Of a DNA stretch of 64,000 nt, positions 1-64,000 are shown in pieces; positions within the stretch are counted from its first letter, which is position 1, and every line of letters starts with the position of its first letter. A model generated the notes under the pieces. The model saw only the letters and a program-made list of their open reading frames with translations, was not told where the DNA came from and ran no database searches. Position numbers and translations under genes: made by a program. The DNA is from Hydractinia symbiolongicarpus. Lineage: Eukaryota > Cnidaria > Hydrozoa > Anthoathecata > Hydractiniidae. The stretch spans positions 31,375,501-31,439,500 of the forward strand of contig NC_079875.1 of the NCBI RefSeq assembly GCF_029227915.1, given 5' to 3'.

Positions 1-502
1 TTCAGTACCATATAGTCAAATAGAAAAAAGTAATGAGACAAAATAATGAAGAGGAAAGCTAGTTGATGTATTGACTCATGTAGAAACTTGTAGCTAGGGA
101 TTTGATTGTGCTTAATTTACAGTTTGTGAGGTTAGTATCAGGATAATTTCTTTGCAGATTGTTCCACTGTAATGTGGAGATTCTAGAGAATGAAAAAGAT
201 CCAAACGTCGATGTGTTAACTGTTGGTTCAATAAGCAAACCAATTGTGTTACATCTAGTTTCATGAGAGTGTGAGATTCGATCAAATTTGAGTGAGGTAA
301 GTGTGTCAGATGGGAGGTTAGAGTTTAGGAATTTGTGGATAAATTGAATGTTAAGGACTTTAACTAGGTCGAAAAATTTAAGAATTCCAAGTTCTGCAAA
401 TATAGGTAAAGATGGGGATCTTGGTTCACTGAAGGTGATCAGCCTAAGGGCAGCCTTTTGGAGGGTAAGTATTCTGTGGGCTACTGTGGTGTCTCGAGTG
501 CC
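1..502 (-). pseudogene. ORF2 C-terminal tail, past the nonsense codon
   Basis: On the minus strand, directly after the TAG at about 503-505, the same frame goes on without an ATG. It reads GTRDTTVAHRILTLQKAALR and then PIFAELGILKFFDLVKVLNI. This RILTLQKAALRLI stretch is the usual post-thumb tail of CR1/jockey-type reverse transcriptases. The block shows that the break at 503 is a single-codon lesion rather than the natural end. The element's 3' UTR and tail are not clearly visible and probably lie left of position 1. Confidence 0.7.
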
Positions 503-1957
503 CTATACTTGGCAAGCATAGCTTAAGTGAGAACTAAAGATAGCATGGTAAATGTTTAGCAGGGATTTTAGGGGAACATAGTGACGAATTTTAGATAACA
601 TCCCATTGGCTCTTTGAAGTTTAGTAGCTACAGATGAGACATGATACTTCCAGGAAAGATGTTCATCAACATGAACACCCAGGTATTTCACACTTTTGCT
701 AGGATAAATGCGCTTACCGCATAGAATCAAAAAAGGTAAAAATTCAAGCCTACGAGATTGGGATCTAAATACAAGAAACTCTGTTTTGCTGGAGTTCAGT
801 GATATTTTGTTGGCATTAAGCCAACACACAAGGCGTTTAAGATCAGCATTCATCCCTCTACAAAGGGATTCTAGTGATTTTGAGAATTTCAGCAGATGAG
901 TGTCGTCAGCAAAATGATAGGTCTCTGACGATTTGATACAATTATGCAGATCATTAATATACAACAAGAACAGCAGCGGACCAAGAACAGAGCCTTGAGG
1001 CACACCATGTAGAATGGCTTTAAGGTGAGATTTGAATTCACCGATTGAGACATACTGGAGACGACCAGTTAAATAAGACCTGAACCAATCATTTGCTTTT
1101 CCCCGAATACCATAGTGATTTAGCTTGGATAGAAGGATTTTGTGGCCAACAGTATCAAAAGCTTTTTGTAAGTCGACAAACACTCCACAGGCAAGCTCAC
1201 CTTTGTCAAGGCAATGTCTAATGCGTTCAACTATAGTAAGCACAGCCTGTGATGTTGAATGCTGTTTTCTGAATCCAAACTGTTTGGGATATAGGATATC
1301 ATGGTTGTTGAGAAAGCCTATGATTCTGTTGTACATAACCTTTTCATAGATTTTATCAATGTTTGACAATAATGAGATTGGTCTGTAATTTGACACATCT
1401 ATAGAAGAACCTTTGTTTTTGTAAACAGGCACCACTCTGGATATTTTTAAAGATCTAGGAAAGATACCAGATTCAAACGAAAGATTGATCAAAATTGATA
1501 TAGGTTTGGAAATATCATTTTCCAACAATTTTAGAATTTTGATTGGAATACTGTTTGGTCCAGAAGATTTTCCTGGAGAGATGTTGCCAATAATCCCGAT
1601 GATTTCTTCTTGGGTAACAGGTGATAAGAAAATTGAGTCTGGGTTGGGGTTTTTGAGGTAGTCAGAGTACCTCTTGGATGTAGGTGGAATTGTCTCAAGT
1701 TTACCGTCAACCTGAATGGAGGTAGGAATATTAGATTTCGACGGTTTCGTAGAAATAATGCTACGAACACCCTCCCAAATTTTGTGCATGTTATTTGAAA
1801 AAAGGTTAAAGTAATTGGTATAATGGTTTGTTTTACTTTGTCTGCATAAGCTGACAATCATGTTTCGGTAGCGTTTGAAAAGTTGTCGGAACTCTGATTT
1901 AGAATCTGGATCTTTGGCTTTAGTGAATTTCCGAAAATAAAAATCACGTTTAGACAT
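503..1957 (-). pseudogene. Non-LTR reverse transcriptase domain (ORF2 C-terminal part)
   Basis: 484 uninterrupted codons of an RNA-directed DNA polymerase, which in this class copies the element's RNA at a nicked chromosomal target. Visible motifs are YRPISLLS (residues 191-198), VDLQKAFDTV (261-270, first catalytic Asp), GVPQGSVLGP (318-327), FADD (349-352, catalytic Asp pair) and KYLGVHVD near residue 425. The methionine start is not the true start: the same frame continues upstream into the endonuclease linker. The end at 503 is a premature TAG where related proteins usually have Trp (YACQ-V-W). The frame stays readable below it, with residues such as LQKAALRLITFSEPRSP down to about 120. 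It is therefore the middle of one long ORF2. Confidence 0.9.
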
Positions 1958-3418
1958 GGATTTTATGATGGCAGAAGTAATCCATGGTTTTTGTTGGGTT
2001 TTGATTTGCCTTTTGGTGAGCCTGCCTGTGGGAACGTGTCTGTCAACAAGCTTTTGAGTTTTAGAATTAAAAATGTCAAAACAGCTGTTTGGGTCAATTG
2101 GTCCAGGACTATTAAAATTACACCCCAGTCAATATCCAGGTAATCTAAAATGAAATTATGTTCGTCAAATTTGGACCAGTTTTGGTATTGAATATTTTTT
2201 TCTGAGTTGTTAGTCAATTGGTCAGGTAATATAAAGAATTGATGCAGGTGATCAGAGATCATGTGAATAAGGTTACCAGAGATTGATGGTTGACCAGTGA
2301 CAGAGAAAAAAATATTATCAATTAACTAGTCGATAAAGCCCGTGGAAAAATCCACTAAAGCAGGATAAAAATTTTGATGTTAATGAGATATAAGAATTTA
2401 AAGATTTTGCTGACGTCAGCAATGGCCCCGTCAAAACCGATAAATGTTTTTTAGAAATTTGTTTACCTGTTGCCTCTATCGTATAGATCTTGAAACGCTG
2501 ATCAAGAAAATGTATAGGATTATGTACTTTTGACAAACGGTTGCAGAGATATTAGGGTTTAAAGGTTTTTTGATGACGTCATCAACCCACTCATTCCGAA
2601 ACGGATTTGGGGACCCAGGTTTGGGAAACTTACCCAAATTGGTCCTAGGTGGTCCCTAGTTACCCACGCAGGAGATGACGTCAGTTATTTCCACCCGTTT
2701 CCAAGTTATTAAGCCTTAAATTTAAAAGTACAATGCAATGGCTTCACTAATCTTAATATACTTTCCTTTGACGTCAATATTGCTTTAACGTCAAAGTTTG
2801 CTAATTTACAGAACAAATTTATAGGCGATGTTTTATAGACTTTATCAAAGAAATTTCATCCACTTTGCAAAAGTCACAGACAGAAGCTCCGTATTATTAT
2901 AAGAGATGTCTTGGAAGTCGCTGCTATTCTTGTTGGTAATAAGATCTGTTGAAGTATAAGGTGGGAGCCGAGTATATCAATGAAGGTAGAGAGTTCTGCA
3001 TCTTCATTGAGTTTTAACAAATTTTTATTGAAATCCCCCAGTAGAAGGATTTGTTTCTTTTCAATGCTGACTTTATTGAGCAAGGGTTATAAGAAATCAC
3101 GATTAAAGGAATTTGTTGACATACAAGGATGTCGATAAATGCTACCGACAATTAAGTTGGTTGTGTTAGGCAAGATCATCTCTGCAAAACGTGATTCCAA
3201 GTATTTAGATTGGTACATAATGTCATCCAAGTCTGTACGAGGAATGAAATTATACTCGTCAGAAATATACAACAAGCTCCCTCCTGCTGATGGTGGTGAG
3301 CCTTTGATAAAGCGGGTTTCAGTAATACCAATAAAAGAGAACTCATGTCTCAAAAGGGCCAAAAGGGTGTTAAATTCATCAAAGTGTTTAGCCATTGAGA
3401 AAAGCTGAGAGCGACCTT
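1958..3418 (-). pseudogene. ORF2 endonuclease region, split by a Helitron and by frameshifts
   Basis: This is the APE-type endonuclease that nicks the target for reverse transcription. On the minus strand, GITETR near 3332-3315 matches the catalytic Glu motif, and LLLGDFN near 3044-3027 matches the GDFN motif. Just before the inserted DNA the frame reads TSKT. Just after it (from 2325 downwards) the frame reads LIDNIFFS, then SGNLIHMISDHLHQF, the normal tIDnif...sDH ending of the domain with its conserved DH pair. Removing 2326-2906 therefore restores local frame. Independent frameshifts near 3395 and 2120 mean the domain was not intact. The start merges with the palindrome boundary at 3419. 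Confidence 0.8.
2326..2906 (-). mobile_element. Non-autonomous Helitron, copy 1
   Basis: On the minus strand the element starts TCTCTTATAATAATACGG at 2906. It ends with a small hairpin (GTGGA-TTT-TCCAC, about 2356-2343) followed by CTAG at 2329-2326. It sits between a flanking A (complement of 2907) and T (complement of 2325) with no target duplication. TC start, 3' hairpin, CTRR end and A|T insertion are the definition of Helitron termini. The host sequence is the endonuclease frame of the non-LTR element, which reads across the junction once the insert is ignored, so both ends are fixed to the base. No coding sequence is seen; it would need a helicase in trans. A second copy is at 11084-11545. 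Confidence 0.85.
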
Positions 3419-3545
3419 GGATTTAGATTAAGATTGTTAAAGTCCTCACATTCATAGTATTTACAACTAGTTGTATGAAAATTGATACTGTCAGCATCGT
3501 TGTCCATGCTATGAACAATACTATTAAGATCAGAAAGAAGGGATC

Positions 3546-4440
3546 TCACATTTTCATTAATACGGGATGTAGAATTTGGGGTTGGTTTTGGTTTACAATT
3601 TGACTTGTGAGATAAGGCATCAAATTCTGATACTGAAAGTCTAGAGCAGTTTTGAAAATGTATCCAGGAATTACAGATATCACATCTGTGTTTCCGTAGT
3701 TGAGCAATTCATTTTGGTAGAACCCAGGAAACCATTCAACTATTTGATCCACATGTGTAATTTTTTTGTGTTTTTCATCAGTTTTATCAAATTTTATAAA
3801 AAAAGCTTCATTTTGATATTTGTAACTGTAGATGAGTTTGTTTCTTTTCAGTTGTCTGCATTCAAATCCCAGTCTTTGATAAAATCGATTTAAATTTTCG
3901 GAAATGTAGATTTTGCTGCTTGGTGGCAGCTTAATTTTCTCGAAATTTATATTTTCAGTTTTTTGTTTTCTAAGAGTTTTTGACAATTTTTGCGATTGAC
4001 GAAGCGTACAATGGTTATTTTTGTTTGATTTTTCTTCGCAGGAAGCCTATGACAAGACTCGATATCGGATTTCGTAACGTTGACCTCCATTTTGTTGAAA
4101 ATCTCTATCATTTTATCTTCCAGTTGATCATCATCTATATCATTTGTTACACCTGAAATCTCAATATTGCTACGTCTGCCGTATTAGTTTGTTGCCTCTG
4201 TAGTCAGTTGGAGATCTCTTAACTCTTTGTTTTGTTCATATACAGTATTTTCTAAAGCTTCGATTTTTTTTTTGCATTTTCTTGTTTTGTTTGATCAAAT
4301 TGCTTATAATTTTATTTTTCATTTCTTTCAAATCACAATCATTTTTTTCACTTTTTGAAGTTAGGTTATCAATTCGTGATTCAATATGATCAAAACCTTC
4401 TTTCAATTATTTTTCAAGTCGAGCTATAGTCGGTATCGGA
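3546..4440 (-). pseudogene. Non-LTR ORF1 (RNA-binding/chaperone type), left-arm copy
   Basis: Read on the minus strand, this starts with a coiled-coil-like stretch rich in Lys, Glu and Asn (near 4420-4230). An RRM-like block follows, with ISGVTNDIDDDQLEDKMIE and then VRFVNRKNCQKLLENKK. A conserved tail, KLPPSSKIYISENLNRFYQR, leads to HVDQIVEWFPGF. This arrangement (coiled coil, RRM, INEsLtp-like tail) is common for ORF1 proteins of non-LTR elements, which coat the element RNA. Only the last 146 codons (3986-3546) form one open frame; upstream parts need at least two frame changes and contain stops. The other copy at 8930-9811 is base-for-base identical. Confidence 0.75.
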
Positions 4441-4884
4441 AGTCAGGTAGTAATCCAAGTAAGAATAAGAGAGAAAAAAAGCTACAGTTAAAAACATATA
4501 TATGTCTAATATAAAAAAGCAAAATATACTTTTTTTTAACCTAGCTAAAAAGAAACGAAAAAAAAAAAAAACAGTTATACACCTCTCATACAATATCAAC
4601 ATTTTGTTCCATAAAACGACTTTTTTTCTGAAGTTTTCATGAGGCAAGCAGGGCAGAAATAAGCATAACTTCTGGATGAAACATGATTGTTGATAAGCCA
4701 CAAAACTTTGTGTATCGGTAAAACCAATGAACTAGGGGTTACTACTCTAGAAATATATACATACAGAAAAATATTATTTTGTAAAGGTAGCTAGCTAGAC
4801 AATTCATATTTTTTAGCTCCTAGTTTTAGTAAAATTATGTATAGCTATAATGTAGTGTAATTATGAAATTATGTCTGACATCCT

Positions 4885-5990
4885 TCAAAGTCCCAAGTTC
4901 CATGTTCTTTTCAGCGCCTTTATGATCTTTGTATGCTGAACCAATCGTTTGATGTTCTTGTCATATAGGATATCTGAATTTGTTTGGAGTTGCTAAGTTA
5001 TTTTTTATTGTGAATTGGACTTCCCACTGTCTGATTTTTTCTTTGATTTCTGTTTCTTTTCTCAAAACCGAAGTTTGGATTCTTGCTAACTTATGTTGGT
5101 AAATACCATGATTCTATTTGTTTGGGTTTCTTTTTAATTGATCTTTCGCTTTGTCTAATCCATACACTTCGTCACTTCCTAATACTTGATACAGTATTGA
5201 ACCTTCTTTTGTTTTGAATTTTTTTTCATCGTTAACAATTGGACTTTCTTTTGTACAAAATGGTTGTGCCTTTCGAGATTTACTGCTATTCGGGGTTGAA
5301 TGGACAAGGACATCAATTAGAGTGTTAACCGACGAATGCGATACCATACTTGAATTTAGACTTTCTCCCGTCGAGCTGGCAGATGGATTTATATCAGAAT
5401 CTACTATTTTTGGTGTTGTAGTTGGTGATGGTGTCTTGTTTGTGAGGGAAGGTGTGTCATCAAGAATATTTTCTCCGTCGGTTTCTTTTTCAGTCATAAA
5501 AATAATTTTTTCAGCACACTCTTCCTTCTCATCCTCTGCTGCTTCTATGGTAATTTCTTTGCTTACCTTGCTCACTGCCAAATTGATAAATCTCATTTTA
5601 GGTGTAACTGATGGCAGGACAACTTCACTTTGTTGGAACTTTTCCCAAATATTTTTCAGCATTTTTTCAATATCTTTTAGTGTTGTTGAACGAAAGTGGT
5701 GCAACTTCGGACCTGCTTGATGAAAATCTTTGTTTTGAGAGCCATCGAAAAACTTTATACCATAATCATCTTCTCTCCACCATACTCCTTCTCCATAACA
5801 TACGTAGTCACTCACTCTTTCAAGGTGACAAAGCCATGATTTTTTGTGTTTTTCAATGAAAGTTTTTGTGATGTAGGTGTTTTTATTTTTGAGTGATATA
5901 TCCAGACATTTATATTTTTTCTCAATGTCATTCTCGTAGGACTTCCTTGGTACTTTCTTGCTGACTTTTCGTTCCGCTTGATAACGCAAA
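4885..5990 (-). pseudogene. C-terminal half of the transposon-borne protein, left-arm duplicate
   Basis: This is an inverted duplicate of 7367-8472. The open part (5990-5114, minus) begins with RYQAERKVSKK and ends GLDKAKDQLKRNPNK. In this copy the N-terminal half is missing: upstream of 5990 the frame enters the core in antisense. About 27 unrelated residues (from a Met at 6073) happen to be open in front of it, giving a chimeric 319-codon frame. I read that frame as an accident of the junction, not as a gene. The downstream stretch 5113-4885 keeps a degraded continuation ending NLGL-stop. Confidence 0.8.
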
Positions 5991-8472
5991 TCAATGTCCA
6001 AATCGATGTCCAAGCAGTTATAGAAGAACCTGAAGTGTACATTGTTGGTCAGTGTAGAGCCAATGATGATCAAATCATGTATATTGATACACGCATTGAA
6101 TGTATCATGGAAATAGAAAATACGCTAATATCGAAAAATGGTTCAGAAATAACAGATAAAATCAGGTATGTCTAAGAAGGCTTTTTGGACAGTCTACGTA
6201 CAGCTTTTAAAGATGATAGTAGTAATCAATACAATCATTTTGTAGGTTCTTTCATGGTGATGGACCAGCCGCTCAGTTTGAATGTGGGAACCAAAAAGGA
6301 GGGCATTATTTATGTGTAACATGTGACATTGCAAGAGTAATGATAGATGATTTTGTGCATAGTGGATCTTGTGAAATCAGGACTTTAAGGTATATATTAC
6401 ACTTCTAAAATGACAATAAATAGAAAATTGTCTAAAGATTTTCACAGTAAATTAAAAAAGTTTTATTTTTGTTGTAAAGTACATTACTATTACAAAGCCA
6501 TGTCTAAAATTTTATTGTTTTACCAAATATTCCAGTGATCGCATTGACGTTGTTAACAATGGAAAGTGGGGAAAAAAGAACTCTGAAAAAAGTATGTAGA
6601 TATTAGGCATTTTACATCCATTTGAACACTTAACTAAAACAGAATTGCAAGAGGAGCTAAGATCAAGAATGTTGTTTGATGACATTTGCAACAATAAAGA
6701 TAAAATGGAAAAATCATTGAAAAAAATTTTGCGAGGAATTCAAAGAGTTCCCAGTCTAGTCTTTCAAAATCCAAACAATCAGTCCTTGATTGAGTACAAT
6801 CTTGAAGATTACGAAATTTGTTCAGTAGAACCGTTGCACGATCTTTCAGGACATATAAAAAATCTTTTATCCGAATTGCCACATCACCTTGACAAAATAG
6901 AAAGAAAATTCTTTGAAAATGCATATAAGATTTCATTTGGTGGTAGAGATAACAACAGGGCGTGCGATTACAGAAGAGGATTAATTGAATTTGCTGCAAC
7001 ATTGAAAAATAAAATCGGTGACTATGAAAATTTAGAGATTCTTCTCACCTTAATTGAAATCCAACGTATATTATATTCCAATGCTCTTGAAAGAACGCCA
7101 AGGCAAATTCTGCAGTTATACAACATGACTTTCGAGCATTTCCACCTGGTTAAAGATTTTTTCAAAGATGATTTCATCAATATCACACAAAGTAAATTTT
7201 ATGGAAAATATTTTCATAACTTGATGATTCATGCTCCTATGCAATATCGAATTATATCAGGAAGCTCCATCAACTGTGAAGACGATGAAAGAATCTTCAA
7301 CATGTTGAAATTCATCACAGGTAACACCTCATCAAAACATCCAGGCCATATTATAGGAAATTTAATTTTGCGTTATCAAGCGGAACGAAAAGTCAGCAAG
7401 AAAGTACCAAGGAAGTCCTACGAGAATGACATTGAGAAAAAATATAAATGTCTGGATATATCACTCAAAAATAAAAACACCTACATCACAAAAACTTTCA
7501 TTGAAAAACACAAAAAATCATGGCTTTGTCACCTTGAAAGAGTGAGTGACTACGTATGTTATGGAGAAGGAGTATGGTGGAGAGAAGATGATTATGGTAT
7601 AAAGTTTTTCGATGGCTCTCAAAACAAAGATTTTCATCAAGCAGGTCCGAAGTTGCACCACTTTCGTTCAACAACACTAAAAGATATTGAAAAAATGCTG
7701 AAAAATATTTGGGAAAAGTTCCAACAAAGTGAAGTTGTCCTGCCATCAGTTACACCTAAAATGAGATTTATCAATTTGGCAGTGAGCAAGGTAAGCAAAG
7801 AAATTACCATAGAAGCAGCAGAGGATGAGAAGGAAGAGTGTGCTGAAAAAATTATTTTTATGACTGAAAAAGAAACCGACGGAGAAAATATTCTTGATGA
7901 CACACCTTCCCTCACAAACAAGACACCATCACCAACTACAACACCAAAAATAGTAGATTCTGATATAAATCCATCTGCCAGCTCGACGGGAGAAAGTCTA
8001 AATTCAAGTATGGTATCGCATTCGTCGGTTAACACTCTAATTGATGTCCTTGTCCATTCAACCCCGAATAGCAGTAAATCTCGAAAGGCACAACCATTTT
8101 GTACAAAAGAAAGTCCAATTGTTAACGATGAAAAAAAATTCAAAACAAAAGAAGGTTCAATACTGTATCAAGTATTAGGAAGTGACGAAGTGTATGGATT
8201 AGACAAAGCGAAAGATCAATTAAAAAGAAACCCAAACAAATAGAATCATGGTATTTACCAACATAAGTTAGCAAGAATCCAAACTTCGGTTTTGAGAAAA
8301 GAAACAGAAATCAAAGAAAAAATCAGACAGTGGGAAGTCCAATTCACAATAAAAAATAACTTAGCAACTCCAAACAAATTCAGATATCCTATATGACAAG
8401 AACATCAAACGATTGGTTCAGCATACAAAGATCATAAAGGCGCTGAAAAGAACATGGAACTTGGGACTTTGA
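5991..8472 (+). pseudogene. Multi-exon transposon-borne gene, 5'-truncated, unnamed family
   Basis: I recognise the type (a repeat-borne protein common in cnidarian genomes) but cannot name it. Exons with good splice sites are 5991-6165, 6246-6389 and 6536 onward; phases match across both introns. Exon 1 reads EEPEVYIVGQC, exon 2 reads FFHGDGPAAQFECGNQKGGHY with a CVTC motif. Exon 3 reads to a TAG at 6597-6599, then continues in the same frame through HPFEHLTKTELQEEL. The long open part (6645-8243, 532 codons) has RVPSLVF, EPLHDLSGHIKN (residues 62-73) and a His-containing HPGHIIGNLI block. A Ser/Thr-rich linker follows. A TAG at 8241 and a frameshift near 8390 separate a tail ending KRTWNLGL at 8472. 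The 5' end was lost at the palindrome joint. The pattern suggests a DDE-type transposase, but I see no clear catalytic triad. Confidence 0.65.
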
Positions 8473-9938
8473 AGGATGTCAGACATAATTTCATAATTAC
8501 ACTACATTATAGCTATACATAATTTTACTAAAACTAGGAGCTAAAAAATATGAATTGTCTAGCTAGCTACCTTTACAAAATAATATTTTTCTGTATGTAT
8601 ATATTTCTAGAGTAGTAACCCCTAGTTCATTGGTTTTACCGATACACAAAGTTTTGTGGCTTATCAACAATCATGTTTCATCCAGAAGTTATGCTTATTT
8701 CTGCCCTGCTTGCCTCATGAAAACTTCAGAAAAAAAGTCGTTTTATGGAACAAAATGTTGATATTGTATGAGAGGTGTATAACTGTTTTTTTTTTTTTTC
8801 GTTTCTTTTTAGCTAGGTTAAAAAAAAGTATATTTTGCTTTTTTATATTAGACATATATATGTTTTTAACTGTAGCTTTTTTTCTCTCTTATTCTTACTT
8901 GGATTACTACCTGACTTCCGATACCGACTATAGCTCGACTTGAAAAATAATTGAAAGAAGGTTTTGATCATATTGAATCACGAATTGATAACCTAACTTC
9001 AAAAAGTGAAAAAAATGATTGTGATTTGAAAGAAATGAAAAATAAAATTATAAGCAATTTGATCAAACAAAACAAGAAAATGCAAAAAAAAAATCGAAGC
9101 TTTAGAAAATACTGTATATGAACAAAACAAAGAGTTAAGAGATCTCCAACTGACTACAGAGGCAACAAACTAATACGGCAGACGTAGCAATATTGAGATT
9201 TCAGGTGTAACAAATGATATAGATGATGATCAACTGGAAGATAAAATGATAGAGATTTTCAACAAAATGGAGGTCAACGTTACGAAATCCGATATCGAGT
9301 CTTGTCATAGGCTTCCTGCGAAGAAAAATCAAACAAAAATAACCATTGTACGCTTCGTCAATCGCAAAAATTGTCAAAAACTCTTAGAAAACAAAAAACT
9401 GAAAATATAAATTTCGAGAAAATTAAGCTGCCACCAAGCAGCAAAATCTACATTTCCGAAAATTTAAATCGATTTTATCAAAGACTGGGATTTGAATGCA
9501 GACAACTGAAAAGAAACAAACTCATCTACAGTTACAAATATCAAAATGAAGCTTTTTTTATAAAATTTGATAAAACTGATGAAAAACACAAAAAAATTAC
9601 ACATGTGGATCAAATAGTTGAATGGTTTCCTGGGTTCTACCAAAATGAATTGCTCAACTACGGAAACACAGATGTGATATCTGTAATTCCTGGATACATT
9701 TTCAAAACTGCTCTAGACTTTCAGTATCAGAATTTGATGCCTTATCTCACAAGTCAAATTGTAAACCAAAACCAACCCCAAATTCTACATCCCGTATTAA
9801 TGAAAATGTGAGATCCCTTCTTTCTGATCTTAATAGTATTGTTCATAGCATGGACAACGATGCTGACAGTATCAATTTTCATACAACTAGTTGTAAATAC
9901 TATGAATGTGAGGACTTTAACAATCTTAATCTAAATCC
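7367..9938. repeat. Right arm of a 2572-bp palindrome
   Basis: This is the inverted twin of 3419-5990. At its inner edge the long ORF (6645-8243) runs without a break from the unique core into the arm, so the inner joint here is original. At the outer edge the non-LTR ORF2 stops abruptly after about 13 nt shared with the left copy (ending at 9938) and unrelated sequence follows. The two arms thus each carry one original and one novel joint. Confidence 0.95.
8930..9938 (+). pseudogene. Non-LTR ORF1 plus first residues of ORF2, right-arm copy
   Basis: Plus-strand twin of the ORF1 described at 3546-4440, followed by the beginning of ORF2 (YECEDFNNLNLNP), where the copy ends at 9938. The remaining 3.4 kb of the retrotransposon is absent. 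Ordinary non-LTR insertions lose their 5' end, so a copy that keeps the 5' part and loses the 3' part was not made by retrotransposition. It is explained by duplication of a chromosomal block. Confidence 0.75.
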
Positions 9939-11083
9939 TAAATGTAATGTAGTAAGTAAGTAAAAATGGGATAAAGAAAAAAAGCCCTGGGATCGAGGTT
10001 GCTCACAATTTGCATTATTCTATGTTTATAAACGCTGAAACAAAAAATCTAAAAAATATGTGCAAATAAGTATGTGCAACAAAAAAAATGATAAAAAAAT
10101 ATGAAATATAAATGGAAAATGTCCAAAAAAATCAAAGACGTAAAACAAGCGTTACGTAAAAGCGGAATACGCTAAAACTATATAATTGGTTTATCATTCC
10201 AGAAGTACACCAGGGAAAAAGGGAAACCAAACGTTAAAAAATACAACATTTTTCGTTAATTCATATACAATCAGCTATTCAATCTATTGCATACGCCTGC
10301 AATTCCAAAGTTATACTTAAAATATAACAAATTGTAATTAGTAGCTGAAACACATAAAAGAGAAATATAAACATTTGAATCATTTGGTATATTGTATCCA
10401 AAATATTAAAAGAACAGAGCCAAACTTATAATCAAGGTTTTAGGTTTTTGATAAGGACATCAACACTGAATCACACAGTCTGTAGTGTTAAAAACAGTAA
10501 ATGCTATCCTCATTTTTCTCAATATTTTCTTAGCATGACTATGGCCTAAAAACATATAATAACTTAATAAAGAAAAACATGCTATAAGTTACTATAGCTA
10601 GTTAATGGCAATTCGGCTACATGTAACGGCCCATTGCTTGGACAAAAAAAAGTTCAGTTCGTTTGAGATACAATAAAAAAGTAAACTTCTAATCAATTTT
10701 GTGCGTCATACAAATGTTCATATTTCAAGACAATTAATTGTTACGTGGTGTCATTCGTAAAGAGTGAGCCAATGACATAAATTTTTAGGACTTACGTACA
10801 GGGCACTTTGGTTCACATTTTTTAAGATTATACTACACATACTTGAGAACATCTGCAGGAAAATGCATTGCACCTCATATGGCTAATATGGAAGATTTCT
10901 CCCTAAAAAGCATCACAAACCTTTTTCATGTGAATTACTTTTACATTAACAAAAATTTAAAATTTGATGATAAAATTCAGCGATTTTGTCATTCATTAGT
11001 TTTCAAATTTCTTGCTGGAAATTTTTAAGGTTTAAAACCCATGTCTCACAGTAACTTTTTCGTTCTTATTAAAATATTATAAA
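9939..11083. other. No gene seen
   Basis: AT-rich sequence between the palindrome and the second small Helitron. There are only short chance ORFs (the longest, 10843-11028, has no recognisable motif), and no repeat or splice pattern I can support. Confidence 0.5.
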
Positions 11084-11545
11084 CTAGTCGATAAGGACCG
11101 TGAAAAAATCCACTAATCCACCAAATGTATAGGATCGTGTACTTTTGACAAATGGATGCAGAGATATCGTGTACTTTTGACAAATGGATGCAGAGATATT
11201 AGGGTTTAAAAGTTTTTGATGACGTCATTAACCCGTTCATTCCGAAACGGATTCGGTGACCCAGGTCTATAAAACTTACCCAAATTGGTCTCGGGTAGTC
11301 CCTAGTTACCCACGCAGGAGATGACGTCAGTTAATTGCACCCGTTTCCAAGTTATTTAGCCTAATTTAAAGTGCAATGCAATGGCTTCTTAATATACTTT
11401 CCTTTGACGTCAATATTGCTTTAACGTTAAAGTTTGCTAAATTACGGAAGAAATTCATAGGCGATGTTTTATAGTCTTTATCAAAGAAATTTTATCCACT
11501 TTGCAAAAGTCACAAACAGACAGAACTGGCGTAGTATTATATAGA
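11084..11545 (-). mobile_element. Non-autonomous Helitron, copy 2
   Basis: Minus-strand element starting TCTATATAATACTACGCC at 11545 and ending CTAG at 11087-11084, after a weak hairpin (GTGGATTTTTTCAC). It is inserted between A (complement of 11546) and T (complement of 11083). Most of its length aligns by eye with copy 1, including the TGACGTCAT-containing stretch and the sequence around CACGCAGGAGATGACGTCAG. It is shorter because of an internal deletion near the 3' end. About 30 bases (GTGTACTTTTGACAAATGG...) are duplicated in tandem at 11134-11193. No coding capacity. Confidence 0.85.
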
Positions 11546-12311
11546 TTAATTTCAAACCGATTAGTCCCTGCAGTCATTTTGGTGTCAATGGTATGAAAAA
11601 CTATGCTAAAACTATACTAAGTAAAAGTCCTATTACTTCAGTAAAAATTGAAATAATGACTTGAAACTTAGTGTTACATGTTTTTAGACCAGTTTAATAA
11701 AATGAACCCAAAAAATTTTTTTACTACTATCATAGTTTCTGAGTTTTTAATTTTGGCCATTTTTGGAGACGCAGATAAACTTTTTTTGACAGCATATCAA
11801 TGTTGACAAGCATGTGTACAGAAAACAATCTAAGTGATTCTCAGGATTAACAATAATTCAAAAAGATAAAATGTGTCCCAGGTTTAGGACCAAATACCTT
11901 ATCCAGCTCAGAGAAAGTGGGAATGTGCTTTTAAAGCACAGTGCTAAATACATAATCTAAATTTCATGCCGTATAAATACAAATACCTGGATCTGCAACA
12001 CGTTTACTTTGCACTAATCGCCCAGTCTGGTGCCACTCACAATTAATTTTTGAATATACACAGAAACTTTTCATGCAAAATAAAAAAAGCTAAACAACTG
12101 TATTTGCTTTGCAGAAGTAACAATAGGCTTTATCTTTATCATAAGCCCTGTGAATGTTGGTTTATGAAAACGATATTATACCCTACAAGCGCTCCACTGG
12201 ATTTGTAACACATTACAGTAAGTGTCCTCCATGTGATACAGTTTACGCTTTACTAAGTCTTAACCTGAAGACTTTAGGTCTTCCCACTTCAAGCGAATAT
12301 TACTGGATTGA
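11546..12311. other. No gene seen
   Basis: AT-rich spacer between the Helitron and the satellite. One stretch (12188-12230) resembles the 'gcgctccac...' dispersed repeat also seen near 18980, 41290 and 47370; otherwise nothing recognisable. Confidence 0.4.
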
Positions 12312-14512
12312 CCCTAAGTGACAATTATCTTGTACAATACGAAACATCGCAAATATATATAACACTCGTGTCTTTTAAATGCCTGGTTTATCAATTTTAC
12401 AGATAAAATATATAGAACCTGAGCCAAGGTTGCCGTCCCTAAATGACAATTTTCTTGTATCAATACGAAAAATCGCAAATACATAACACTCGTCTGTTTT
12501 GAATGTCTGGTTTATCAATTTCACGGCTAAAATATACAGAACCTGAGCGAAGGTTATTGACCCTAAATGACAATTATCTTGTATTAATACGAAAAATCGC
12601 AAATATATAACACTTGTCACTCCTAAATGCCTCGTTTATCAATTCCACAGCTAAAATATAAGAACCTAGACGTTGTTGACCCTAATGTACAATTATCTTG
12701 TATCAATACGACAAATCGCAAATACAGGACACTCGTCACTCTGAAATGCCTCGTTTATCAATTTTCCGGCTATAATACATAGAACCTGAGACGAGGTTGT
12801 CGTTCTAAATGACAATTATCCTGTATCAATACGAAAAAGCGCAAATATATAACACTCGTCATTTTGAAATACCTCGTTTATCACTTTTACGGCTAAGATA
12901 TATAGAACCTGAGACGAGGTTGTCGTGCCCAAATGACAATCATCTTTGATCAATACGAAAAATCGCAAATACATGACACTCGTCGCTTTGAAATACCTCG
13001 TTTATCAATTTTACGGCTATAATATATAGAACCTGAGAGGTGGTTGTCGTCCCTAAATGACAATTATCCTGTATCAATACGAAAAATCGCAAATATATCA
13101 CGCTCGTCACTTCTAAATGCCTCGTTTATTAATTCCACGGCTAAAGTATAATATCCTAGACGTTGTTGACCCCAAAGTACAATTATCTTGTATCAATACG
13201 AAAAATCGCAAATATATAACACTGGCCACTTCTAAATGCCTCGCTTATCAATTCCACGGCTAAATTATAAGAACCTGAAACGAGGTTGTTGACCCTTAAG
13301 TACAATTATCTTGTATCAATACGACAAATCGCAAATACAGGACACTCGTCACTCTGAAATGCCTCGTTTATCAATTTTCCGGCTATAATACATAGAACCT
13401 GAGACGAGATTGTCGTGCCCAAATGACAATCATCTTTAATCAATACGAAAAATCGCAAATACATGACACTTGTCGCTTTGAAATACCTCGTTTATCAATT
13501 CTACGGCTATAATATATAGAACCTAGACGTTGTTGACCCTAATATACAACTATCTATTCGACTTTGAAGTACCTCGTCTTTCAATTTTACGGCTATAATA
13601 TATAGAACCTGAGAGGAGGTTGTCGTCCCTAAATGACAATTATCTTGTATCAATACGAAAAATCGCAAATGTATAAAACGCGTCTCTTTTAAATGCCTCG
13701 TTTATCAATTTTACGTCTAAAATATACAGAACCTGAGACGAGGTTTTCGACCCTAAATGACAATTATCTTGTATCAATACGAAAAATTGCAAATATATAA
13801 CACTCGTCTCTTTTGAATGCCTCGTTTATCAATTTTACGGCTAAGATATATAGAACCTGAGACGAGGTTGTCGTCCCTAAATTTCAATTGCTTTGTATCA
13901 ATACGAAGAATTGCAAATACATGGCACACTTTGAAATGCCATGTTTATCAATTTTACGACTAAAATATATGGAAACTGAGACGAGGTTGTCGTCCCTAAA
14001 TGAAAATTTTCTTGTATCAACACGAAAAATCGCAAATATATAAAACTCGTCTCTTTTAAATGCCTCGTTTGTCAATTTTACGACTAAAATATATAGAACC
14101 CGAGACGAGGTTGTCGTCCCTTAATGACAATTATCTTGTATCAATACGAAAAATGGCGAATATATAACACTACTCTCTTTTAAATGCCTCGTTTATCAAT
14201 TCCACGGCTAAGGTAAAAGAACCTGAGACAAAGTTATTGACCCTAAATGACAATTATCTTTTATCAATACGAAAAATCGCAAATATATGACACTCGTCAC
14301 TTTAAAATGCCTCGTTTATCAATTTTCCGGCTATAATACATAGAACCTGAGACGAGGTTGGCGTCCCAAAATGATAATTATCTTGTATCAATATGAAAAA
14401 TCGCAAATGTATAACACTCGTCACTTCTAAATGCCTCATTTATCAATTCCACGGCTAAAGTATAATATCCTAGACGTTGTTGACCCTAAAGTACAATCAT
14501 CTTGGATCAATA
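12312..14512. repeat. 122-bp satellite, about 18 units
   Basis: Diverged tandem array. The anchor 'tatcaatacgaaaaatcgc' or a close variant recurs about every 114-128 bases, near 12335, 12459, 12580, 12702, 12826, 12951, 13074, 13194, 13318, 13439, 13651, 13775, 13897, 14019, 14134, 14262, 14389 and 14503. One unit near 13540 has an internal deletion. Each unit also carries 'gcctcgtttatcaatt' and 'gaacctgagacgaggttg', so the 6-base words CCTCGT and ACGAGG form an inverted pair inside the unit. Short minus-strand ORFs in the array are by-products of the repeat. Confidence 0.95.
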
Positions 14513-15170
14513 TTTTTAAGAAAATAATAATTAAAGAAAACGCAATTCTTACCACTACACTGCAGCGATATACTTCGGATGTCTGGCTTGTTAAGATTTC
14601 TTGGTTTGCTCAAATCCTCCAAAACTCCCTCACATACTCTGAAACTCTCTCACATCGTCTGAAACTCTCTTGCATCCTTACCTGTTCTCGGATTATGAGG
14701 GGTAAGTTGTATTCGTGCATAATAAAAATATATTTTGAACAATTTGCGAAAGGCTTATGTCAATAAGAAACGCTTTTGCCAGCAAATTTGTCTATTTCTA
14801 CAAATGTTAACCCTATTCATCCCGAGACGTAAAGAGAGAGGCGAATGTAGTGGTGAAAGTTGAGAGGGAATAGTCATGTCGTGCCGCCGTCACTTATTAT
14901 TTGTTGGGATCGTAAGAAAAAAAATGATACGCTTTTTAATGAGTTTGTTCATTCAGCGCATTTTTTGTCAGAATTGAATGAAAATTATTAATTTCACATA
15001 GCCCGAAGCCTCACAAACAACAATTACCAAAAACAGTGTAAGGCAACATCAGAAATTCCTATAAAAACATAACGCCTTGAGGCGTCAATGGGTGTGTAAC
15101 GCAAGGGACGCAAAATATTTACTACGTATGAATAGGGTTAGCATTTAAGTATTGTTGGTTTTTTCAACAT
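14513..15170. other. No gene seen
   Basis: Unique-looking AT-rich sequence. The open frame at 14431-14766 starts inside the satellite and has no recognisable motif. Confidence 0.4.
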
Positions 15171-15179
15171 CTAGAGTTC

Positions 15180-15935
15180 CTAATTTTATGAAATTTTATT
15201 TTAGCGTTGCGACAGGCATTCCTTCTATTCCCATTCCTTTTCTTTCGAGTAAATTACACCCAACTAATACTTTTTTTCTCGAAATAAGTGGATTTCTATA
15301 CCTTCTATTTTTTGCTATGGTTTAAAGTGTATTTCATGCCCTCTGGTTATTATAAATAAATTTACTTCGTCGGGTTATTTTTAACGTTAGTGAATTTCAT
15401 CTCCTCTTTTGCTGTTGTTTTTATAAAGTGATTCCCATCCCTTTTTTATTGTTGTTGTTGTTTTTAATACAAGTAGATTTCTTTCCCGCTTGTTTTTATT
15501 TTTGTGCAGAGTGAATTACATCTCCTCTAGGTGAATTTCATCTCCTCTGCTTTTTAAAAAATAAAATTTATCTCCTCGCTTGTTGTTGTTTTTTAGATAA
15601 GTGGGTTATTATACCTTCTATATTTTAATTGTTGTTCAAAGTGAATTCCATCTCCTTTGCTTTTTGTAAATGAATTTATTTTCTCGGGTTGTTTTTGACG
15701 TGAGTGAATTTGATCTCCTCCTTGCTGTTGTTTCTTAAAAATGATTCCATATCCCGGTTGATTTTTATTATTAAGAGTGAATTCCATTTCCTCTGAGTGA
15801 ATTTCATGTCCCCTGAGTGAATTCCATCTCCTATGCTTTTTAAAGCATAAATTTATCTCCTTGGTTGCTGTGGTTTTTTTTGAATAAATGGGTGTTGCTA
15901 TCCCTTCTATGTTTTTTTTTATTGTCCCGAGTGAA
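15180..15935. repeat. Irregular repeat built on 'gtgaattccatctcctctg'
   Basis: About 750 bases in which short phrases recur in shuffled order: 'gaatttcatctcctc', 'gctttttaaa', 'tttatctcctcg' and 'gtgggttattataccttcta', separated by T-rich runs. The spacing is uneven, unlike the satellite to the left. The minus-strand open frame at 15593-15958 is a by-product, with repetitive low-complexity residues. Confidence 0.75.
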
Positions 15936-16126
15936 TTATTAAATATAATTTTGAACAAATTTTGGTAAAACCTACTAATTTCAGAGATATCTATTCAAAA
16001 CTTGGAGTTTTGAAGTACCACCTTTTAATTATGACGTTATACTCGCAATTTTTATTGCAATAAGATGAAACTACCTACTGGTGCCAAACTTTACGTTCTA
16101 GCTGTTCTCTAAAAATTAGGTGGGAG

Positions 16127-16290
16127 CCAACAACATCGACAACATCGACAACATCAACAACATTAACAACAACAAATGCAACAACAAGAAATGAAAATGC
16201 AAGAACAACAACCACAACCCCAGCAGCGAGAAGAAGTGTTGAGGAATGGGCTGTGATACATTGTGTATCACAACTTCCAAAGGATAAGTA
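16127..16290 (+). repeat. ACA/ATC trinucleotide tract with an open Thr-rich frame
   Basis: A run of (ACA)/(TCG ACA) triplets from about 16127 to 16205 grades into a non-repetitive end. One frame without an ATG stays open through TTSTTSTTSTT and into RRSVEEWAVIHCVSQLPKDK before a stop at about 16290. The triplet tract alone is ordinary simple sequence; the non-repetitive tail leaves a small chance that it is an exon end. Confidence 0.4.
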
Positions 16291-16970
16291 ACAAAACGTT
16301 TAACGTGTTCTTTACCATTAACAAAGTTATATCGACATTTTTATTAATTTAGAATCCGGGAAGACCTATCAAGAGAGTGGTGTAAGTTTTTTTGACAATT
16401 TTTTTCCCTTTAACTCGGCTGGATCCACCGGCTTGGCAAGTAAATTTAATTTATAAGTTTTGTCTTTGCTTTATACATCCACCTTAGGTCTAAGCGTTTA
16501 TAAAATCTATGAAGTCTTATCCTTTATTATTTAGCGCACACCGTTATGGTTCAGTAGGTGCCTGGATGGACGAGAGGATCGGGTTCATACATAGGAGAAT
16601 CGTGCTAAGGTATATTTACATTAACTATGGATCTATGACTCATATACTTTTATTAACATGGACATAAGGTTGGTCTTTAGACCAGCTATAATCAATCAAA
16701 ACTTTTAATTCATCAAGGTTCAGAAGGTAATTAACATATCAGTGACAAAGTACGTAAGCACTCACTTTACGCAGACTAAGAATGTTTTGTTACTTCATAG
16801 AAATCGATTTTTCTACTCTGTATAAACTTTATCCTATGTATTAGAAAGAAACTGTATTAATAGTTTATCGTGTATAACACTTAACGATATTTCGAACGAC
16901 AGTCAATTTAAACAAAGCAAACGCGGTCCTTAATATTGCTTAATATTTAAAATTCCTTTTACATTGGCGA

Positions 16971-19245
16971 TTTTTGCGGAGAGTAGCGGAGGGCGCGTCA
17001 GCGCCCGGAGCGTAGCGGAGCCCATTTCCTCATTAAATAAGCCAAATATAAAAGAAAAAGTAAGCACGGTGGAGAGTATATAGGATTTCTATACGATTTC
17101 CGCGCCCCGCCCCCCTATACATCAAAAATATCAAAAATCCGTCGTTTTGGGGCCCAGTCTCCCAGCGATTTCATATGGTCATTCTTAAGTACATTTTTCT
17201 AGTGAGCGAGACAACATGTTTTTAGCACGGCGATGGAGTTTTTGTTGTTTTTTAAATATGGTACCAAGCGTAAATGGTGCCGTTTCCAGTTTAGGTTAAA
17301 TCTGCCTACACTTTTTAGCCACGTGATACATAAATCACTTTTACTAACATCACATGACATTTTCTCGGACACATAGCGCCTCAAACTCAATCTAAGCCAT
17401 ATCGCAACTGACGGAAGGGCTTGTTATGTTCAAGAAAGCGAAGAAAGAAAGGGTATGTAATGAACCCTTTCTTATTCTCACTCACACCTAAGGCTAGCTA
17501 GCATAAAACTACTGACTGAGCTGGAATAACATAAAAAAGATCAAGCAATATCATAATGGCTAGTATAAGCTACAAAGAAATAGATTTTCTGGCTATAGCT
17601 AGCTATAGCTCTACATATAATACACAGTGAGTGAGATAATACACTCAATCATAGTGCCGTGTTTAATTTTTAATCTTTAACAGAAACTTTTTCCATTAAA
17701 TATTGCGGGGTTTTTTTGCTTAGAGAAGGTAAAAACAGGTTATAAACTGTATTTTTATTTTTAAATGTTAGCTACAAAATTTTCCACAAAGTATATAAAA
17801 TTGTTTTAGCTGCGTAGGATAAGAACAGGTTGTTAACTGTCTGTTTGAACTGAAGTTAAGATAGTTTTTTAGAAATGGGTATTGTGCCGAAACGTATATG
17901 TGCGAAACAGTATAGCTACCTGTACAAATCACTCAGCCTTGTGTTAACAACAAGCTGTTACCTGTGTTTCTATTTAACAGAAGTTTAAGCTAATCTGGTT
18001 TAGTCACAAGTAACTATAACACCTGGCGCGATTTATACGTTTTGTAAACTGTGCCACATTGAATGTTGATTATGTCTGGTTTGAAATGGTATTAAACCTA
18101 TATGGATGTGCAACATACCTGTTTTATTATTTAATTTTTCAACATCTGCATTTGTTATTACCCAGGCGTTTTAAATTCTAACTTTAACATCAACGTCTAC
18201 GTTTTCTGTTAAGAGGCTTTTTAAATTCTGACAAGCTGTTCTCGTGCAATCATCAACATGTATTGAAACATGTATTTCTTATTTAATTTCTCAATAGTCT
18301 AATTAATTGCTATTATTTTAAAGTTTCTGCTCAGTTGGAAATAAGAATTTTTTATTGTCATGCAGGGTAACCAAAGTTGCAGTAAAGTTTTTTGGAAAAA
18401 TGTATTACGGCTATCCGATTTCACGATTAATGTTTGATCTTGCACAAGAACTTTTCCCATAAACTATTGCAGGATTCCTTTTGCTTTAGGAGTGTAATAA
18501 CAGGTTTTAAACTGTGTTTTTATTTTTAAATGTAACAAAAACTTTTCCGCAAAATAAAATTGCTGAATGACTGTTTTAGCTCCAAAGTTAGGATATTTTT
18601 CGGAAAGGGATATTATGTCGAAACGTATATGTGTGCCACAGTATATCTGTACTAATCACTCAGCCTAGTGTTAACGACAAGCTATTACCTGTGTTTCTAT
18701 TTAACAGAAGTTGTGCTAAAGTTTTTTTGAAAGGGTTTTTTTACCTATACTAATGGCGCACCACAGATTAAAGTACATATATTTGAAGTTTTACCGGGAA
18801 CATTTTGTGAAAAATAAAAAAGGTTTGCTGACTGTTTTCGCTATGACATGGCACAATATGTAAATTGTGTTTTTATTCAAGCTAAAGGATAAATATAATT
18901 ACACCCGAAACACCTTAAATGTTGTGTATTTCACTCGATTTACGATATACTGCACATCTGTACTAAGGCGCTCCACCTGAATGTGTGGTACAGTTTTCAA
19001 TTTGTATTAACTGTTCCACCAAGCGTTTTACGCCAGGTAACACAGTTACTTGTGGCTTAACCAGCATTTCTCAAAAGGTTAATTAACTAGGCTGTGTGCG
19101 GTAAATTCCTAAGTGTATATAATGTTCACCTGTAAAGTTTTGTATATATATATATTTATGCCCTGCTGGTCTAATGGCTATGACACTCATGCAAATGAGA
19201 AATCCAGGTTCGAATCCTGGACAGGGCTAGGAAAAACATAATTAT
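16971..19245 (+). repeat. Long dispersed repeat, copy A
   Basis: Starts with 'tttttgcggagagtagcggag' and a GC-rich hairpin (GGGCGC-GTCA-GCGCCC, about 16989-17004), then 'cccatttcctcattaaataag'. It ends with a tRNA-like unit and 'aggaaaaacata'. The same head and tail, in the same order and about 1.8 kb apart, occur at 25590-27390. The interior carries degenerate sub-repeats based on 'cttttccgcaaaataaaattgctga' (near 17690, 18460, 18540, 18800) and 'aagttgcagtaaagttttttgg'. No protein is encoded. The class is unknown; it could be a large non-autonomous element. Confidence 0.6.
19160..19227 (+). ncRNA. tRNA-like Pol III unit (tRNA pseudogene or SINE head), copy A
   Basis: 68 nt with a perfect A box (TGGTCTAATGG) and a perfect B box (GGTTCGAATCC). 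An acceptor-like stem GCCCTG/CAGGGC and a T arm CCAGG/CCTGG are present. The anticodon region (CTCATGCAAATGAG) leaves only a 4-base loop, so it cannot be a working tRNA. Its flanks ('tttat' before, 'taggaaaaacataa' after) match the second copy at 27306-27377, showing that it travels as part of a repeat. Confidence 0.65.
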
Positions 19246-19749
19246 CTTGCACCTACAACAACCAGGCCTATTATATGTCATCTTTGAGTTGTAGATTTGT
19301 CACTTTCATTTATAGAGCCCAAAAGTGCTTTGTTTTTTGTAATAGATCTATCACTTTATGGTAAAAAGTTTTGTGTTGACATACCTGGTAGGCACAAGAA
19401 ACTAAAAAAGACGTTTTTTAAATTTTTTTGCCTTTCTCGTGGACTTCTCTGATTATTTCCATATCTTGACTTTTTAATGTTGTTGTCATTGGAATCAAGT
19501 TAATCTCAGGTTTATCAAAAAATCATATGTCGTTATGACCGATTGTTTAAATACTTGTAATGGCACATAATTCTGCTAACATGATTCACTGTATATTGAC
19601 CTGAGATAAATTTGAGACTTTTTTTGAGATATTGAATTTGAAATATTTGCACCTCAATACTTTCTATACTCCTGGACTAATATGATACTTATCTTAGATA
19701 TATTGAGTATACACAATCTTTGAGTTGTAAGGTGGATATTTTCTATTAA

Positions 19750-20005
19750 AGTCATGCACCCCTGCCTTGCCGTTCCATTTCCTTGCCAGCACTGACCGTG
19801 CCTTTCTTTGCCTACCCTTCCTATGCCTTTTCTGGTGCCTGCCTACTATGTCCTTGCCTGTGCCTCCCATGCCTGTGCCTACCATGCCTTACCCACCCCT
19901 GCCTTCCTGATTCCTTTTCCTGTTTCCTTGCCTGCCTTTGCCCTTTCCTTGCCGTGCTTAATGCCTTTGCCTTGGCAACCTCTCCGCAACTCTTTCTATA
20001 TTGAT
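19750..20005 (+). repeat. C/T-rich minisatellite ('tgcctg...ccttgcc'), copy A
   Basis: About 255 bases of pyrimidine-rich sequence built on 'ttgcctgtgcctcccatgcct' and 'tcctggtgcctgcctactatg'. It ends 'tgccttggcaacctctccgcaac'. The same words and the same ending occur at 40800-41165, so the two belong to one dispersed family. The overlapping open frames here are low-complexity by-products. Confidence 0.8.
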
Positions 20006-22216
20006 TGTCGCTGTGACGTGTGAACGCGCAGAATACGTCGTGTTTTGTGATTAAAGTGAACTTTCGGATTTACATACGATAGCAAAACAAAAAAACATTA
20101 CATCTTGACTCACCGCATTGTCAACTTAATGTGATTTCGCGCCGCGACAATATCTTTCTGGTTGTGAACATTTCTTCTACTATTTCTTGCAACTTTGCCC
20201 ACTACCTTACATGACGTAATAAAATTCTCTTAGGCGAAGTTTATTACTATGATTGGAAAGCATATTATATACTTGGTTTCATTTATTTATATACATTCAT
20301 ATTTTTTTTTTTTTTATATACTTTACCTGGACACAATCATAACAGCTTTTATTTGACATGTAAAAATATTCGCTTAATAAAAAGTAAAAATAAAAAGGAA
20401 TTTTTTTTATGTTGAGCTCGTAAGGTACTCGCTTGTTAATTTTAAAGAAGTATACATCATTCTTTATTCCAATAAATCAAGATGATAATTACGAAATACA
20501 TTTGAATTTGTCATGGTACCAACTTATTGTAATTGACGACGTACTTTTCAATTAATTCCAAGAAACATTGAACAGAGTAACATTATCTTTTTTATAAATT
20601 TCTTTTTTTTTATATTTACAGATTGGCCAAGTTAATACTAAAACTGCGACCGACATTGACCATAGAATTGCTAACAGCTAAGCCGATTGCTAATTTCTGT
20701 GCGACGAAAACTAATCATTGCCGCCCACTACGTATGGTGGAAGTTTGATGATTCGTTTAGTCAGTATTTACAAAAATAATACTTTCCACAAATTTAACTT
20801 GACTGTACAAAAAAAATGTTTATCACAATACGTTTTGGAAATAATCAAGATTTGTAGGTTTTCAAGAAAAGTTCATAAAATAAAGCCATCGATTGTTATA
20901 CTACATTACAAACTGGTACATTTTACAATTTAGAATGACTGACTGAGAGATAAGGGACCAGTTCAGCCTTACTACAATTCCTGCAAATAAATATGTAGTA
21001 TCCAATGTGATGTTTGATATATTACGTTGTCATCCTAATACAACCTTTATAACTTGTTCTCACGAAACAAGAATACAATCATCAACTTGTTCTGCAATAC
21101 CTATATGCAGATATAGTATTTGCTGACATTCGTTTTTAATTACGTTTCACACATCACCTTGGAAATATATATATATAAAGCATATCATATAAATATACTT
21201 TCATTTCCAAATCTGGGTCTATAGCTAACAGATGCTACTGAAACTTGACAGCCTTGTTATATTGGAAAGCAAGTTGTACTGACCGAAAATTGTGATCCGA
21301 ACAATGGTTTTGTTAATGCATCCCTATACTATTTCTTCTGTTTTTATCTTTATAATAATATACTAACAACTTATATTTTTAGGTACCGTATCAGTAGCCA
21401 AAAAAGCAAATTTGTTGGTAAAAACAAAGCTAAATACGGTTGCTGTCTATACCGTGCATACCGAAAAGAAACGGATATTATCTATTGCTACCTACTTACA
21501 GAAAAACTGTCTTAAAATTTCAAGGTAATTTTTTGTAAAATCTGTAAAATAGAAATTAATGTCATAATAAAAGTAAGTAGTTTAAATTAAATCAAATACC
21601 ACATTTATTACCAATTCATGTTCTGTTTAGGTCAAACAATGAATCACATAACCTGGGCGATCGATCAAAAAACTATTGGACCGGCTTTGGCTTACGTGAT
21701 ATTGTCAAGGGTGTGAAGCGCCACAGACGTTCAATTTGCTACAGCTACTAACAAATACTATTATTACCACGATAATAAGTATGTTAGACGTCTTTTCTTC
21801 CCATACCACTCCCTTCAATGACTGTACAGCATTCTTATTACACTTCAAGTTACTCGCCTGGCTAACATAGCACAGTTACGACGAATTTAAAGAATGTATA
21901 AGTCTCCATAACATTTTAAAAAAATCTTACCAAATTACTTATTATTCTTTAAAATAAAACAAAATCACGTACTTTATCAAAATCACTTACTGTAAAATAC
22001 TGTACAAAACTGGTAAGTTGGGTAATTTCTACTTTTTTATCTTTTAGTATATATACTTTATTTTAAGTTTCAAATCATCCAGTCAATGCATAGTAGTTTT
22101 AACTTTTCTGTTCTCTATGTTTTACTGTGTAAATCATGAAATCAATTCCTATGGGCAATTTATTACCTGCGTAACTAAAATTGATCTTTCTTTAGGTTCC
22201 TTGACAATAAAACGAG
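20006..22216. other. No gene seen
   Basis: AT-rich sequence with short chance ORFs only (for example 20718-20933, no motif). I see no repeat or splice pattern I can support. Confidence 0.4.
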
Positions 22217-22497
22217 ACTACTTTGTTCATCACTAGCATAATGCCAAGCAGTGAGCGGGATTCGATCCGCGGTCCCCAGAACTGGGGTGAAGCATTCTCT
22301 GTTGAGAATGAAATACGGATGTGCTATGATAAATATTCACCTATATGTATACACACCATCCGGATAAACTATCTTAGTTCATCACTAACATATTGCCGCA
22401 CGTAGTGTAGTGGATTTGTCTGCGTCTCCCAGTTATGGGGACCGCGGATCGAATCCTGCTCACTGCTTGGCAGTATGTTAGTGATGAACAAAGTAGT
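22217..22497. repeat. Inverted pair of tRNA-derived SINE fragments
   Basis: The arm 22217-22287 is the reverse complement of 22425-22497, with a few mismatches. Both contain the word GGACCGCGGATCGAATCC and the flank 'tttgttcatcac'. The right-hand copy reads as a tRNA-like head on the plus strand from 22395, with A box TAGTGTAGTGG and B box GGATCGAATCC, both fitting the Pol III consensus. A further word, 'gaagcattctctgttgagaatgaaat', occurs at about 22290 and again at about 22561. The nesting suggests two SINE copies in opposite orientation. Confidence 0.65.
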
Positions 22498-22599
22498 TCT
22501 TCTTCAATATGACTTACACGCATTATACTCGCCCGTCATGATAAGAGGTCTGATCGGAGTGAAGCATTCTCTGTTGAGAATGAAATGACTCGTTAAATG

Positions 22600-23590
22600 C
22601 GAAAGAATTGCTTATATCAGCTCTTAAAAGTGCTTCAGAAGATCCAATAAACAACATGATCATATGTGGAGGGAAAATTGAAACCCCTGGAAACAATCCA
22701 CAAGAAATTATAATGGATGGCAAAAAAGTTTTAAATGCGAGCAAGCGAACAAGTTTTCAATGTAATGATTTCAACGTAATTCACAAATGTTCTGGCCAGG
22801 AAGTTTTGTGGTCTAAAATACATGCTGTTTCCATCTCCTACGAAATTAAAGAAGCGTGGAAGCAAGTGTATAAATTTGTGTCCAGCCGAGAAATCTCCAC
22901 ACTAACTCATTATATTTTGATGCAGTGCGTATTTAATATATTGAAATACGAAAACGAGATTATGTAATGCAAGAATTTATTAAAAGTTGAACAAAGCAGT
23001 CTAAAATTATCGGAAAGTGAGCAAGAAGTGCTTACTTATGTAGCAGGGTGCATTGTGTTTTCGTTGATCAAGAATTACCAAAAAATACTGCAAAGCAACA
23101 TAAAGATTAAAAGTTTAGCGTCATCAGCTCTACAATTTCTAAACAATTTAAAAGTTAAAGGATGGGGAGTCTTTTTTGGTATACACCTACAAATGGATAG
23201 ACTTGGTTAATAGAGGAGGTTTAGTAAGAATAAATAACAACATGTTTTTGTTTGTCAGGCGTGTGGAGAACGTGGTGCGAAAAATTATGAATGTCACCTT
23301 CATTAAAAATACGAAGGTAAAGATATACGAGATTGTATATATAGAGAGATAAATAACAGTAATCTTGTGAATGACTCCTGGGATAAATTATGTAGATTAG
23401 TGTCGAATCGTGAACTAGCTCTCGGAATTAAAAAAGAAGTGATTGTTAAGTGGGTCCATATAAGAGCTAAGTCATGTGTAAAAACTTATGTACAGCAAAT
23501 GGAAAGACATTTTTCATGATATATGACAGATGAGCCGAAATCACTATCACAAAGATCAGAGCCAGCCATGCGAAAGACACTAAAGTAGTC
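22600..23590 (+). pseudogene. Broken transposon-like protein, C-terminal half
   Basis: Three readable blocks in different frames. 22608-22967 (KVLNASKRTSFQCNDFN..., ending with EIKEAWKQVYKFV). About 22980-23330 reads EQEVLTYVAGCIVFSLIKNY, then after a shift VNRGGLVRINNNMFLFVRRVE. 23340-23590 reads NDSWDKLCRLVSNRELALG, then KWVHIRAKSCVKTYVQQMER, and ends SEPAMRKTLK. The TYVAGYIV ... VNRGGL ... WVHIRAKSFV order resembles repeat-borne proteins I have seen in cnidarian gene sets, but I cannot name the family. Stops and frameshifts make it non-functional. Confidence 0.5.
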
Positions 23591-23775
23591 ACAAGTCAGT
23601 GATCAAATCAGACTGCATAACGTTTAAAAATAATTCCTGATTTCTAAATTGAAACAAATTTGAATTGTCGTTGCAACTACCACGTCTTCGTTGTCTTCAG
23701 AAGTGTTCTTCTAACGGATTTTGCAAAAATTTCTCGGAAAGTAAATATTTTACGTATTATTATTATTAAGTATTA

Positions 23776-24686
23776 TTAACTGATGACAATGCATTCCCCT
23801 GCTATCATTTGTTGACAATTTTTCTTTCTGTTGCTGCCATAAGAGCCACTGTGGAGAATGTTTATCAACATACTCATTATTTCTGACAAATATTCATTTT
23901 GCTCATCATCTACAGTGACTCCATCTTTCTTAATACATTCAGACAGCGACATACGGATAACTTTCAACATGGTATCTTTTTTGCAGCAAGGCGTTCTTTT
24001 AGTTCAGATCTACACAAATATCTATAATTTGCTTTGAAAGAATCAGACACTTTTTGTTTCTTCTTCTCTGGTTCTTCCATTTGTATACGTGAACGACATG
24101 TTCTTAATAAATTTAAATATTTTTGGCATTCAAAAAACAGTTTAGAAATATCTTCTAAGATCAAATAGCTACAATATTTGTGTCCAATTATATTAAAATT
24201 TTCTTTATGTAGTGGAACATGATTTGGTTTTCCACGGTAGCTAATGAGAAGTTAGTTCCATAAAATAAAAGACTTTACTGAGTTTTTATTTTATGGAACT
24301 AACTTCAATATTCAAAACTAATTTGTTTTGTAGTGTACCATATTCTACAATTACATTCACATATGTTCTTTTCATGCTCATAATATTTTGTTTCATGAAT
24401 CCCAAATTTACCAACTTTTCATCAAGTGACTGTACATGCAAAAAATCGCTACTTTCTGCTTGGACGGGGTAGATTTTACAGCTAACTGTGTGTTGTTCAA
24501 AATCTTCGGATAAATATTTTCATCTTCTTCGCTAAAATTCACACTATATACCCTATGTATCAATTCACTGTTTGCCATAACAGATTTAGTACTCCAATAT
24601 CCCTGTTTTAACGTTATTTTACTACCACAAAATCTACAAAACAATTTTAAAAAATTCTTGTGTTGTTCCATGTCTTTCTCCTCCAC
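23776..24686 (-). pseudogene. Broken transposon-like protein, N-terminal zinc-finger half
   Basis: On the minus strand from 24686: MEEKDMEQHKNFLKLFCRFCG, where CRFCG is a C-x2-C zinc ligand pair. Later the block reads ENIYPKILNNTQLAV, resembling ZAD/TE-type N-terminal fingers whose second Cys pair is lost here. After a gap holding a hairpin (24248-24306), the reading resumes at 24164-23776 with TCRSRIQMEEPEKKKQKVS and SELKERLAAKKIPC. It lies tail-to-tail with the block at 22600-23590. The two may be the halves of one family rearranged, but that link is inference. Confidence 0.4.
24248..24306. repeat. Perfect 23-bp hairpin
   Basis: 24248-24270 (gaagttagttccataaaat...) is the exact reverse complement of 24284-24306, with a 13-base spacer. 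It sits inside the broken transposon-like gene and could be a miniature insertion or a fold-back scar. No target duplication could be recognised. Confidence 0.85.
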
Positions 24687-24690
24687 TTTA

Positions 24691-25589
24691 ACGTTTAATT
24701 AAATGGTCCTCGCTTCATGTGCGAATATTCAAGATAGCTGACATGCCTTTTGTTCGTCAACAATAAAAAATTACAAAAAATAGGCCTAACAATAATAACT
24801 TATAGACCTATGAACCCCCACCTTTGAATCACTTTATCATGCTATTGAAGATGGGAGATAAATAAAAGTTATGGCAACTCACTCTTTCCCTGCGGCCCGT
24901 TAAAGGATAATGCTTTTTGTAAAAATCCAGTGAAATGCATGAATATTGAAGAGATGCCGAAACAATAACAATTTGAATAGAGTTTTGTGAGCATTGAGAT
25001 GAGTTCAATTTTCTTCTTTATTTTTACCTCCATGCTATTATGTATGGTATACGAGCTTTTTATCCTAGCTAACATTTACTTTTATGTTGAGGATGTAGCC
25101 ATTTACCTGGCTTCTATATTGTTCGATAGGCTGTTCACTTCGTTTTTATTTAAACCGAAGTTGCGCTGAAGTTTTTTTGGAAAAGGATATAACGGCTGTT
25201 TAACTCTACTAAGAGGTTAGTCCAGTGTTAACAACAGATTGGTTCTTGTAAAAGGTTGTTATGCCTATGCGCATGTCCAAGTACTAAGGGATCAGCCCAT
25301 TATGACAATTAATTTAATTCTCAATAATCACACCTGCACGGATGTGCAACACTGTTTTCCTCTCAACACTGTTAGAAATGAATTATTTCTTGTGTTTTCA
25401 TTTAAACAGAGTCTGCGTGAAAAAAGGGTATTATCCCTATACGCATGTACAATACTGTTTAATTGTGCTAAGCAACCAGCCTGGTGTTACGATTATTTTT
25501 TAACCTTCATAAAATCTTATTCCGCAAAATAAATTAATATTGACCGATTGTTTTTGCTATGACAGGGTAACAACGGTTTGTTAGCTCTA
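24691..25589. other. Degenerate dispersed repeat, no gene
   Basis: From about 25150 this stretch shares words with the interior of the long dispersed repeat: 'aagttgcgctgaagtttttttggaaaaggatat', 'ccagtgttaacaaca' and 'tccgcaaaataaatt...gaccgattgtttttgctatgacagggtaa'. It may be the remains of a third, older copy. Nothing coding is supported. Confidence 0.4.
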
Positions 25590-26344
25590 TTTTTGCGGAG
25601 AGAAGCGGAGGGCGCGTCAGCGCCCGGAGCGTAGCGGAGCCCATTTCCTCATTAAATAAGCCAAATATAAGGGACGGAGGAGAGTGTATAGGATTTCCGC
25701 CCCCACTATACATCAAAATCATTGAATTTTCGTGCCACTTTTTTTTTGGACTGGGTTGCCCAGTACTTTAATCCGGTCATTCTCTTATATAATTGCTAAA
25801 TTAAGCGAGACAAGGTGTTTTTTTATTGACACAACGAGGGAGTGCTTTTGTTTATTTAAAGATGGCCTAGCGTAATTTGTATATTGTATATATATATAAG
25901 GTCATTTTCAAGAAACGAAGAAAGGGTATGTTTAGCTAGCTAGTATATCACTATTTTTTTTTTACATGTAATGAACCCCTTCTTAGCCTTAGATAGGATA
26001 TAGTGTATAGCTAGCTAACTTTAAAAGAGTAATAGCTAGCTAGCATAAAAAGAGCAACAAGTGCCTTTATATAGCTAGCAAAAAGACTAGCATAAAATTA
26101 ACCACTTAGCTGGGATAAAACTACCAATATAGCTATACATGTACTACACAATAATTATATTTTGTCCCATCACATAGCTTGTTTCTAGCTACAATTGTGC
26201 ACAAAATTGTTGGCCCTGACAATTTTATATATCAAAAACCAAAAAGTTTAGATAGATAGATAGATATAGATAGATAGATGTGCATATTTTACATGACTAG
26301 CCTCACAAATATCGAGGGATATACCCTGTCTATTATTTCCAGGA

Positions 26345-26614
26345 GGGGCCATGGCTTGATGGAGAGTCCTAGAGTATTTAATGCTCATTTTGAGCTACGC
26401 AGACCCAATTAGGGCCCGCGCTCTACTAGACAACTCCCGGCAACATCCAACGGCCCACACAGTGTGCCATCTTCCCAATTTCCCTCACATGGCTTGGGTT
26501 AACCCGGGGGTATGGTAACATTCACTCGCCCATGTTGAATCGCCGTCAAGAGGAATCGAACCCCGGTCTCCCGCACAGAGTACGAGAGCTATAACCACTA
26601 ATCTATGGCGCGAC
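26345..26614 (-). mobile_element. tRNA-derived SINE, minus strand
   Basis: Read on the minus strand, this begins at about 26614 with a tRNA-like head: TGTCGCGCCATAGATTAGTGG, then GGGGTTCGATTCC as a perfect B box. The A box is one base off consensus. The body ends near 26345 in 'ccatggcccct'. The head-body organisation and the length of about 270 bases fit a SINE. I could not identify the body with a named conserved domain, nor a convincing target duplication. It lies inside copy B of the long dispersed repeat, so it is younger than that copy. Confidence 0.65.
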
Positions 26615-27305
26615 ATTACTATTTTAGAAAAGTCAGCAACACAAAATTTGTTGGCTCTGACAGTTTTATATATGAAAAACCAAGAACCAAAAAGTTTAGA
26701 AAAGTCAGCAAAAAAACATAGCTAGCTATAGTCACATATTCTGCAAATAGTACGTTCGGTCCCCACTGATGATCAATGTTTATGTAAAGGTATGTCACGT
26801 GTAATCGTTTACGTTGGTCAGCCACAAAGGGCAGTAGTTTTCAACATTGAGGGGGAATGGAAAGCCATATTTTTGTGGACGATTGTAGCTATATTGTACA
26901 CAGGTCAGGAAATAAATTTTTTTAACCCTGCCAGTGAGCATACACCAGTACGGCTCAAGTTACAGAAACGGAAATTATTGCAATATAAATATATATATCG
27001 GGAAACTTTTTGAACATGTATATACATTTGTTATTTGTTTGAGACGTTTTAAATTCTGATGCTTACATCCAACACCTGCATTTTTTATTACCAGGGCAAA
27101 TTCTGACGAACGGTTATCATGCAATCGTCAACACCTATAGCTATACTGAAAATATTTAAATATATGTATATATGGATTTGACGATATTGGTTGTTAATAA
27201 CTCTAACAATATTAACAGTCAAGGTACAGAAGAAAGCTTAGTAAGTTTCTGAGTATAATGTGAAACTGTTAAAATTCTGTATGCCATGTATATATTATGT
27301 ATTAT

Positions 27306-27377
27306 GCCCTGTTGGTCTAATGGCTATGACACTCATTTATGGAAATGGGAGATCTGGGTTCGAATCCTGGACAGGGC
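27306..27377 (+). ncRNA. tRNA-like Pol III unit, copy B
   Basis: 72 nt with A box TGGTCTAATGG and B box GGTTCGAATCC, both perfect. The acceptor stem pairs over 7 bases (GCCCTGT/ACAGGGC), better than in copy A. The anticodon stem (CTCAT/ATGGG) leaves an 8-base loop, one too many, so a working tRNA is unlikely. Flanking sequence is shared with copy A. Confidence 0.65.
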
Positions 27378-27390
27378 TAGGAAAAACATA

Positions 27391-27952
27391 ACTATAATGC
27401 ACGCCTTGGTAATCCGTAATTAAGCTTGCTTTTTCTATTGTTGTCTTATCAGGGAAGTTGTTTACTGTATTTTCTATTAAATTATACTATTTGATACATG
27501 TAATGAACAACTTTTTAGCCTTTAGCTAGCTACCTAGCTAATGCAAAGCCATGTAAAAAGATCATCACTAGCTACCTAACTAAAGCTAGTGAACATATAG
27601 CTGGCTAGTATAAAAGTAGCTGGAAAAAAAGAATTGTTCTTGACAGGCTCATATCTTTTGACTACACATATTATATTCAGTCGGGTAATTTTGCCCTGAT
27701 TAGGAATATCTATAGGATTAAAACTGGCTAGCTAGTATAGTATCCTAAATGAAACCGACCCTTCTTTGACCCACCGGTAGGTAAACGGACACCGGATACC
27801 ATGTTTATTTACATCTTAGCACTTTCTGATTGGTTAGATTATAAACAAAAAGTAATGTCATTGGCCCGTGATATATTTTTTCAACATATTTATATGCGAT
27901 ATATTGCGTCCGGAACAAACTGCGAATTTGCTAATGCAGACGCAGGTAACTA
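27391..27952. other. No gene seen
   Basis: AT-rich sequence with 'tagctagc' clusters, which also occur near 17580 and 26000. No coding or structured feature supported. Confidence 0.4.
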
Positions 27953-28010
27953 CATTCTCGACCCCAGAGCTCTTTGAGATAAATTTGAAAGGGCTCTGGG
28001 GACGAGAATG
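27953..28010. mobile_element. 58-bp MITE with 9-bp target duplication
   Basis: Terminal inverted repeats of about 23 bases start CATTCTCGaCCCCAGAGC and end with the complement, GCTCTGGGGaCGAGAATG, with two mismatches and a 12-base centre. The flanking 9-mer 'aggtaacta' is present on both sides (27944-27952 and 28011-28019), a perfect direct repeat. A 9-bp duplication fits a Mutator-like (MULE) transposase better than hAT (8 bp). The element is almost entirely TIR. Confidence 0.85.
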
Positions 28011-28632
28011 AGGTAACTATAGTTTTTCCAAAAACAAACATTTTTTCCATTGATTTATTGGACAAAATGGAACACGTAGATTTTTCCAAACACAAAAATT
28101 CTTCGCTTTGATTGGATAAAGTAGAACACGTGGTTTAAGCGATGGAAATATACTTTTCTGGCGCCACTTTTTTCAAACCCTCTGGAAATTTACCGGAGTG
28201 TGTTGTGTTTGTTTGCTGGAACGAAATTGATACTTCCTGGATTATTGGATAAGTATTATTTCATAATTTTGTCCGTCTCTTTTGTGTTAGTAAACAAAAC
28301 ACATTTAGCTAGGTGTAAACTGCAGCTTGGTGCATCTTTATATCTGATTTTTGTCCCCAGCTGTGTCCTTGCATTTTGGCTATTATATACCTGGCTAGAT
28401 AGCTATTAATCGTAGAAATTGTAGCTTACTGTTTAAATCTTATTTTTTGTTCCCTGCTCCTGTATTTTGATTCAAGGACTACATTGCCACAGTCACCAAA
28501 GTAAGAAGATATACGTTTATGTTTATATCTGATTTAGGTGCTAACTGCAGCTAGGAAGCAACCGTAGCATCATAAAATTGTGTCACATTGTAGCTAATTG
28601 TAGCATCGTAGAATAATCAAGACAAATTAATC
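28011..28632. other. Region upstream of the Helitron gene
   Basis: Contains two similar stretches in tandem (around 28040-28080 and 28095-28135: 'ttgattggataaagtagaacacgtgg' and a variant). Near the gene come the words 'gtagcatcataaaat' and 'gtagcatcgtagaat'. The element's 5' terminus should lie here or further left, but I could not find a decisive TC-type start. No promoter could be assigned. Confidence 0.4.
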
Positions 28633-31600
28633 ATGATATCTGTCCAAGCATATCGTGCCACCATTGGTTCTTTTTATAATGTAGCTGCTAGTTGCTCCAA
28701 TAACATTAGGAATGAAACAACAAATTTTTACAGCCGTTCTGAAATGTTTTTTGACCAGATCGATGGTAACAACAACTTCATTCATTTCTTGAAACTTTTT
28801 ATTTCAATAATTTTCATGTGTTGTCTGAGCTGTAATATAAATCTTGCGTCTTTGAAATTACTGTTACTGTTATCTGGCGATATTGAAAGCAATCCTGGGC
28901 CTTTTAATAACAATGATATCGACTTCCAAATAGCACTACAGGATTCCTATGCTACGCATCTTCTTAATCAGTCAACTTCTGCTGATCAAATAGTCGCTTA
29001 CGCTAGAAGTATTGGTTTGTCAAATATAACATATCGAGAAGTGACCAAAGGGGATGGCAACTGCTTTTATAGAGCAGTAGTACAGCAACTTAATCGCCCT
29101 GAGATCAGACAAATTGTGCCCCTTGGACTACATTTCCAGAATCATCTTCAACTACGAGCAGCTGTGGTCAAATTTGTTCGAGAAAATAGTAATCTAGAAA
29201 TTTTTCAAAATAACAGAATCTTTTTAACCATAAAGCCGGAAGAGTGGGAACGCGACATACAAACTCAGTCAAGACCTACTGTTGATGTTGAAGAGATTTT
29301 CATACGGGCTACTGCAATAATTTTGGGCGTAAACATTTTGATAACAGCCGATACCAGTACTGCAACACGCCCATATACCCTCATTAGTCCTACTCATGAC
29401 GAAACACATGATATTCCTGGTGAACAACAAGTGGCACATCTATTGACTGATGGTACCACTGCAGGTGCTTTCATTTTGCTTGGCAGGGTTAATCAAAATC
29501 ACTATCAATCGTTGATCTTTGATGATAATGTGAGCGTTACTCCTGTTACATCATCCACATCACTCAGTCCACCTAAAAAAATTCCTTGTTTGTCATCAAA
29601 ATATCCTGAAAATATAACTAATGAAAAACCTGGTGAAAAGGAAGTTACTACTTTGAATCAAAATCAAGACCTCCTAGTAGAGAAAATAATGAAATCTTAT
29701 ATGTCTGCTGCTATAATACCAAAAAAAGTTAAGCCTAAACATAAGCCTAAATCCAAGCCTAAACCCAAACCTACACCTAAACCTACAACCAAACCTACAA
29801 CCAAGCGTAAACGCAAGCCAAATTATAATAAAGAACCTGCTTTAAAGCTAAAGTGTCTTCAGTTAAATATTAAATATGAAGAACCTAAAGTTAATGAAAC
29901 AAGTATGGAAACATTCAACAGACACAGGCGAATAATTTATAGCTGCAAAAAAAACATTTCTAAAACAGCCGTAAGTAATCAGGAAAATGGTAGTTTGAAA
30001 AAACCGCCTGCCTCCAAACATACATATTCCCTGCCACACCTTACACTTCCAATTACTACACACAATCTAGTAAATATTTTACCAACCACTCAGTCCATAC
30101 AAACCACACAGTCAGTTCCGACAATTGTCACAGACAACCAGACCAGTGATCAAATTTATGGAAATGAAACCTCCTCTATTCATCAAAATCCTGATGTTGT
30201 TGCAGCTGTAATACAGTTCGAAGAAGGTGAGAAGTTGCATAGTTTGGCAACCTGTAAAACTTGTCGTGAAACCCGACCAGTATTTCATGCTACTCCCCCT
30301 ATCAGTCCTACTGCAGAAAACGAAACAAAACCAATTGCCGTTAAGCCTTGGAAAATTTTCAGCGATGGAAGGTGTGACAGGTGTCATCGGGAAAGCCTTA
30401 GTCGTTTTAAAAAGAATGTAACAACACCTGCTAGATTTTCCGGTATACTGTCAGTTGATGATGATGATTTGGGCCCATTACACGATAACATCCGCCATAA
30501 TGATATGCATTTTTTACCGGTACCACCATATCTTCAAAATTTGACCATACTGGAAGTAGCATTGATTCGTCGTATCACTGTTATCATGAATATACACCTC
30601 CTGCGATATGGCATGCTTGCATCAAAAGGACATTGTATCAGTTTTCCTCAGAGAATGCAAATTGCTAAAGAATTGCCATCGTTACCATCTCAGGTTGGAA
30701 TAGTGGTTATTAAAAAGAAAGGAAGTCGAAATTCAGTTCAACAGTATACTGTGCAAAGGGGTAAAGTTGAAAATGCATTACGAGGGCTGTGTTTTGGATA
30801 CCCAGAAGGTGGCACTGAATATCCAGATACTAATAGTGAACATCTATACAATGGCTCTGATCACATTGACAAACCTTTAAAAGGACGCTACTTTCAGTTC
30901 CTACCGAATGAGTACTATAAGGATGTTTCGATAAAATATGACCGCATTCAAAATTTACCAGAGATGCGTTCTGAATTACCTGGCTTGCCTGTTGTTGAAA
31001 TGCCACATATTATACCAGAGGAAGACAAGGGTCCTGCTGAAAATCAATTTCTGGAAAACTTACCTCAAGATGACGAAAGTATAACCCGTTCTGGTTTAGT
31101 TTGTCCACTTGAATCTAAAGATGCTGACAAAGAGTTGCGAACAATACTGCAGAAGCTCTTGGGCTCTGAAGATGCAGTTAATCAAGCTCTTGAACATGGC
31201 ACAATTGCGAATGCAAATTTGGAATATACACGAGAGCAGCCTATTCGAGAATTAAAAACTCCTGGTTTTTTTACTATGGCATACCCAACTGTTTTTATTA
31301 ATGGAAATTGTGACTTAACGGTTCCAAGGTTGAGTAAAATTAACTTTGAAGAATACATCGAACATATATATTATTGTTCTGATAATCGTGTAGCGCGTCA
31401 TCCATACTTAAAATTTTTCTTATTGAATATGCGTTTACGAATGCAAGCACTACAGCAGGGTAGCTTTCTTGTTTCCCAACAATTAAATGATGCGCATCTC
31501 ACAATTGCTGAACTGAGAGATAATTTACAAAATGACGATGATTCAGTTCCACGAAAAATTATTAGTATTGGAAAAAACCTGGTGAATACCGATCCATACT

Positions 31601-34600
31601 GGAGAGACCAAAAAAAAAAAGTGGATGCTCTGTTGTTTTTCAGACGAAATGAGTTTGGCGATTTACCGGCCTATTTTGATACCAACAGTTGTGCAGAATT
31701 TCATTGGAAACCATTACATGAATTACTTATTAAGTATCATGCCTTAATAAACAATTTAAACGAAGATACTGTGCGGCAACAAATGGAAAACGACAGCAAA
31801 TTCAAGCGGGAAATGATTCTACAAAATCTTCATATCGTCACACAGTATTTTGATGCAAGGACTATAAATTACTTTGCCACAGTCAACAAGAAAGTGTTTC
31901 AATATAATGATAGTTGGTGGCGATATGAATTCGCTAAAGGTCGAGGTGAGATACATGGTCACGCAATTATATCGTCCTCTAAACACGCTCAAAAGGTCAA
32001 AACAATCATGGATGGATTGTCGAATGATGTACCTGACTCACAAGCATCCCAAACTGCTGCACAAGAACTTCAAAATTGGTTGCAAACCACAAATGAAGAC
32101 AGTGATGACATTTTTTCACCCATATTTACTTCACTGCATCCTGCTGGGGGAAATGAAATTATAGATACCTCTGGAATTAGAACTTGGGTTCCAAACAAAA
32201 ATCAATGGCCAACACCAGAAGGGAGTCAAGCTCCTCCAGACCATAACCCATTGGCGCAAGAACTTGCAGATGTCGCTAACCATGAAGGTGGTATAAGAGA
32301 GCAACATACTTATCTTGTTAATAGAATAGGTCTCCATAATTGTAATTCCAGTTGTTTGCGTTATCGTCGTAAGAATAATAAGGAAAAGGATACCGCTCCA
32401 AAAAAGTACTGTCGTTTTCATTTTGGTGATCTTGATCCACAAACCAAAAAAACAAGTGGCAAAGAGATTCATCCTTTTCATGCTGTCATAACAAAAGGGG
32501 AACATCCTAGATATGAGGGACCACGCGATCATCCTCGCCTAATGATGCATGTTAAAACACGTCTGCTTAGTTGGCTAGCAAATTGTGACAGTCAAGTCAT
32601 TATCGATCAGGATCTTCTGGCTCTTCAAAAATACATTGCTGGTTATGCTTGCAAGGGGGCAGCCTCAACTGAAGATTTGGTACATGTTTATCGGCATCTC
32701 ATTGAAAACACTGCTGATGGAAGCACTGTTAAAAATTTGGCTCAACGACTACTTCAAAAAATTGCTGGTCTGGTAGATGTACCAGGTGCTGCGGCAGATT
32801 TTATTAATAGTGGTGGCCGTTTGACTAGATGTACCAGGAATTTTCGATACATTGGTATCAGTGGCTTCCGAGCATTGGATACGTCTGGTGAAGATGGAAC
32901 CGTTACAAAGAATAGCACATTGGATAAATACTTGAGCGATAAGCGTAGAGAAACTGAGCCAGAAATATCATTATGGAACTGGAGCAAGAAATGTAATTGT
33001 ACCTGCAAAGTAGATCACGTGCCAGTTTTTACAGGAATATCTACAAAACCTGTTTGGCCTGTTACTGAGGACTATGCAAAAGCTATGCTCGTTATATTTT
33101 CTGTTGGAACGTGGCATAATACTGAAGAATTGAAGGGACAACATGAGTCATTTGCTGCTGCTTTGGCTTCCTTTGTTCAAACTGAAAACTGTCCCCCTAT
33201 ATTAATAGATGCATTGAAGGAGGCTAAACAATCATTCGATAAAAAGAGTGAGAGAAAACAAAGTCACACTCGTGTAATCAATAATGAAACCGATAATCAG
33301 TCTTCATGTCAATCATCACAATATACAGATGCAAGTTCTCAAAGTTCCCAAAATTCAGTCATTGCACAAATGAACATAGGCAGAGCGATAATGAGAGATA
33401 TTGCAAGGCATCACGTTGCTGATATCAATGAGCCGGATGTACAACAAGTTCTTCCCAATGGAGGGCCTACATTTGATTGGAATAATTATGCAATTCAAAG
33501 TTTTGGTAGTCAATGGCCAATTAATGCTGACACATGGTTACAATCTATATCTGAAGAAGCAGAAAGAAATGAATTGCATCTGGCTGATGATTGTACCTTA
33601 CCCCAAATAAACATCTTAAATGCTAATGAATTACAGAGAACAGTCATTGGTATAAATCTTCAGCATTTATTGCAAGTTGCAAAAGGAACTTTGCCAACAG
33701 GTACCCAGCCATTACGTTTATTAATACAAGGAACAGCTGGTGTTGGGAAAACATTCATCATTACTGCGCTCACCAGAATCGTTCGGCGTATTTTTAAGCG
33801 AAATTCTGCTGTTATGAACTTGGCCCCAACTGGTGCAGCATCAGTCCTCATACCTAATGGTCGCACTATACATTCAATGACTCCACCACCACACAAACTG
33901 AAAAAAGATAAGAATTTAAATTCTGTCCAGCTTTCTGACTATCCGTTGGGTGATGTATCTCTAAGAAAGCTGAGAAAGTATACAGGTATGCATGAAAACA
34001 ATGAGCTGAAATTATTTCAACTTAATATTGATGAACGTAGCATGCAGTCGAAGCTTCTTGTGGCCTGGTGCAGCCAAAGATTATGCGAGGCTACGGGAGA
34101 CTTTGATAATTATTATGGTGGTGTACCAGCTGTCAATTTCTTTGGTGACCTTGGTCAGCTTGGACCAATTCGTGCTTTGGATCTACATCAGCCACCAAAA
34201 CACGATGATTCGACAATCAACTTTGCTGGCTATGCAATCTATCGCTCGTTTCAAGATGTTATTGTTCTTACAGAAACAATGCGTCAAGGCCCAGATCAGT
34301 TAGCTCTTTTGCAGCGACTTCTTAGAATACGTAATGGATCGATCACTCAACAAGACTGGCAAGATATAAATAGTCGTTACGAAGATGGTTTGCCACAAAC
34401 CGAAAAATGTAACTTTTCGCATGGTCGCGTCCTTACATTGATGGAAACATGGAATGAAGTTAATGAGGAAAATCACAATAAATTAGCTAGCCTCGGTGTG
34501 CCTGTTGCTGTAATTCCATCAAGAGGCAGTGGTAAACACCACTCTTTGACTGATAAGCAACTGGGTCAAATACCGCTGAGATCTTTAATGGCAGTTGGTG

Positions 34601-35274
34601 CAACTGTAATACTCACTAAGAACCAAAAAGGTCTTACGGGCCTCGGTCTTAATAATGGTGCGATGGGAAAAGTAATTGCAATCCTTTATTCGCCAAATAT
34701 GTCACCACCTGAATTTCCTATAGCTGTCATTGTCGATTTCCCAAATTATAAAGGCCCAATATGGATTCCAGAACATCCAACATGGATACCAATTACTGCT
34801 GTTGAAGGTCGATGTGAATCTAATTGTTGCAGCAGAAATGGCCTGCCATTGATGCCAGGATATGCGATAACAATTGCTAAAAGTCAGGGTATGTCGATTG
34901 GAGATGGTAAAACTGCCACCCACATGCGTATCAAGTTACAACAATCAATTCAGATGGAAAAAAATAACCTTGGTACAGCTTACACTGCATTTTCAAGATG
35001 CGAAAAAGAAAGGAATTGGGCACTTGTCGAGCCAATTACTCAAGAACGTCTCTTGTACGTTAATACACATCCTCGTATGAAAGCCAGACAAGAGGAAGAG
35101 CAACGACTGAAAGCATTATCGAATGAAACCATCAAAAAATTTGATATCACTATAGTAAAGTATATTAACTTGCTGAAAGACCTTGACGAGTTTTGCGATG
35201 ATGATATTGAAGATGCAGTTTGTCCTTCACCATCTGCAGATTGCTCATGTATTATATGCACATCTCAATCATAA
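28633..35274 (+). CDS. Helitron Rep-helicase with OTU protease domain and N-terminal 2A peptide
   Basis: Intact 2213-codon transposase of a rolling-circle element; the HUH nuclease nicks and joins single strands and the PIF1-like helicase unwinds. Order: leader with hydrophobic stretch (about 49-80); 2A motif DIESNPGP (83-90); OTU cysteine protease with GDGNCFYRA (D141, C144) and H290; Lys/Pro-rich linker with KRKRKP (391-396); C-x2-C pairs CKTC and CDRC (about 540-585); a DUF6570-like block; Helitron_like_N; HUH motif IHGHAI (H1108, H1110); paired tyrosines Y1334 and Y1338 with K1341 in KYIAGYACKG; Walker A GTAGVGKT (1700-1707); Walker B FFGDLGQL (1836-1843); AITIAKSQG near 2080; YTAFSR (2117-2122). 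Stop TAA at 35272. Every key residue expected is present and there is no frameshift, so it may be active. Start chosen as the first ATG in frame, 89 codons before the 2A proline. Confidence 0.95.
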   Translation: MISVQAYRATIGSFYNVAASCSNNIRNETTNFYSRSEMFFDQIDGNNNFIHFLKLFISIIFMCCLSCNINLASLKLLLLLSGDIESNPGPFNNNDIDFQIALQDSYATHLLNQSTSADQIVAYARSIGLSNITYREVTKGDGNCFYRAVVQQLNRPEIRQIVPLGLHFQNHLQLRAAVVKFVRENSNLEIFQNNRIFLTIKPEEWERDIQTQSRPTVDVEEIFIRATAIILGVNILITADTSTATRPYTLISPTHDETHDIPGEQQVAHLLTDGTTAGAFILLGRVNQNHYQSLIFDDNVSVTPVTSSTSLSPPKKIPCLSSKYPENITNEKPGEKEVTTLNQNQDLLVEKIMKSYMSAAIIPKKVKPKHKPKSKPKPKPTPKPTTKPTTKRKRKPNYNKEPALKLKCLQLNIKYEEPKVNETSMETFNRHRRIIYSCKKNISKTAVSNQENGSLKKPPASKHTYSLPHLTLPITTHNLVNILPTTQSIQTTQSVPTIVTDNQTSDQIYGNETSSIHQNPDVVAAVIQFEEGEKLHSLATCKTCRETRPVFHATPPISPTAENETKPIAVKPWKIFSDGRCDRCHRESLSRFKKNVTTPARFSGILSVDDDDLGPLHDNIRHNDMHFLPVPPYLQNLTILEVALIRRITVIMNIHLLRYGMLASKGHCISFPQRMQIAKELPSLPSQVGIVVIKKKGSRNSVQQYTVQRGKVENALRGLCFGYPEGGTEYPDTNSEHLYNGSDHIDKPLKGRYFQFLPNEYYKDVSIKYDRIQNLPEMRSELPGLPVVEMPHIIPEEDKGPAENQFLENLPQDDESITRSGLVCPLESKDADKELRTILQKLLGSEDAVNQALEHGTIANANLEYTREQPIRELKTPGFFTMAYPTVFINGNCDLTVPRLSKINFEEYIEHIYYCSDNRVARHPYLKFFLLNMRLRMQALQQGSFLVSQQLNDAHLTIAELRDNLQNDDDSVPRKIISIGKNLVNTDPYWRDQKKKVDALLFFRRNEFGDLPAYFDTNSCAEFHWKPLHELLIKYHALINNLNEDTVRQQMENDSKFKREMILQNLHIVTQYFDARTINYFATVNKKVFQYNDSWWRYEFAKGRGEIHGHAIISSSKHAQKVKTIMDGLSNDVPDSQASQTAAQELQNWLQTTNEDSDDIFSPIFTSLHPAGGNEIIDTSGIRTWVPNKNQWPTPEGSQAPPDHNPLAQELADVANHEGGIREQHTYLVNRIGLHNCNSSCLRYRRKNNKEKDTAPKKYCRFHFGDLDPQTKKTSGKEIHPFHAVITKGEHPRYEGPRDHPRLMMHVKTRLLSWLANCDSQVIIDQDLLALQKYIAGYACKGAASTEDLVHVYRHLIENTADGSTVKNLAQRLLQKIAGLVDVPGAAADFINSGGRLTRCTRNFRYIGISGFRALDTSGEDGTVTKNSTLDKYLSDKRRETEPEISLWNWSKKCNCTCKVDHVPVFTGISTKPVWPVTEDYAKAMLVIFSVGTWHNTEELKGQHESFAAALASFVQTENCPPILIDALKEAKQSFDKKSERKQSHTRVINNETDNQSSCQSSQYTDASSQSSQNSVIAQMNIGRAIMRDIARHHVADINEPDVQQVLPNGGPTFDWNNYAIQSFGSQWPINADTWLQSISEEAERNELHLADDCTLPQINILNANELQRTVIGINLQHLLQVAKGTLPTGTQPLRLLIQGTAGVGKTFIITALTRIVRRIFKRNSAVMNLAPTGAASVLIPNGRTIHSMTPPPHKLKKDKNLNSVQLSDYPLGDVSLRKLRKYTGMHENNELKLFQLNIDERSMQSKLLVAWCSQRLCEATGDFDNYYGGVPAVNFFGDLGQLGPIRALDLHQPPKHDDSTINFAGYAIYRSFQDVIVLTETMRQGPDQLALLQRLLRIRNGSITQQDWQDINSRYEDGLPQTEKCNFSHGRVLTLMETWNEVNEENHNKLASLGVPVAVIPSRGSGKHHSLTDKQLGQIPLRSLMAVGATVILTKNQKGLTGLGLNNGAMGKVIAILYSPNMSPPEFPIAVIVDFPNYKGPIWIPEHPTWIPITAVEGRCESNCCSRNGLPLMPGYAITIAKSQGMSIGDGKTATHMRIKLQQSIQMEKNNLGTAYTAFSRCEKERNWALVEPITQERLLYVNTHPRMKARQEEEQRLKALSNETIKKFDITIVKYINLLKDLDEFCDDDIEDAVCPSPSADCSCIICTSQS
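28879..28902 (+). other. 2A-like ribosome-skipping motif
   Basis: Codes for DIESNPGP (residues 83-90), preceded by LKLLLLLSG. This exactly fits the D(V/I)ExNPG|P consensus at which the ribosome releases the upstream peptide at Gly and resumes at Pro. If it works, a separate 89-residue hydrophobic leader is made, and the Rep-helicase begins at Pro90. 2A sequences are known from RNA viruses and from some non-LTR retrotransposons, where they also sit near the N-terminus. Here the host gene is a Helitron. Confidence 0.85.
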
Positions 35275-35403
35275 TGATAATCACAACTGAAATTAACCTA
35301 TGTTGCAGATAATATACATTAAAAAACATTGTATATGTTCATATATTTGTTGTGAAATCAATATGCGAAGTAAAATTTTGATTTAGAAAATAAACAAAAT
35401 AAA

Positions 35404-35935
35404 AACCGTCTGACCATGAATTCGTAATTATTGGATGTAATAAGCCGAAGTCAAATACTTGATTTAATATCAATGTATAGTAAGCTGTATCCAAGAATCA
35501 TGGTAAACATTTTTAATTCAACAGACAGAATAGTTGTTTCTCAAAACAACCGTCTGCCCATGAATTCGTAATTATTGGATGTAATAAGCCGAAGTCAAAT
35601 ACTTGATTATAATATCAATGTATAGTAAGCTGTATCCAAGAATCATGGTAAACATTTTTAGTTCGACAGACAGAATAGTTGTTTCTCAAAACAACCGTCT
35701 GCCCATGAATTCGTAATTATTGGATGTAATAAGCCGAAGTCAAACACTTGATCTAATATCAATGTGTAGTAAGCTGTATCCAAGAATCATGGTAAACATT
35801 TTTAGTTCAACAGACAGAATAGTTGTTTCTCAAAACAACCGTCTGCCCATGAATTCGTAATTATTGGATGTAATAAGCCGAAGTCAGATACTTGATTTAA
35901 TATCAATGTATAGTAAGCTGTATCCAAGAATCATG
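35404..35935 (+). repeat. 146-bp tandem repeat downstream of the Helitron gene, 3.7 units
   Basis: The word 'accgtctgcccatgaattcg' recurs near 35404, 35550, 35696 and 35838, and 'taagctgtatccaagaatcatgg' recurs between. Units are about 97% alike by eye. Each unit junction contains a partial palindrome, 'cagacagaatagttgtttct' facing 'caaaacaaccgtctg'. They start 130 bases after the stop codon and are probably the 3' non-coding part of the Helitron. Just beyond, at about 35960-35976, lies a small hairpin (TGCCT-aacatc-AGGCA), but no CTRR end follows. Confidence 0.85.
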
Positions 35936-35979
35936 GTTAAAATAAAGTAAAAATACTCTGCCTAACATCAGGCATCACG

Positions 35980-38431
35980 ATGTGTGATTATTATCAACAA
36001 ACTCAATTTAAAGGCAAATTAATCCTCGTTTTTTGTAAGAAGCCTAAGCATTTGTGTGCACTCAAAGTTTATTAAAGTTTTGATAATCAAATTTAAATTG
36101 TCCTTATTTAACACTGAAAAATCTTTTATTTACAAGGCTTTTTGTCTAAAATGCATGCTCATTAACACATACCAAGTCTTAAGTTACTGAAGGCCCTAAT
36201 ATAATCAAGTTTGTAACCTGACTTTTGGGTTGATTTACCTTCTTGTCTTTTTTCCTTCTAAGAATGTAAAACAAAAGGTTTTTAACATTAAGCTAAGTCA
36301 ATTTAAAAGTGGGTCACTTCTTGGTTTCCTCCCCTTTTTTTGTAAAATTTTATGTGTTAATAAAAGCATACAGTGTATGACATTCTAAAAATTTAGTTAC
36401 ATATATTGCGTATGTATATATACTTAAAATTATGCCAGGGGTTCATATAACTTAATTTATGGAAACGTTACTGAGAGAAAGCGTTTAAGCCAAAAAAGAA
36501 ATGTTTTTTTGCATAAAATGAAATTTAACATTGTGATTGACTTTACTAAGTTTCAAGTTTTACTAAGTTAACACAAAAATTAGATTTGAACTTTTTGTGT
36601 TTATTTTGCAAAAGTTTTTACAAATTAAGTATGATCCATCATTGAGTATGGTAACTATTGAAACCAATGTCAGTAAATCCTGAAATGTAAAATCTGACAC
36701 TTTAATGTTCCTCAAAATGAGTATATTATGAAAAGATTTTATTATATGATAATTTTTAACTGGCCATGATGATACTTAAGATATCACACAGTCTTGATTT
36801 TAAACCACGAAGGAAAAAAATTAAAAATTATGTGAGGACATTAAAGAGATATATCGGTGAGGATAGGTCCGGTTGTAAGGGGATGGAGGAGACCGGCAAT
36901 TAATACCTTATAAAAAGGAATTGAATTTGCACTAAATATGTGAAAGTTAATGTATTTTGTAATTTGAATGATACTGTACAGTTTCAGTTCCTTTGTTGCT
37001 CTCTTTTGTCTTTTTCCTGTTTTCAGGTACTATAATAAACTTTCAAGGAATTTGTAGAAGACGTTAGCAAGTTTTTTCAAATTCTACTGGAAGATATAAC
37101 ATGGCAGTTATTTTAAATGAAAAACAATCAGATAAGTACCTCTTATTAATTAATTTTATATTTAAATGTGTACTATACATAAAGGCGAGACCATTTTCAT
37201 TGTGTAATGTAATTTTTAAGTTATTTTAACAATTTTGAAACCACACCCTTTTTAAATTTCCTTCTGTATAAAATTTGACATGATTATGTCATTGTACCAC
37301 CAGTAAAATCTTTGCTAATTTTTCACATCAGTATTTTTCATGACTACTCTGTCACAGTTAGTTTGGACAGCCAAATGATCATGTCATTTGATTTTTTGAC
37401 TGCTTAATTCATAATGCAGTTACTTTAGTACGAAAATTAACATTCTAGTTGTAAATCATTTAGGAAATTTCTTTACATTAACAATGGCAATTGATCACAT
37501 ATGAGAAAAAAGTAGAGGATGAGACATACTAGAGGATTTATTTGGTAAGCATATACTTTACAAGCTTTTTTCTGAAATCGTAGCATTAAGGGTGGGGAGT
37601 GGTAGAGCCTTAGTTCTAGCCTGTGTTTGGAAATTTGATTGTTCTAACTTTATTTTTAAGAGTTACACAATTTTCTAATCATCATAATCCTCAAATAATT
37701 CCCCTTGTTTATATCAGTTATTAGTATAGTATCTTACTGTTATAGGACCCCTCATAGTTGCTAGTGACAACAAGGTTGCAAAGTGAGAAAAATGATTAGA
37801 AGTTTACCAGTATTGCAGTTAATAGACAGATTGAACTTGTTTGTTAGGTCTACTTTTATACGGTAGCAGTAACGTCACGTAGAATTCAAATCAAGATTTT
37901 AAATTACCTGTGAAGCTACTTACGTTAAACGTCTTCTGGATACGTATGGCCGTATATAGTAGGCGAGATATGTTGCTACATTTACTTGTTATATAAAACC
38001 ATTTGGCACTGAATATTTCCTTTGATATTGTTTTGTTCCATAGCATAGATTATTTGTGAGTTTAGTCAGTAAATTTTAGCTACCACAAGGGAATTAATTT
38101 AGCAAGCTTTTGTCCATTTGGCGAAAATTCATTTTTTTCTTGGTATTTTTGGGAAAAATTAATAATAAATATATATATTAGTATACATATAGAAAATTGT
38201 TCTGAAGTATTTCATTATATCGTCTGCACCAGACAGTTAGGGACCGTTCACATATTACGTAATAAATTTTTTATAAATATCCAAATAAATATCCAAATAA
38301 ATATGTACAAAATTGACTACTGTATTTTTTTGTCACTATGTAGCACCTTGTAGATTTTTTGACCATTCTTTAATTTTATTATTAAACATTCATAAATAAT
38401 AAGATTCTTTCTAAGCATCCGAAAATATATA
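35980..38431. other. No gene seen; possible 5' intron or intergenic DNA
   Basis: About 2.4 kb of AT-rich sequence without long ORFs. A polypyrimidine tract and AG at about 37025 ('tttttcctgttttcag') could be a splice acceptor of a non-coding leader exon of the gene at 39037, but no donor could be paired with it. Confidence 0.35.
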
Positions 38432-38960
38432 CAGTACACTCCCGATAACTCGAACGCCCAATAACTCGAACTTCCAGTAACTTGAACTGTTTTTGAATTC
38501 CCGTTGAACCTTCACTAATACTTTCTCACAAAAATCACTCGATAACTCGAACCCCCGATAACTCGAACATTTGTTAAGTCGAACCTGGACAGAAATTCCC
38601 CCGATAACTCGAACTTCAGAGGAAAAATGAAAACAATCTCGGTAAAAAGTGACTACTTTTCTTTCAATAATATAAATTGTTCTTCCAAAGTTGACAAAAA
38701 CCTTTTTCTCCTGTATTTTAATTGACAGAGAGAGACGTTACCGCTACAGTGAAACAGAGTCACATTAGAACTTTTTTCAGTGATGTATAACTATGACTGT
38801 ATTCTTGTTAGAATAGAAAAGAAAAAAAAATTTTAATAACTCGAACTATTTTCACTTATCGGCCAAAGTTCGAGTTATCGAATGCCCCGGTAAGTCGAAC
38901 ATTCGATAACTCGAACTATTTTTTTGGTCCCTTGAGGTTCGAGTTATCGGGAGTGTACTG
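38432..38960. mobile_element. Pogo/Tigger-like MITE with TA target site
   Basis: Left end CAGTACACTCCCGATAACTCG and right end with the exact complement (CGAGTTATCGGGAGTGTACTG). It is flanked by TA on both sides (38430-38431 and 38961-38962). The words 'cgataactcgaac' are repeated five or more times behind the left end and, inverted, behind the right end. CAGT starts, TA duplication and CGATAACTCGAA sub-repeats are typical of the Tc1-mariner superfamily, pogo branch. The 529-base interior is non-coding. Confidence 0.9.
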
Positions 38961-39036
38961 TACTGATAATCTAGAAATAATTTGTGATGTTTTACAACTG
39001 ATTTATTTGTGTTTTTTAGCAAATATAGAGAAAAAA

Positions 39037-39618
39037 ATGGCGGCACAAATTAACTTAGAACTTGGTAAGTATATTATTGATTTTGTTACTATTAGTGGTA
39101 TTAATAAATAAAAAAATTATACCTGTTATTATATATTATACCGTTTTTTATAGTTTCACTTTATGCTAAATTCGTGGAGCACAGGATACAACATCCTGGC
39201 TCCATGAATTATCGGTCGTTTGGCCGATGGCTAAAGCAGGGTGGGGTCGAGTGGACCAATGAAGAAGACCCCACCGAAACAGCTCCCAACATGGAATTGA
39301 GTAAGAAATCACTTTTCATGTATTCAAAATTTTGTTAGGATCTAAAACTTTGGTATACCTTAGGTATTATCTATGTTACTTATTGTATTAACCTTTACAT
39401 TATTTTTTCTTTAAGTGCAAGTATGGACAAAATTTTTACAGTACAGACTTAGACATAGCGGGTCAATGGACCTAGAAGTGTTTGGACGTTGGGTGCATAA
39501 TGGCGGGGTTGAGTTTTGTGGTGGGCGACGGGATCGTGGTAGAAGTAGCAGTCGTGGTTGGAGACGCGGTCGTGGTGGGAGACGCGGTCGTGGTGGGCCG
39601 TATAAGCCACAATATTAA
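39037..39618 (+). CDS. Three-exon gene: duplicated 33-residue motif plus RGG tail, unknown function
   Basis: Exons 39037-39064, 39154-39300 and 39416-39618, each intron with GTAAG at the donor and a pyrimidine-rich AG acceptor; the joined frame is 125 codons. Residues 13-43 (YAKFVEHRIQHPGSM...FGRWLKQGGVEW) and 62-92 (WTKFLQYRLRHSGSM...FGRWVHNGGVEF) are clearly two copies of one motif. They share KF, R-x-H-x-GSM, FGRW and GGVE. The C-terminus (94-125) is an Arg/Gly box (RGRGGRRGRGG) ending PYKPQY, typical of RNA-binding proteins. Exon 2 is phase 1-1, so it could be duplicated without frame damage, and both repeats are preceded by N-[LM]-EL. The ATG follows 'aaatatagagaaaaa' after an AG at 39018-39019, so a leader exon upstream is likely. 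I do not recognise the motif. Sequence around it is transposon-rich, so it could itself be element-borne. Confidence 0.7.
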
Positions 39619-40049
39619 AATGTATTTTTATTACTAACCCTTTGTAAAACGAGGTGCACTTTTTTTTAATAAAATATCCTAAATTTAAAATGGGCCTAAA
39701 TATTGCCAAAATTCAAACAATTGCTAAACTATTTTTCAGGCTGAATTTAAAATAAATACTTTGAAAAAAACAACATTTTTTCCATTGAAAAAAATAAATA
39801 CTTTGAAAAAAACAACATTTTTTCCATTGAAATTAACTAGATAAACAAATATTTTGTCTACCTTGTTTTACGAAGGGTTAGATGTTATTAAATTTGTTAA
39901 TTATCTTAACTCTATATTGAAGAATTTTTTTATTCCCTTGATAGATTCAAAATTTTAATGTCAACTGATGGACACCATCATAAATTAAGCTATTCCAAAA
40001 CGAATATCAAATGAGATATATTTTTATCCACCTTGTTGCGACGGGTAAA
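39619..40049. other. 3' flank of the three-exon gene, with a short tandem duplication
   Basis: AT-rich. A 42-base unit ('aataaatactttgaaaaaaa' plus 'caacattttttccattga') occurs twice at about 39750 and 39792. An AATAAA-like signal, TTTAATAAAAT, lies at about 39666, within 60 bases of the stop codon. Confidence 0.5.
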
Positions 40050-40790
40050 CGTAAAGGACGGGCGATCCCGTGGATTTTTACACGGGCAGGCGTCGTCTGT
40101 CTGTTCGTGCCTCTGTTTGTCTTTTTGTTACGGAAATGTGATATATAAAGGATGGGCGACCCCTTGTTTTTTCAAAGGGCTACCAACTAGTCTCTATAAT
40201 AATAGCCGTCGTCTGGCTGTGTGTTCAAAAGGGTTACCGCGTCCTGTTACGGAAACACGAAATGTGATATATAAAGGACGGGCGACCCCGTGGATTTCTC
40301 CACGGGTTAACGACTAGTCTCTTTAATAATAGCCGTATTTTGTCGGTCTGTCCGCGAGGAATACGTCGTGTTACGGAAACACGAAATGAGTTACATAAAG
40401 GACGGACGACTCCGTGGAATCTTCCACGAGTAACCGACTATCTCTTTAATAATAGCCGTCGTCTGTCTGTGTGTCCGCGAAAGCCGCGTCCTGTTACGGA
40501 AACACGAAATGCGATATATAAAGGACGGGCGACCCCGTGGATTTTTCCACGGGTTAACGACTAGTCTCTATTATAATAGCCGTATTTTGTCTGTGTGTTC
40601 AAAAGGGTGACCGCGTCCCGTAACGGAAACACGAAATGTGATATATAAAGGACGGGCGACCCCGTGGATTTTTCCACGGGCTAACGACTAGTCTCTTTTT
40701 AATAATAGCAGTATTCTGTCTGTCTCTACGCAAGATGGTAACCACAGTAGCATGACATGAAATGCAGTATATAGCTAAAGGACGGGTAAA
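40050..40790 (+). repeat. Head-to-tail array of mini-Helitron units
   Basis: Complete units 40191-40317, 40318-40440, 40441-40564 and 40565-40691 (123-127 bases), with a partial unit on each side. Each begins TCTCT(A/T)TAATAATAGCCGT and ends in a perfect hairpin (CCCGTGGA-TTT-TCCACGGG) followed 8-9 bases later by CTAG. The next unit's TC follows directly. Thus each unit has both Helitron ends, and the array joins 3' end to 5' start without spacer DNA. One unit (ending 40440) has lost the final G of CTAG. The hairpin and terminal words are related to the small Helitrons at 2326 and 11084. Peptides in the array are by-products. Confidence 0.85.
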
Positions 40791-40799
40791 CTAATTGCC

Positions 40800-41165
40800 T
40801 ACCCTTTTCATGCCTTTTCTTATGCTGTTGCCTGTGCCTCCCATGCCTTGCTTACCCCTGCCTTGCTGTTTCCTATTCCAGTTTCCCTGCCTGCCTTTGT
40901 CGTGTCTTTGAATTGCCGTCCTTCCTATGTCTTTCCTGGTGCCTGCCTACTATGCCCTTGCCTGTGCCTTCCATGCCTTGCCTACCCCTGCCATGCTGAT
41001 TCCTTGCCATCCTTCCTATGCCTTTCCTGGTGCCTGCCTACTATGCCGTTGCCTGTGCCTTCCATGTCTTGCCTACCCCCCTGCCTTGCCGATTCCCTGC
41101 CTGCCTTAGGCCGTGCCCTTTCCTTGCCGTGCTTAATGCCTTTGCCTTGGCAACCTCTCCGCAAC
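40800..41165 (+). repeat. C/T-rich minisatellite, copy B
   Basis: Built on a unit of about 92 bases ('cctggtgcctgcctactatg' near 40938 and 41029). It ends 'tgccttggcaacctctccgcaac' exactly like the array at 19750-20005. It follows the mini-Helitron array directly. The three overlapping open frames are low-complexity by-products rich in Pro, Leu, Cys and Ala. Confidence 0.8.
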
Positions 41166-42032
41166 ACTTTCTATACTGGTTTCAGCTATTTTTGCGGGAA
41201 AGTCAATTTTTGAAAGATATGTTACAGTCGCAACACTATAATGGTGTGTGCGCTGCACTTGATTTACGAGATACTTTATACCTGTACTAAAGCGCTCCAC
41301 CTGAACGTGTCGCACAGTTCACGGCTCTTTTTAAGGGCTCCTTGACTTGTGGCTTACTTGACTTGTGGCTGTTTTATTTTAAGTCTCGCCTGGAGGTAAT
41401 TTGTTGAAATAATAATTATAAACTCTGTTCAAACATACAATACAAAAAGATTCTGTGCATATTTTGTCATCATCCGTCTATAATACACTTCACTATTTCT
41501 CATAAGTACTAAGTATAAAAGAATTCCATAGGTTAATTTTACTATTGTTTGTGGAATAGCTGATACTATGCATGCTGAAAGTGACAACAAAGCTTCTCAC
41601 AAGGAGTTGTAATTTTTGATGCACTACAGTTGTGACACCTATCTGATATATTTTTTTGTATGTTTTTTTAGAATATAATCAAGAAGAGAGCAAATAACTA
41701 ATATTTTGAAGCAATGTGAACAAATAATTAGGTTCAAATTTGATAACATACATTAAAAATGGCGTAAAAATATAGTTGTAGTGAAATCTAGCAAAAATAG
41801 AAGATCTGATGTATTGTTCTAAATAGACAGTCATAAAAAAGAGAGATGGTCTGGACACTGCAGCAAGCGCGCTCTGCTCCTCGTACCAAGGTCGTGTTCC
41901 GGGATTTTTTCGTACCCAGTCTATTTTAGAGTGCACGAAATAAAACTTTTCAGCGGAAAATTTCAACATTTGTTTGTTGACATTACATCATTAATGTGCT
42001 ATAATTTAAACGTTGAGATTAAATGTAATGCT
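41166..42032. other. Dispersed repeat fragment, then no recognisable feature
   Basis: 41215-41330 ('gatttacgagatactttata', 'gcgctccacctgaacgtgtc') matches words near 18960 and 47350, a dispersed repeat. The rest is AT-rich without supported features. Confidence 0.4.
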
Positions 42033-42247
42033 ATGCCTGGGGCAAATTGTTCTATATATGGCTGCTCGAGTTCCAGACGTAAAAATTGTACGATATGTGG
42101 ATTACCCAAAGAAAATGATAAAAATAGCTTTTCTTGGAGCGAAAAACACGAGAGATACAGTGGTGGACAATCCTTTGATTACACAAATGGAAAATTGAAC
42201 CCGTAATATTTGTAAAAAACATTTTTCTGAAGAACAAATTGTTCAAA
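42033..42247 (+). pseudogene. THAP-like zinc-finger exon, broken
   Basis: ATG at 42033 opens MPGANCSIYGCSSSRRKN, with the C-x4-C start of a THAP (C2CH) DNA-binding finger. The later part, in another frame, reads VDNPLITQMEN, a TGA, then TRNICKKHFSEEQIVQ, which contains the C-x2-H pair and the usual HF ending. A frameshift near 42145 and the TGA near 42194 break it. The block ends at a possible donor (CAAA|GTAAGT at 42248). THAP fingers occur in host regulators and in P-element-type transposases; which applies here is open. The Trp normally found mid-domain is not clear. Confidence 0.6.
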
Positions 42248-42929
42248 GTAAGTTAAGCTTAATAGGAACCAATTCTAGATGACAAAGGAATAAGCATAAA
42301 AGAGGAAAAGAATGGTACCTGGTTCGATACCACACCTCAATTTACCACAAAAAACTTGCCAGTAAAAACATTTACTAGTTGCTGGTAAAGTGTTTTCTCA
42401 GCGTGCACGGAGAAATTGGTGTTCATGGAGAAAAAACTAAAACCAACCAAATACCGAAATTTTCATCTGCTCTGCTTTTATTTAGAAAATAATTAATTGT
42501 ATTTCTTAAAATTTTCTTTCCAAATTTTTTTACAGAAATTGTTTAGCATTCTGCGATCTCGTCTCGCATTGAATATCTGTAAATATAAAATGGAACAGAG
42601 TTGTTACTTATGCTGTAACACAATATATTTTTGCTTAAGCCAGTGTTAAATAAATTAGTAGTAGTGTTGGCATTTTCAGCAGCATCTTATCAATATTTTT
42701 AAGACCCAAATTAGAGAATAAATCACTGCAAAAGAGGAGAGCCAGGGAACGGTGTTTAAAAATTTCTCATCCATCATTACCCCTGTTTAATATTTAGTAT
42801 AAATTATACCAATTATGTTAAATTATGTTGTCGGTTTGTATTTCGTGTTTTTGTATTTTAAGTTTTTAATTTTGAATTTGGAGTCGACTATATACTACAC
42901 TAAAAAGAACCAAAATTTCGTATTATTTT

Positions 42930-43850
42930 TCATGGTCCACCGAGCCGGATAGTGGAATTATTAACAACAACGAGAGTAAGTTAGAAAATTGGAAAGAATT
43001 TCGAGAAGAATTACTCGCATCTGAAACGATACTCAGCCAGAGATTAACACAAGTGAAGAATATTTATGACGAAATACTTGAAATAGCTATGAACGATGAT
43101 GATGCGACTGACAGTTTAAATGATTGTTATGTATTTGAATTTAAGGTTCAAAAGCACTTGAATAATTTAAAGGAAACTTGTAAAAGAACAGTTGAAATTG
43201 AGCCTGTTCTAAGAGAGAGAAGCAACTTGCACAAAGAAACTGTTAGATTACCCAAGTTAGAAATTACAAAGTTTACTGGTGACTGTACAAAATGGTTAGG
43301 TTTTTATGAAAGTTTTGAAGCCTCGATTCATAAGTAACATTGAGAAATTTAATTATTTGAGGTGCTATTTAGAAGGAGACGCTTTAAATTGTATATCTGG
43401 ATTATCTCTTTCTAACGAAAATTACGAGGAAGCATTCAAGCTATTGTCCAACAGATTTGAATTATTAAAGATGAAAAGAGTTTATAACGATCGCGACCTA
43501 ACAGCTCTTCGACGACTCTACGATGATATAGGATCTCATTTTCGAAATTTAAACAGCTTGGGTATTGAAGGAAGGGACTATGGCTGTTTACTCAATCCGA
43601 TTATTATGGAACGATTCCCGCACGAATTTAAATTGACTGTTTCCAGGAATGTGAAACAAGAGGTCTGGGATATTAACAAACTCCTCGAACTAATAAATGA
43701 CGAGTTAAAAACTAGAGAAAATTGCATCGTACCGAATCCTACCGTTAACTCACACAGAACAGAAAAGGATCCTAGTAACCACATGGGTAAGAAACGTTTT
43801 GATTTTTCGAATTCATATGAGCCTTCTTTGTTGTCAAAAAAACAAGAAAA
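42930..43850 (+). pseudogene. BEL/Pao retrotransposon Gag-like region
   Basis: Readable Gag-like block of the BEL/Pao class (DUF1759 type). The first frame (to 43337) contains LPKLEITKFTGD and WLGFYESFEASIHK. The second frame, overlapping from about 43306, continues with FNYLRCYLEGDAL and AFKLLSNRF, which is where this domain normally goes on. A frameshift at about 43330 therefore divides it. No initiating ATG is evident at the true start. Structural protein of the element's particles; not functional here. Confidence 0.8.
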
Positions 43851-43853
43851 AGG

Positions 43854-44636
43854 GTGTTTCCCCGGGCACAGAAAAAGAGCCGTCGCAGGTTACGCATCAA
43901 AACCATGTGCAAAACAATTCAAACAACGTGTTTTTGCAAACTGGTGGATGTCATGCTCAAAAATCCAATCACCGACCAAAGCGTACAAGTTCAGGTTTTG
44001 TTCGATGGGGGTTCTCAGAGGACACACGTCTCTGATCGCGCTCGAAGAATGTTGAATTTAAACACCGAGATCACGGAAGAAATTAATATCTCTACTTTCA
44101 GTAATCGCAATGTTATTTCTAAAACTGCTGACCGCGTTAAATTATTAGCCGTGACACGAGACAAAAACACCATTTCATTTAGCGCACTTTCGGTACCTAT
44201 AATTTGTTTACCAATTAAATCGCAACCCGTAAATTCGGTAAAACAAAAATTTACAGATTTGAAAGAGACTGATTTCGCTTCTTCGGGAGTTGGGAACGAA
44301 ATTTACTTACTGATCGGGTCGGATATGTATTGGGATATAGTTACCGGGAAGATCAACAGGAGTGTGGAAAGTAGTTTGGTCGCCATAGAAACAAAATTCA
44401 GTTGGGTTTTGAGCGGAGTGCATGAGTCTGTGAGAGGGTGTGAAAAGAACGAAACATCGACAAATAATTTGATTCATACCTTGCGTGTTGATTTTTGTGA
44501 GAGGGAAACTGACATTTTTGATAAGCAGTTGAACAAATTTTGGGAATTGGATAGTATTGGGATTTCAAAAAATGAAAAATCTTGTTATGATCTCGTTTTT
44601 GATAAGATAAAAAAGAATGAAGATAATCGTTATTAG
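43854..44636 (+). pseudogene. BEL/Pao aspartic protease-like region
   Basis: VQVLFDGGSQRTHVSDRARR is the DUF1758 protease block. The usual catalytic D-[ST]-G reads DGG, so the active site looks altered. IGSDMYWDIV and FSWVLSG follow in the order typical for BEL/Pao polyproteins, linking to the reverse transcriptase. The block overlaps the preceding frame (43306-44055) and ends in a TAG at about 44634, after which the next frame begins. Confidence 0.75.
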
Positions 44637-45693
44637 TTAGCCTTGCCGTTTAAAGAAAATCATTCCTTACTGCCAGGCAATTTCGAACTCAGCCGAAAGC
44701 GCTTATTAAAACTACACAATCGCTTGAAAAACAACCCGTCGCTTCTAGTTGATTACGATAATATTTTTAAGGAACAAATGAAATTGGGTATTATTGAACC
44801 AGTAAGCGATGTTGGGACACCGGGAGAAATACATTACTTGCCACACACCGCTGTTTTACGTGACGATAAAAACACGACAAAAATGAGAATAGTTTTTGAC
44901 GCTTCCGCGAAATTAACCACGAGTCGCCCAGTCTAAACGACATACTATACAAGGGTCCTCAGCTAACGCCGCAACTGTACGATATCCTCTAGCGATTCAG
45001 ATCATATCCTATAGTTTTGATAGCCGATATAGAAGAAGCATTTCTACAAATTGCGATTAAAGAAACAGATCGTAACTTTTTGAGGTTTTTGTGGTTTGAC
45101 GATATCCTTGCGGAACAACCCACCATCGTCAGAAATCGATTCGCCCGTTTAGTGTTTGGATTGACGAGTTCACCATTTTGTTTGAACGGTACTATTCGAA
45201 ATCACGTGAGTCAGTATAAATTTGACCCACTGTTTGTTCAAAAGGTTGTGAGGTCGTTTTTTGTCGACGATTTTATTGGCGGTTACGTGAATGAGGAAGA
45301 AGTTGTAAAGGGAATTTTTATCTTCGTAAATGGCACACAAATAATGAAAATGTTCGGAACTATATAAATCATATCACCAACTCAACTGCGCCTCCCCAAA
45401 CTAATGGTAAAATTCTTGGACTTGTTTTGAATGAACAGACAGAAAAATTATGTTTTCATTTTTTAGAATTATTGAAGTCGGCAAAAGCGTTAAAACCTAC
45501 TAAGAGAAATATATTAAAGATTTTGTCTTCGTTCTACGATCCTGTGGGACTCATTCAACCAATTTTGGTTAGCATGAAAATTTTGATGCAGAAAATATGT
45601 GAGAGGAAGCTAGGTTGGGATGATGATGTGGACGTTGAATTGAAGGCGAGTTGGGAGAGCATCTTGAAGGAGATGGAGTGTGGGAGTTGTTGA
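44637..45693 (+). pseudogene. BEL/Pao reverse transcriptase, fragmented
   Basis: Three frames. 44643-44936 has HYLPHTAVLR and MRIVFDASAK, the entry to the RT fold. 45017-45367 has IADIEEAFLQI (first catalytic Asp) and FFVDDFIGG (the VDD pair). 45427-45693 continues with SSFYDPVGLIQPI. These words are diagnostic for BEL/Pao rather than Gypsy or Copia. Breaks occur near 44936-45010, 45367-45420 and 45690. Confidence 0.85.
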
Positions 45694-46630
45694 GGTTGGT
45701 CGAAGGATTGAGCATAGTGACGAGGATGATGAAGTTGTGAACAGGGAAATGCATGGAGTTAGTGATGCCAGTCAGCAGGGATATGGAGCTTGTGTTTACG
45801 TTAGGTCCGAATGGAGATCTGGGAAAATTACTGTTAGGTTACTAACTTCTAAATCGAGGGTAGCACCGTTAAAATCAATTACTATGCCGCGTTTGGAATT
45901 GCTGGGAAATTTGTTGTTGTCTCGTCTTGTAAAATCTGTTGTTATCGCGTCTTTCGATAAAATTTTATTTTGGACTGATTCAACTATCACTCTCTCATGG
46001 ATAAAGGCGACATCAAAGGAGTTCGTACCGTTTGTTGAAAATCGTTTAAAAGAGATTAGAAATGAAAGTGACGCTGGGAACTGGAATTATGTTAATACTG
46101 AAAAAAATCCAGCAGATCTCATCACTCGATGGGGAATCACCACTTTAAATTTGGCCGAAAACAATCTTTGGTGGGAGGGGTCAACGTTTTTGTGCGCGAA
46201 AGAATACCAGCTGCCACAGATAAAAGATCATGACTTATCACTTGAGCATTCAAATGAGCTGAAAAGAAGTAAACAAGTAGTGTTGCATAATTATACCGAC
46301 AAAATTAGTATCAACAATGTAATCAATTGTGATAAGTATTCCATATTCACACGATTGGTCAGAATTACCGCATGGATTAATGGTTCATTAAAACATTAAA
46401 AGAAAAAAAGAAGACCGAATTTTGGAGCAAATTCTACGATCTTGTGAAATAGTCTCTGCGGAGGAGCTCTTATTGAAAGCCAACCAGGAGAAGTTCAAGT
46501 CGGCAAATGATAACACAGAAAAAGATGTTATGTTTTTTATCGACGAAAAAGGTTTATTACGTTGCAGGGGTCGACTTGTAAACGCACCGTTACCCGTTGA
46601 AACGATATCGCACCTTCCGGCTCATTAACA
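45680..46630 (+). pseudogene. BEL/Pao RNase H and start of integrase, truncated
   Basis: HGVSDASQQGYGACVYVR carries an RNase H-like Asp, and FWTDSTITLSWI and NPADLITRW are standard for this region. After a break at 46400, 46422-46628 has the start of the integrase zinc-binding domain (LLRCRGRL and HLPAH), then a stop. The integrase core is missing, and no LTRs could be found on either side, so this is a truncated fossil. Confidence 0.8.
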
Positions 46631-47775
46631 CCATTACAACCACCTACAGTACCACACCCTTTCGTTTCATTCGTCGTCCTGCCGTTTATAGTGGTTCCAT
46701 TGACACCCCTCCAGAGCCAAGTTTCTGATCAGTTTGATCAGAGAGTGAGTTGGTAAGCTTTGGAGGGATAAATACTATTTCACAATTACTAAGAAGTAGT
46801 GGTTTATACTTTCTTCGTTTTAACCTTACATTTTACTAATGCCATCTACTTGAGAGGGAGTATACGCCGTTACATACAGCTGTGTACTGCAGCATAAATA
46901 TTTTGCTAATGTTAGGGCGAAAGCAGAAAGCTGTTGTGCTCTCCGGAAAAAAACTTTAGTAGGAAAACCATCCATCAAACGTGACGCTTAGTTAAGATGT
47001 TGTTGCTGTATTATTTATGTGTTTGCAAATTTTCGAAGCAAGGAAAAATGAAATCGGTTTTGCTTTATTCTGGATAATCTTTCGAAATAAGCCCCACGCG
47101 CAGATAATAAAGATCGGATACAAAAAAAAATGTTTTTTTTTGAAAAGAAGCTTTTGCCCATAGTGATAAATTGGTTGATAAAATTTTAAAACATGCAAAA
47201 AGTTTGAGAATCAGCATATTTTATTTTGTTAATAAGACCGTTTATCTGTATATTCAAAGCGTTCATGCTGGTGTCCTGCTTAAGTCCTGAATAAAAATTT
47301 AATCGGGTTGTTTTTGCTTTGACGGTTTAACTACTAGCTTGTTCACAACATACTGTTTACCTGTACTAGAGTGCTCCACCTGAATGTGTGGGATAGTTTA
47401 CGGCCCTAACTTCCTCTGCTTATTTTAATGCCACACAAGTGGAGGTACCTGACGTCGTCTTCCGTGTGGGTAACCCAATCGGATCAATTTCTTTAAGATT
47501 TGTTACCACACCCGCTTCGAAGCAGGGTGGTTGGGTTGAATATTTCTAAAATATGTGTTCATATTAGCGAAACATATTTTTTACCCTATTCTTACAATTT
47601 GCTTTTTCTTAACCCTTTATCAGAAGCACATGTTTCTATACGTTACTTTGATCAGGGTTCTAGGTCTACACATTAGATGAAAAACATCTATCATTAAGTG
47701 CGAAAGATCAGATTAGAATCAAAATCTTATTCGAAGCATTATTTGATTGTATACAGAGAAAGGATTTGTTTTACG
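46631..47775. other. No gene seen
   Basis: AT-rich. 47340-47400 contains the dispersed word 'gtgctccacctgaatgtgtg'. A sequence 'cacccgcttcgaagcagggtgg' at about 47508-47530 forms a short hairpin. Nothing else supported. Confidence 0.4.
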
Positions 47776-48170
47776 ATTAAAGAGTGGCTGTGTAACAGGT
47801 GGCAGTATCCTCATTTTTACTATGGTTACATTAATCAACTAGCAAAATAGAAAAATATAAATATTTAAGTTTGTTATTTATTTTTTAATGCTTGATATTC
47901 ATATTTGTGCAGTCCGCGCATCAAGCAATTTTTATTTAATTTCCACCGCACATTTCGCTGCAAAAAGATACAATCAGATTGAAAAGTGGCTGTGTATCAG
48001 GTGGCAGTATCCTCATTTTTACTGTGGTTACATCAATCAACTAGCAAAATAGAAAAATATAAATATTTAAGTTTGTTATTTATTTTTTAATGCTTGATAT
48101 TCATATTTGTGCATTCCGCGCATCAAGCAATTTTTATTTAATTTCCACCGCACTTTTCGCTGCAAAAAGA
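47776..48170 (+). repeat. 202-bp tandem duplication
   Basis: 47776-47968 and 47978-48170 are near-identical (a handful of mismatches by eye). Both start '(a)gtggctgtgta' and end 'cgctgcaaaaaga'. The offset is 202 bases. Two copies only; recent duplication. Within each, 'tgcttgatat' and 'gcgcatcaagca' form a weak inverted pair. Confidence 0.9.
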
Positions 48171-51100
48171 CACACGAAGGAACTCTTATCAGATTGTCGA
48201 TTATTCCAGTTCATGGATGCTGTTTTTGAAATTTAAGCATATCTATAAAATATATTTCCTAATATGTTTTAAATTTCTAGTTGTATGTCACGCGGACAAA
48301 TTCGCTTAAGATTTACTATTTTCGTAAATATATAGGTCTCAAAAAAGCATGGTAGAACAAAAAGAAGTATTCTCATCTAATAAAGAATAATTATAGTGAT
48401 ATTAAATTGATCTTTTTCTACCAGGCAGACAGAGATTTTCATCTTGTGAAGAACATTTCGTTACATGCTAATGTTTATTACAAAGCGTGACCAAACCATT
48501 TGTCAACAGTAAAATGTTGAGGTGTCATCATGATAACTGTGAATTGATAATATAACACCAAAACACTGTTCAGACATCATCACATATATGGTGCAAGAGA
48601 CGCAATAGTAACTTCAGTGAGTCTCAAAATTATTCCACAAAATCATCATTTTGCAAAGAAAACTTGAAATCGCTTTGCTTTTGATAAACGTAAGTGTATC
48701 CAACAACACTGAATAGACACACATCAAGTAAGTTTAGTAATGGACAACAGCTGTTAAATACGCTATTAAACTGATCATATTGCGATTTCACAGTAATTTA
48801 AAAACTCCGTCGTAATGTAACGCTTGAACGAATTACAAGAATGGACTGCAATCTATTTGCTTCCACCCAAGTCTTTATACTGTTTTTAAATGGTAATCGT
48901 AACATTTTATACTTGCAGATACACGAATTGGCAGAATGATCGATATTTGACGTGCCGGGTATTCCATTTCCGTTATTTTTTATCTAAATATAATACAAAA
49001 TATATAAATACAGTTTACAGATTAAGAATTGCACAATTATTATGCAGAATGAAAGCATTTTTATTCGTCAATCACCATCAGAAACAACTCGTGATACAAC
49101 AGTGATTTCTTCTCACCTTAAAAACTCTTTAAAAATGTGAAGCATCCATGAAACCAATCTGTTTAATGTAGATAAATTTGTGTTCGAAACAAAAACAAAA
49201 CGCGCGAACTGCATCATACAGACGTTCTTTTTTTGTGAAATTTTCTACAAAATGACCACTGCTGTTATTTCTATTTGTTTCCATGTTTTTCAGGCTGAAA
49301 AAAAATCCACTTAGGCAGAAGAATAATGGATTGTTATCCGTTGTCTGTAATATGTAGAGCCTAAAACTCTGATGCAGAAGATGTATAAAAAATGTAAAAA
49401 TGTTTTGCAAACTCAGCAAACACCTGTCGAAGTACTTTTATAGCCGTTGTCTCTGTTGTATAGAGCATGAAACCCTGATCAAGAAAATGTATAGGATTAT
49501 TGCTTTTGACGAACAGAACCTTCGATGAAGAGAGCCAAAACTGTTTTATAGGTGATGAAACGATAATAAATAAAAGCAGGTTAGTTATTTTCACTTGTTT
49601 TTAACTTAACCTTTGAATTGGAAGGGCAGAAAATTGTGCTATATAATGAGAGTGAACATATTAAATCAGCTGGGTAAAATAACATATGAGCATGTTAGTA
49701 GTGCAAAACGACGGTAGAGGCACTTTGGGTACATAAAAAAAGTTTTGGGTCTTCGGAACAGAAGTGAAATTTACACTTAATGATGCACGCAAATGCGGGA
49801 GTGGTTAGCAGTCAGGAAATAGAAGTGGGTGAACTTACGAAGGTGAGGATTTTTGTTAACAGCATGCGGGTTACAGTTAATACTATTGTTGCCATTGATG
49901 TGGCAGTAAGCGGGTATTTGCAAAATGGAAGGACCGAAAGAAGAAAAACCCATGTCCGCCGCTTATCGCCAACCACTCACTCAACCTAAACCGTTCAGTT
50001 CATGCGCTACTTCCTTCAAAAACAATGTTAATAAAAGAAATTTTGCGGTGTGGTAAAGTTGATCATAATGAGGCTTTCTGTTGCTTTTATTAGGTATAAG
50101 AATGATGTATGAGAATATGACTTTAAACGTAATTATATATTTAGGTATCACAAACAATTTTTAAGAGGTTTCATATGTCCATATGAGATGGGTTTCGATG
50201 GAGGAGTCATTTTATAATATTTTAACTGACACTATGTTCAATTATATTCAATTAGATGAATTTGGTAACTTCCTTAGTATCCACCATGTAATATATTTAA
50301 AGTTGTATTTGTTATTTAATTCGTTGTTGTTAAGACTGAATAGCTAACCCTGATTAATTGAGACTTGATAAATTCAAAGTACGACTTTATTGGTATATGT
50401 CAATAAGGTGGAAAATTGTGCTACATAATAACAGGGCCGTACTGCTAGTGTGTACATGTAAGTTTCAGCTCACATGTAAAATTAATATTCGAGGTAAAAT
50501 GGACACGTTTCGCGTGTGTCCAGATATGGGAATAGATACTATTGGTGCAAAAAGTAAGTTGCTATGAGGGGAGGGTGAATACGAAGAGTTAAACGTGGTG
50601 CTTTTATAGACTATGTTTAACTTTCTTTTTTAGTATTTATGCAATGATTAAGAAAGACTTGATGCACTTAAAGTAAGACTAATAATTAGTATATGTGATT
50701 TTTTTATTAAGTCAGTAGCATAGCGTACTACACCGCATGTGGTACGAGTGTTGTGTATTTTTTTTGGTAATGGGTAGTGGCGCACCATACCACATAAAAT
50801 CTCGGTAAATTGTAGACAAACTGAAGTCCCATACTACTTAAAATCTATCCCTTATAGTCATAGATAAGGAAAGCAAGAGAATGCAGTACAGTGAGAAATG
50901 TCAGTAGCAAACAAATGTACATAGAGGCTCTTACAGTCACAGGTTTACCCTTAGGTACAGCCAACGCTAAGTGCGTTGCCTGTTGTAGCAAGACGGAAAA
51001 GCAGAGAATTTACAGGTTTCCAAAGTTGCACATCATCCACAGTGATAGCTGGTGCACCGTGTTTCTGGTGACAAGTTTAAAATATAGTTTCCCAATAGTT

Positions 51101-52000
51101 AAGGAGAAGAAATAACATTAAAACGATAATGTAGAAAACAATGTGCTCGTATAAATTTCTAGAGCAAAGATTTCATGGTATTAAAACACAATTGTTTTTT
51201 TTTTTTTTGAAAAATTGTGTATATGCTTTTACTCGGAGTTTTAAAATAAATGCACTCCTGTTCTAGTTTTTTTCGAGCGTTAGAAAGTTTGCAAAAGTAC
51301 GGAGGAAGAAAATGGTTTTAAGAAATCCAGGAAAGCGCAAAAATGAATGATGAACGGCGTCAAATTAGTACAAATGAGTCAAAAATTATAACCTACTGGC
51401 TGCTCGTATAACAGCACAAAAGATACATAGGAAATTGTTTGAACAGAAATATTTCAAGAACTGAAATCGACAATACATTGTCTGTTTAGGATTAATATAA
51501 ATTTGTTTACCTATAATGGTAACGCATATGTAAGCTTTGCAGTTTGGCGGGCGCATACGGGTTCATTGCGCACAATATTTAATATATAAAAAAGTAAAAA
51601 ATCACATACAGCAATCCAGATTCCAACCTGTACTGGGTTTCCACAGTTTCTCTTTCTTTTGATATTTTCTTTTGATATTTCCACGATAAACCAAACTAAT
51701 TGTAAAAATTCGACTTACCATCGTTCAGTTTGACATATTTTCTTTCTATATTTTCTCTTCTTGCTTCTGAAGTTTATTTTGTCATTCCATAAATAAATTA
51801 AAAACAGATACAGCTTTCGTTGAATCCGGTAAATAAAAAATAAATAATAAATCAGTAAAAACGCAACTTACCATGGCCTACTACAAACTTCCACCCAGCC
51901 AATGTTATTTTTTTTATTTTCTCGCTCAACATGGCTTATCTTGACAAGGCGTAAATTAAATCGTTTTGGTTAATTAATTTCACTTCTTAAAATGTCGTGG
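48171..52000. other. No supported gene; one Helitron-related remnant
   Basis: The longest frames (for example 50358-50567 and 50891-51115) show no recognisable domain. A 'KCVACCSKTEKQRIYRFPK' stretch at 50960-51020 has closely spaced cysteines but no complete finger. A remnant at about 49340-49510 is listed separately. Confidence 0.35.
49340..49510 (-). mobile_element. Remnant related to the small Helitrons
   Basis: 'ctgatcaagaaaatgtata' and the preceding 'gttgtatagagcatgaaacc' match the 3' part of the Helitron at 2326 (around 2475-2520). A second, weaker version lies just before it (49340-49400). No ends are preserved. A faint third relative occurs near 56575-56640. Confidence 0.45.
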
Positions 52001-55000
52001 GATATTAGTAATGGTATGGACTCCCTACACAACAAGATACAATGTCATTATTAATTCATTGCTGGGCAGTTATAGTAAACCCAAAAAGTCATTAAACTAA
52101 AAACTTACGCTTTTATGTTTTTAAACTTACGCTTTTATGTTTTTAAATTATGAAGAAAATTTTATAACGGAGGAAGTCACGCGAAGTAAAAATAATAACC
52201 TTTCTCTCATCATAGCACTTTTAAAACATAACGCGAAAATTCCACAAAACATTCATCATGCGGAAATAAAGATTACGGCTTAAAGATTTCCGCCATTACC
52301 AATATTCTGAAAAAGTTCTGAACTTTGAGGTGTGCCTTAAAACCGAGTAATATAGGGGGAACAACATCAACAAAATTCGAATCTCGATTATTATTGTAAC
52401 TTTGCAAGCTAAATTAAATTACATACACTTATTTTCTCTATAAGAACAATTTTATAAGAACAACAATAAGGCTGAAAATTGTTGAGGAATAAAAACAAGG
52501 CGAGGTTCAAATTTTACTGATTTTCCCTTTTTCTCTGGAAAACATCATGAGAAATATCTTTCAACGTAGAATTTTTTACAGGATCAATTAATATAATTTA
52601 GGTCTCAAAAATTATGAACTAAGGTATGAACTAAGTAGTTAAATTTTCATTAGAAAAATGTAAAGCTCAATTCGTGCGGCTGATGTGGTAGATGAAGTTA
52701 CACCTAATGACAGTAAAAAGTTTGAATAAGACAGTTAAAAAGGCGCATAAGAAAGTGAAAATCCTTCCAATTTATATTTACGCCTGACCTCTCATCCAAT
52801 AGAAAGGGGAACATTCATTTTGCGCGCTCGTAAAAGTAGCTTTTCGCTCCTTTTATGCCGGCTGTAAATGGCGTTAACGTTTGCAAGGTGGTGGGCGCTA
52901 CACCAAATTTCTTGAGTGGCGGAATTTAGGCCGTGGTAAGAATCACCGATCAGGAAATTTTACTGAATGATTAAATGTGACGGCAGCTGACTCCGACTAC
53001 GCGAATTGCTTATTATCCAAATATTTAATTTTTTTTTAAAAAATGCTTTTTTTATGGCCACTTGACCGAGAGAACCTCTTCAGAACCTTTAAAAGGAGCA
53101 AAACTAAACATTTGTTATGTTCCCCTAATACCCCTACACTTTTTCGTCATATATACATATATACATAATACCAAAGCAATGACGTTTACAAAACAAAAAG
53201 AAAATGTCGAATGTCGTATTGGACATTTAACATTTGAAATTTTATATAAGTAAAACTGCCACGTCTTATGTATAAAGGTTACCATACAAGTGTATAGCCG
53301 ACAAGCGTGGCAAGTTTGGTAAGGACATCTTTCCTCTAGATACCCTCTACTTGTCGCCGATACCTTACAATATCGTCACTCAGAAAATAAATAGCAACAT
53401 GTCGCAAAAATGCCATGGTGAAGCATCCAGAAGGCTGGGTAAGCTGAAGGATTCAATGATGAAAGTTAATTGTCGCGCGACGGTTCGATGACAAACTGCT
53501 ATGAAAGGCAGCTCGAGTGGTAATCTTCTTCGCATAGTGCACGATAGACTTTTTTATATGTAATTAAAAATTCTTCAGTTTGGTAAAAATGCGGTTAAAA
53601 AGATCAGACACTGAAATGTGTTATGTGGTCACTCGCTATGAGGCTGAATTTTTAACATTCTAGACAATCAATAGGGGACATAGTGTTCATAATATTCATC
53701 TTGCTTACTAAAGACTAGCCAACAAATTTTACAACAAACTTCCGAAGCTACTTTTTTTTTCTTTTCTTGTTACACTAAAATAACCATGTCTTTTTGGATT
53801 GTGCAACCAGTAGCTACAAACCGTCGGCGATAGTAATAAATGAATAGTTTTACTGTAGAAATATTATATAGCACAAATTCTACACTTGTTACATTTTGTT
53901 TTGTAATTTAACTTAGTTTAGAGAGGAGATAATTACGTACTCAAAAAAAAATAAAAAATATTGACTTATGACTCTTACAGGCAAGGTCAGTATCAACTGA
54001 AGAACATAACAAAGAAAGCAAACTCAAAACAATGATTACCTCAAGTAAGTGTCCATTGTAGCGGTGTCCGCTATAACGTCTGTTTTCCGTATAAGGAGGT
54101 TTCATTGTGTTTTACAATTAACGCTGCCCGTGTTTAAAATCAAATGCAATTACCGAGTCTCGGTCCTGCTAGACTTTTTAAATCAAAAACCGGAAAACAA
54201 AATGAAATGCAGGTGAAAAATCCAGACCAATTAAAGGGACAGTCTTATCTTTTTTGGTTCAGGTTAAATCTGTTTAAAAATCAATTAAGAATAAGCTATA
54301 CTTTAGAAATATATTTCCAGTAGAGATAATGTGTTCAACTGATCATTAATAAGAACAGTGTATTCTATGAATGCTTTCCAGATGACTATATCTTAAACGT
54401 TTTTTGCGCATTCCAGCATCCCTTGACAGATTGTTCATCACATGAATTATTCGTCTCAGGTTGTGTTTGGAAAACATGCTTTATCTGGTCTTATAAAAAT
54501 TAGTTAGAACATGGCATATATAGCAGGGTATAACTTTTAACCTCATAGCAACTATAATGAAGGCTATAAATGTAAACAAATAAAATGGCTGAAGAATCGA
54601 TATATATAACTACATATATAAAGACTCGAAAATCATGTTACAGTAAACCCAAAATCACCAATTACTTCACAAGAAAAGCAACACTTTTAACTCTCCTTTA
54701 AGCAGCATAGTCCATCCAATTTATATTTCTTAATTAAGTGGTCCCAAAAACAGCGAAAGTTCAAAATCATATCACACGGTTTCATGTGAGCAGCAAAAAC
54801 ACATGTCAGACCTAATCAGTTCGAACAACCGTGGTAAAAAAGTCTCACAAACAGTGCATTCATTTCATTACAAAGAAATGTTGATAATTTTAAATCCATG
54901 TTTGATGGTGCACACATTAATAGCTGCTTTTTTAGTATCAGCACAATTCACATCAAGCTATGTGGTGACAAATTTATTCTAAATGATGGCATCCCTAACA

Positions 55001-58000
55001 ATATCGACATATTAAATGGGTAATAAATGAAGTATCCGAATACTCGGTTGCTCGGTTTTTTGATTTGATCAAATTGATACATCGAAAGTAATTCATTGCA
55101 TGCTATTCTATACATATAACATACTGATTTATCTTAAAATTATTTCTGAAAGACATATATTACCGTGTAACAGCCCCTTTAAACTAATGCACTGGAAGCA
55201 AACGCTCTATCACATGGCCACCAGTCCATAATCTACTCAGATGTTTCATTGTTTTTTTTAATTTATTTTAGATTGTGATTTATTTGCAAAGGAAATTGGA
55301 AATCATAAGCTGGGCGAGAGCATGGGACTGAACTGAAAACCTTTCCATTTGGTGGTGACGTAAACCCACTTAAATCGCAAGGACATAACTGATGCTACTA
55401 CATTCTTGGCATGCGCAATGACTTCTGGACAGGGTATGGCGCAGCGATAAGTAGTAAACGTTACTATTTTCGCAGATGTCAAAAAGTTAGCTTGAGGTTC
55501 CCCTTGACCTGGCATATGTCCCCCATACCCCATAAAATTAAAACAGTTTTAAATCCATTAATTTATTAGTAATCGGATTCAAGGATGTAGTTTGTTCCGT
55601 AAATTGATAGATGTATCAAAACACAAGGATTTTATTAAAACCAATTAAGATTATACATGACAAGGATTTAATAGAATTCCTTATCTGATAAATTAAGGTT
55701 TAGTTGCTCAATATTTACTTGGTTGACCTATACTCAACACTTAATAACAAGTTAAACGTAGACTAGTTTGAGGTTAGATCTCTTATCTTAAAGTACACAG
55801 CATTTTACAGCACAATTTTGGCAAATAGCCTTTAAACTTCAAACGCATTACACTATATAAAAAAGAGATAAAGAACAGACCTTTACACCTAGCCACGTAC
55901 GCGAACTTTTGGGTTTTGTTGATACGGAAGGGACCTTTGCATTTATAAGAGGTAAAAAAGGATTGGACTTTGGGTGTGACCCCAACATGGGATTTTTACT
56001 CGGAAATTTAACTATATTGGTCGTTCTCGCAATGTATGTTTTTTGAAAGTCGATGCATCAAGTTCATACTTCTGTTAAACAAAGCAAACTACACACATTA
56101 TTACACTGACCACACATTTATTACAACTAGAATTGTTTTGAAATCTAAATTAGGACAGATTAGGGTTCTTCAGTCTAACGTGTCTAAAAAATGGAAACAA
56201 ACATCTCTTTCTTTTTTGTTAAAACTTTTAGTGTCTAAACATTAAATTCAGCTATGATTCTTGTGCCTAGATTAATTACCCAGTGCAGTAATTTCTGCTT
56301 TGGAGAAAGCTCTTGACTTATCATCGTTTTATGATTCTTTTTCCGCAGGTATTAACATTTGCAAATTGTCGTCTGTCGAACAATTAATGCTACGCAGTTT
56401 CAATTTACAATCGAATTCTAACTTCAGCCTTTGCACTCGTCTGTTTCCGTCCACTTCGGCACAAGGGCAGCGCAAAAGATCAGTAATATGAATTTGGCTG
56501 CACGATGCTTCTATTGTGTCATGCTGGTCAAAAATTTCCCACAAATGAACAAATCTTTTTTATAAGTTCTTTAAACCTCTTGGCTCTGTTAAATAGAGCT
56601 TTATATGCTGATCAAGAATGGCTATACGCCGAGTACGAGTATAGCAAGGCCTAACAAAGCCTATTGATTTTAAGGTTCGTTTGTATCATCATGGAGCAAC
56701 GTCAACCAAACAACAACAGTCAAGTGTTTCAAAAATCTATTTCTTATTCATATAACGTTGCTTCATTTTTTATTTCATGCTAATTTAGAAACACAAATAA
56801 AACGAGAACGGAGAGGTATGTGGAATTTTATAGATCGTCACCATAAGCAATGAAGATACCAGTTCCTACCGAAGTAACAAAAAGCTCACTTTGCGATATT
56901 TTTTATTGTCTACTTTTTAATGCTTACAGCGGACCATAAACATCAGAACTGGTTTGGATTCCTTGATTAGATCAAAAACTTTATGCTGTACTAATTATTG
57001 TCTACCGCAGAAGTTTTAACCATTACCGCACTAAATCAGAAGGGGAAAAACAACTACTGATGATGGTACAATGTTCCGTCCTGTGATCATATTCCAGGGG
57101 AAAATAACAAAAAACGCTCGAAAAACTTCGTATCCCAGATTTATTTATTGTAAGAACACAGGCAAAAGCGTTGATAGACAAAAAGCCGATAAATGTTTGG
57201 TTGGAAGATATTTAGGTAAAACTTATTAAACTAATGTCAGATTCAAAGTTCGCAAAATGGCTATTTGCACTAATTAAATGCCGTGCTGAATTGGAAAAAT
57301 TACTACTGACAAAAGAGAATACTGGCCAAGTGATGCTGTTTAGACATTTCCATGGATGCTATGTGCAGGCATGTGGACTAACTAATATTGTGAAAGACTT
57401 TCCCCTAAGGATGAATGGGTGGATTGTGAGCCACTTCAGCACAGCAGTTCAGCAGTAATGAAAAAGCGTTCTATTTTTTATCAATTCATGTCCTTTTTAA
57501 GGAACAAGATGTTACTAAAAAATATGTTCTGAAGTATTTTTCCAGTATTCAAAACAATGTACATCGAGCATGACAATGAAGATAATCCCCCCTGCATAAC
57601 ATAAGTACAATCACGTGGTAATTTACATTTCACTTTATATGACTAAAACCCAGTATAGCACCATTCACCACTAGTCTAAATGAAGAAAAACGAAAGTAAA
57701 GTTGTGTGTAAATGCTATAAAATTATTTTGACTATGCTATAACGAGAAGTACATTATAATAACTTGATCACTTGAATACTTATTTTAAGTAATTTCATAC
57801 TGTTTCCACTATAAAACAATGTAGAATAATATGAAATATACTTTAGTGTTGTTTGTTCGAAATCAAATGCAGTTACATTAAAAGACACGTTGGTAAGACA
57901 TAGAAGGAAGATTTCTCTTCACCTAGGAGTTTCCACTTCCCCGAGAAGCGTGAAAAAGTGAAAAATAGCTGAAAATCTTTTAAACAAACGAAAACGCTTT

Positions 58001-60400
58001 GCATATTTCATAAAGTAGCATCATTCTACCTGTTCTACTTATTCTACATTGGCTTGAGTGGAAACCCGCCTTTATACAACGTAATCGCATCGTTTAAAAG
58101 ACTAAACTTGATGTAGGAGCATGTTTTTACAGTTTAGCTTCAGTTAAGAAAACATTTCTTCTAAGATAACTGTTCAAACTTGGTTTCTTTAATCTTACCG
58201 TGGAAAGAAATATTGGAAAAAGAGTATTTCAGAATATAACCCAAACGATTGTTTAATCTTGTTAAGACTAAAAACTTTGTAAGCATTTTCATATTTAGCT
58301 AACGTAGTTTAATGAAATGTGATTTTTACGTCATGCTAAATTAGAGGAAACATAAAAAAGTGAATGTTTTCAATGTTAGATTATGTGAAACACAATACCA
58401 TCCGCTAGAATTATTTTATATAATTAATGAATGACTTACCCAAGATACTCCACAGTAACTCCAGCAACATCCATACGTGATTTTATTACCTTTTCAAAAT
58501 ACAGACCTCGAGTTCGCCATCACAGAAGCACCAAACAGAGACAATAAGGTTAAGGAATTTTTTCCTTGCTTTAAATTTTTCTTTTCTATTAACTTCTTAA
58601 GTTTCCGCAAATGTCTGGGCAAAAGCAATCTACTTGGCCGCCATTACTACTGAAAAGTTTTATACGTGTTTAAGAAAGAGGATGAATTGGGCTGTACCAA
58701 AGAAATATTAAGGTACTTTTGTCACTAAATGAGTATACGTACTTTTATTTTTAAAATAGCAAAAAGAGGTGGTTTACATCGTAATTGGAAATTCTTCATT
58801 TATTTTTATTATGAAAAGTTACTAATACGTTGGCAAAAAATGTTAAACAATTTTAACATTTTATGCAGTGATATTATCAAACATGAATCATGAGGTCCTG
58901 TGTTCAGCCAACAATCTTAACTCAGGTTTAAATCAATTGTTGATTAAAAAAGTGAATCCTTCAGTTTTCTGAAATTATGCAAATCGTTTTTTTCTGATAC
59001 AAACATTACTTAAACGCGATTAAATTTCTTTTTATATAAAAAAAATATATATATACTTGTGTACCTCGGTTAGACAAAAAAAAGAAAAATTAGAGATTTC
59101 TGTTTTAAGTTATAAATAAAGTCAAGGCACAGTTCTTTTCATATAGATATTTTGAAAGAGCTGATACGCAGATTTCTTGAGAGTGTTATGTTACCAATGA
59201 CAAAGTTGAATGCCAGTTGTAAAAACATTTTCATTGAAACATTATGTGAAATAATTATATCATCCTAAATTTGGAGATAACACTACTCCTGCAATATTTA
59301 TTTTCTTGTTTTAAGTACCGTAATGTAATAGATAGTGACGAATTGAAGCATCTATATGGGTGAATACACACATATACAGCAAAATAATTATTTTCTCACT
59401 ACAATGGAGACGAGAAAACTTGCACTTTTTCTCATTGCCATGAAAGCAGAAACAAAATTGAACTGCACTCTGCGACCTCTTTTTCAACTATTGCATTTTG
59501 GTAACTATTGCAGTAGTGACAGAAGTACGAGTTAACACCTGACAATTCTTCGCTCTCCAAAAAGTTATCTACTGAATATTGTAAAGTTAATGTAAACGGC
59601 AGTTGAAGAAATGGAATTACTTGCTCAGAGGTGCTAATATTAGTGCAAGCGCTGCAAGTAGTACAGACTTTCGCACGAGTGTTGAATAATCTATAAAAAA
59701 AGGAAAGGCTAAGGACAACTCTGGTATGAGATACACAAGAATCTCTAGGATGAAGAAGGGTTTACTGGAATCTTGGAGGAGAAAAATTTGCGTAGAATAC
59801 TTACAAAACTTTTACCTATCGCCATATTGGAATCATTTGCAGAGATAACTGTGGCGACTGGGGGTAACACGTAAAAACATTGCAAGATGGAATTGATGTA
59901 ACATGTGTTAAGCTTTCGCGGGATCAGAAAAAAACATGATAGAATTGTTTGGAACTTTTTGTTAAACAAGGTTCAAACTAAAACAAATATACAGAAAATA
60001 TGAAATCCAAAGAAAAACACAACGCCTAAATTTGAAATGAATATTAACTAAATAAATAACAAACATATACCAACTATTCTTTACAGGGCTTGACAGGATG
60101 AACATTGTGAGTGTATAACTTTCTTGAACTTCTTTAACTGACGCAAATTGATTTGAAATTTGATAAAATAAAACTTTGTAACTTTTGTATTTGAAATTTG
60201 ATTTAAACTTGTTACTGTCTTTTTGAGCAGGAATAAACAAGGAAACGTGAAAAAACTACATATATAAATTCTATCAATGAAAATAGCACACTTGAGACAC
60301 GACACTTGAGACAAGATAATGCAAAAGCCATACTTTGCGAATGCCTCTATAGAAAGAATTATCTATGAGTTTAACTAGCTCTACAGATGTGATGAGAATG
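52001..60400. other. Long stretch with no supported gene
   Basis: More than 8 kb of AT-rich sequence with only short chance frames. The longest (around 55303-55533, 56300-56544, 57234-57458, 59745-60314) show no motif or splice signal I trust. A short segment at 54043-54115 ('gtagcggtgtccgctataac') has the flavour of a mariner-type end but no partner was found. It may be intron or intergenic DNA. Confidence 0.4.
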
Positions 60401-60429
60401 ATTTGCTCTAAAGATTGCCAGAGTAGGTG

Positions 60430-60989
60430 TTAATAAGCCTTATCCAAGACTCTGAAACACCATGTGACGTAGGGCCATGCAAATGAGTTTATGCGGTAGA
60501 GTGGGATACGCATTCGCCACATCAAGCCATATTGCAGATAGTGGATGTTTCTAGACTTGGCGTTTCTCAGAGCAGCCCAGGCCAGAGACATATCCTCCCA
60601 GCAACCAGGGACTTTTTCCATACATCCTTTTTGAATGGATTTGTTAATAAAGTGGTTTTTCTTAATGATGTGGTTTTCCAGGCGCTTTGACATAATACTG
60701 AAAAACGTTTTCCTTCCACACTGAGGAAATCTATTGGTCGAAAGTCCTTAATGGATGATAGAGACGGAGGCTTGTTTTTAGGGATATAAACTTCTGAAGC
60801 GACCCTCCACTGGACAGGAATGAAGGAATTCTTTAAACAAGATTGGAAAAGGTTGAAAAGAAACGACTCAATTTGAGGACAATTCTTGTAAACAGTGTAA
60901 TGTATTTGGTTCAATCCGAGTGACGATGCATTCATATTTTGAAACGGGGAAAGTGGTCTGGTAAAACAACTTGGCAGAAACGTTATCAT
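60430..60989 (-). pseudogene. Reverse transcriptase fragment of a second non-LTR family
   Basis: On the minus strand, 60989-60567 reads SFIPVQWRVASEVYIPKNK and SIKDFRPIDFLSVEGK, the fingers region of a retrotransposon RT. After a frameshift, 60693-60430 gives SKRLENHIIKKNHFINKSIQ, then KGCMEKVPGC and the start of a palm domain that soon goes out of frame. It differs from the element at the left end of the window (N-V-EGK and QKG..KVPGC type). Ends are not visible; it is a decayed remnant. Confidence 0.75.
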
Positions 60990-61130
60990 AACACTGTCAG
61001 ACCTGTTTCACAAGTATTTCAAGAGACAATAGGACTGGGTGGCGCTTTGAGCTGAGGATATGTGGGGCCCGCAGGGCCGCGCTTATTCTAGCGCTATAGG
61101 GTTGGATGACTCAGCATTATATCGACGGAA

Positions 61131-61201
61131 ATTTTATGAAATAAAATTACTAAATTACGTAAGGCCGCGTAGCGGCCGCAATGTAATTTGTATTTCATAA
61201 A
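61131..61201. repeat. Imperfect palindrome around a GC-rich core
   Basis: 'ttatgaaataaaatta' at the left faces 'gtaatttgtatttcataa' at the right; in the centre 'gcggccgc' and 'ggccgcgtagcggccgc' are self-complementary. The core wording recalls the 'gcgtagcgg' hairpin at 16971 and 25590. Possibly a MITE of about 70 bases. Confidence 0.6.
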
Positions 61202-61287
61202 TAAAATTGAAGTACGATGTCCCGCCCATACCCTACCCAGTGTTTATTGGATGTATTTACTTAGTATTTTTTTTTTCATTGTTATAG

Positions 61288-61523
61288 CACCAAGAGGAAA
61301 TCGTGGTTATGCCGGTGGCTATCGAGGTGGATACCGTGGATCGTACCGTGGATCAAATAAATGTTTAAATTATTCTTTTTCAGTGAAATATCACTTGTGC
61401 ATTTTACATTATTTGTATTTTATTTTCGAGGGTTTAACCTCTACAATTTTAGCTTCAAGGGTCGTTATACCTGTTTCATCATCACAGCTTGCTGTCTTGT
61501 TATCTCAAATTCATTTGGAATAG
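61288..61523 (+). CDS. Candidate 3' exon encoding an RGG/YRG box
   Basis: A pyrimidine-rich tract and ATAG at 61283-61287 are followed by a frame reading PRGNRGYAGGYRGGYRGSYR, then GSNK. Repeated Gly-Tyr-Arg-Gly units are typical of RNA-binding proteins. The frame stays open to a stop at 61523, but the part after GSNK is hydrophobic and not obviously protein-like, so the exon may end by splicing at about 61380. No upstream exon was identified. The alternative is an accidental frame over a 12-base repeat ('ggtggatacc', 'ggatcgtacc'). Confidence 0.4.
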
Positions 61524-62690
61524 TATTTCCCTCCCTGTAGCTATTAACTTCGATATGGCGTTGGTCTCCAGCTATTGAATATAACTATATGTAACTATTT
61601 ATATAATGGAATGCGTTATAACTACTGTAATCTGAACTTTTCTGTGGCAAATAATTAAAGTGAATCGAAAAATTGTTAAAAGTCGAAAAGCTAGTCATTG
61701 AAGACCACAGTTTGAATGAGGAGGAAGAAGCTTGAGGGGTGGATAATGACGAGAAAATCATTTCTGAAGAAAAAAGTTATGTAATGTGTGAGGCTGTAGA
61801 ACTAGCAATAAAGAACCAATGTATATATATATATGTATATGTTCATCAAGCTAAGGATACAGGAATCTGTGTTTCCCAGCTGAGGGAGTGCACAGGCATG
61901 GTCAGAAGGCGGGGAGCTTTTTAAAACAATTACTCCCGCATGTGTTCTCACAACAAAAAGATGTACATCTGTGAAACCAGACTTGTGTTTTCCGTGTTTG
62001 GACTCAATTGGCTACACTAGGCTTTAAAAAAACCTTACAAAACAAAGATATAAACAAAGATAAAAATATAATTTGTAATGTGTGAAACTCTTTTAACAAG
62101 ACAACAATGAAAATATATATAGGGCTAATTTGCTCTGCAGGGAGTCTTGCGGCGGTCGCTATTTTATCCAGAAATACGAAAAATCGTGTAGCAAAACCGT
62201 ATGCTAGGGACGGTATATTTGGAGACGGGTAAATATTCCAATCGCAATTTGGCAAGTATCGACTTCCATTTCGTTCCGCTGAAGCCTTTATCAGAACTGA
62301 ATAGATTTAAACTGATTCTAACACACCACATCTTACATTGCTTTACCATATGCATAGAGTTTTTCCTCTACAAAGATAGGAAATAATTAGACAAGACTCA
62401 TTACATCTTTTTTGATAATTTACTCTTGATTGTCACTAATGCATTTCGAGCACGTGAAAGCTTAAAGCGTGGAAGCCTCTTTCCCAGAAATTCACCACAT
62501 TGGTCGATAAATAGCTATTTAGGTTCAGGAATATGGGTCTAAACCTACCTGCCCATGGTTAAAGTTCTGTTCCAACGGTAGAGCAGTAATTTTCTGTGAT
62601 GACCGGCTTTTTAACAGTCACGAGTCGTATGTTTTCTTTTGAGAAGAGCTGAGATAAGAATATTTTAACCAAAATGAGTCAGCAAGGGGC
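61524..62690. other. No gene seen
   Basis: AT-rich sequence. Short frames near 61739-61924 and 62004-62386 show no recognisable motif. Confidence 0.35.
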
Positions 62691-62691
62691 A

Positions 62692-62850
62692 GTCTTGTCT
62701 TTGGAGAGTGACGACTTCACTTATTACCCCAGTCAAAAATTATACAAAATCAAATAAAAATTAAGTTAGAAGGGGGTTTGATCACACATGATCTTGTCTT
62801 TGGAGAGTAACGACTCCAATTATTACCTGAGTTAAAAACAAAGAATAGCA
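62692..62850 (+). repeat. Two copies of a 60-base unit
   Basis: 'cttgtctttggagagtgacg' at about 62694 and 'cttgtctttggagagtaacg' at about 62793, each followed by 'ac(t)ccaattattacc'-like sequence and an A-rich stretch. Offset about 99 bases. Confidence 0.7.
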
Positions 62851-62939
62851 CAGTTGAGCAGAAAGTGGTCAAAGTTTAGGAAGATTACCCCTCTCTTTTA
62901 TAGTGATTTTTTTATATTCTTTAATAAAATATCTTCCAT

Positions 62940-63136
62940 CTACTGAGTAACTGAGCAACCTCGTCCCCAAGGATTGTTGAGAACAAGGTTGGCAACATCC
63001 TCAGAGTGTTCAGAATCACTGTCGTTTAAAACAACTTCTACATTGGTTTCACTTATAAGGTCGTCACAATCAGTGTCAGAGTCAAGAGCATCTTCATGAT
63101 CAAGATTATCTTCGCTGACAGCTGCATTATCAGGAA
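62940..63136 (-). CDS. Candidate acidic 3' exon
   Basis: On the minus strand a 197-base block is open from an AG acceptor (complement of 63137-63138) to a TAG at 62942-62940. It reads AAVSEDNLDHEDALDSDTDC, then ISETNVEVVLNDSDSEHSED, and ends NNPWGRGCSVTQ. The dense Asp/Glu/Ser composition in otherwise AT-rich, stop-rich DNA is unlikely by chance. There is no ATG, so this would be an internal or final exon whose partner lies right of or within 63140-64000. Acidic leaders like this occur in host proteins and in some transposases (for example piggyBac N-termini). The family is not identified. Confidence 0.45.
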
Positions 63137-63169
63137 CTTAAAATGCAGGGTTAGGAAGTCATCATTCAT

Positions 63170-63740
63170 CATTCTTGGCCCAACGTCCGTTTTCCATGCT
63201 AGCATGGGTTGGACGTGGTGGTGAGCACTATGCCTTTTTGAGAAAAAGTATCATCTGAAGAATCAAAATTATAAACATTATACTCAAAAAATGTGCCAAA
63301 TATTTTTCTGCAGAATAAAAATAATTAATTTAGGAATCAATTACATTTGTTTACATGAGTGAGGCTATTTGCGCTCAAAACAAAGGATATCCCAATAGTG
63401 ACCAAGTGAGCAAGAAACAATAGTATTAACCAATCAAAAAGCCTGGCCAGATTCTGACCATTAAAAATTCGTAGCTTTTCCAAATTTTCTATTCTGATAT
63501 ATTTGTATATGTATAACCAACATTTGTATATGTATAACCAACATGTGTCCAACTCTTTTCACACAAAATACTGGTAATTTTTACTCTTTTTGCCTTAAAT
63601 CGAACTTTTAAGCGATGCTAAATTTGATTTGTTTCGGCCGCAAAATTCCATGCGGGTGGCAACACAATTTATAAAAAACTACGTCATCATCATGCTTGGC
63701 TAAACGCCTGTTTTCCATGCTAGCATCCATTGGACAGGGT
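63170..63740. repeat. Two copies of a 'tttccatgctagcat' palindromic repeat
   Basis: 'cccaacgtccgttttccatg' at about 63179 and 'gctaaacgcctgttttccatg' at about 63702 are both followed by CTAGCAT and then 'ggttggacg' or 'ccattggac'. The unit holds a perfect CATGCTAGCATG palindrome nested in an outer GTCC/GGAC pair. Upstream of each is a 'tcatcat' run. Between them lies a 21-base tandem duplication ('ttgtatatgtataaccaaca', about 63500-63542). Confidence 0.65.
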
Positions 63741-64000
63741 ATATTAATTGGCCTTCTTCCAATCTGATCTAGACTGTGTTAGATCTAAACTCAACTTCCT
63801 CTGTATCGCTTCAAATGGTAAACTAAATTAGAATGGTATCTGGTCTTCGGTTTTCTTATCTGATTGGCAAACCCTAAATTAAAATAAATGTCCATGTGGT
63901 CACATCTCAACATTAACAGATGTTCCTATGGATGTTCCTTCCTTTCACTGGAACCCACCATGTTACCCAGATTGCAACACTCCAAGTGCATTCTAGCCCT

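Follow-up and report, generated by a model that had tools for sequence, protein, structure and literature searches.

A predicted 2A (StopGo) sequence between a conserved leader and the deubiquitinase of Helitron proteins in Hydractinia

An intact Helitron in the window, the whole 64-kb stretch of DNA from the hydroid Hydractinia symbiolongicarpus analyzed here, probably carries a working 2A (StopGo) sequence at the head of its protein, by which an 89-residue leader would be released and a deubiquitinase–Rep–helicase made separately; some Helitrons of this genome with a herpes-tegument-like (VTD) protease have the same layout. The open reading frame (ORF) encodes an OTU protease, Rep, and a PIF1 helicase without an internal stop, and the nearest upstream in-frame stop lies at 28609 (feature coordinates are collected in Table 1). 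Residues 76–90 read LLLLLSGDIESNPGP, a full 2A motif (LLLLLSGDIESNPG/P). A preliminary description had placed the start of an intact Helitron ORF at 28633, with an 89-residue leader and an exact fit to the 2A consensus D(V/I)ExNPG/P at residues 76–90, and all of this was borne out. Its further proposal, that the 2A parts a small leader from an OTU-Rep-helicase, is supported at the level of sequence by retention among copies, constraint, an LLLLSG-like context, and recurrence with another protease. The core, DIESNPGP, conforms to the StopGo core (D/G/C/N)(V/I)ExNPGP, and the residues ahead of it (LLLLSG, with D at p12 and S at p15) agree with upstream contexts given in the available sections of a 2026 StopGo study (PMC12846837). 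According to those sections, published tests have found StopGo to be supported by LLLLSG-like contexts in which p12 is D and p15 is S, and in vitro activity was seen for one member of the related motif 6 (PMC12846837).

By chance, D(V/I)ExNPGP is expected 9e-6 times per ORF of equal composition and 5e-4 times in the window over six frames, and NPGP occurs once in the six frames of the 64 kb, i.e., only at the end of the leader. Across the genome searched (481 Mb, 76 contigs), a degenerate DNA pattern for G-D-[VI]-E-x-N-P-G-P gave at least 221 exact matches, a lower bound because the pattern left out GTG valine codons, and with them families L045/L047 and L070/L072/L073; the reversed pattern, used as a control, gave 0. 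A chance motif was ruled out on these numbers (~1e-5 expected in the ORF; 221 genomic sites versus 0). Between residues 62 and 353 the protein has no methionine, and Met353 lies beyond the OTU domain. An OTU protease free of the leader could thus not arise from a later AUG in the ORF, and a start downstream of the 2A within the ORF was likewise ruled out.

Table 1. Features of the Helitron and of its leader–2A head in the window.
Feature	Position	Strand	Remarks
Whole rolling-circle element, ~15.6 kb	25590..41181	+	Ends accurate to a few bases (T-rich target)
5' terminus, TTTTTGCGGAGAG...	25590..25670	+	Contains TTGCGGAGAG, inverted near the 3' end as CTCTCCGCAA
Short upstream ORF, 11 codons	28519..28554	+	Sole one within 400 nt 5' of the start codon; terminates ahead of 28633
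Helitron protein ORF, 2213 aa	28633..35274	+	
89-aa leader, predicted first product ending ...ESNPG	28633..28899	+	
Leader motif MISVQAYRATIGSFYN, pattern [QE]AY-R-x-x-[IM]-G-x-FY	28633..28680	+	Common to VTD-type Helitrons
Hydrophobic segment FIHFLKLFISIIFMCCLSCNINL (aa 49–71)	28777..28845	+	Includes the protein's most hydrophobic 19-residue stretch
2A sequence ASLKLLLLLSGDIESNPG/P (aa 72–90)	28846..28902	+	Predicted skip G89/P90 = 28899/28900
OTU-type cysteine protease	29047..29532	+	Pfam match aa 139–244; D141, C144, H290 proposed catalytic, from motif
DUF6570	30499..30792	+	aa 623–720, Pfam
Rep HUH motif H1108-G-H1110	31954..31962	+	Both His invariant across 10-protein alignment
Rep two-tyrosine motif Y1334-x3-Y1338-x2-K1341	32632..32655	+	All three residues invariant across 10 proteins
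PIF1-like helicase	33715..34344	+	aa 1695–1904; Pfam PIF1 E 5e-11
144-bp tandem repeat, 3.7 copies	35404..35937	+	Immediately 3' of ORF
3' terminus, ...CTCTCCGCAACACTTTCTATACTGGTT	41092..41181	+	

The window protein unites the Rep HUH and two-tyrosine residues with a PIF1 helicase in one polypeptide, as a Helitron protein does. Pfam reported no Helitron_like_N for it and lists that domain for its nearest database protein, P0001 (H. symbiolongicarpus LOC130648690); P0001 is identical in sequence to the translation of copy L009 from the window's own genome and therefore gives no independent support from another species. For residues 90–356 OTU scored above the Pfam cut-off, and the fold together with the Cys and His residues places the domain among OTU deubiquitinases, the structure being predicted with low confidence (pLDDT 52.5; top Foldseek match OTUD3, E 0.004).

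Multiple copies with fixed ends and differing flanks also mark the element as a Helitron. At the 5' end (~25590) identity ceases and flanks differ among five copies (window, L022, L026, L027, and L028), and at the 3' end (~41181) flanks diverge in two (window and L024). These ends were not detectable from hairpins or repeats inside the window and were found by comparing other copies; they share a 10-bp inverted match (TTGCGGAGAG and CTCTCCGCAA). Canonical Helitron1 elements begin with 5' TC and end with 3' CTRR, and the window element has TTTTTGCGG... and ...ACTGGTT instead. Helentrons are defined by a C-terminal AP endonuclease and Helitron2 elements by asymmetric inverted ends; a Pfam scan of the window protein found no endonuclease domain. 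Eight copies are 99.9% identical across the 9.6 kb compared, and eight places in the genome match residues 1–2213 without an internal stop, indicating that the family is young. The long 3' part of the element holds a second tandem array (40133–40723, 127 bp × 4.7), and a strong imperfect hairpin (27946–28017; 35-nt arms, 80% complementary) lies 5' of the ORF. From base 1410 of L024 on, the 5' end of a related Helitron abuts the 3' end of one copy, head-to-tail. Elsewhere in the window, a shorter element at 16970–20007 is a probable non-autonomous relative: it shares the 5' end (98% over 82 bp), and its 3' end is similar. Other window features are a 524-aa ORF at 6669–8243 with no Pfam match, a reverse-transcriptase fragment (RVT_1) at 503–1957 on the minus strand, and a segment (1–1243) that recurs beside copy L002 at 99.6% identity.

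All 21 fetched copies, which come from this one genome and fall by our own grouping into five subfamilies, read D(I/V)ESNPGP, including L011 and L013, whose leaders are frame-broken yet keep the motif. Searching the genome with residues 1–321 gave 126 match rows; where 2A matches were listed (contigs C1–C5 and the first 14.12 Mb of C6), an exact 2A site is overlapped by 36 of 36 rows that are of OTU type and span residues 82–90. This count omits rows that do not span those residues, one row at C1:30627504 (41% identical, with seven stops and in overlap with a second row from that copy), and two VTD-type rows, of which C1:8796712 carries a listed motif and C5:16475640 (L070) has NPGP and encodes the valine by GTG. 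Two decayed OTU-family leaders are without a 2A: L071 breaks off ahead of it, and in L074 the 2A has decayed, with a deletion behind.

We compared five subfamily representatives open across the first 330 codons (L001, L009, L014, L016, and L038) by pooled pairwise dN/dS, a descriptive measure here because the pairs share ancestry. Values were 0.07 for the 2A (aa 72–90), 0.06 for aa 91–112, and 0.10 for aa 1–19; 0.23 for both the hydrophobic aa 51–71 and the OTU region (aa 113–300); and 0.53 and 0.89, respectively, for the leader spacer (aa 20–50) and aa 301–330. The choice of I or V at position 84 varies, as do Gly, Asp, Ser, and Pro codons, and the peptide is still a 2A. Between the most distant pair, L001 and L038, the 2A has 8 synonymous and 2 nonsynonymous differences (Fisher p=7.5e-5); constraint was also significant for the whole leader (p=2.7e-4) and OTU (p=5e-18), and no significant constraint was found in this pair for aa 1–19 (QAYR motif, p=0.20) or the spacer (p=0.15) taken alone. 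These comparisons support protein-level constraint on the putative 2A alongside change at synonymous sites. Set against L009–L021, the window ORF is a mosaic: its first ~1.1 kb is 83–88% identical to other subfamilies, and the remainder is 97–98% identical in subfamilies B and C and 90–92% in D and E, as if the leader–2A–OTU part and the RepHel part recombined separately.

One predicted leader–2A head precedes two unrelated deubiquitinases, OTU and herpes-tegument-like VTD. Locus L040 has an intact 2115-aa ORF in which a leader and 2A (NPG/P at 82/83) are followed by Herpes_teg_N (aa 95–233, E 6e-14), DUF6570, Helitron_like_N (E 6e-32), and PIF1 (E 3e-29), with a weak Exo_endo_phos match (E 0.08). 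Its leader is identical to that of the window at 34 of 91 residues (37%; E 6e-7 for that comparison), and the helicase regions are 25% identical. With the 2A removed, the leaders of L040 and L051 each resembled the window leader more closely than did 1000 of 1000 shuffles, and that of L045 was weakly similar (shuffles did as well in 27 of 1000 cases against L001 and 2 of 1000 against L038). Other VTD families bearing the leader motif are L051, L045/L047, and L070/L072/L073, the last with the leader start ITLEAYQAAIGSF[HY] and DGDVEINPGP followed by a tegument-like domain. Because the motif is common to OTU and VTD Helitrons so distant in the helicase, the leader is old.

Among the 100 matches listed of the 221, 36 belong to OTU Helitrons, assigned by overlap with OTU-family rows; 42 to VTD elements and 21 to retrotransposons, both assigned by 26-mer identity to directly read tegument- or retrotransposon-type sites; and 1 to neither. 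Directly reading 31 places, mostly picked for distinct sequence, we found by eye a tegument-like domain in 18 (badly decayed in L055, L058, L063, and L066), the OTU family in 3, and a retrotransposon zinc-finger/endonuclease in 10; none of these 31 places has a host gene behind the 2A. Pfam scans of eight loci, drawn from the places read or further loci of the same kinds, found Herpes_teg_N straight after the 2A in 5 of 5 tegument-type loci (L047 below its cut-off) and Exo_endo_phos in 2 of 3 retrotransposon-type loci, the third giving PHD only. The 2A precedes the tegument-like domain by about 10–20 residues. A Rep-helicase is in frame or directly downstream in tegument-type L040, L044, L045, L047, and L051; at the remaining tegument-type sites only the protease part was read. 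The non-LTR leaders of L030, L033, L037, and L059 have a pattern of their own (hydrophobic start, LYYxN..ATF, then 2A), and five of their six pairs outscore nearly all shuffles, marking a second, separate leader–2A type.

The 2A is not a feature of all Helitrons. Nine tegument-type N-termini comprise four with an exact 2A (L044, L045, L047, and L049), one with NPWP (L048), and four with none (L041, L042, L043, and L046), L041 representing three near-identical intact places. The OTU Helitron relatives P0004 and P0006 lack a leader, their sequences starting close to the OTU domain. The preliminary description had named relatives without the motif as grounds for rejecting its proposal; given these proteins, the trait holds for the family, as the 21 of 21 copies attest, and fails as a universal property of Helitrons. 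In VTD frames without a 2A, a Met occurs from a few to ~25 residues ahead of the protease, and we read this Met as the likely start, with an upstream exon possible. Near the start of the domain, L041, L042, and L046 have QSH or QGH, and most 2A-bearing VTD proteins have QGD. NPGP was absent from 11 further database homologues, several of them N-terminally incomplete, and a protein search with the leader only returned P0001 alone among 10 candidates. A search of viral contigs found no relatives of the window ORF or the L040 ORF, and a phage collection gave weak helicase matches only.

In the mechanism that we propose, ribosomes would skip the G89–P90 bond, releasing the leader, and translation would continue from P90 into a second, soluble protein, the OTU deubiquitinase–Rep–helicase. 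The leader, built of a QAYRxxIGxFY motif, a variable spacer, a membrane-like segment, and the 2A, would be a conserved product in its own right and may sit in a membrane, and the benefit of skipping may be a deubiquitinase or RepHel freed from it. By analogy to sea-urchin NLR proteins, a small unskipped fraction might take the secretory route. The 2A would mark where the deubiquitinase begins, irrespective of which of the two folds follows, and where the leader is missing the protein's own Met would set the start. We lean towards the view that a two-product head has evolved as the standard among this lineage's rolling-circle transposons: a 2A would release a small, independent membrane factor, and an interchangeable deubiquitinase (OTU or tegument-like) would acquire a 2A-made N-terminus.

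The leader could instead serve dual targeting as in sea-urchin NLRs, acting as a signal or anchor so that most product is cytoplasmic or nuclear and an unskipped minority is purposely sent to the membrane or secretory pathway. Such behavior was demonstrated for N-terminal 2A signal sequences, as the available text of Roulston 2016 (PMC4981915) reports, and residues 49–80 are the most hydrophobic stretch of the window protein. The hydropathy profile also qualifies the earlier characterization of the leader as hydrophobic, which is correct for residues ~49–80 and incorrect for residues 1–48. Unlike a classical signal peptide, the hydrophobic stretch begins ~50 residues in, whereas the sea-urchin leaders are only 26 residues long; LLLLSG-type 2As are efficient and hence should leave little unskipped product; and a secreted Rep-helicase has no obvious use. 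We regard purposeful dual targeting as unlikely, if the foremost of the alternatives to a two-product head.

Somewhat less probable still is a dose brake, in which ribosomes partly drop off at the 2A, RepHel is made in smaller amounts than the leader, and transposition is limited. Termination at the 2A is among the outcomes listed in the available text of Roulston 2016 (PMC4981915), but a brake of this kind leaves the constraint on the leader motif unexplained.

Helitrons capture sequence, and the leader and 2A might accordingly be a passenger, carried off with a host gene or acquired from another transposon and persisting only by hitch-hiking, the more so as non-LTR retrotransposons in the same genome likewise have N-terminal 2As. 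The low dN/dS of the 2A (0.07) and the age of a leader motif found in both OTU and VTD Helitrons argue against a passenger. When four retrotransposon leaders were compared with the window leader, scores of 19–23 were matched by at least 275 of 500 shuffles, and against the L040 leader the lowest count was 35 of 500; with similarity not above shuffles, a retrotransposon origin of the leader was ruled out for the four tested. We consider a passenger origin improbable, and a similarly small chance attaches to an inactive 2A whose conserved peptide has another role, e.g., as part of a membrane hairpin: every fetched OTU-type copy, like several VTD families, retains the L-rich context and all residues that a 2A requires, and what follows the 2A is interchangeable.

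2A recoding has been described in RNA viruses, non-LTR retrotransposons, and a few sea-urchin immune genes. A link between 2A and Helitrons was not found in the literature searched; such proteins may already be among the entries of a eukaryotic 2A survey by Rao et al. 2025 (Cell Rep 44:115822). Subject to that survey for priority, we regard the arrangement as an established recoding device placed in a class of element where it is new, alongside a leader that is conserved and a protease that can be exchanged. If the proposed mechanism is correct, DNA transposons would be a new class of 2A users, and a DNA transposon would be using viral-style polyprotein logic. Among the 100 matches listed in this genome, sites heading transposon deubiquitinases outnumber retrotransposon sites (78 versus 21). 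The arrangement joins the question of what Helitron-encoded deubiquitinases are for to that of why they stand at the N-terminus, and the shared leader is a concrete candidate for a small membrane peptide encoded by a transposon.

APE-type non-LTR retrotransposons, in which Odon reportedly described 2As in 2013, resemble the window element in that the 2A is in a mobile element, and this genome has such retrotransposons (21 of the 100 matches listed). Their leader type is unrelated to that of the window, as is the protein that follows, an endonuclease/reverse transcriptase. Among Helitrons and Helentrons, OTU domains are noted in the available sections of PMC9741609 and PMC4067079, and VTD domains in cnidarian Helitrons in those of PMC9741609. 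These elements have the same fusion of an OTU or tegument-like deubiquitinase to a Rep-helicase, and the available sections of neither paper describe a leader–2A head; the terms NPG, ribosome, and self-cleavage were not found in PMC9741609. As far as the available sections of PMC12846837 go, RNA-virus StopGo/2A sequences share with the window the core octapeptide DIESNPGP and the LLLLSG upstream context, and they divide parts of a viral polyprotein, whereas in the window the 2A stands at the head of a protein encoded by a DNA transposon. The available text of PMC4981915 describes N-terminal 2A leaders of sea-urchin NLR proteins that can serve as signal sequences if unskipped. Like the window protein, these have a hydrophobic N-terminal leader ending in a 2A, followed by a large soluble protein; the sea-urchin leader, on the same account (PMC4981915), has 26 residues and belongs to host immune genes, whereas that of the window has ~89 residues, carries an additional conserved N-terminal motif, and belongs to a transposon.
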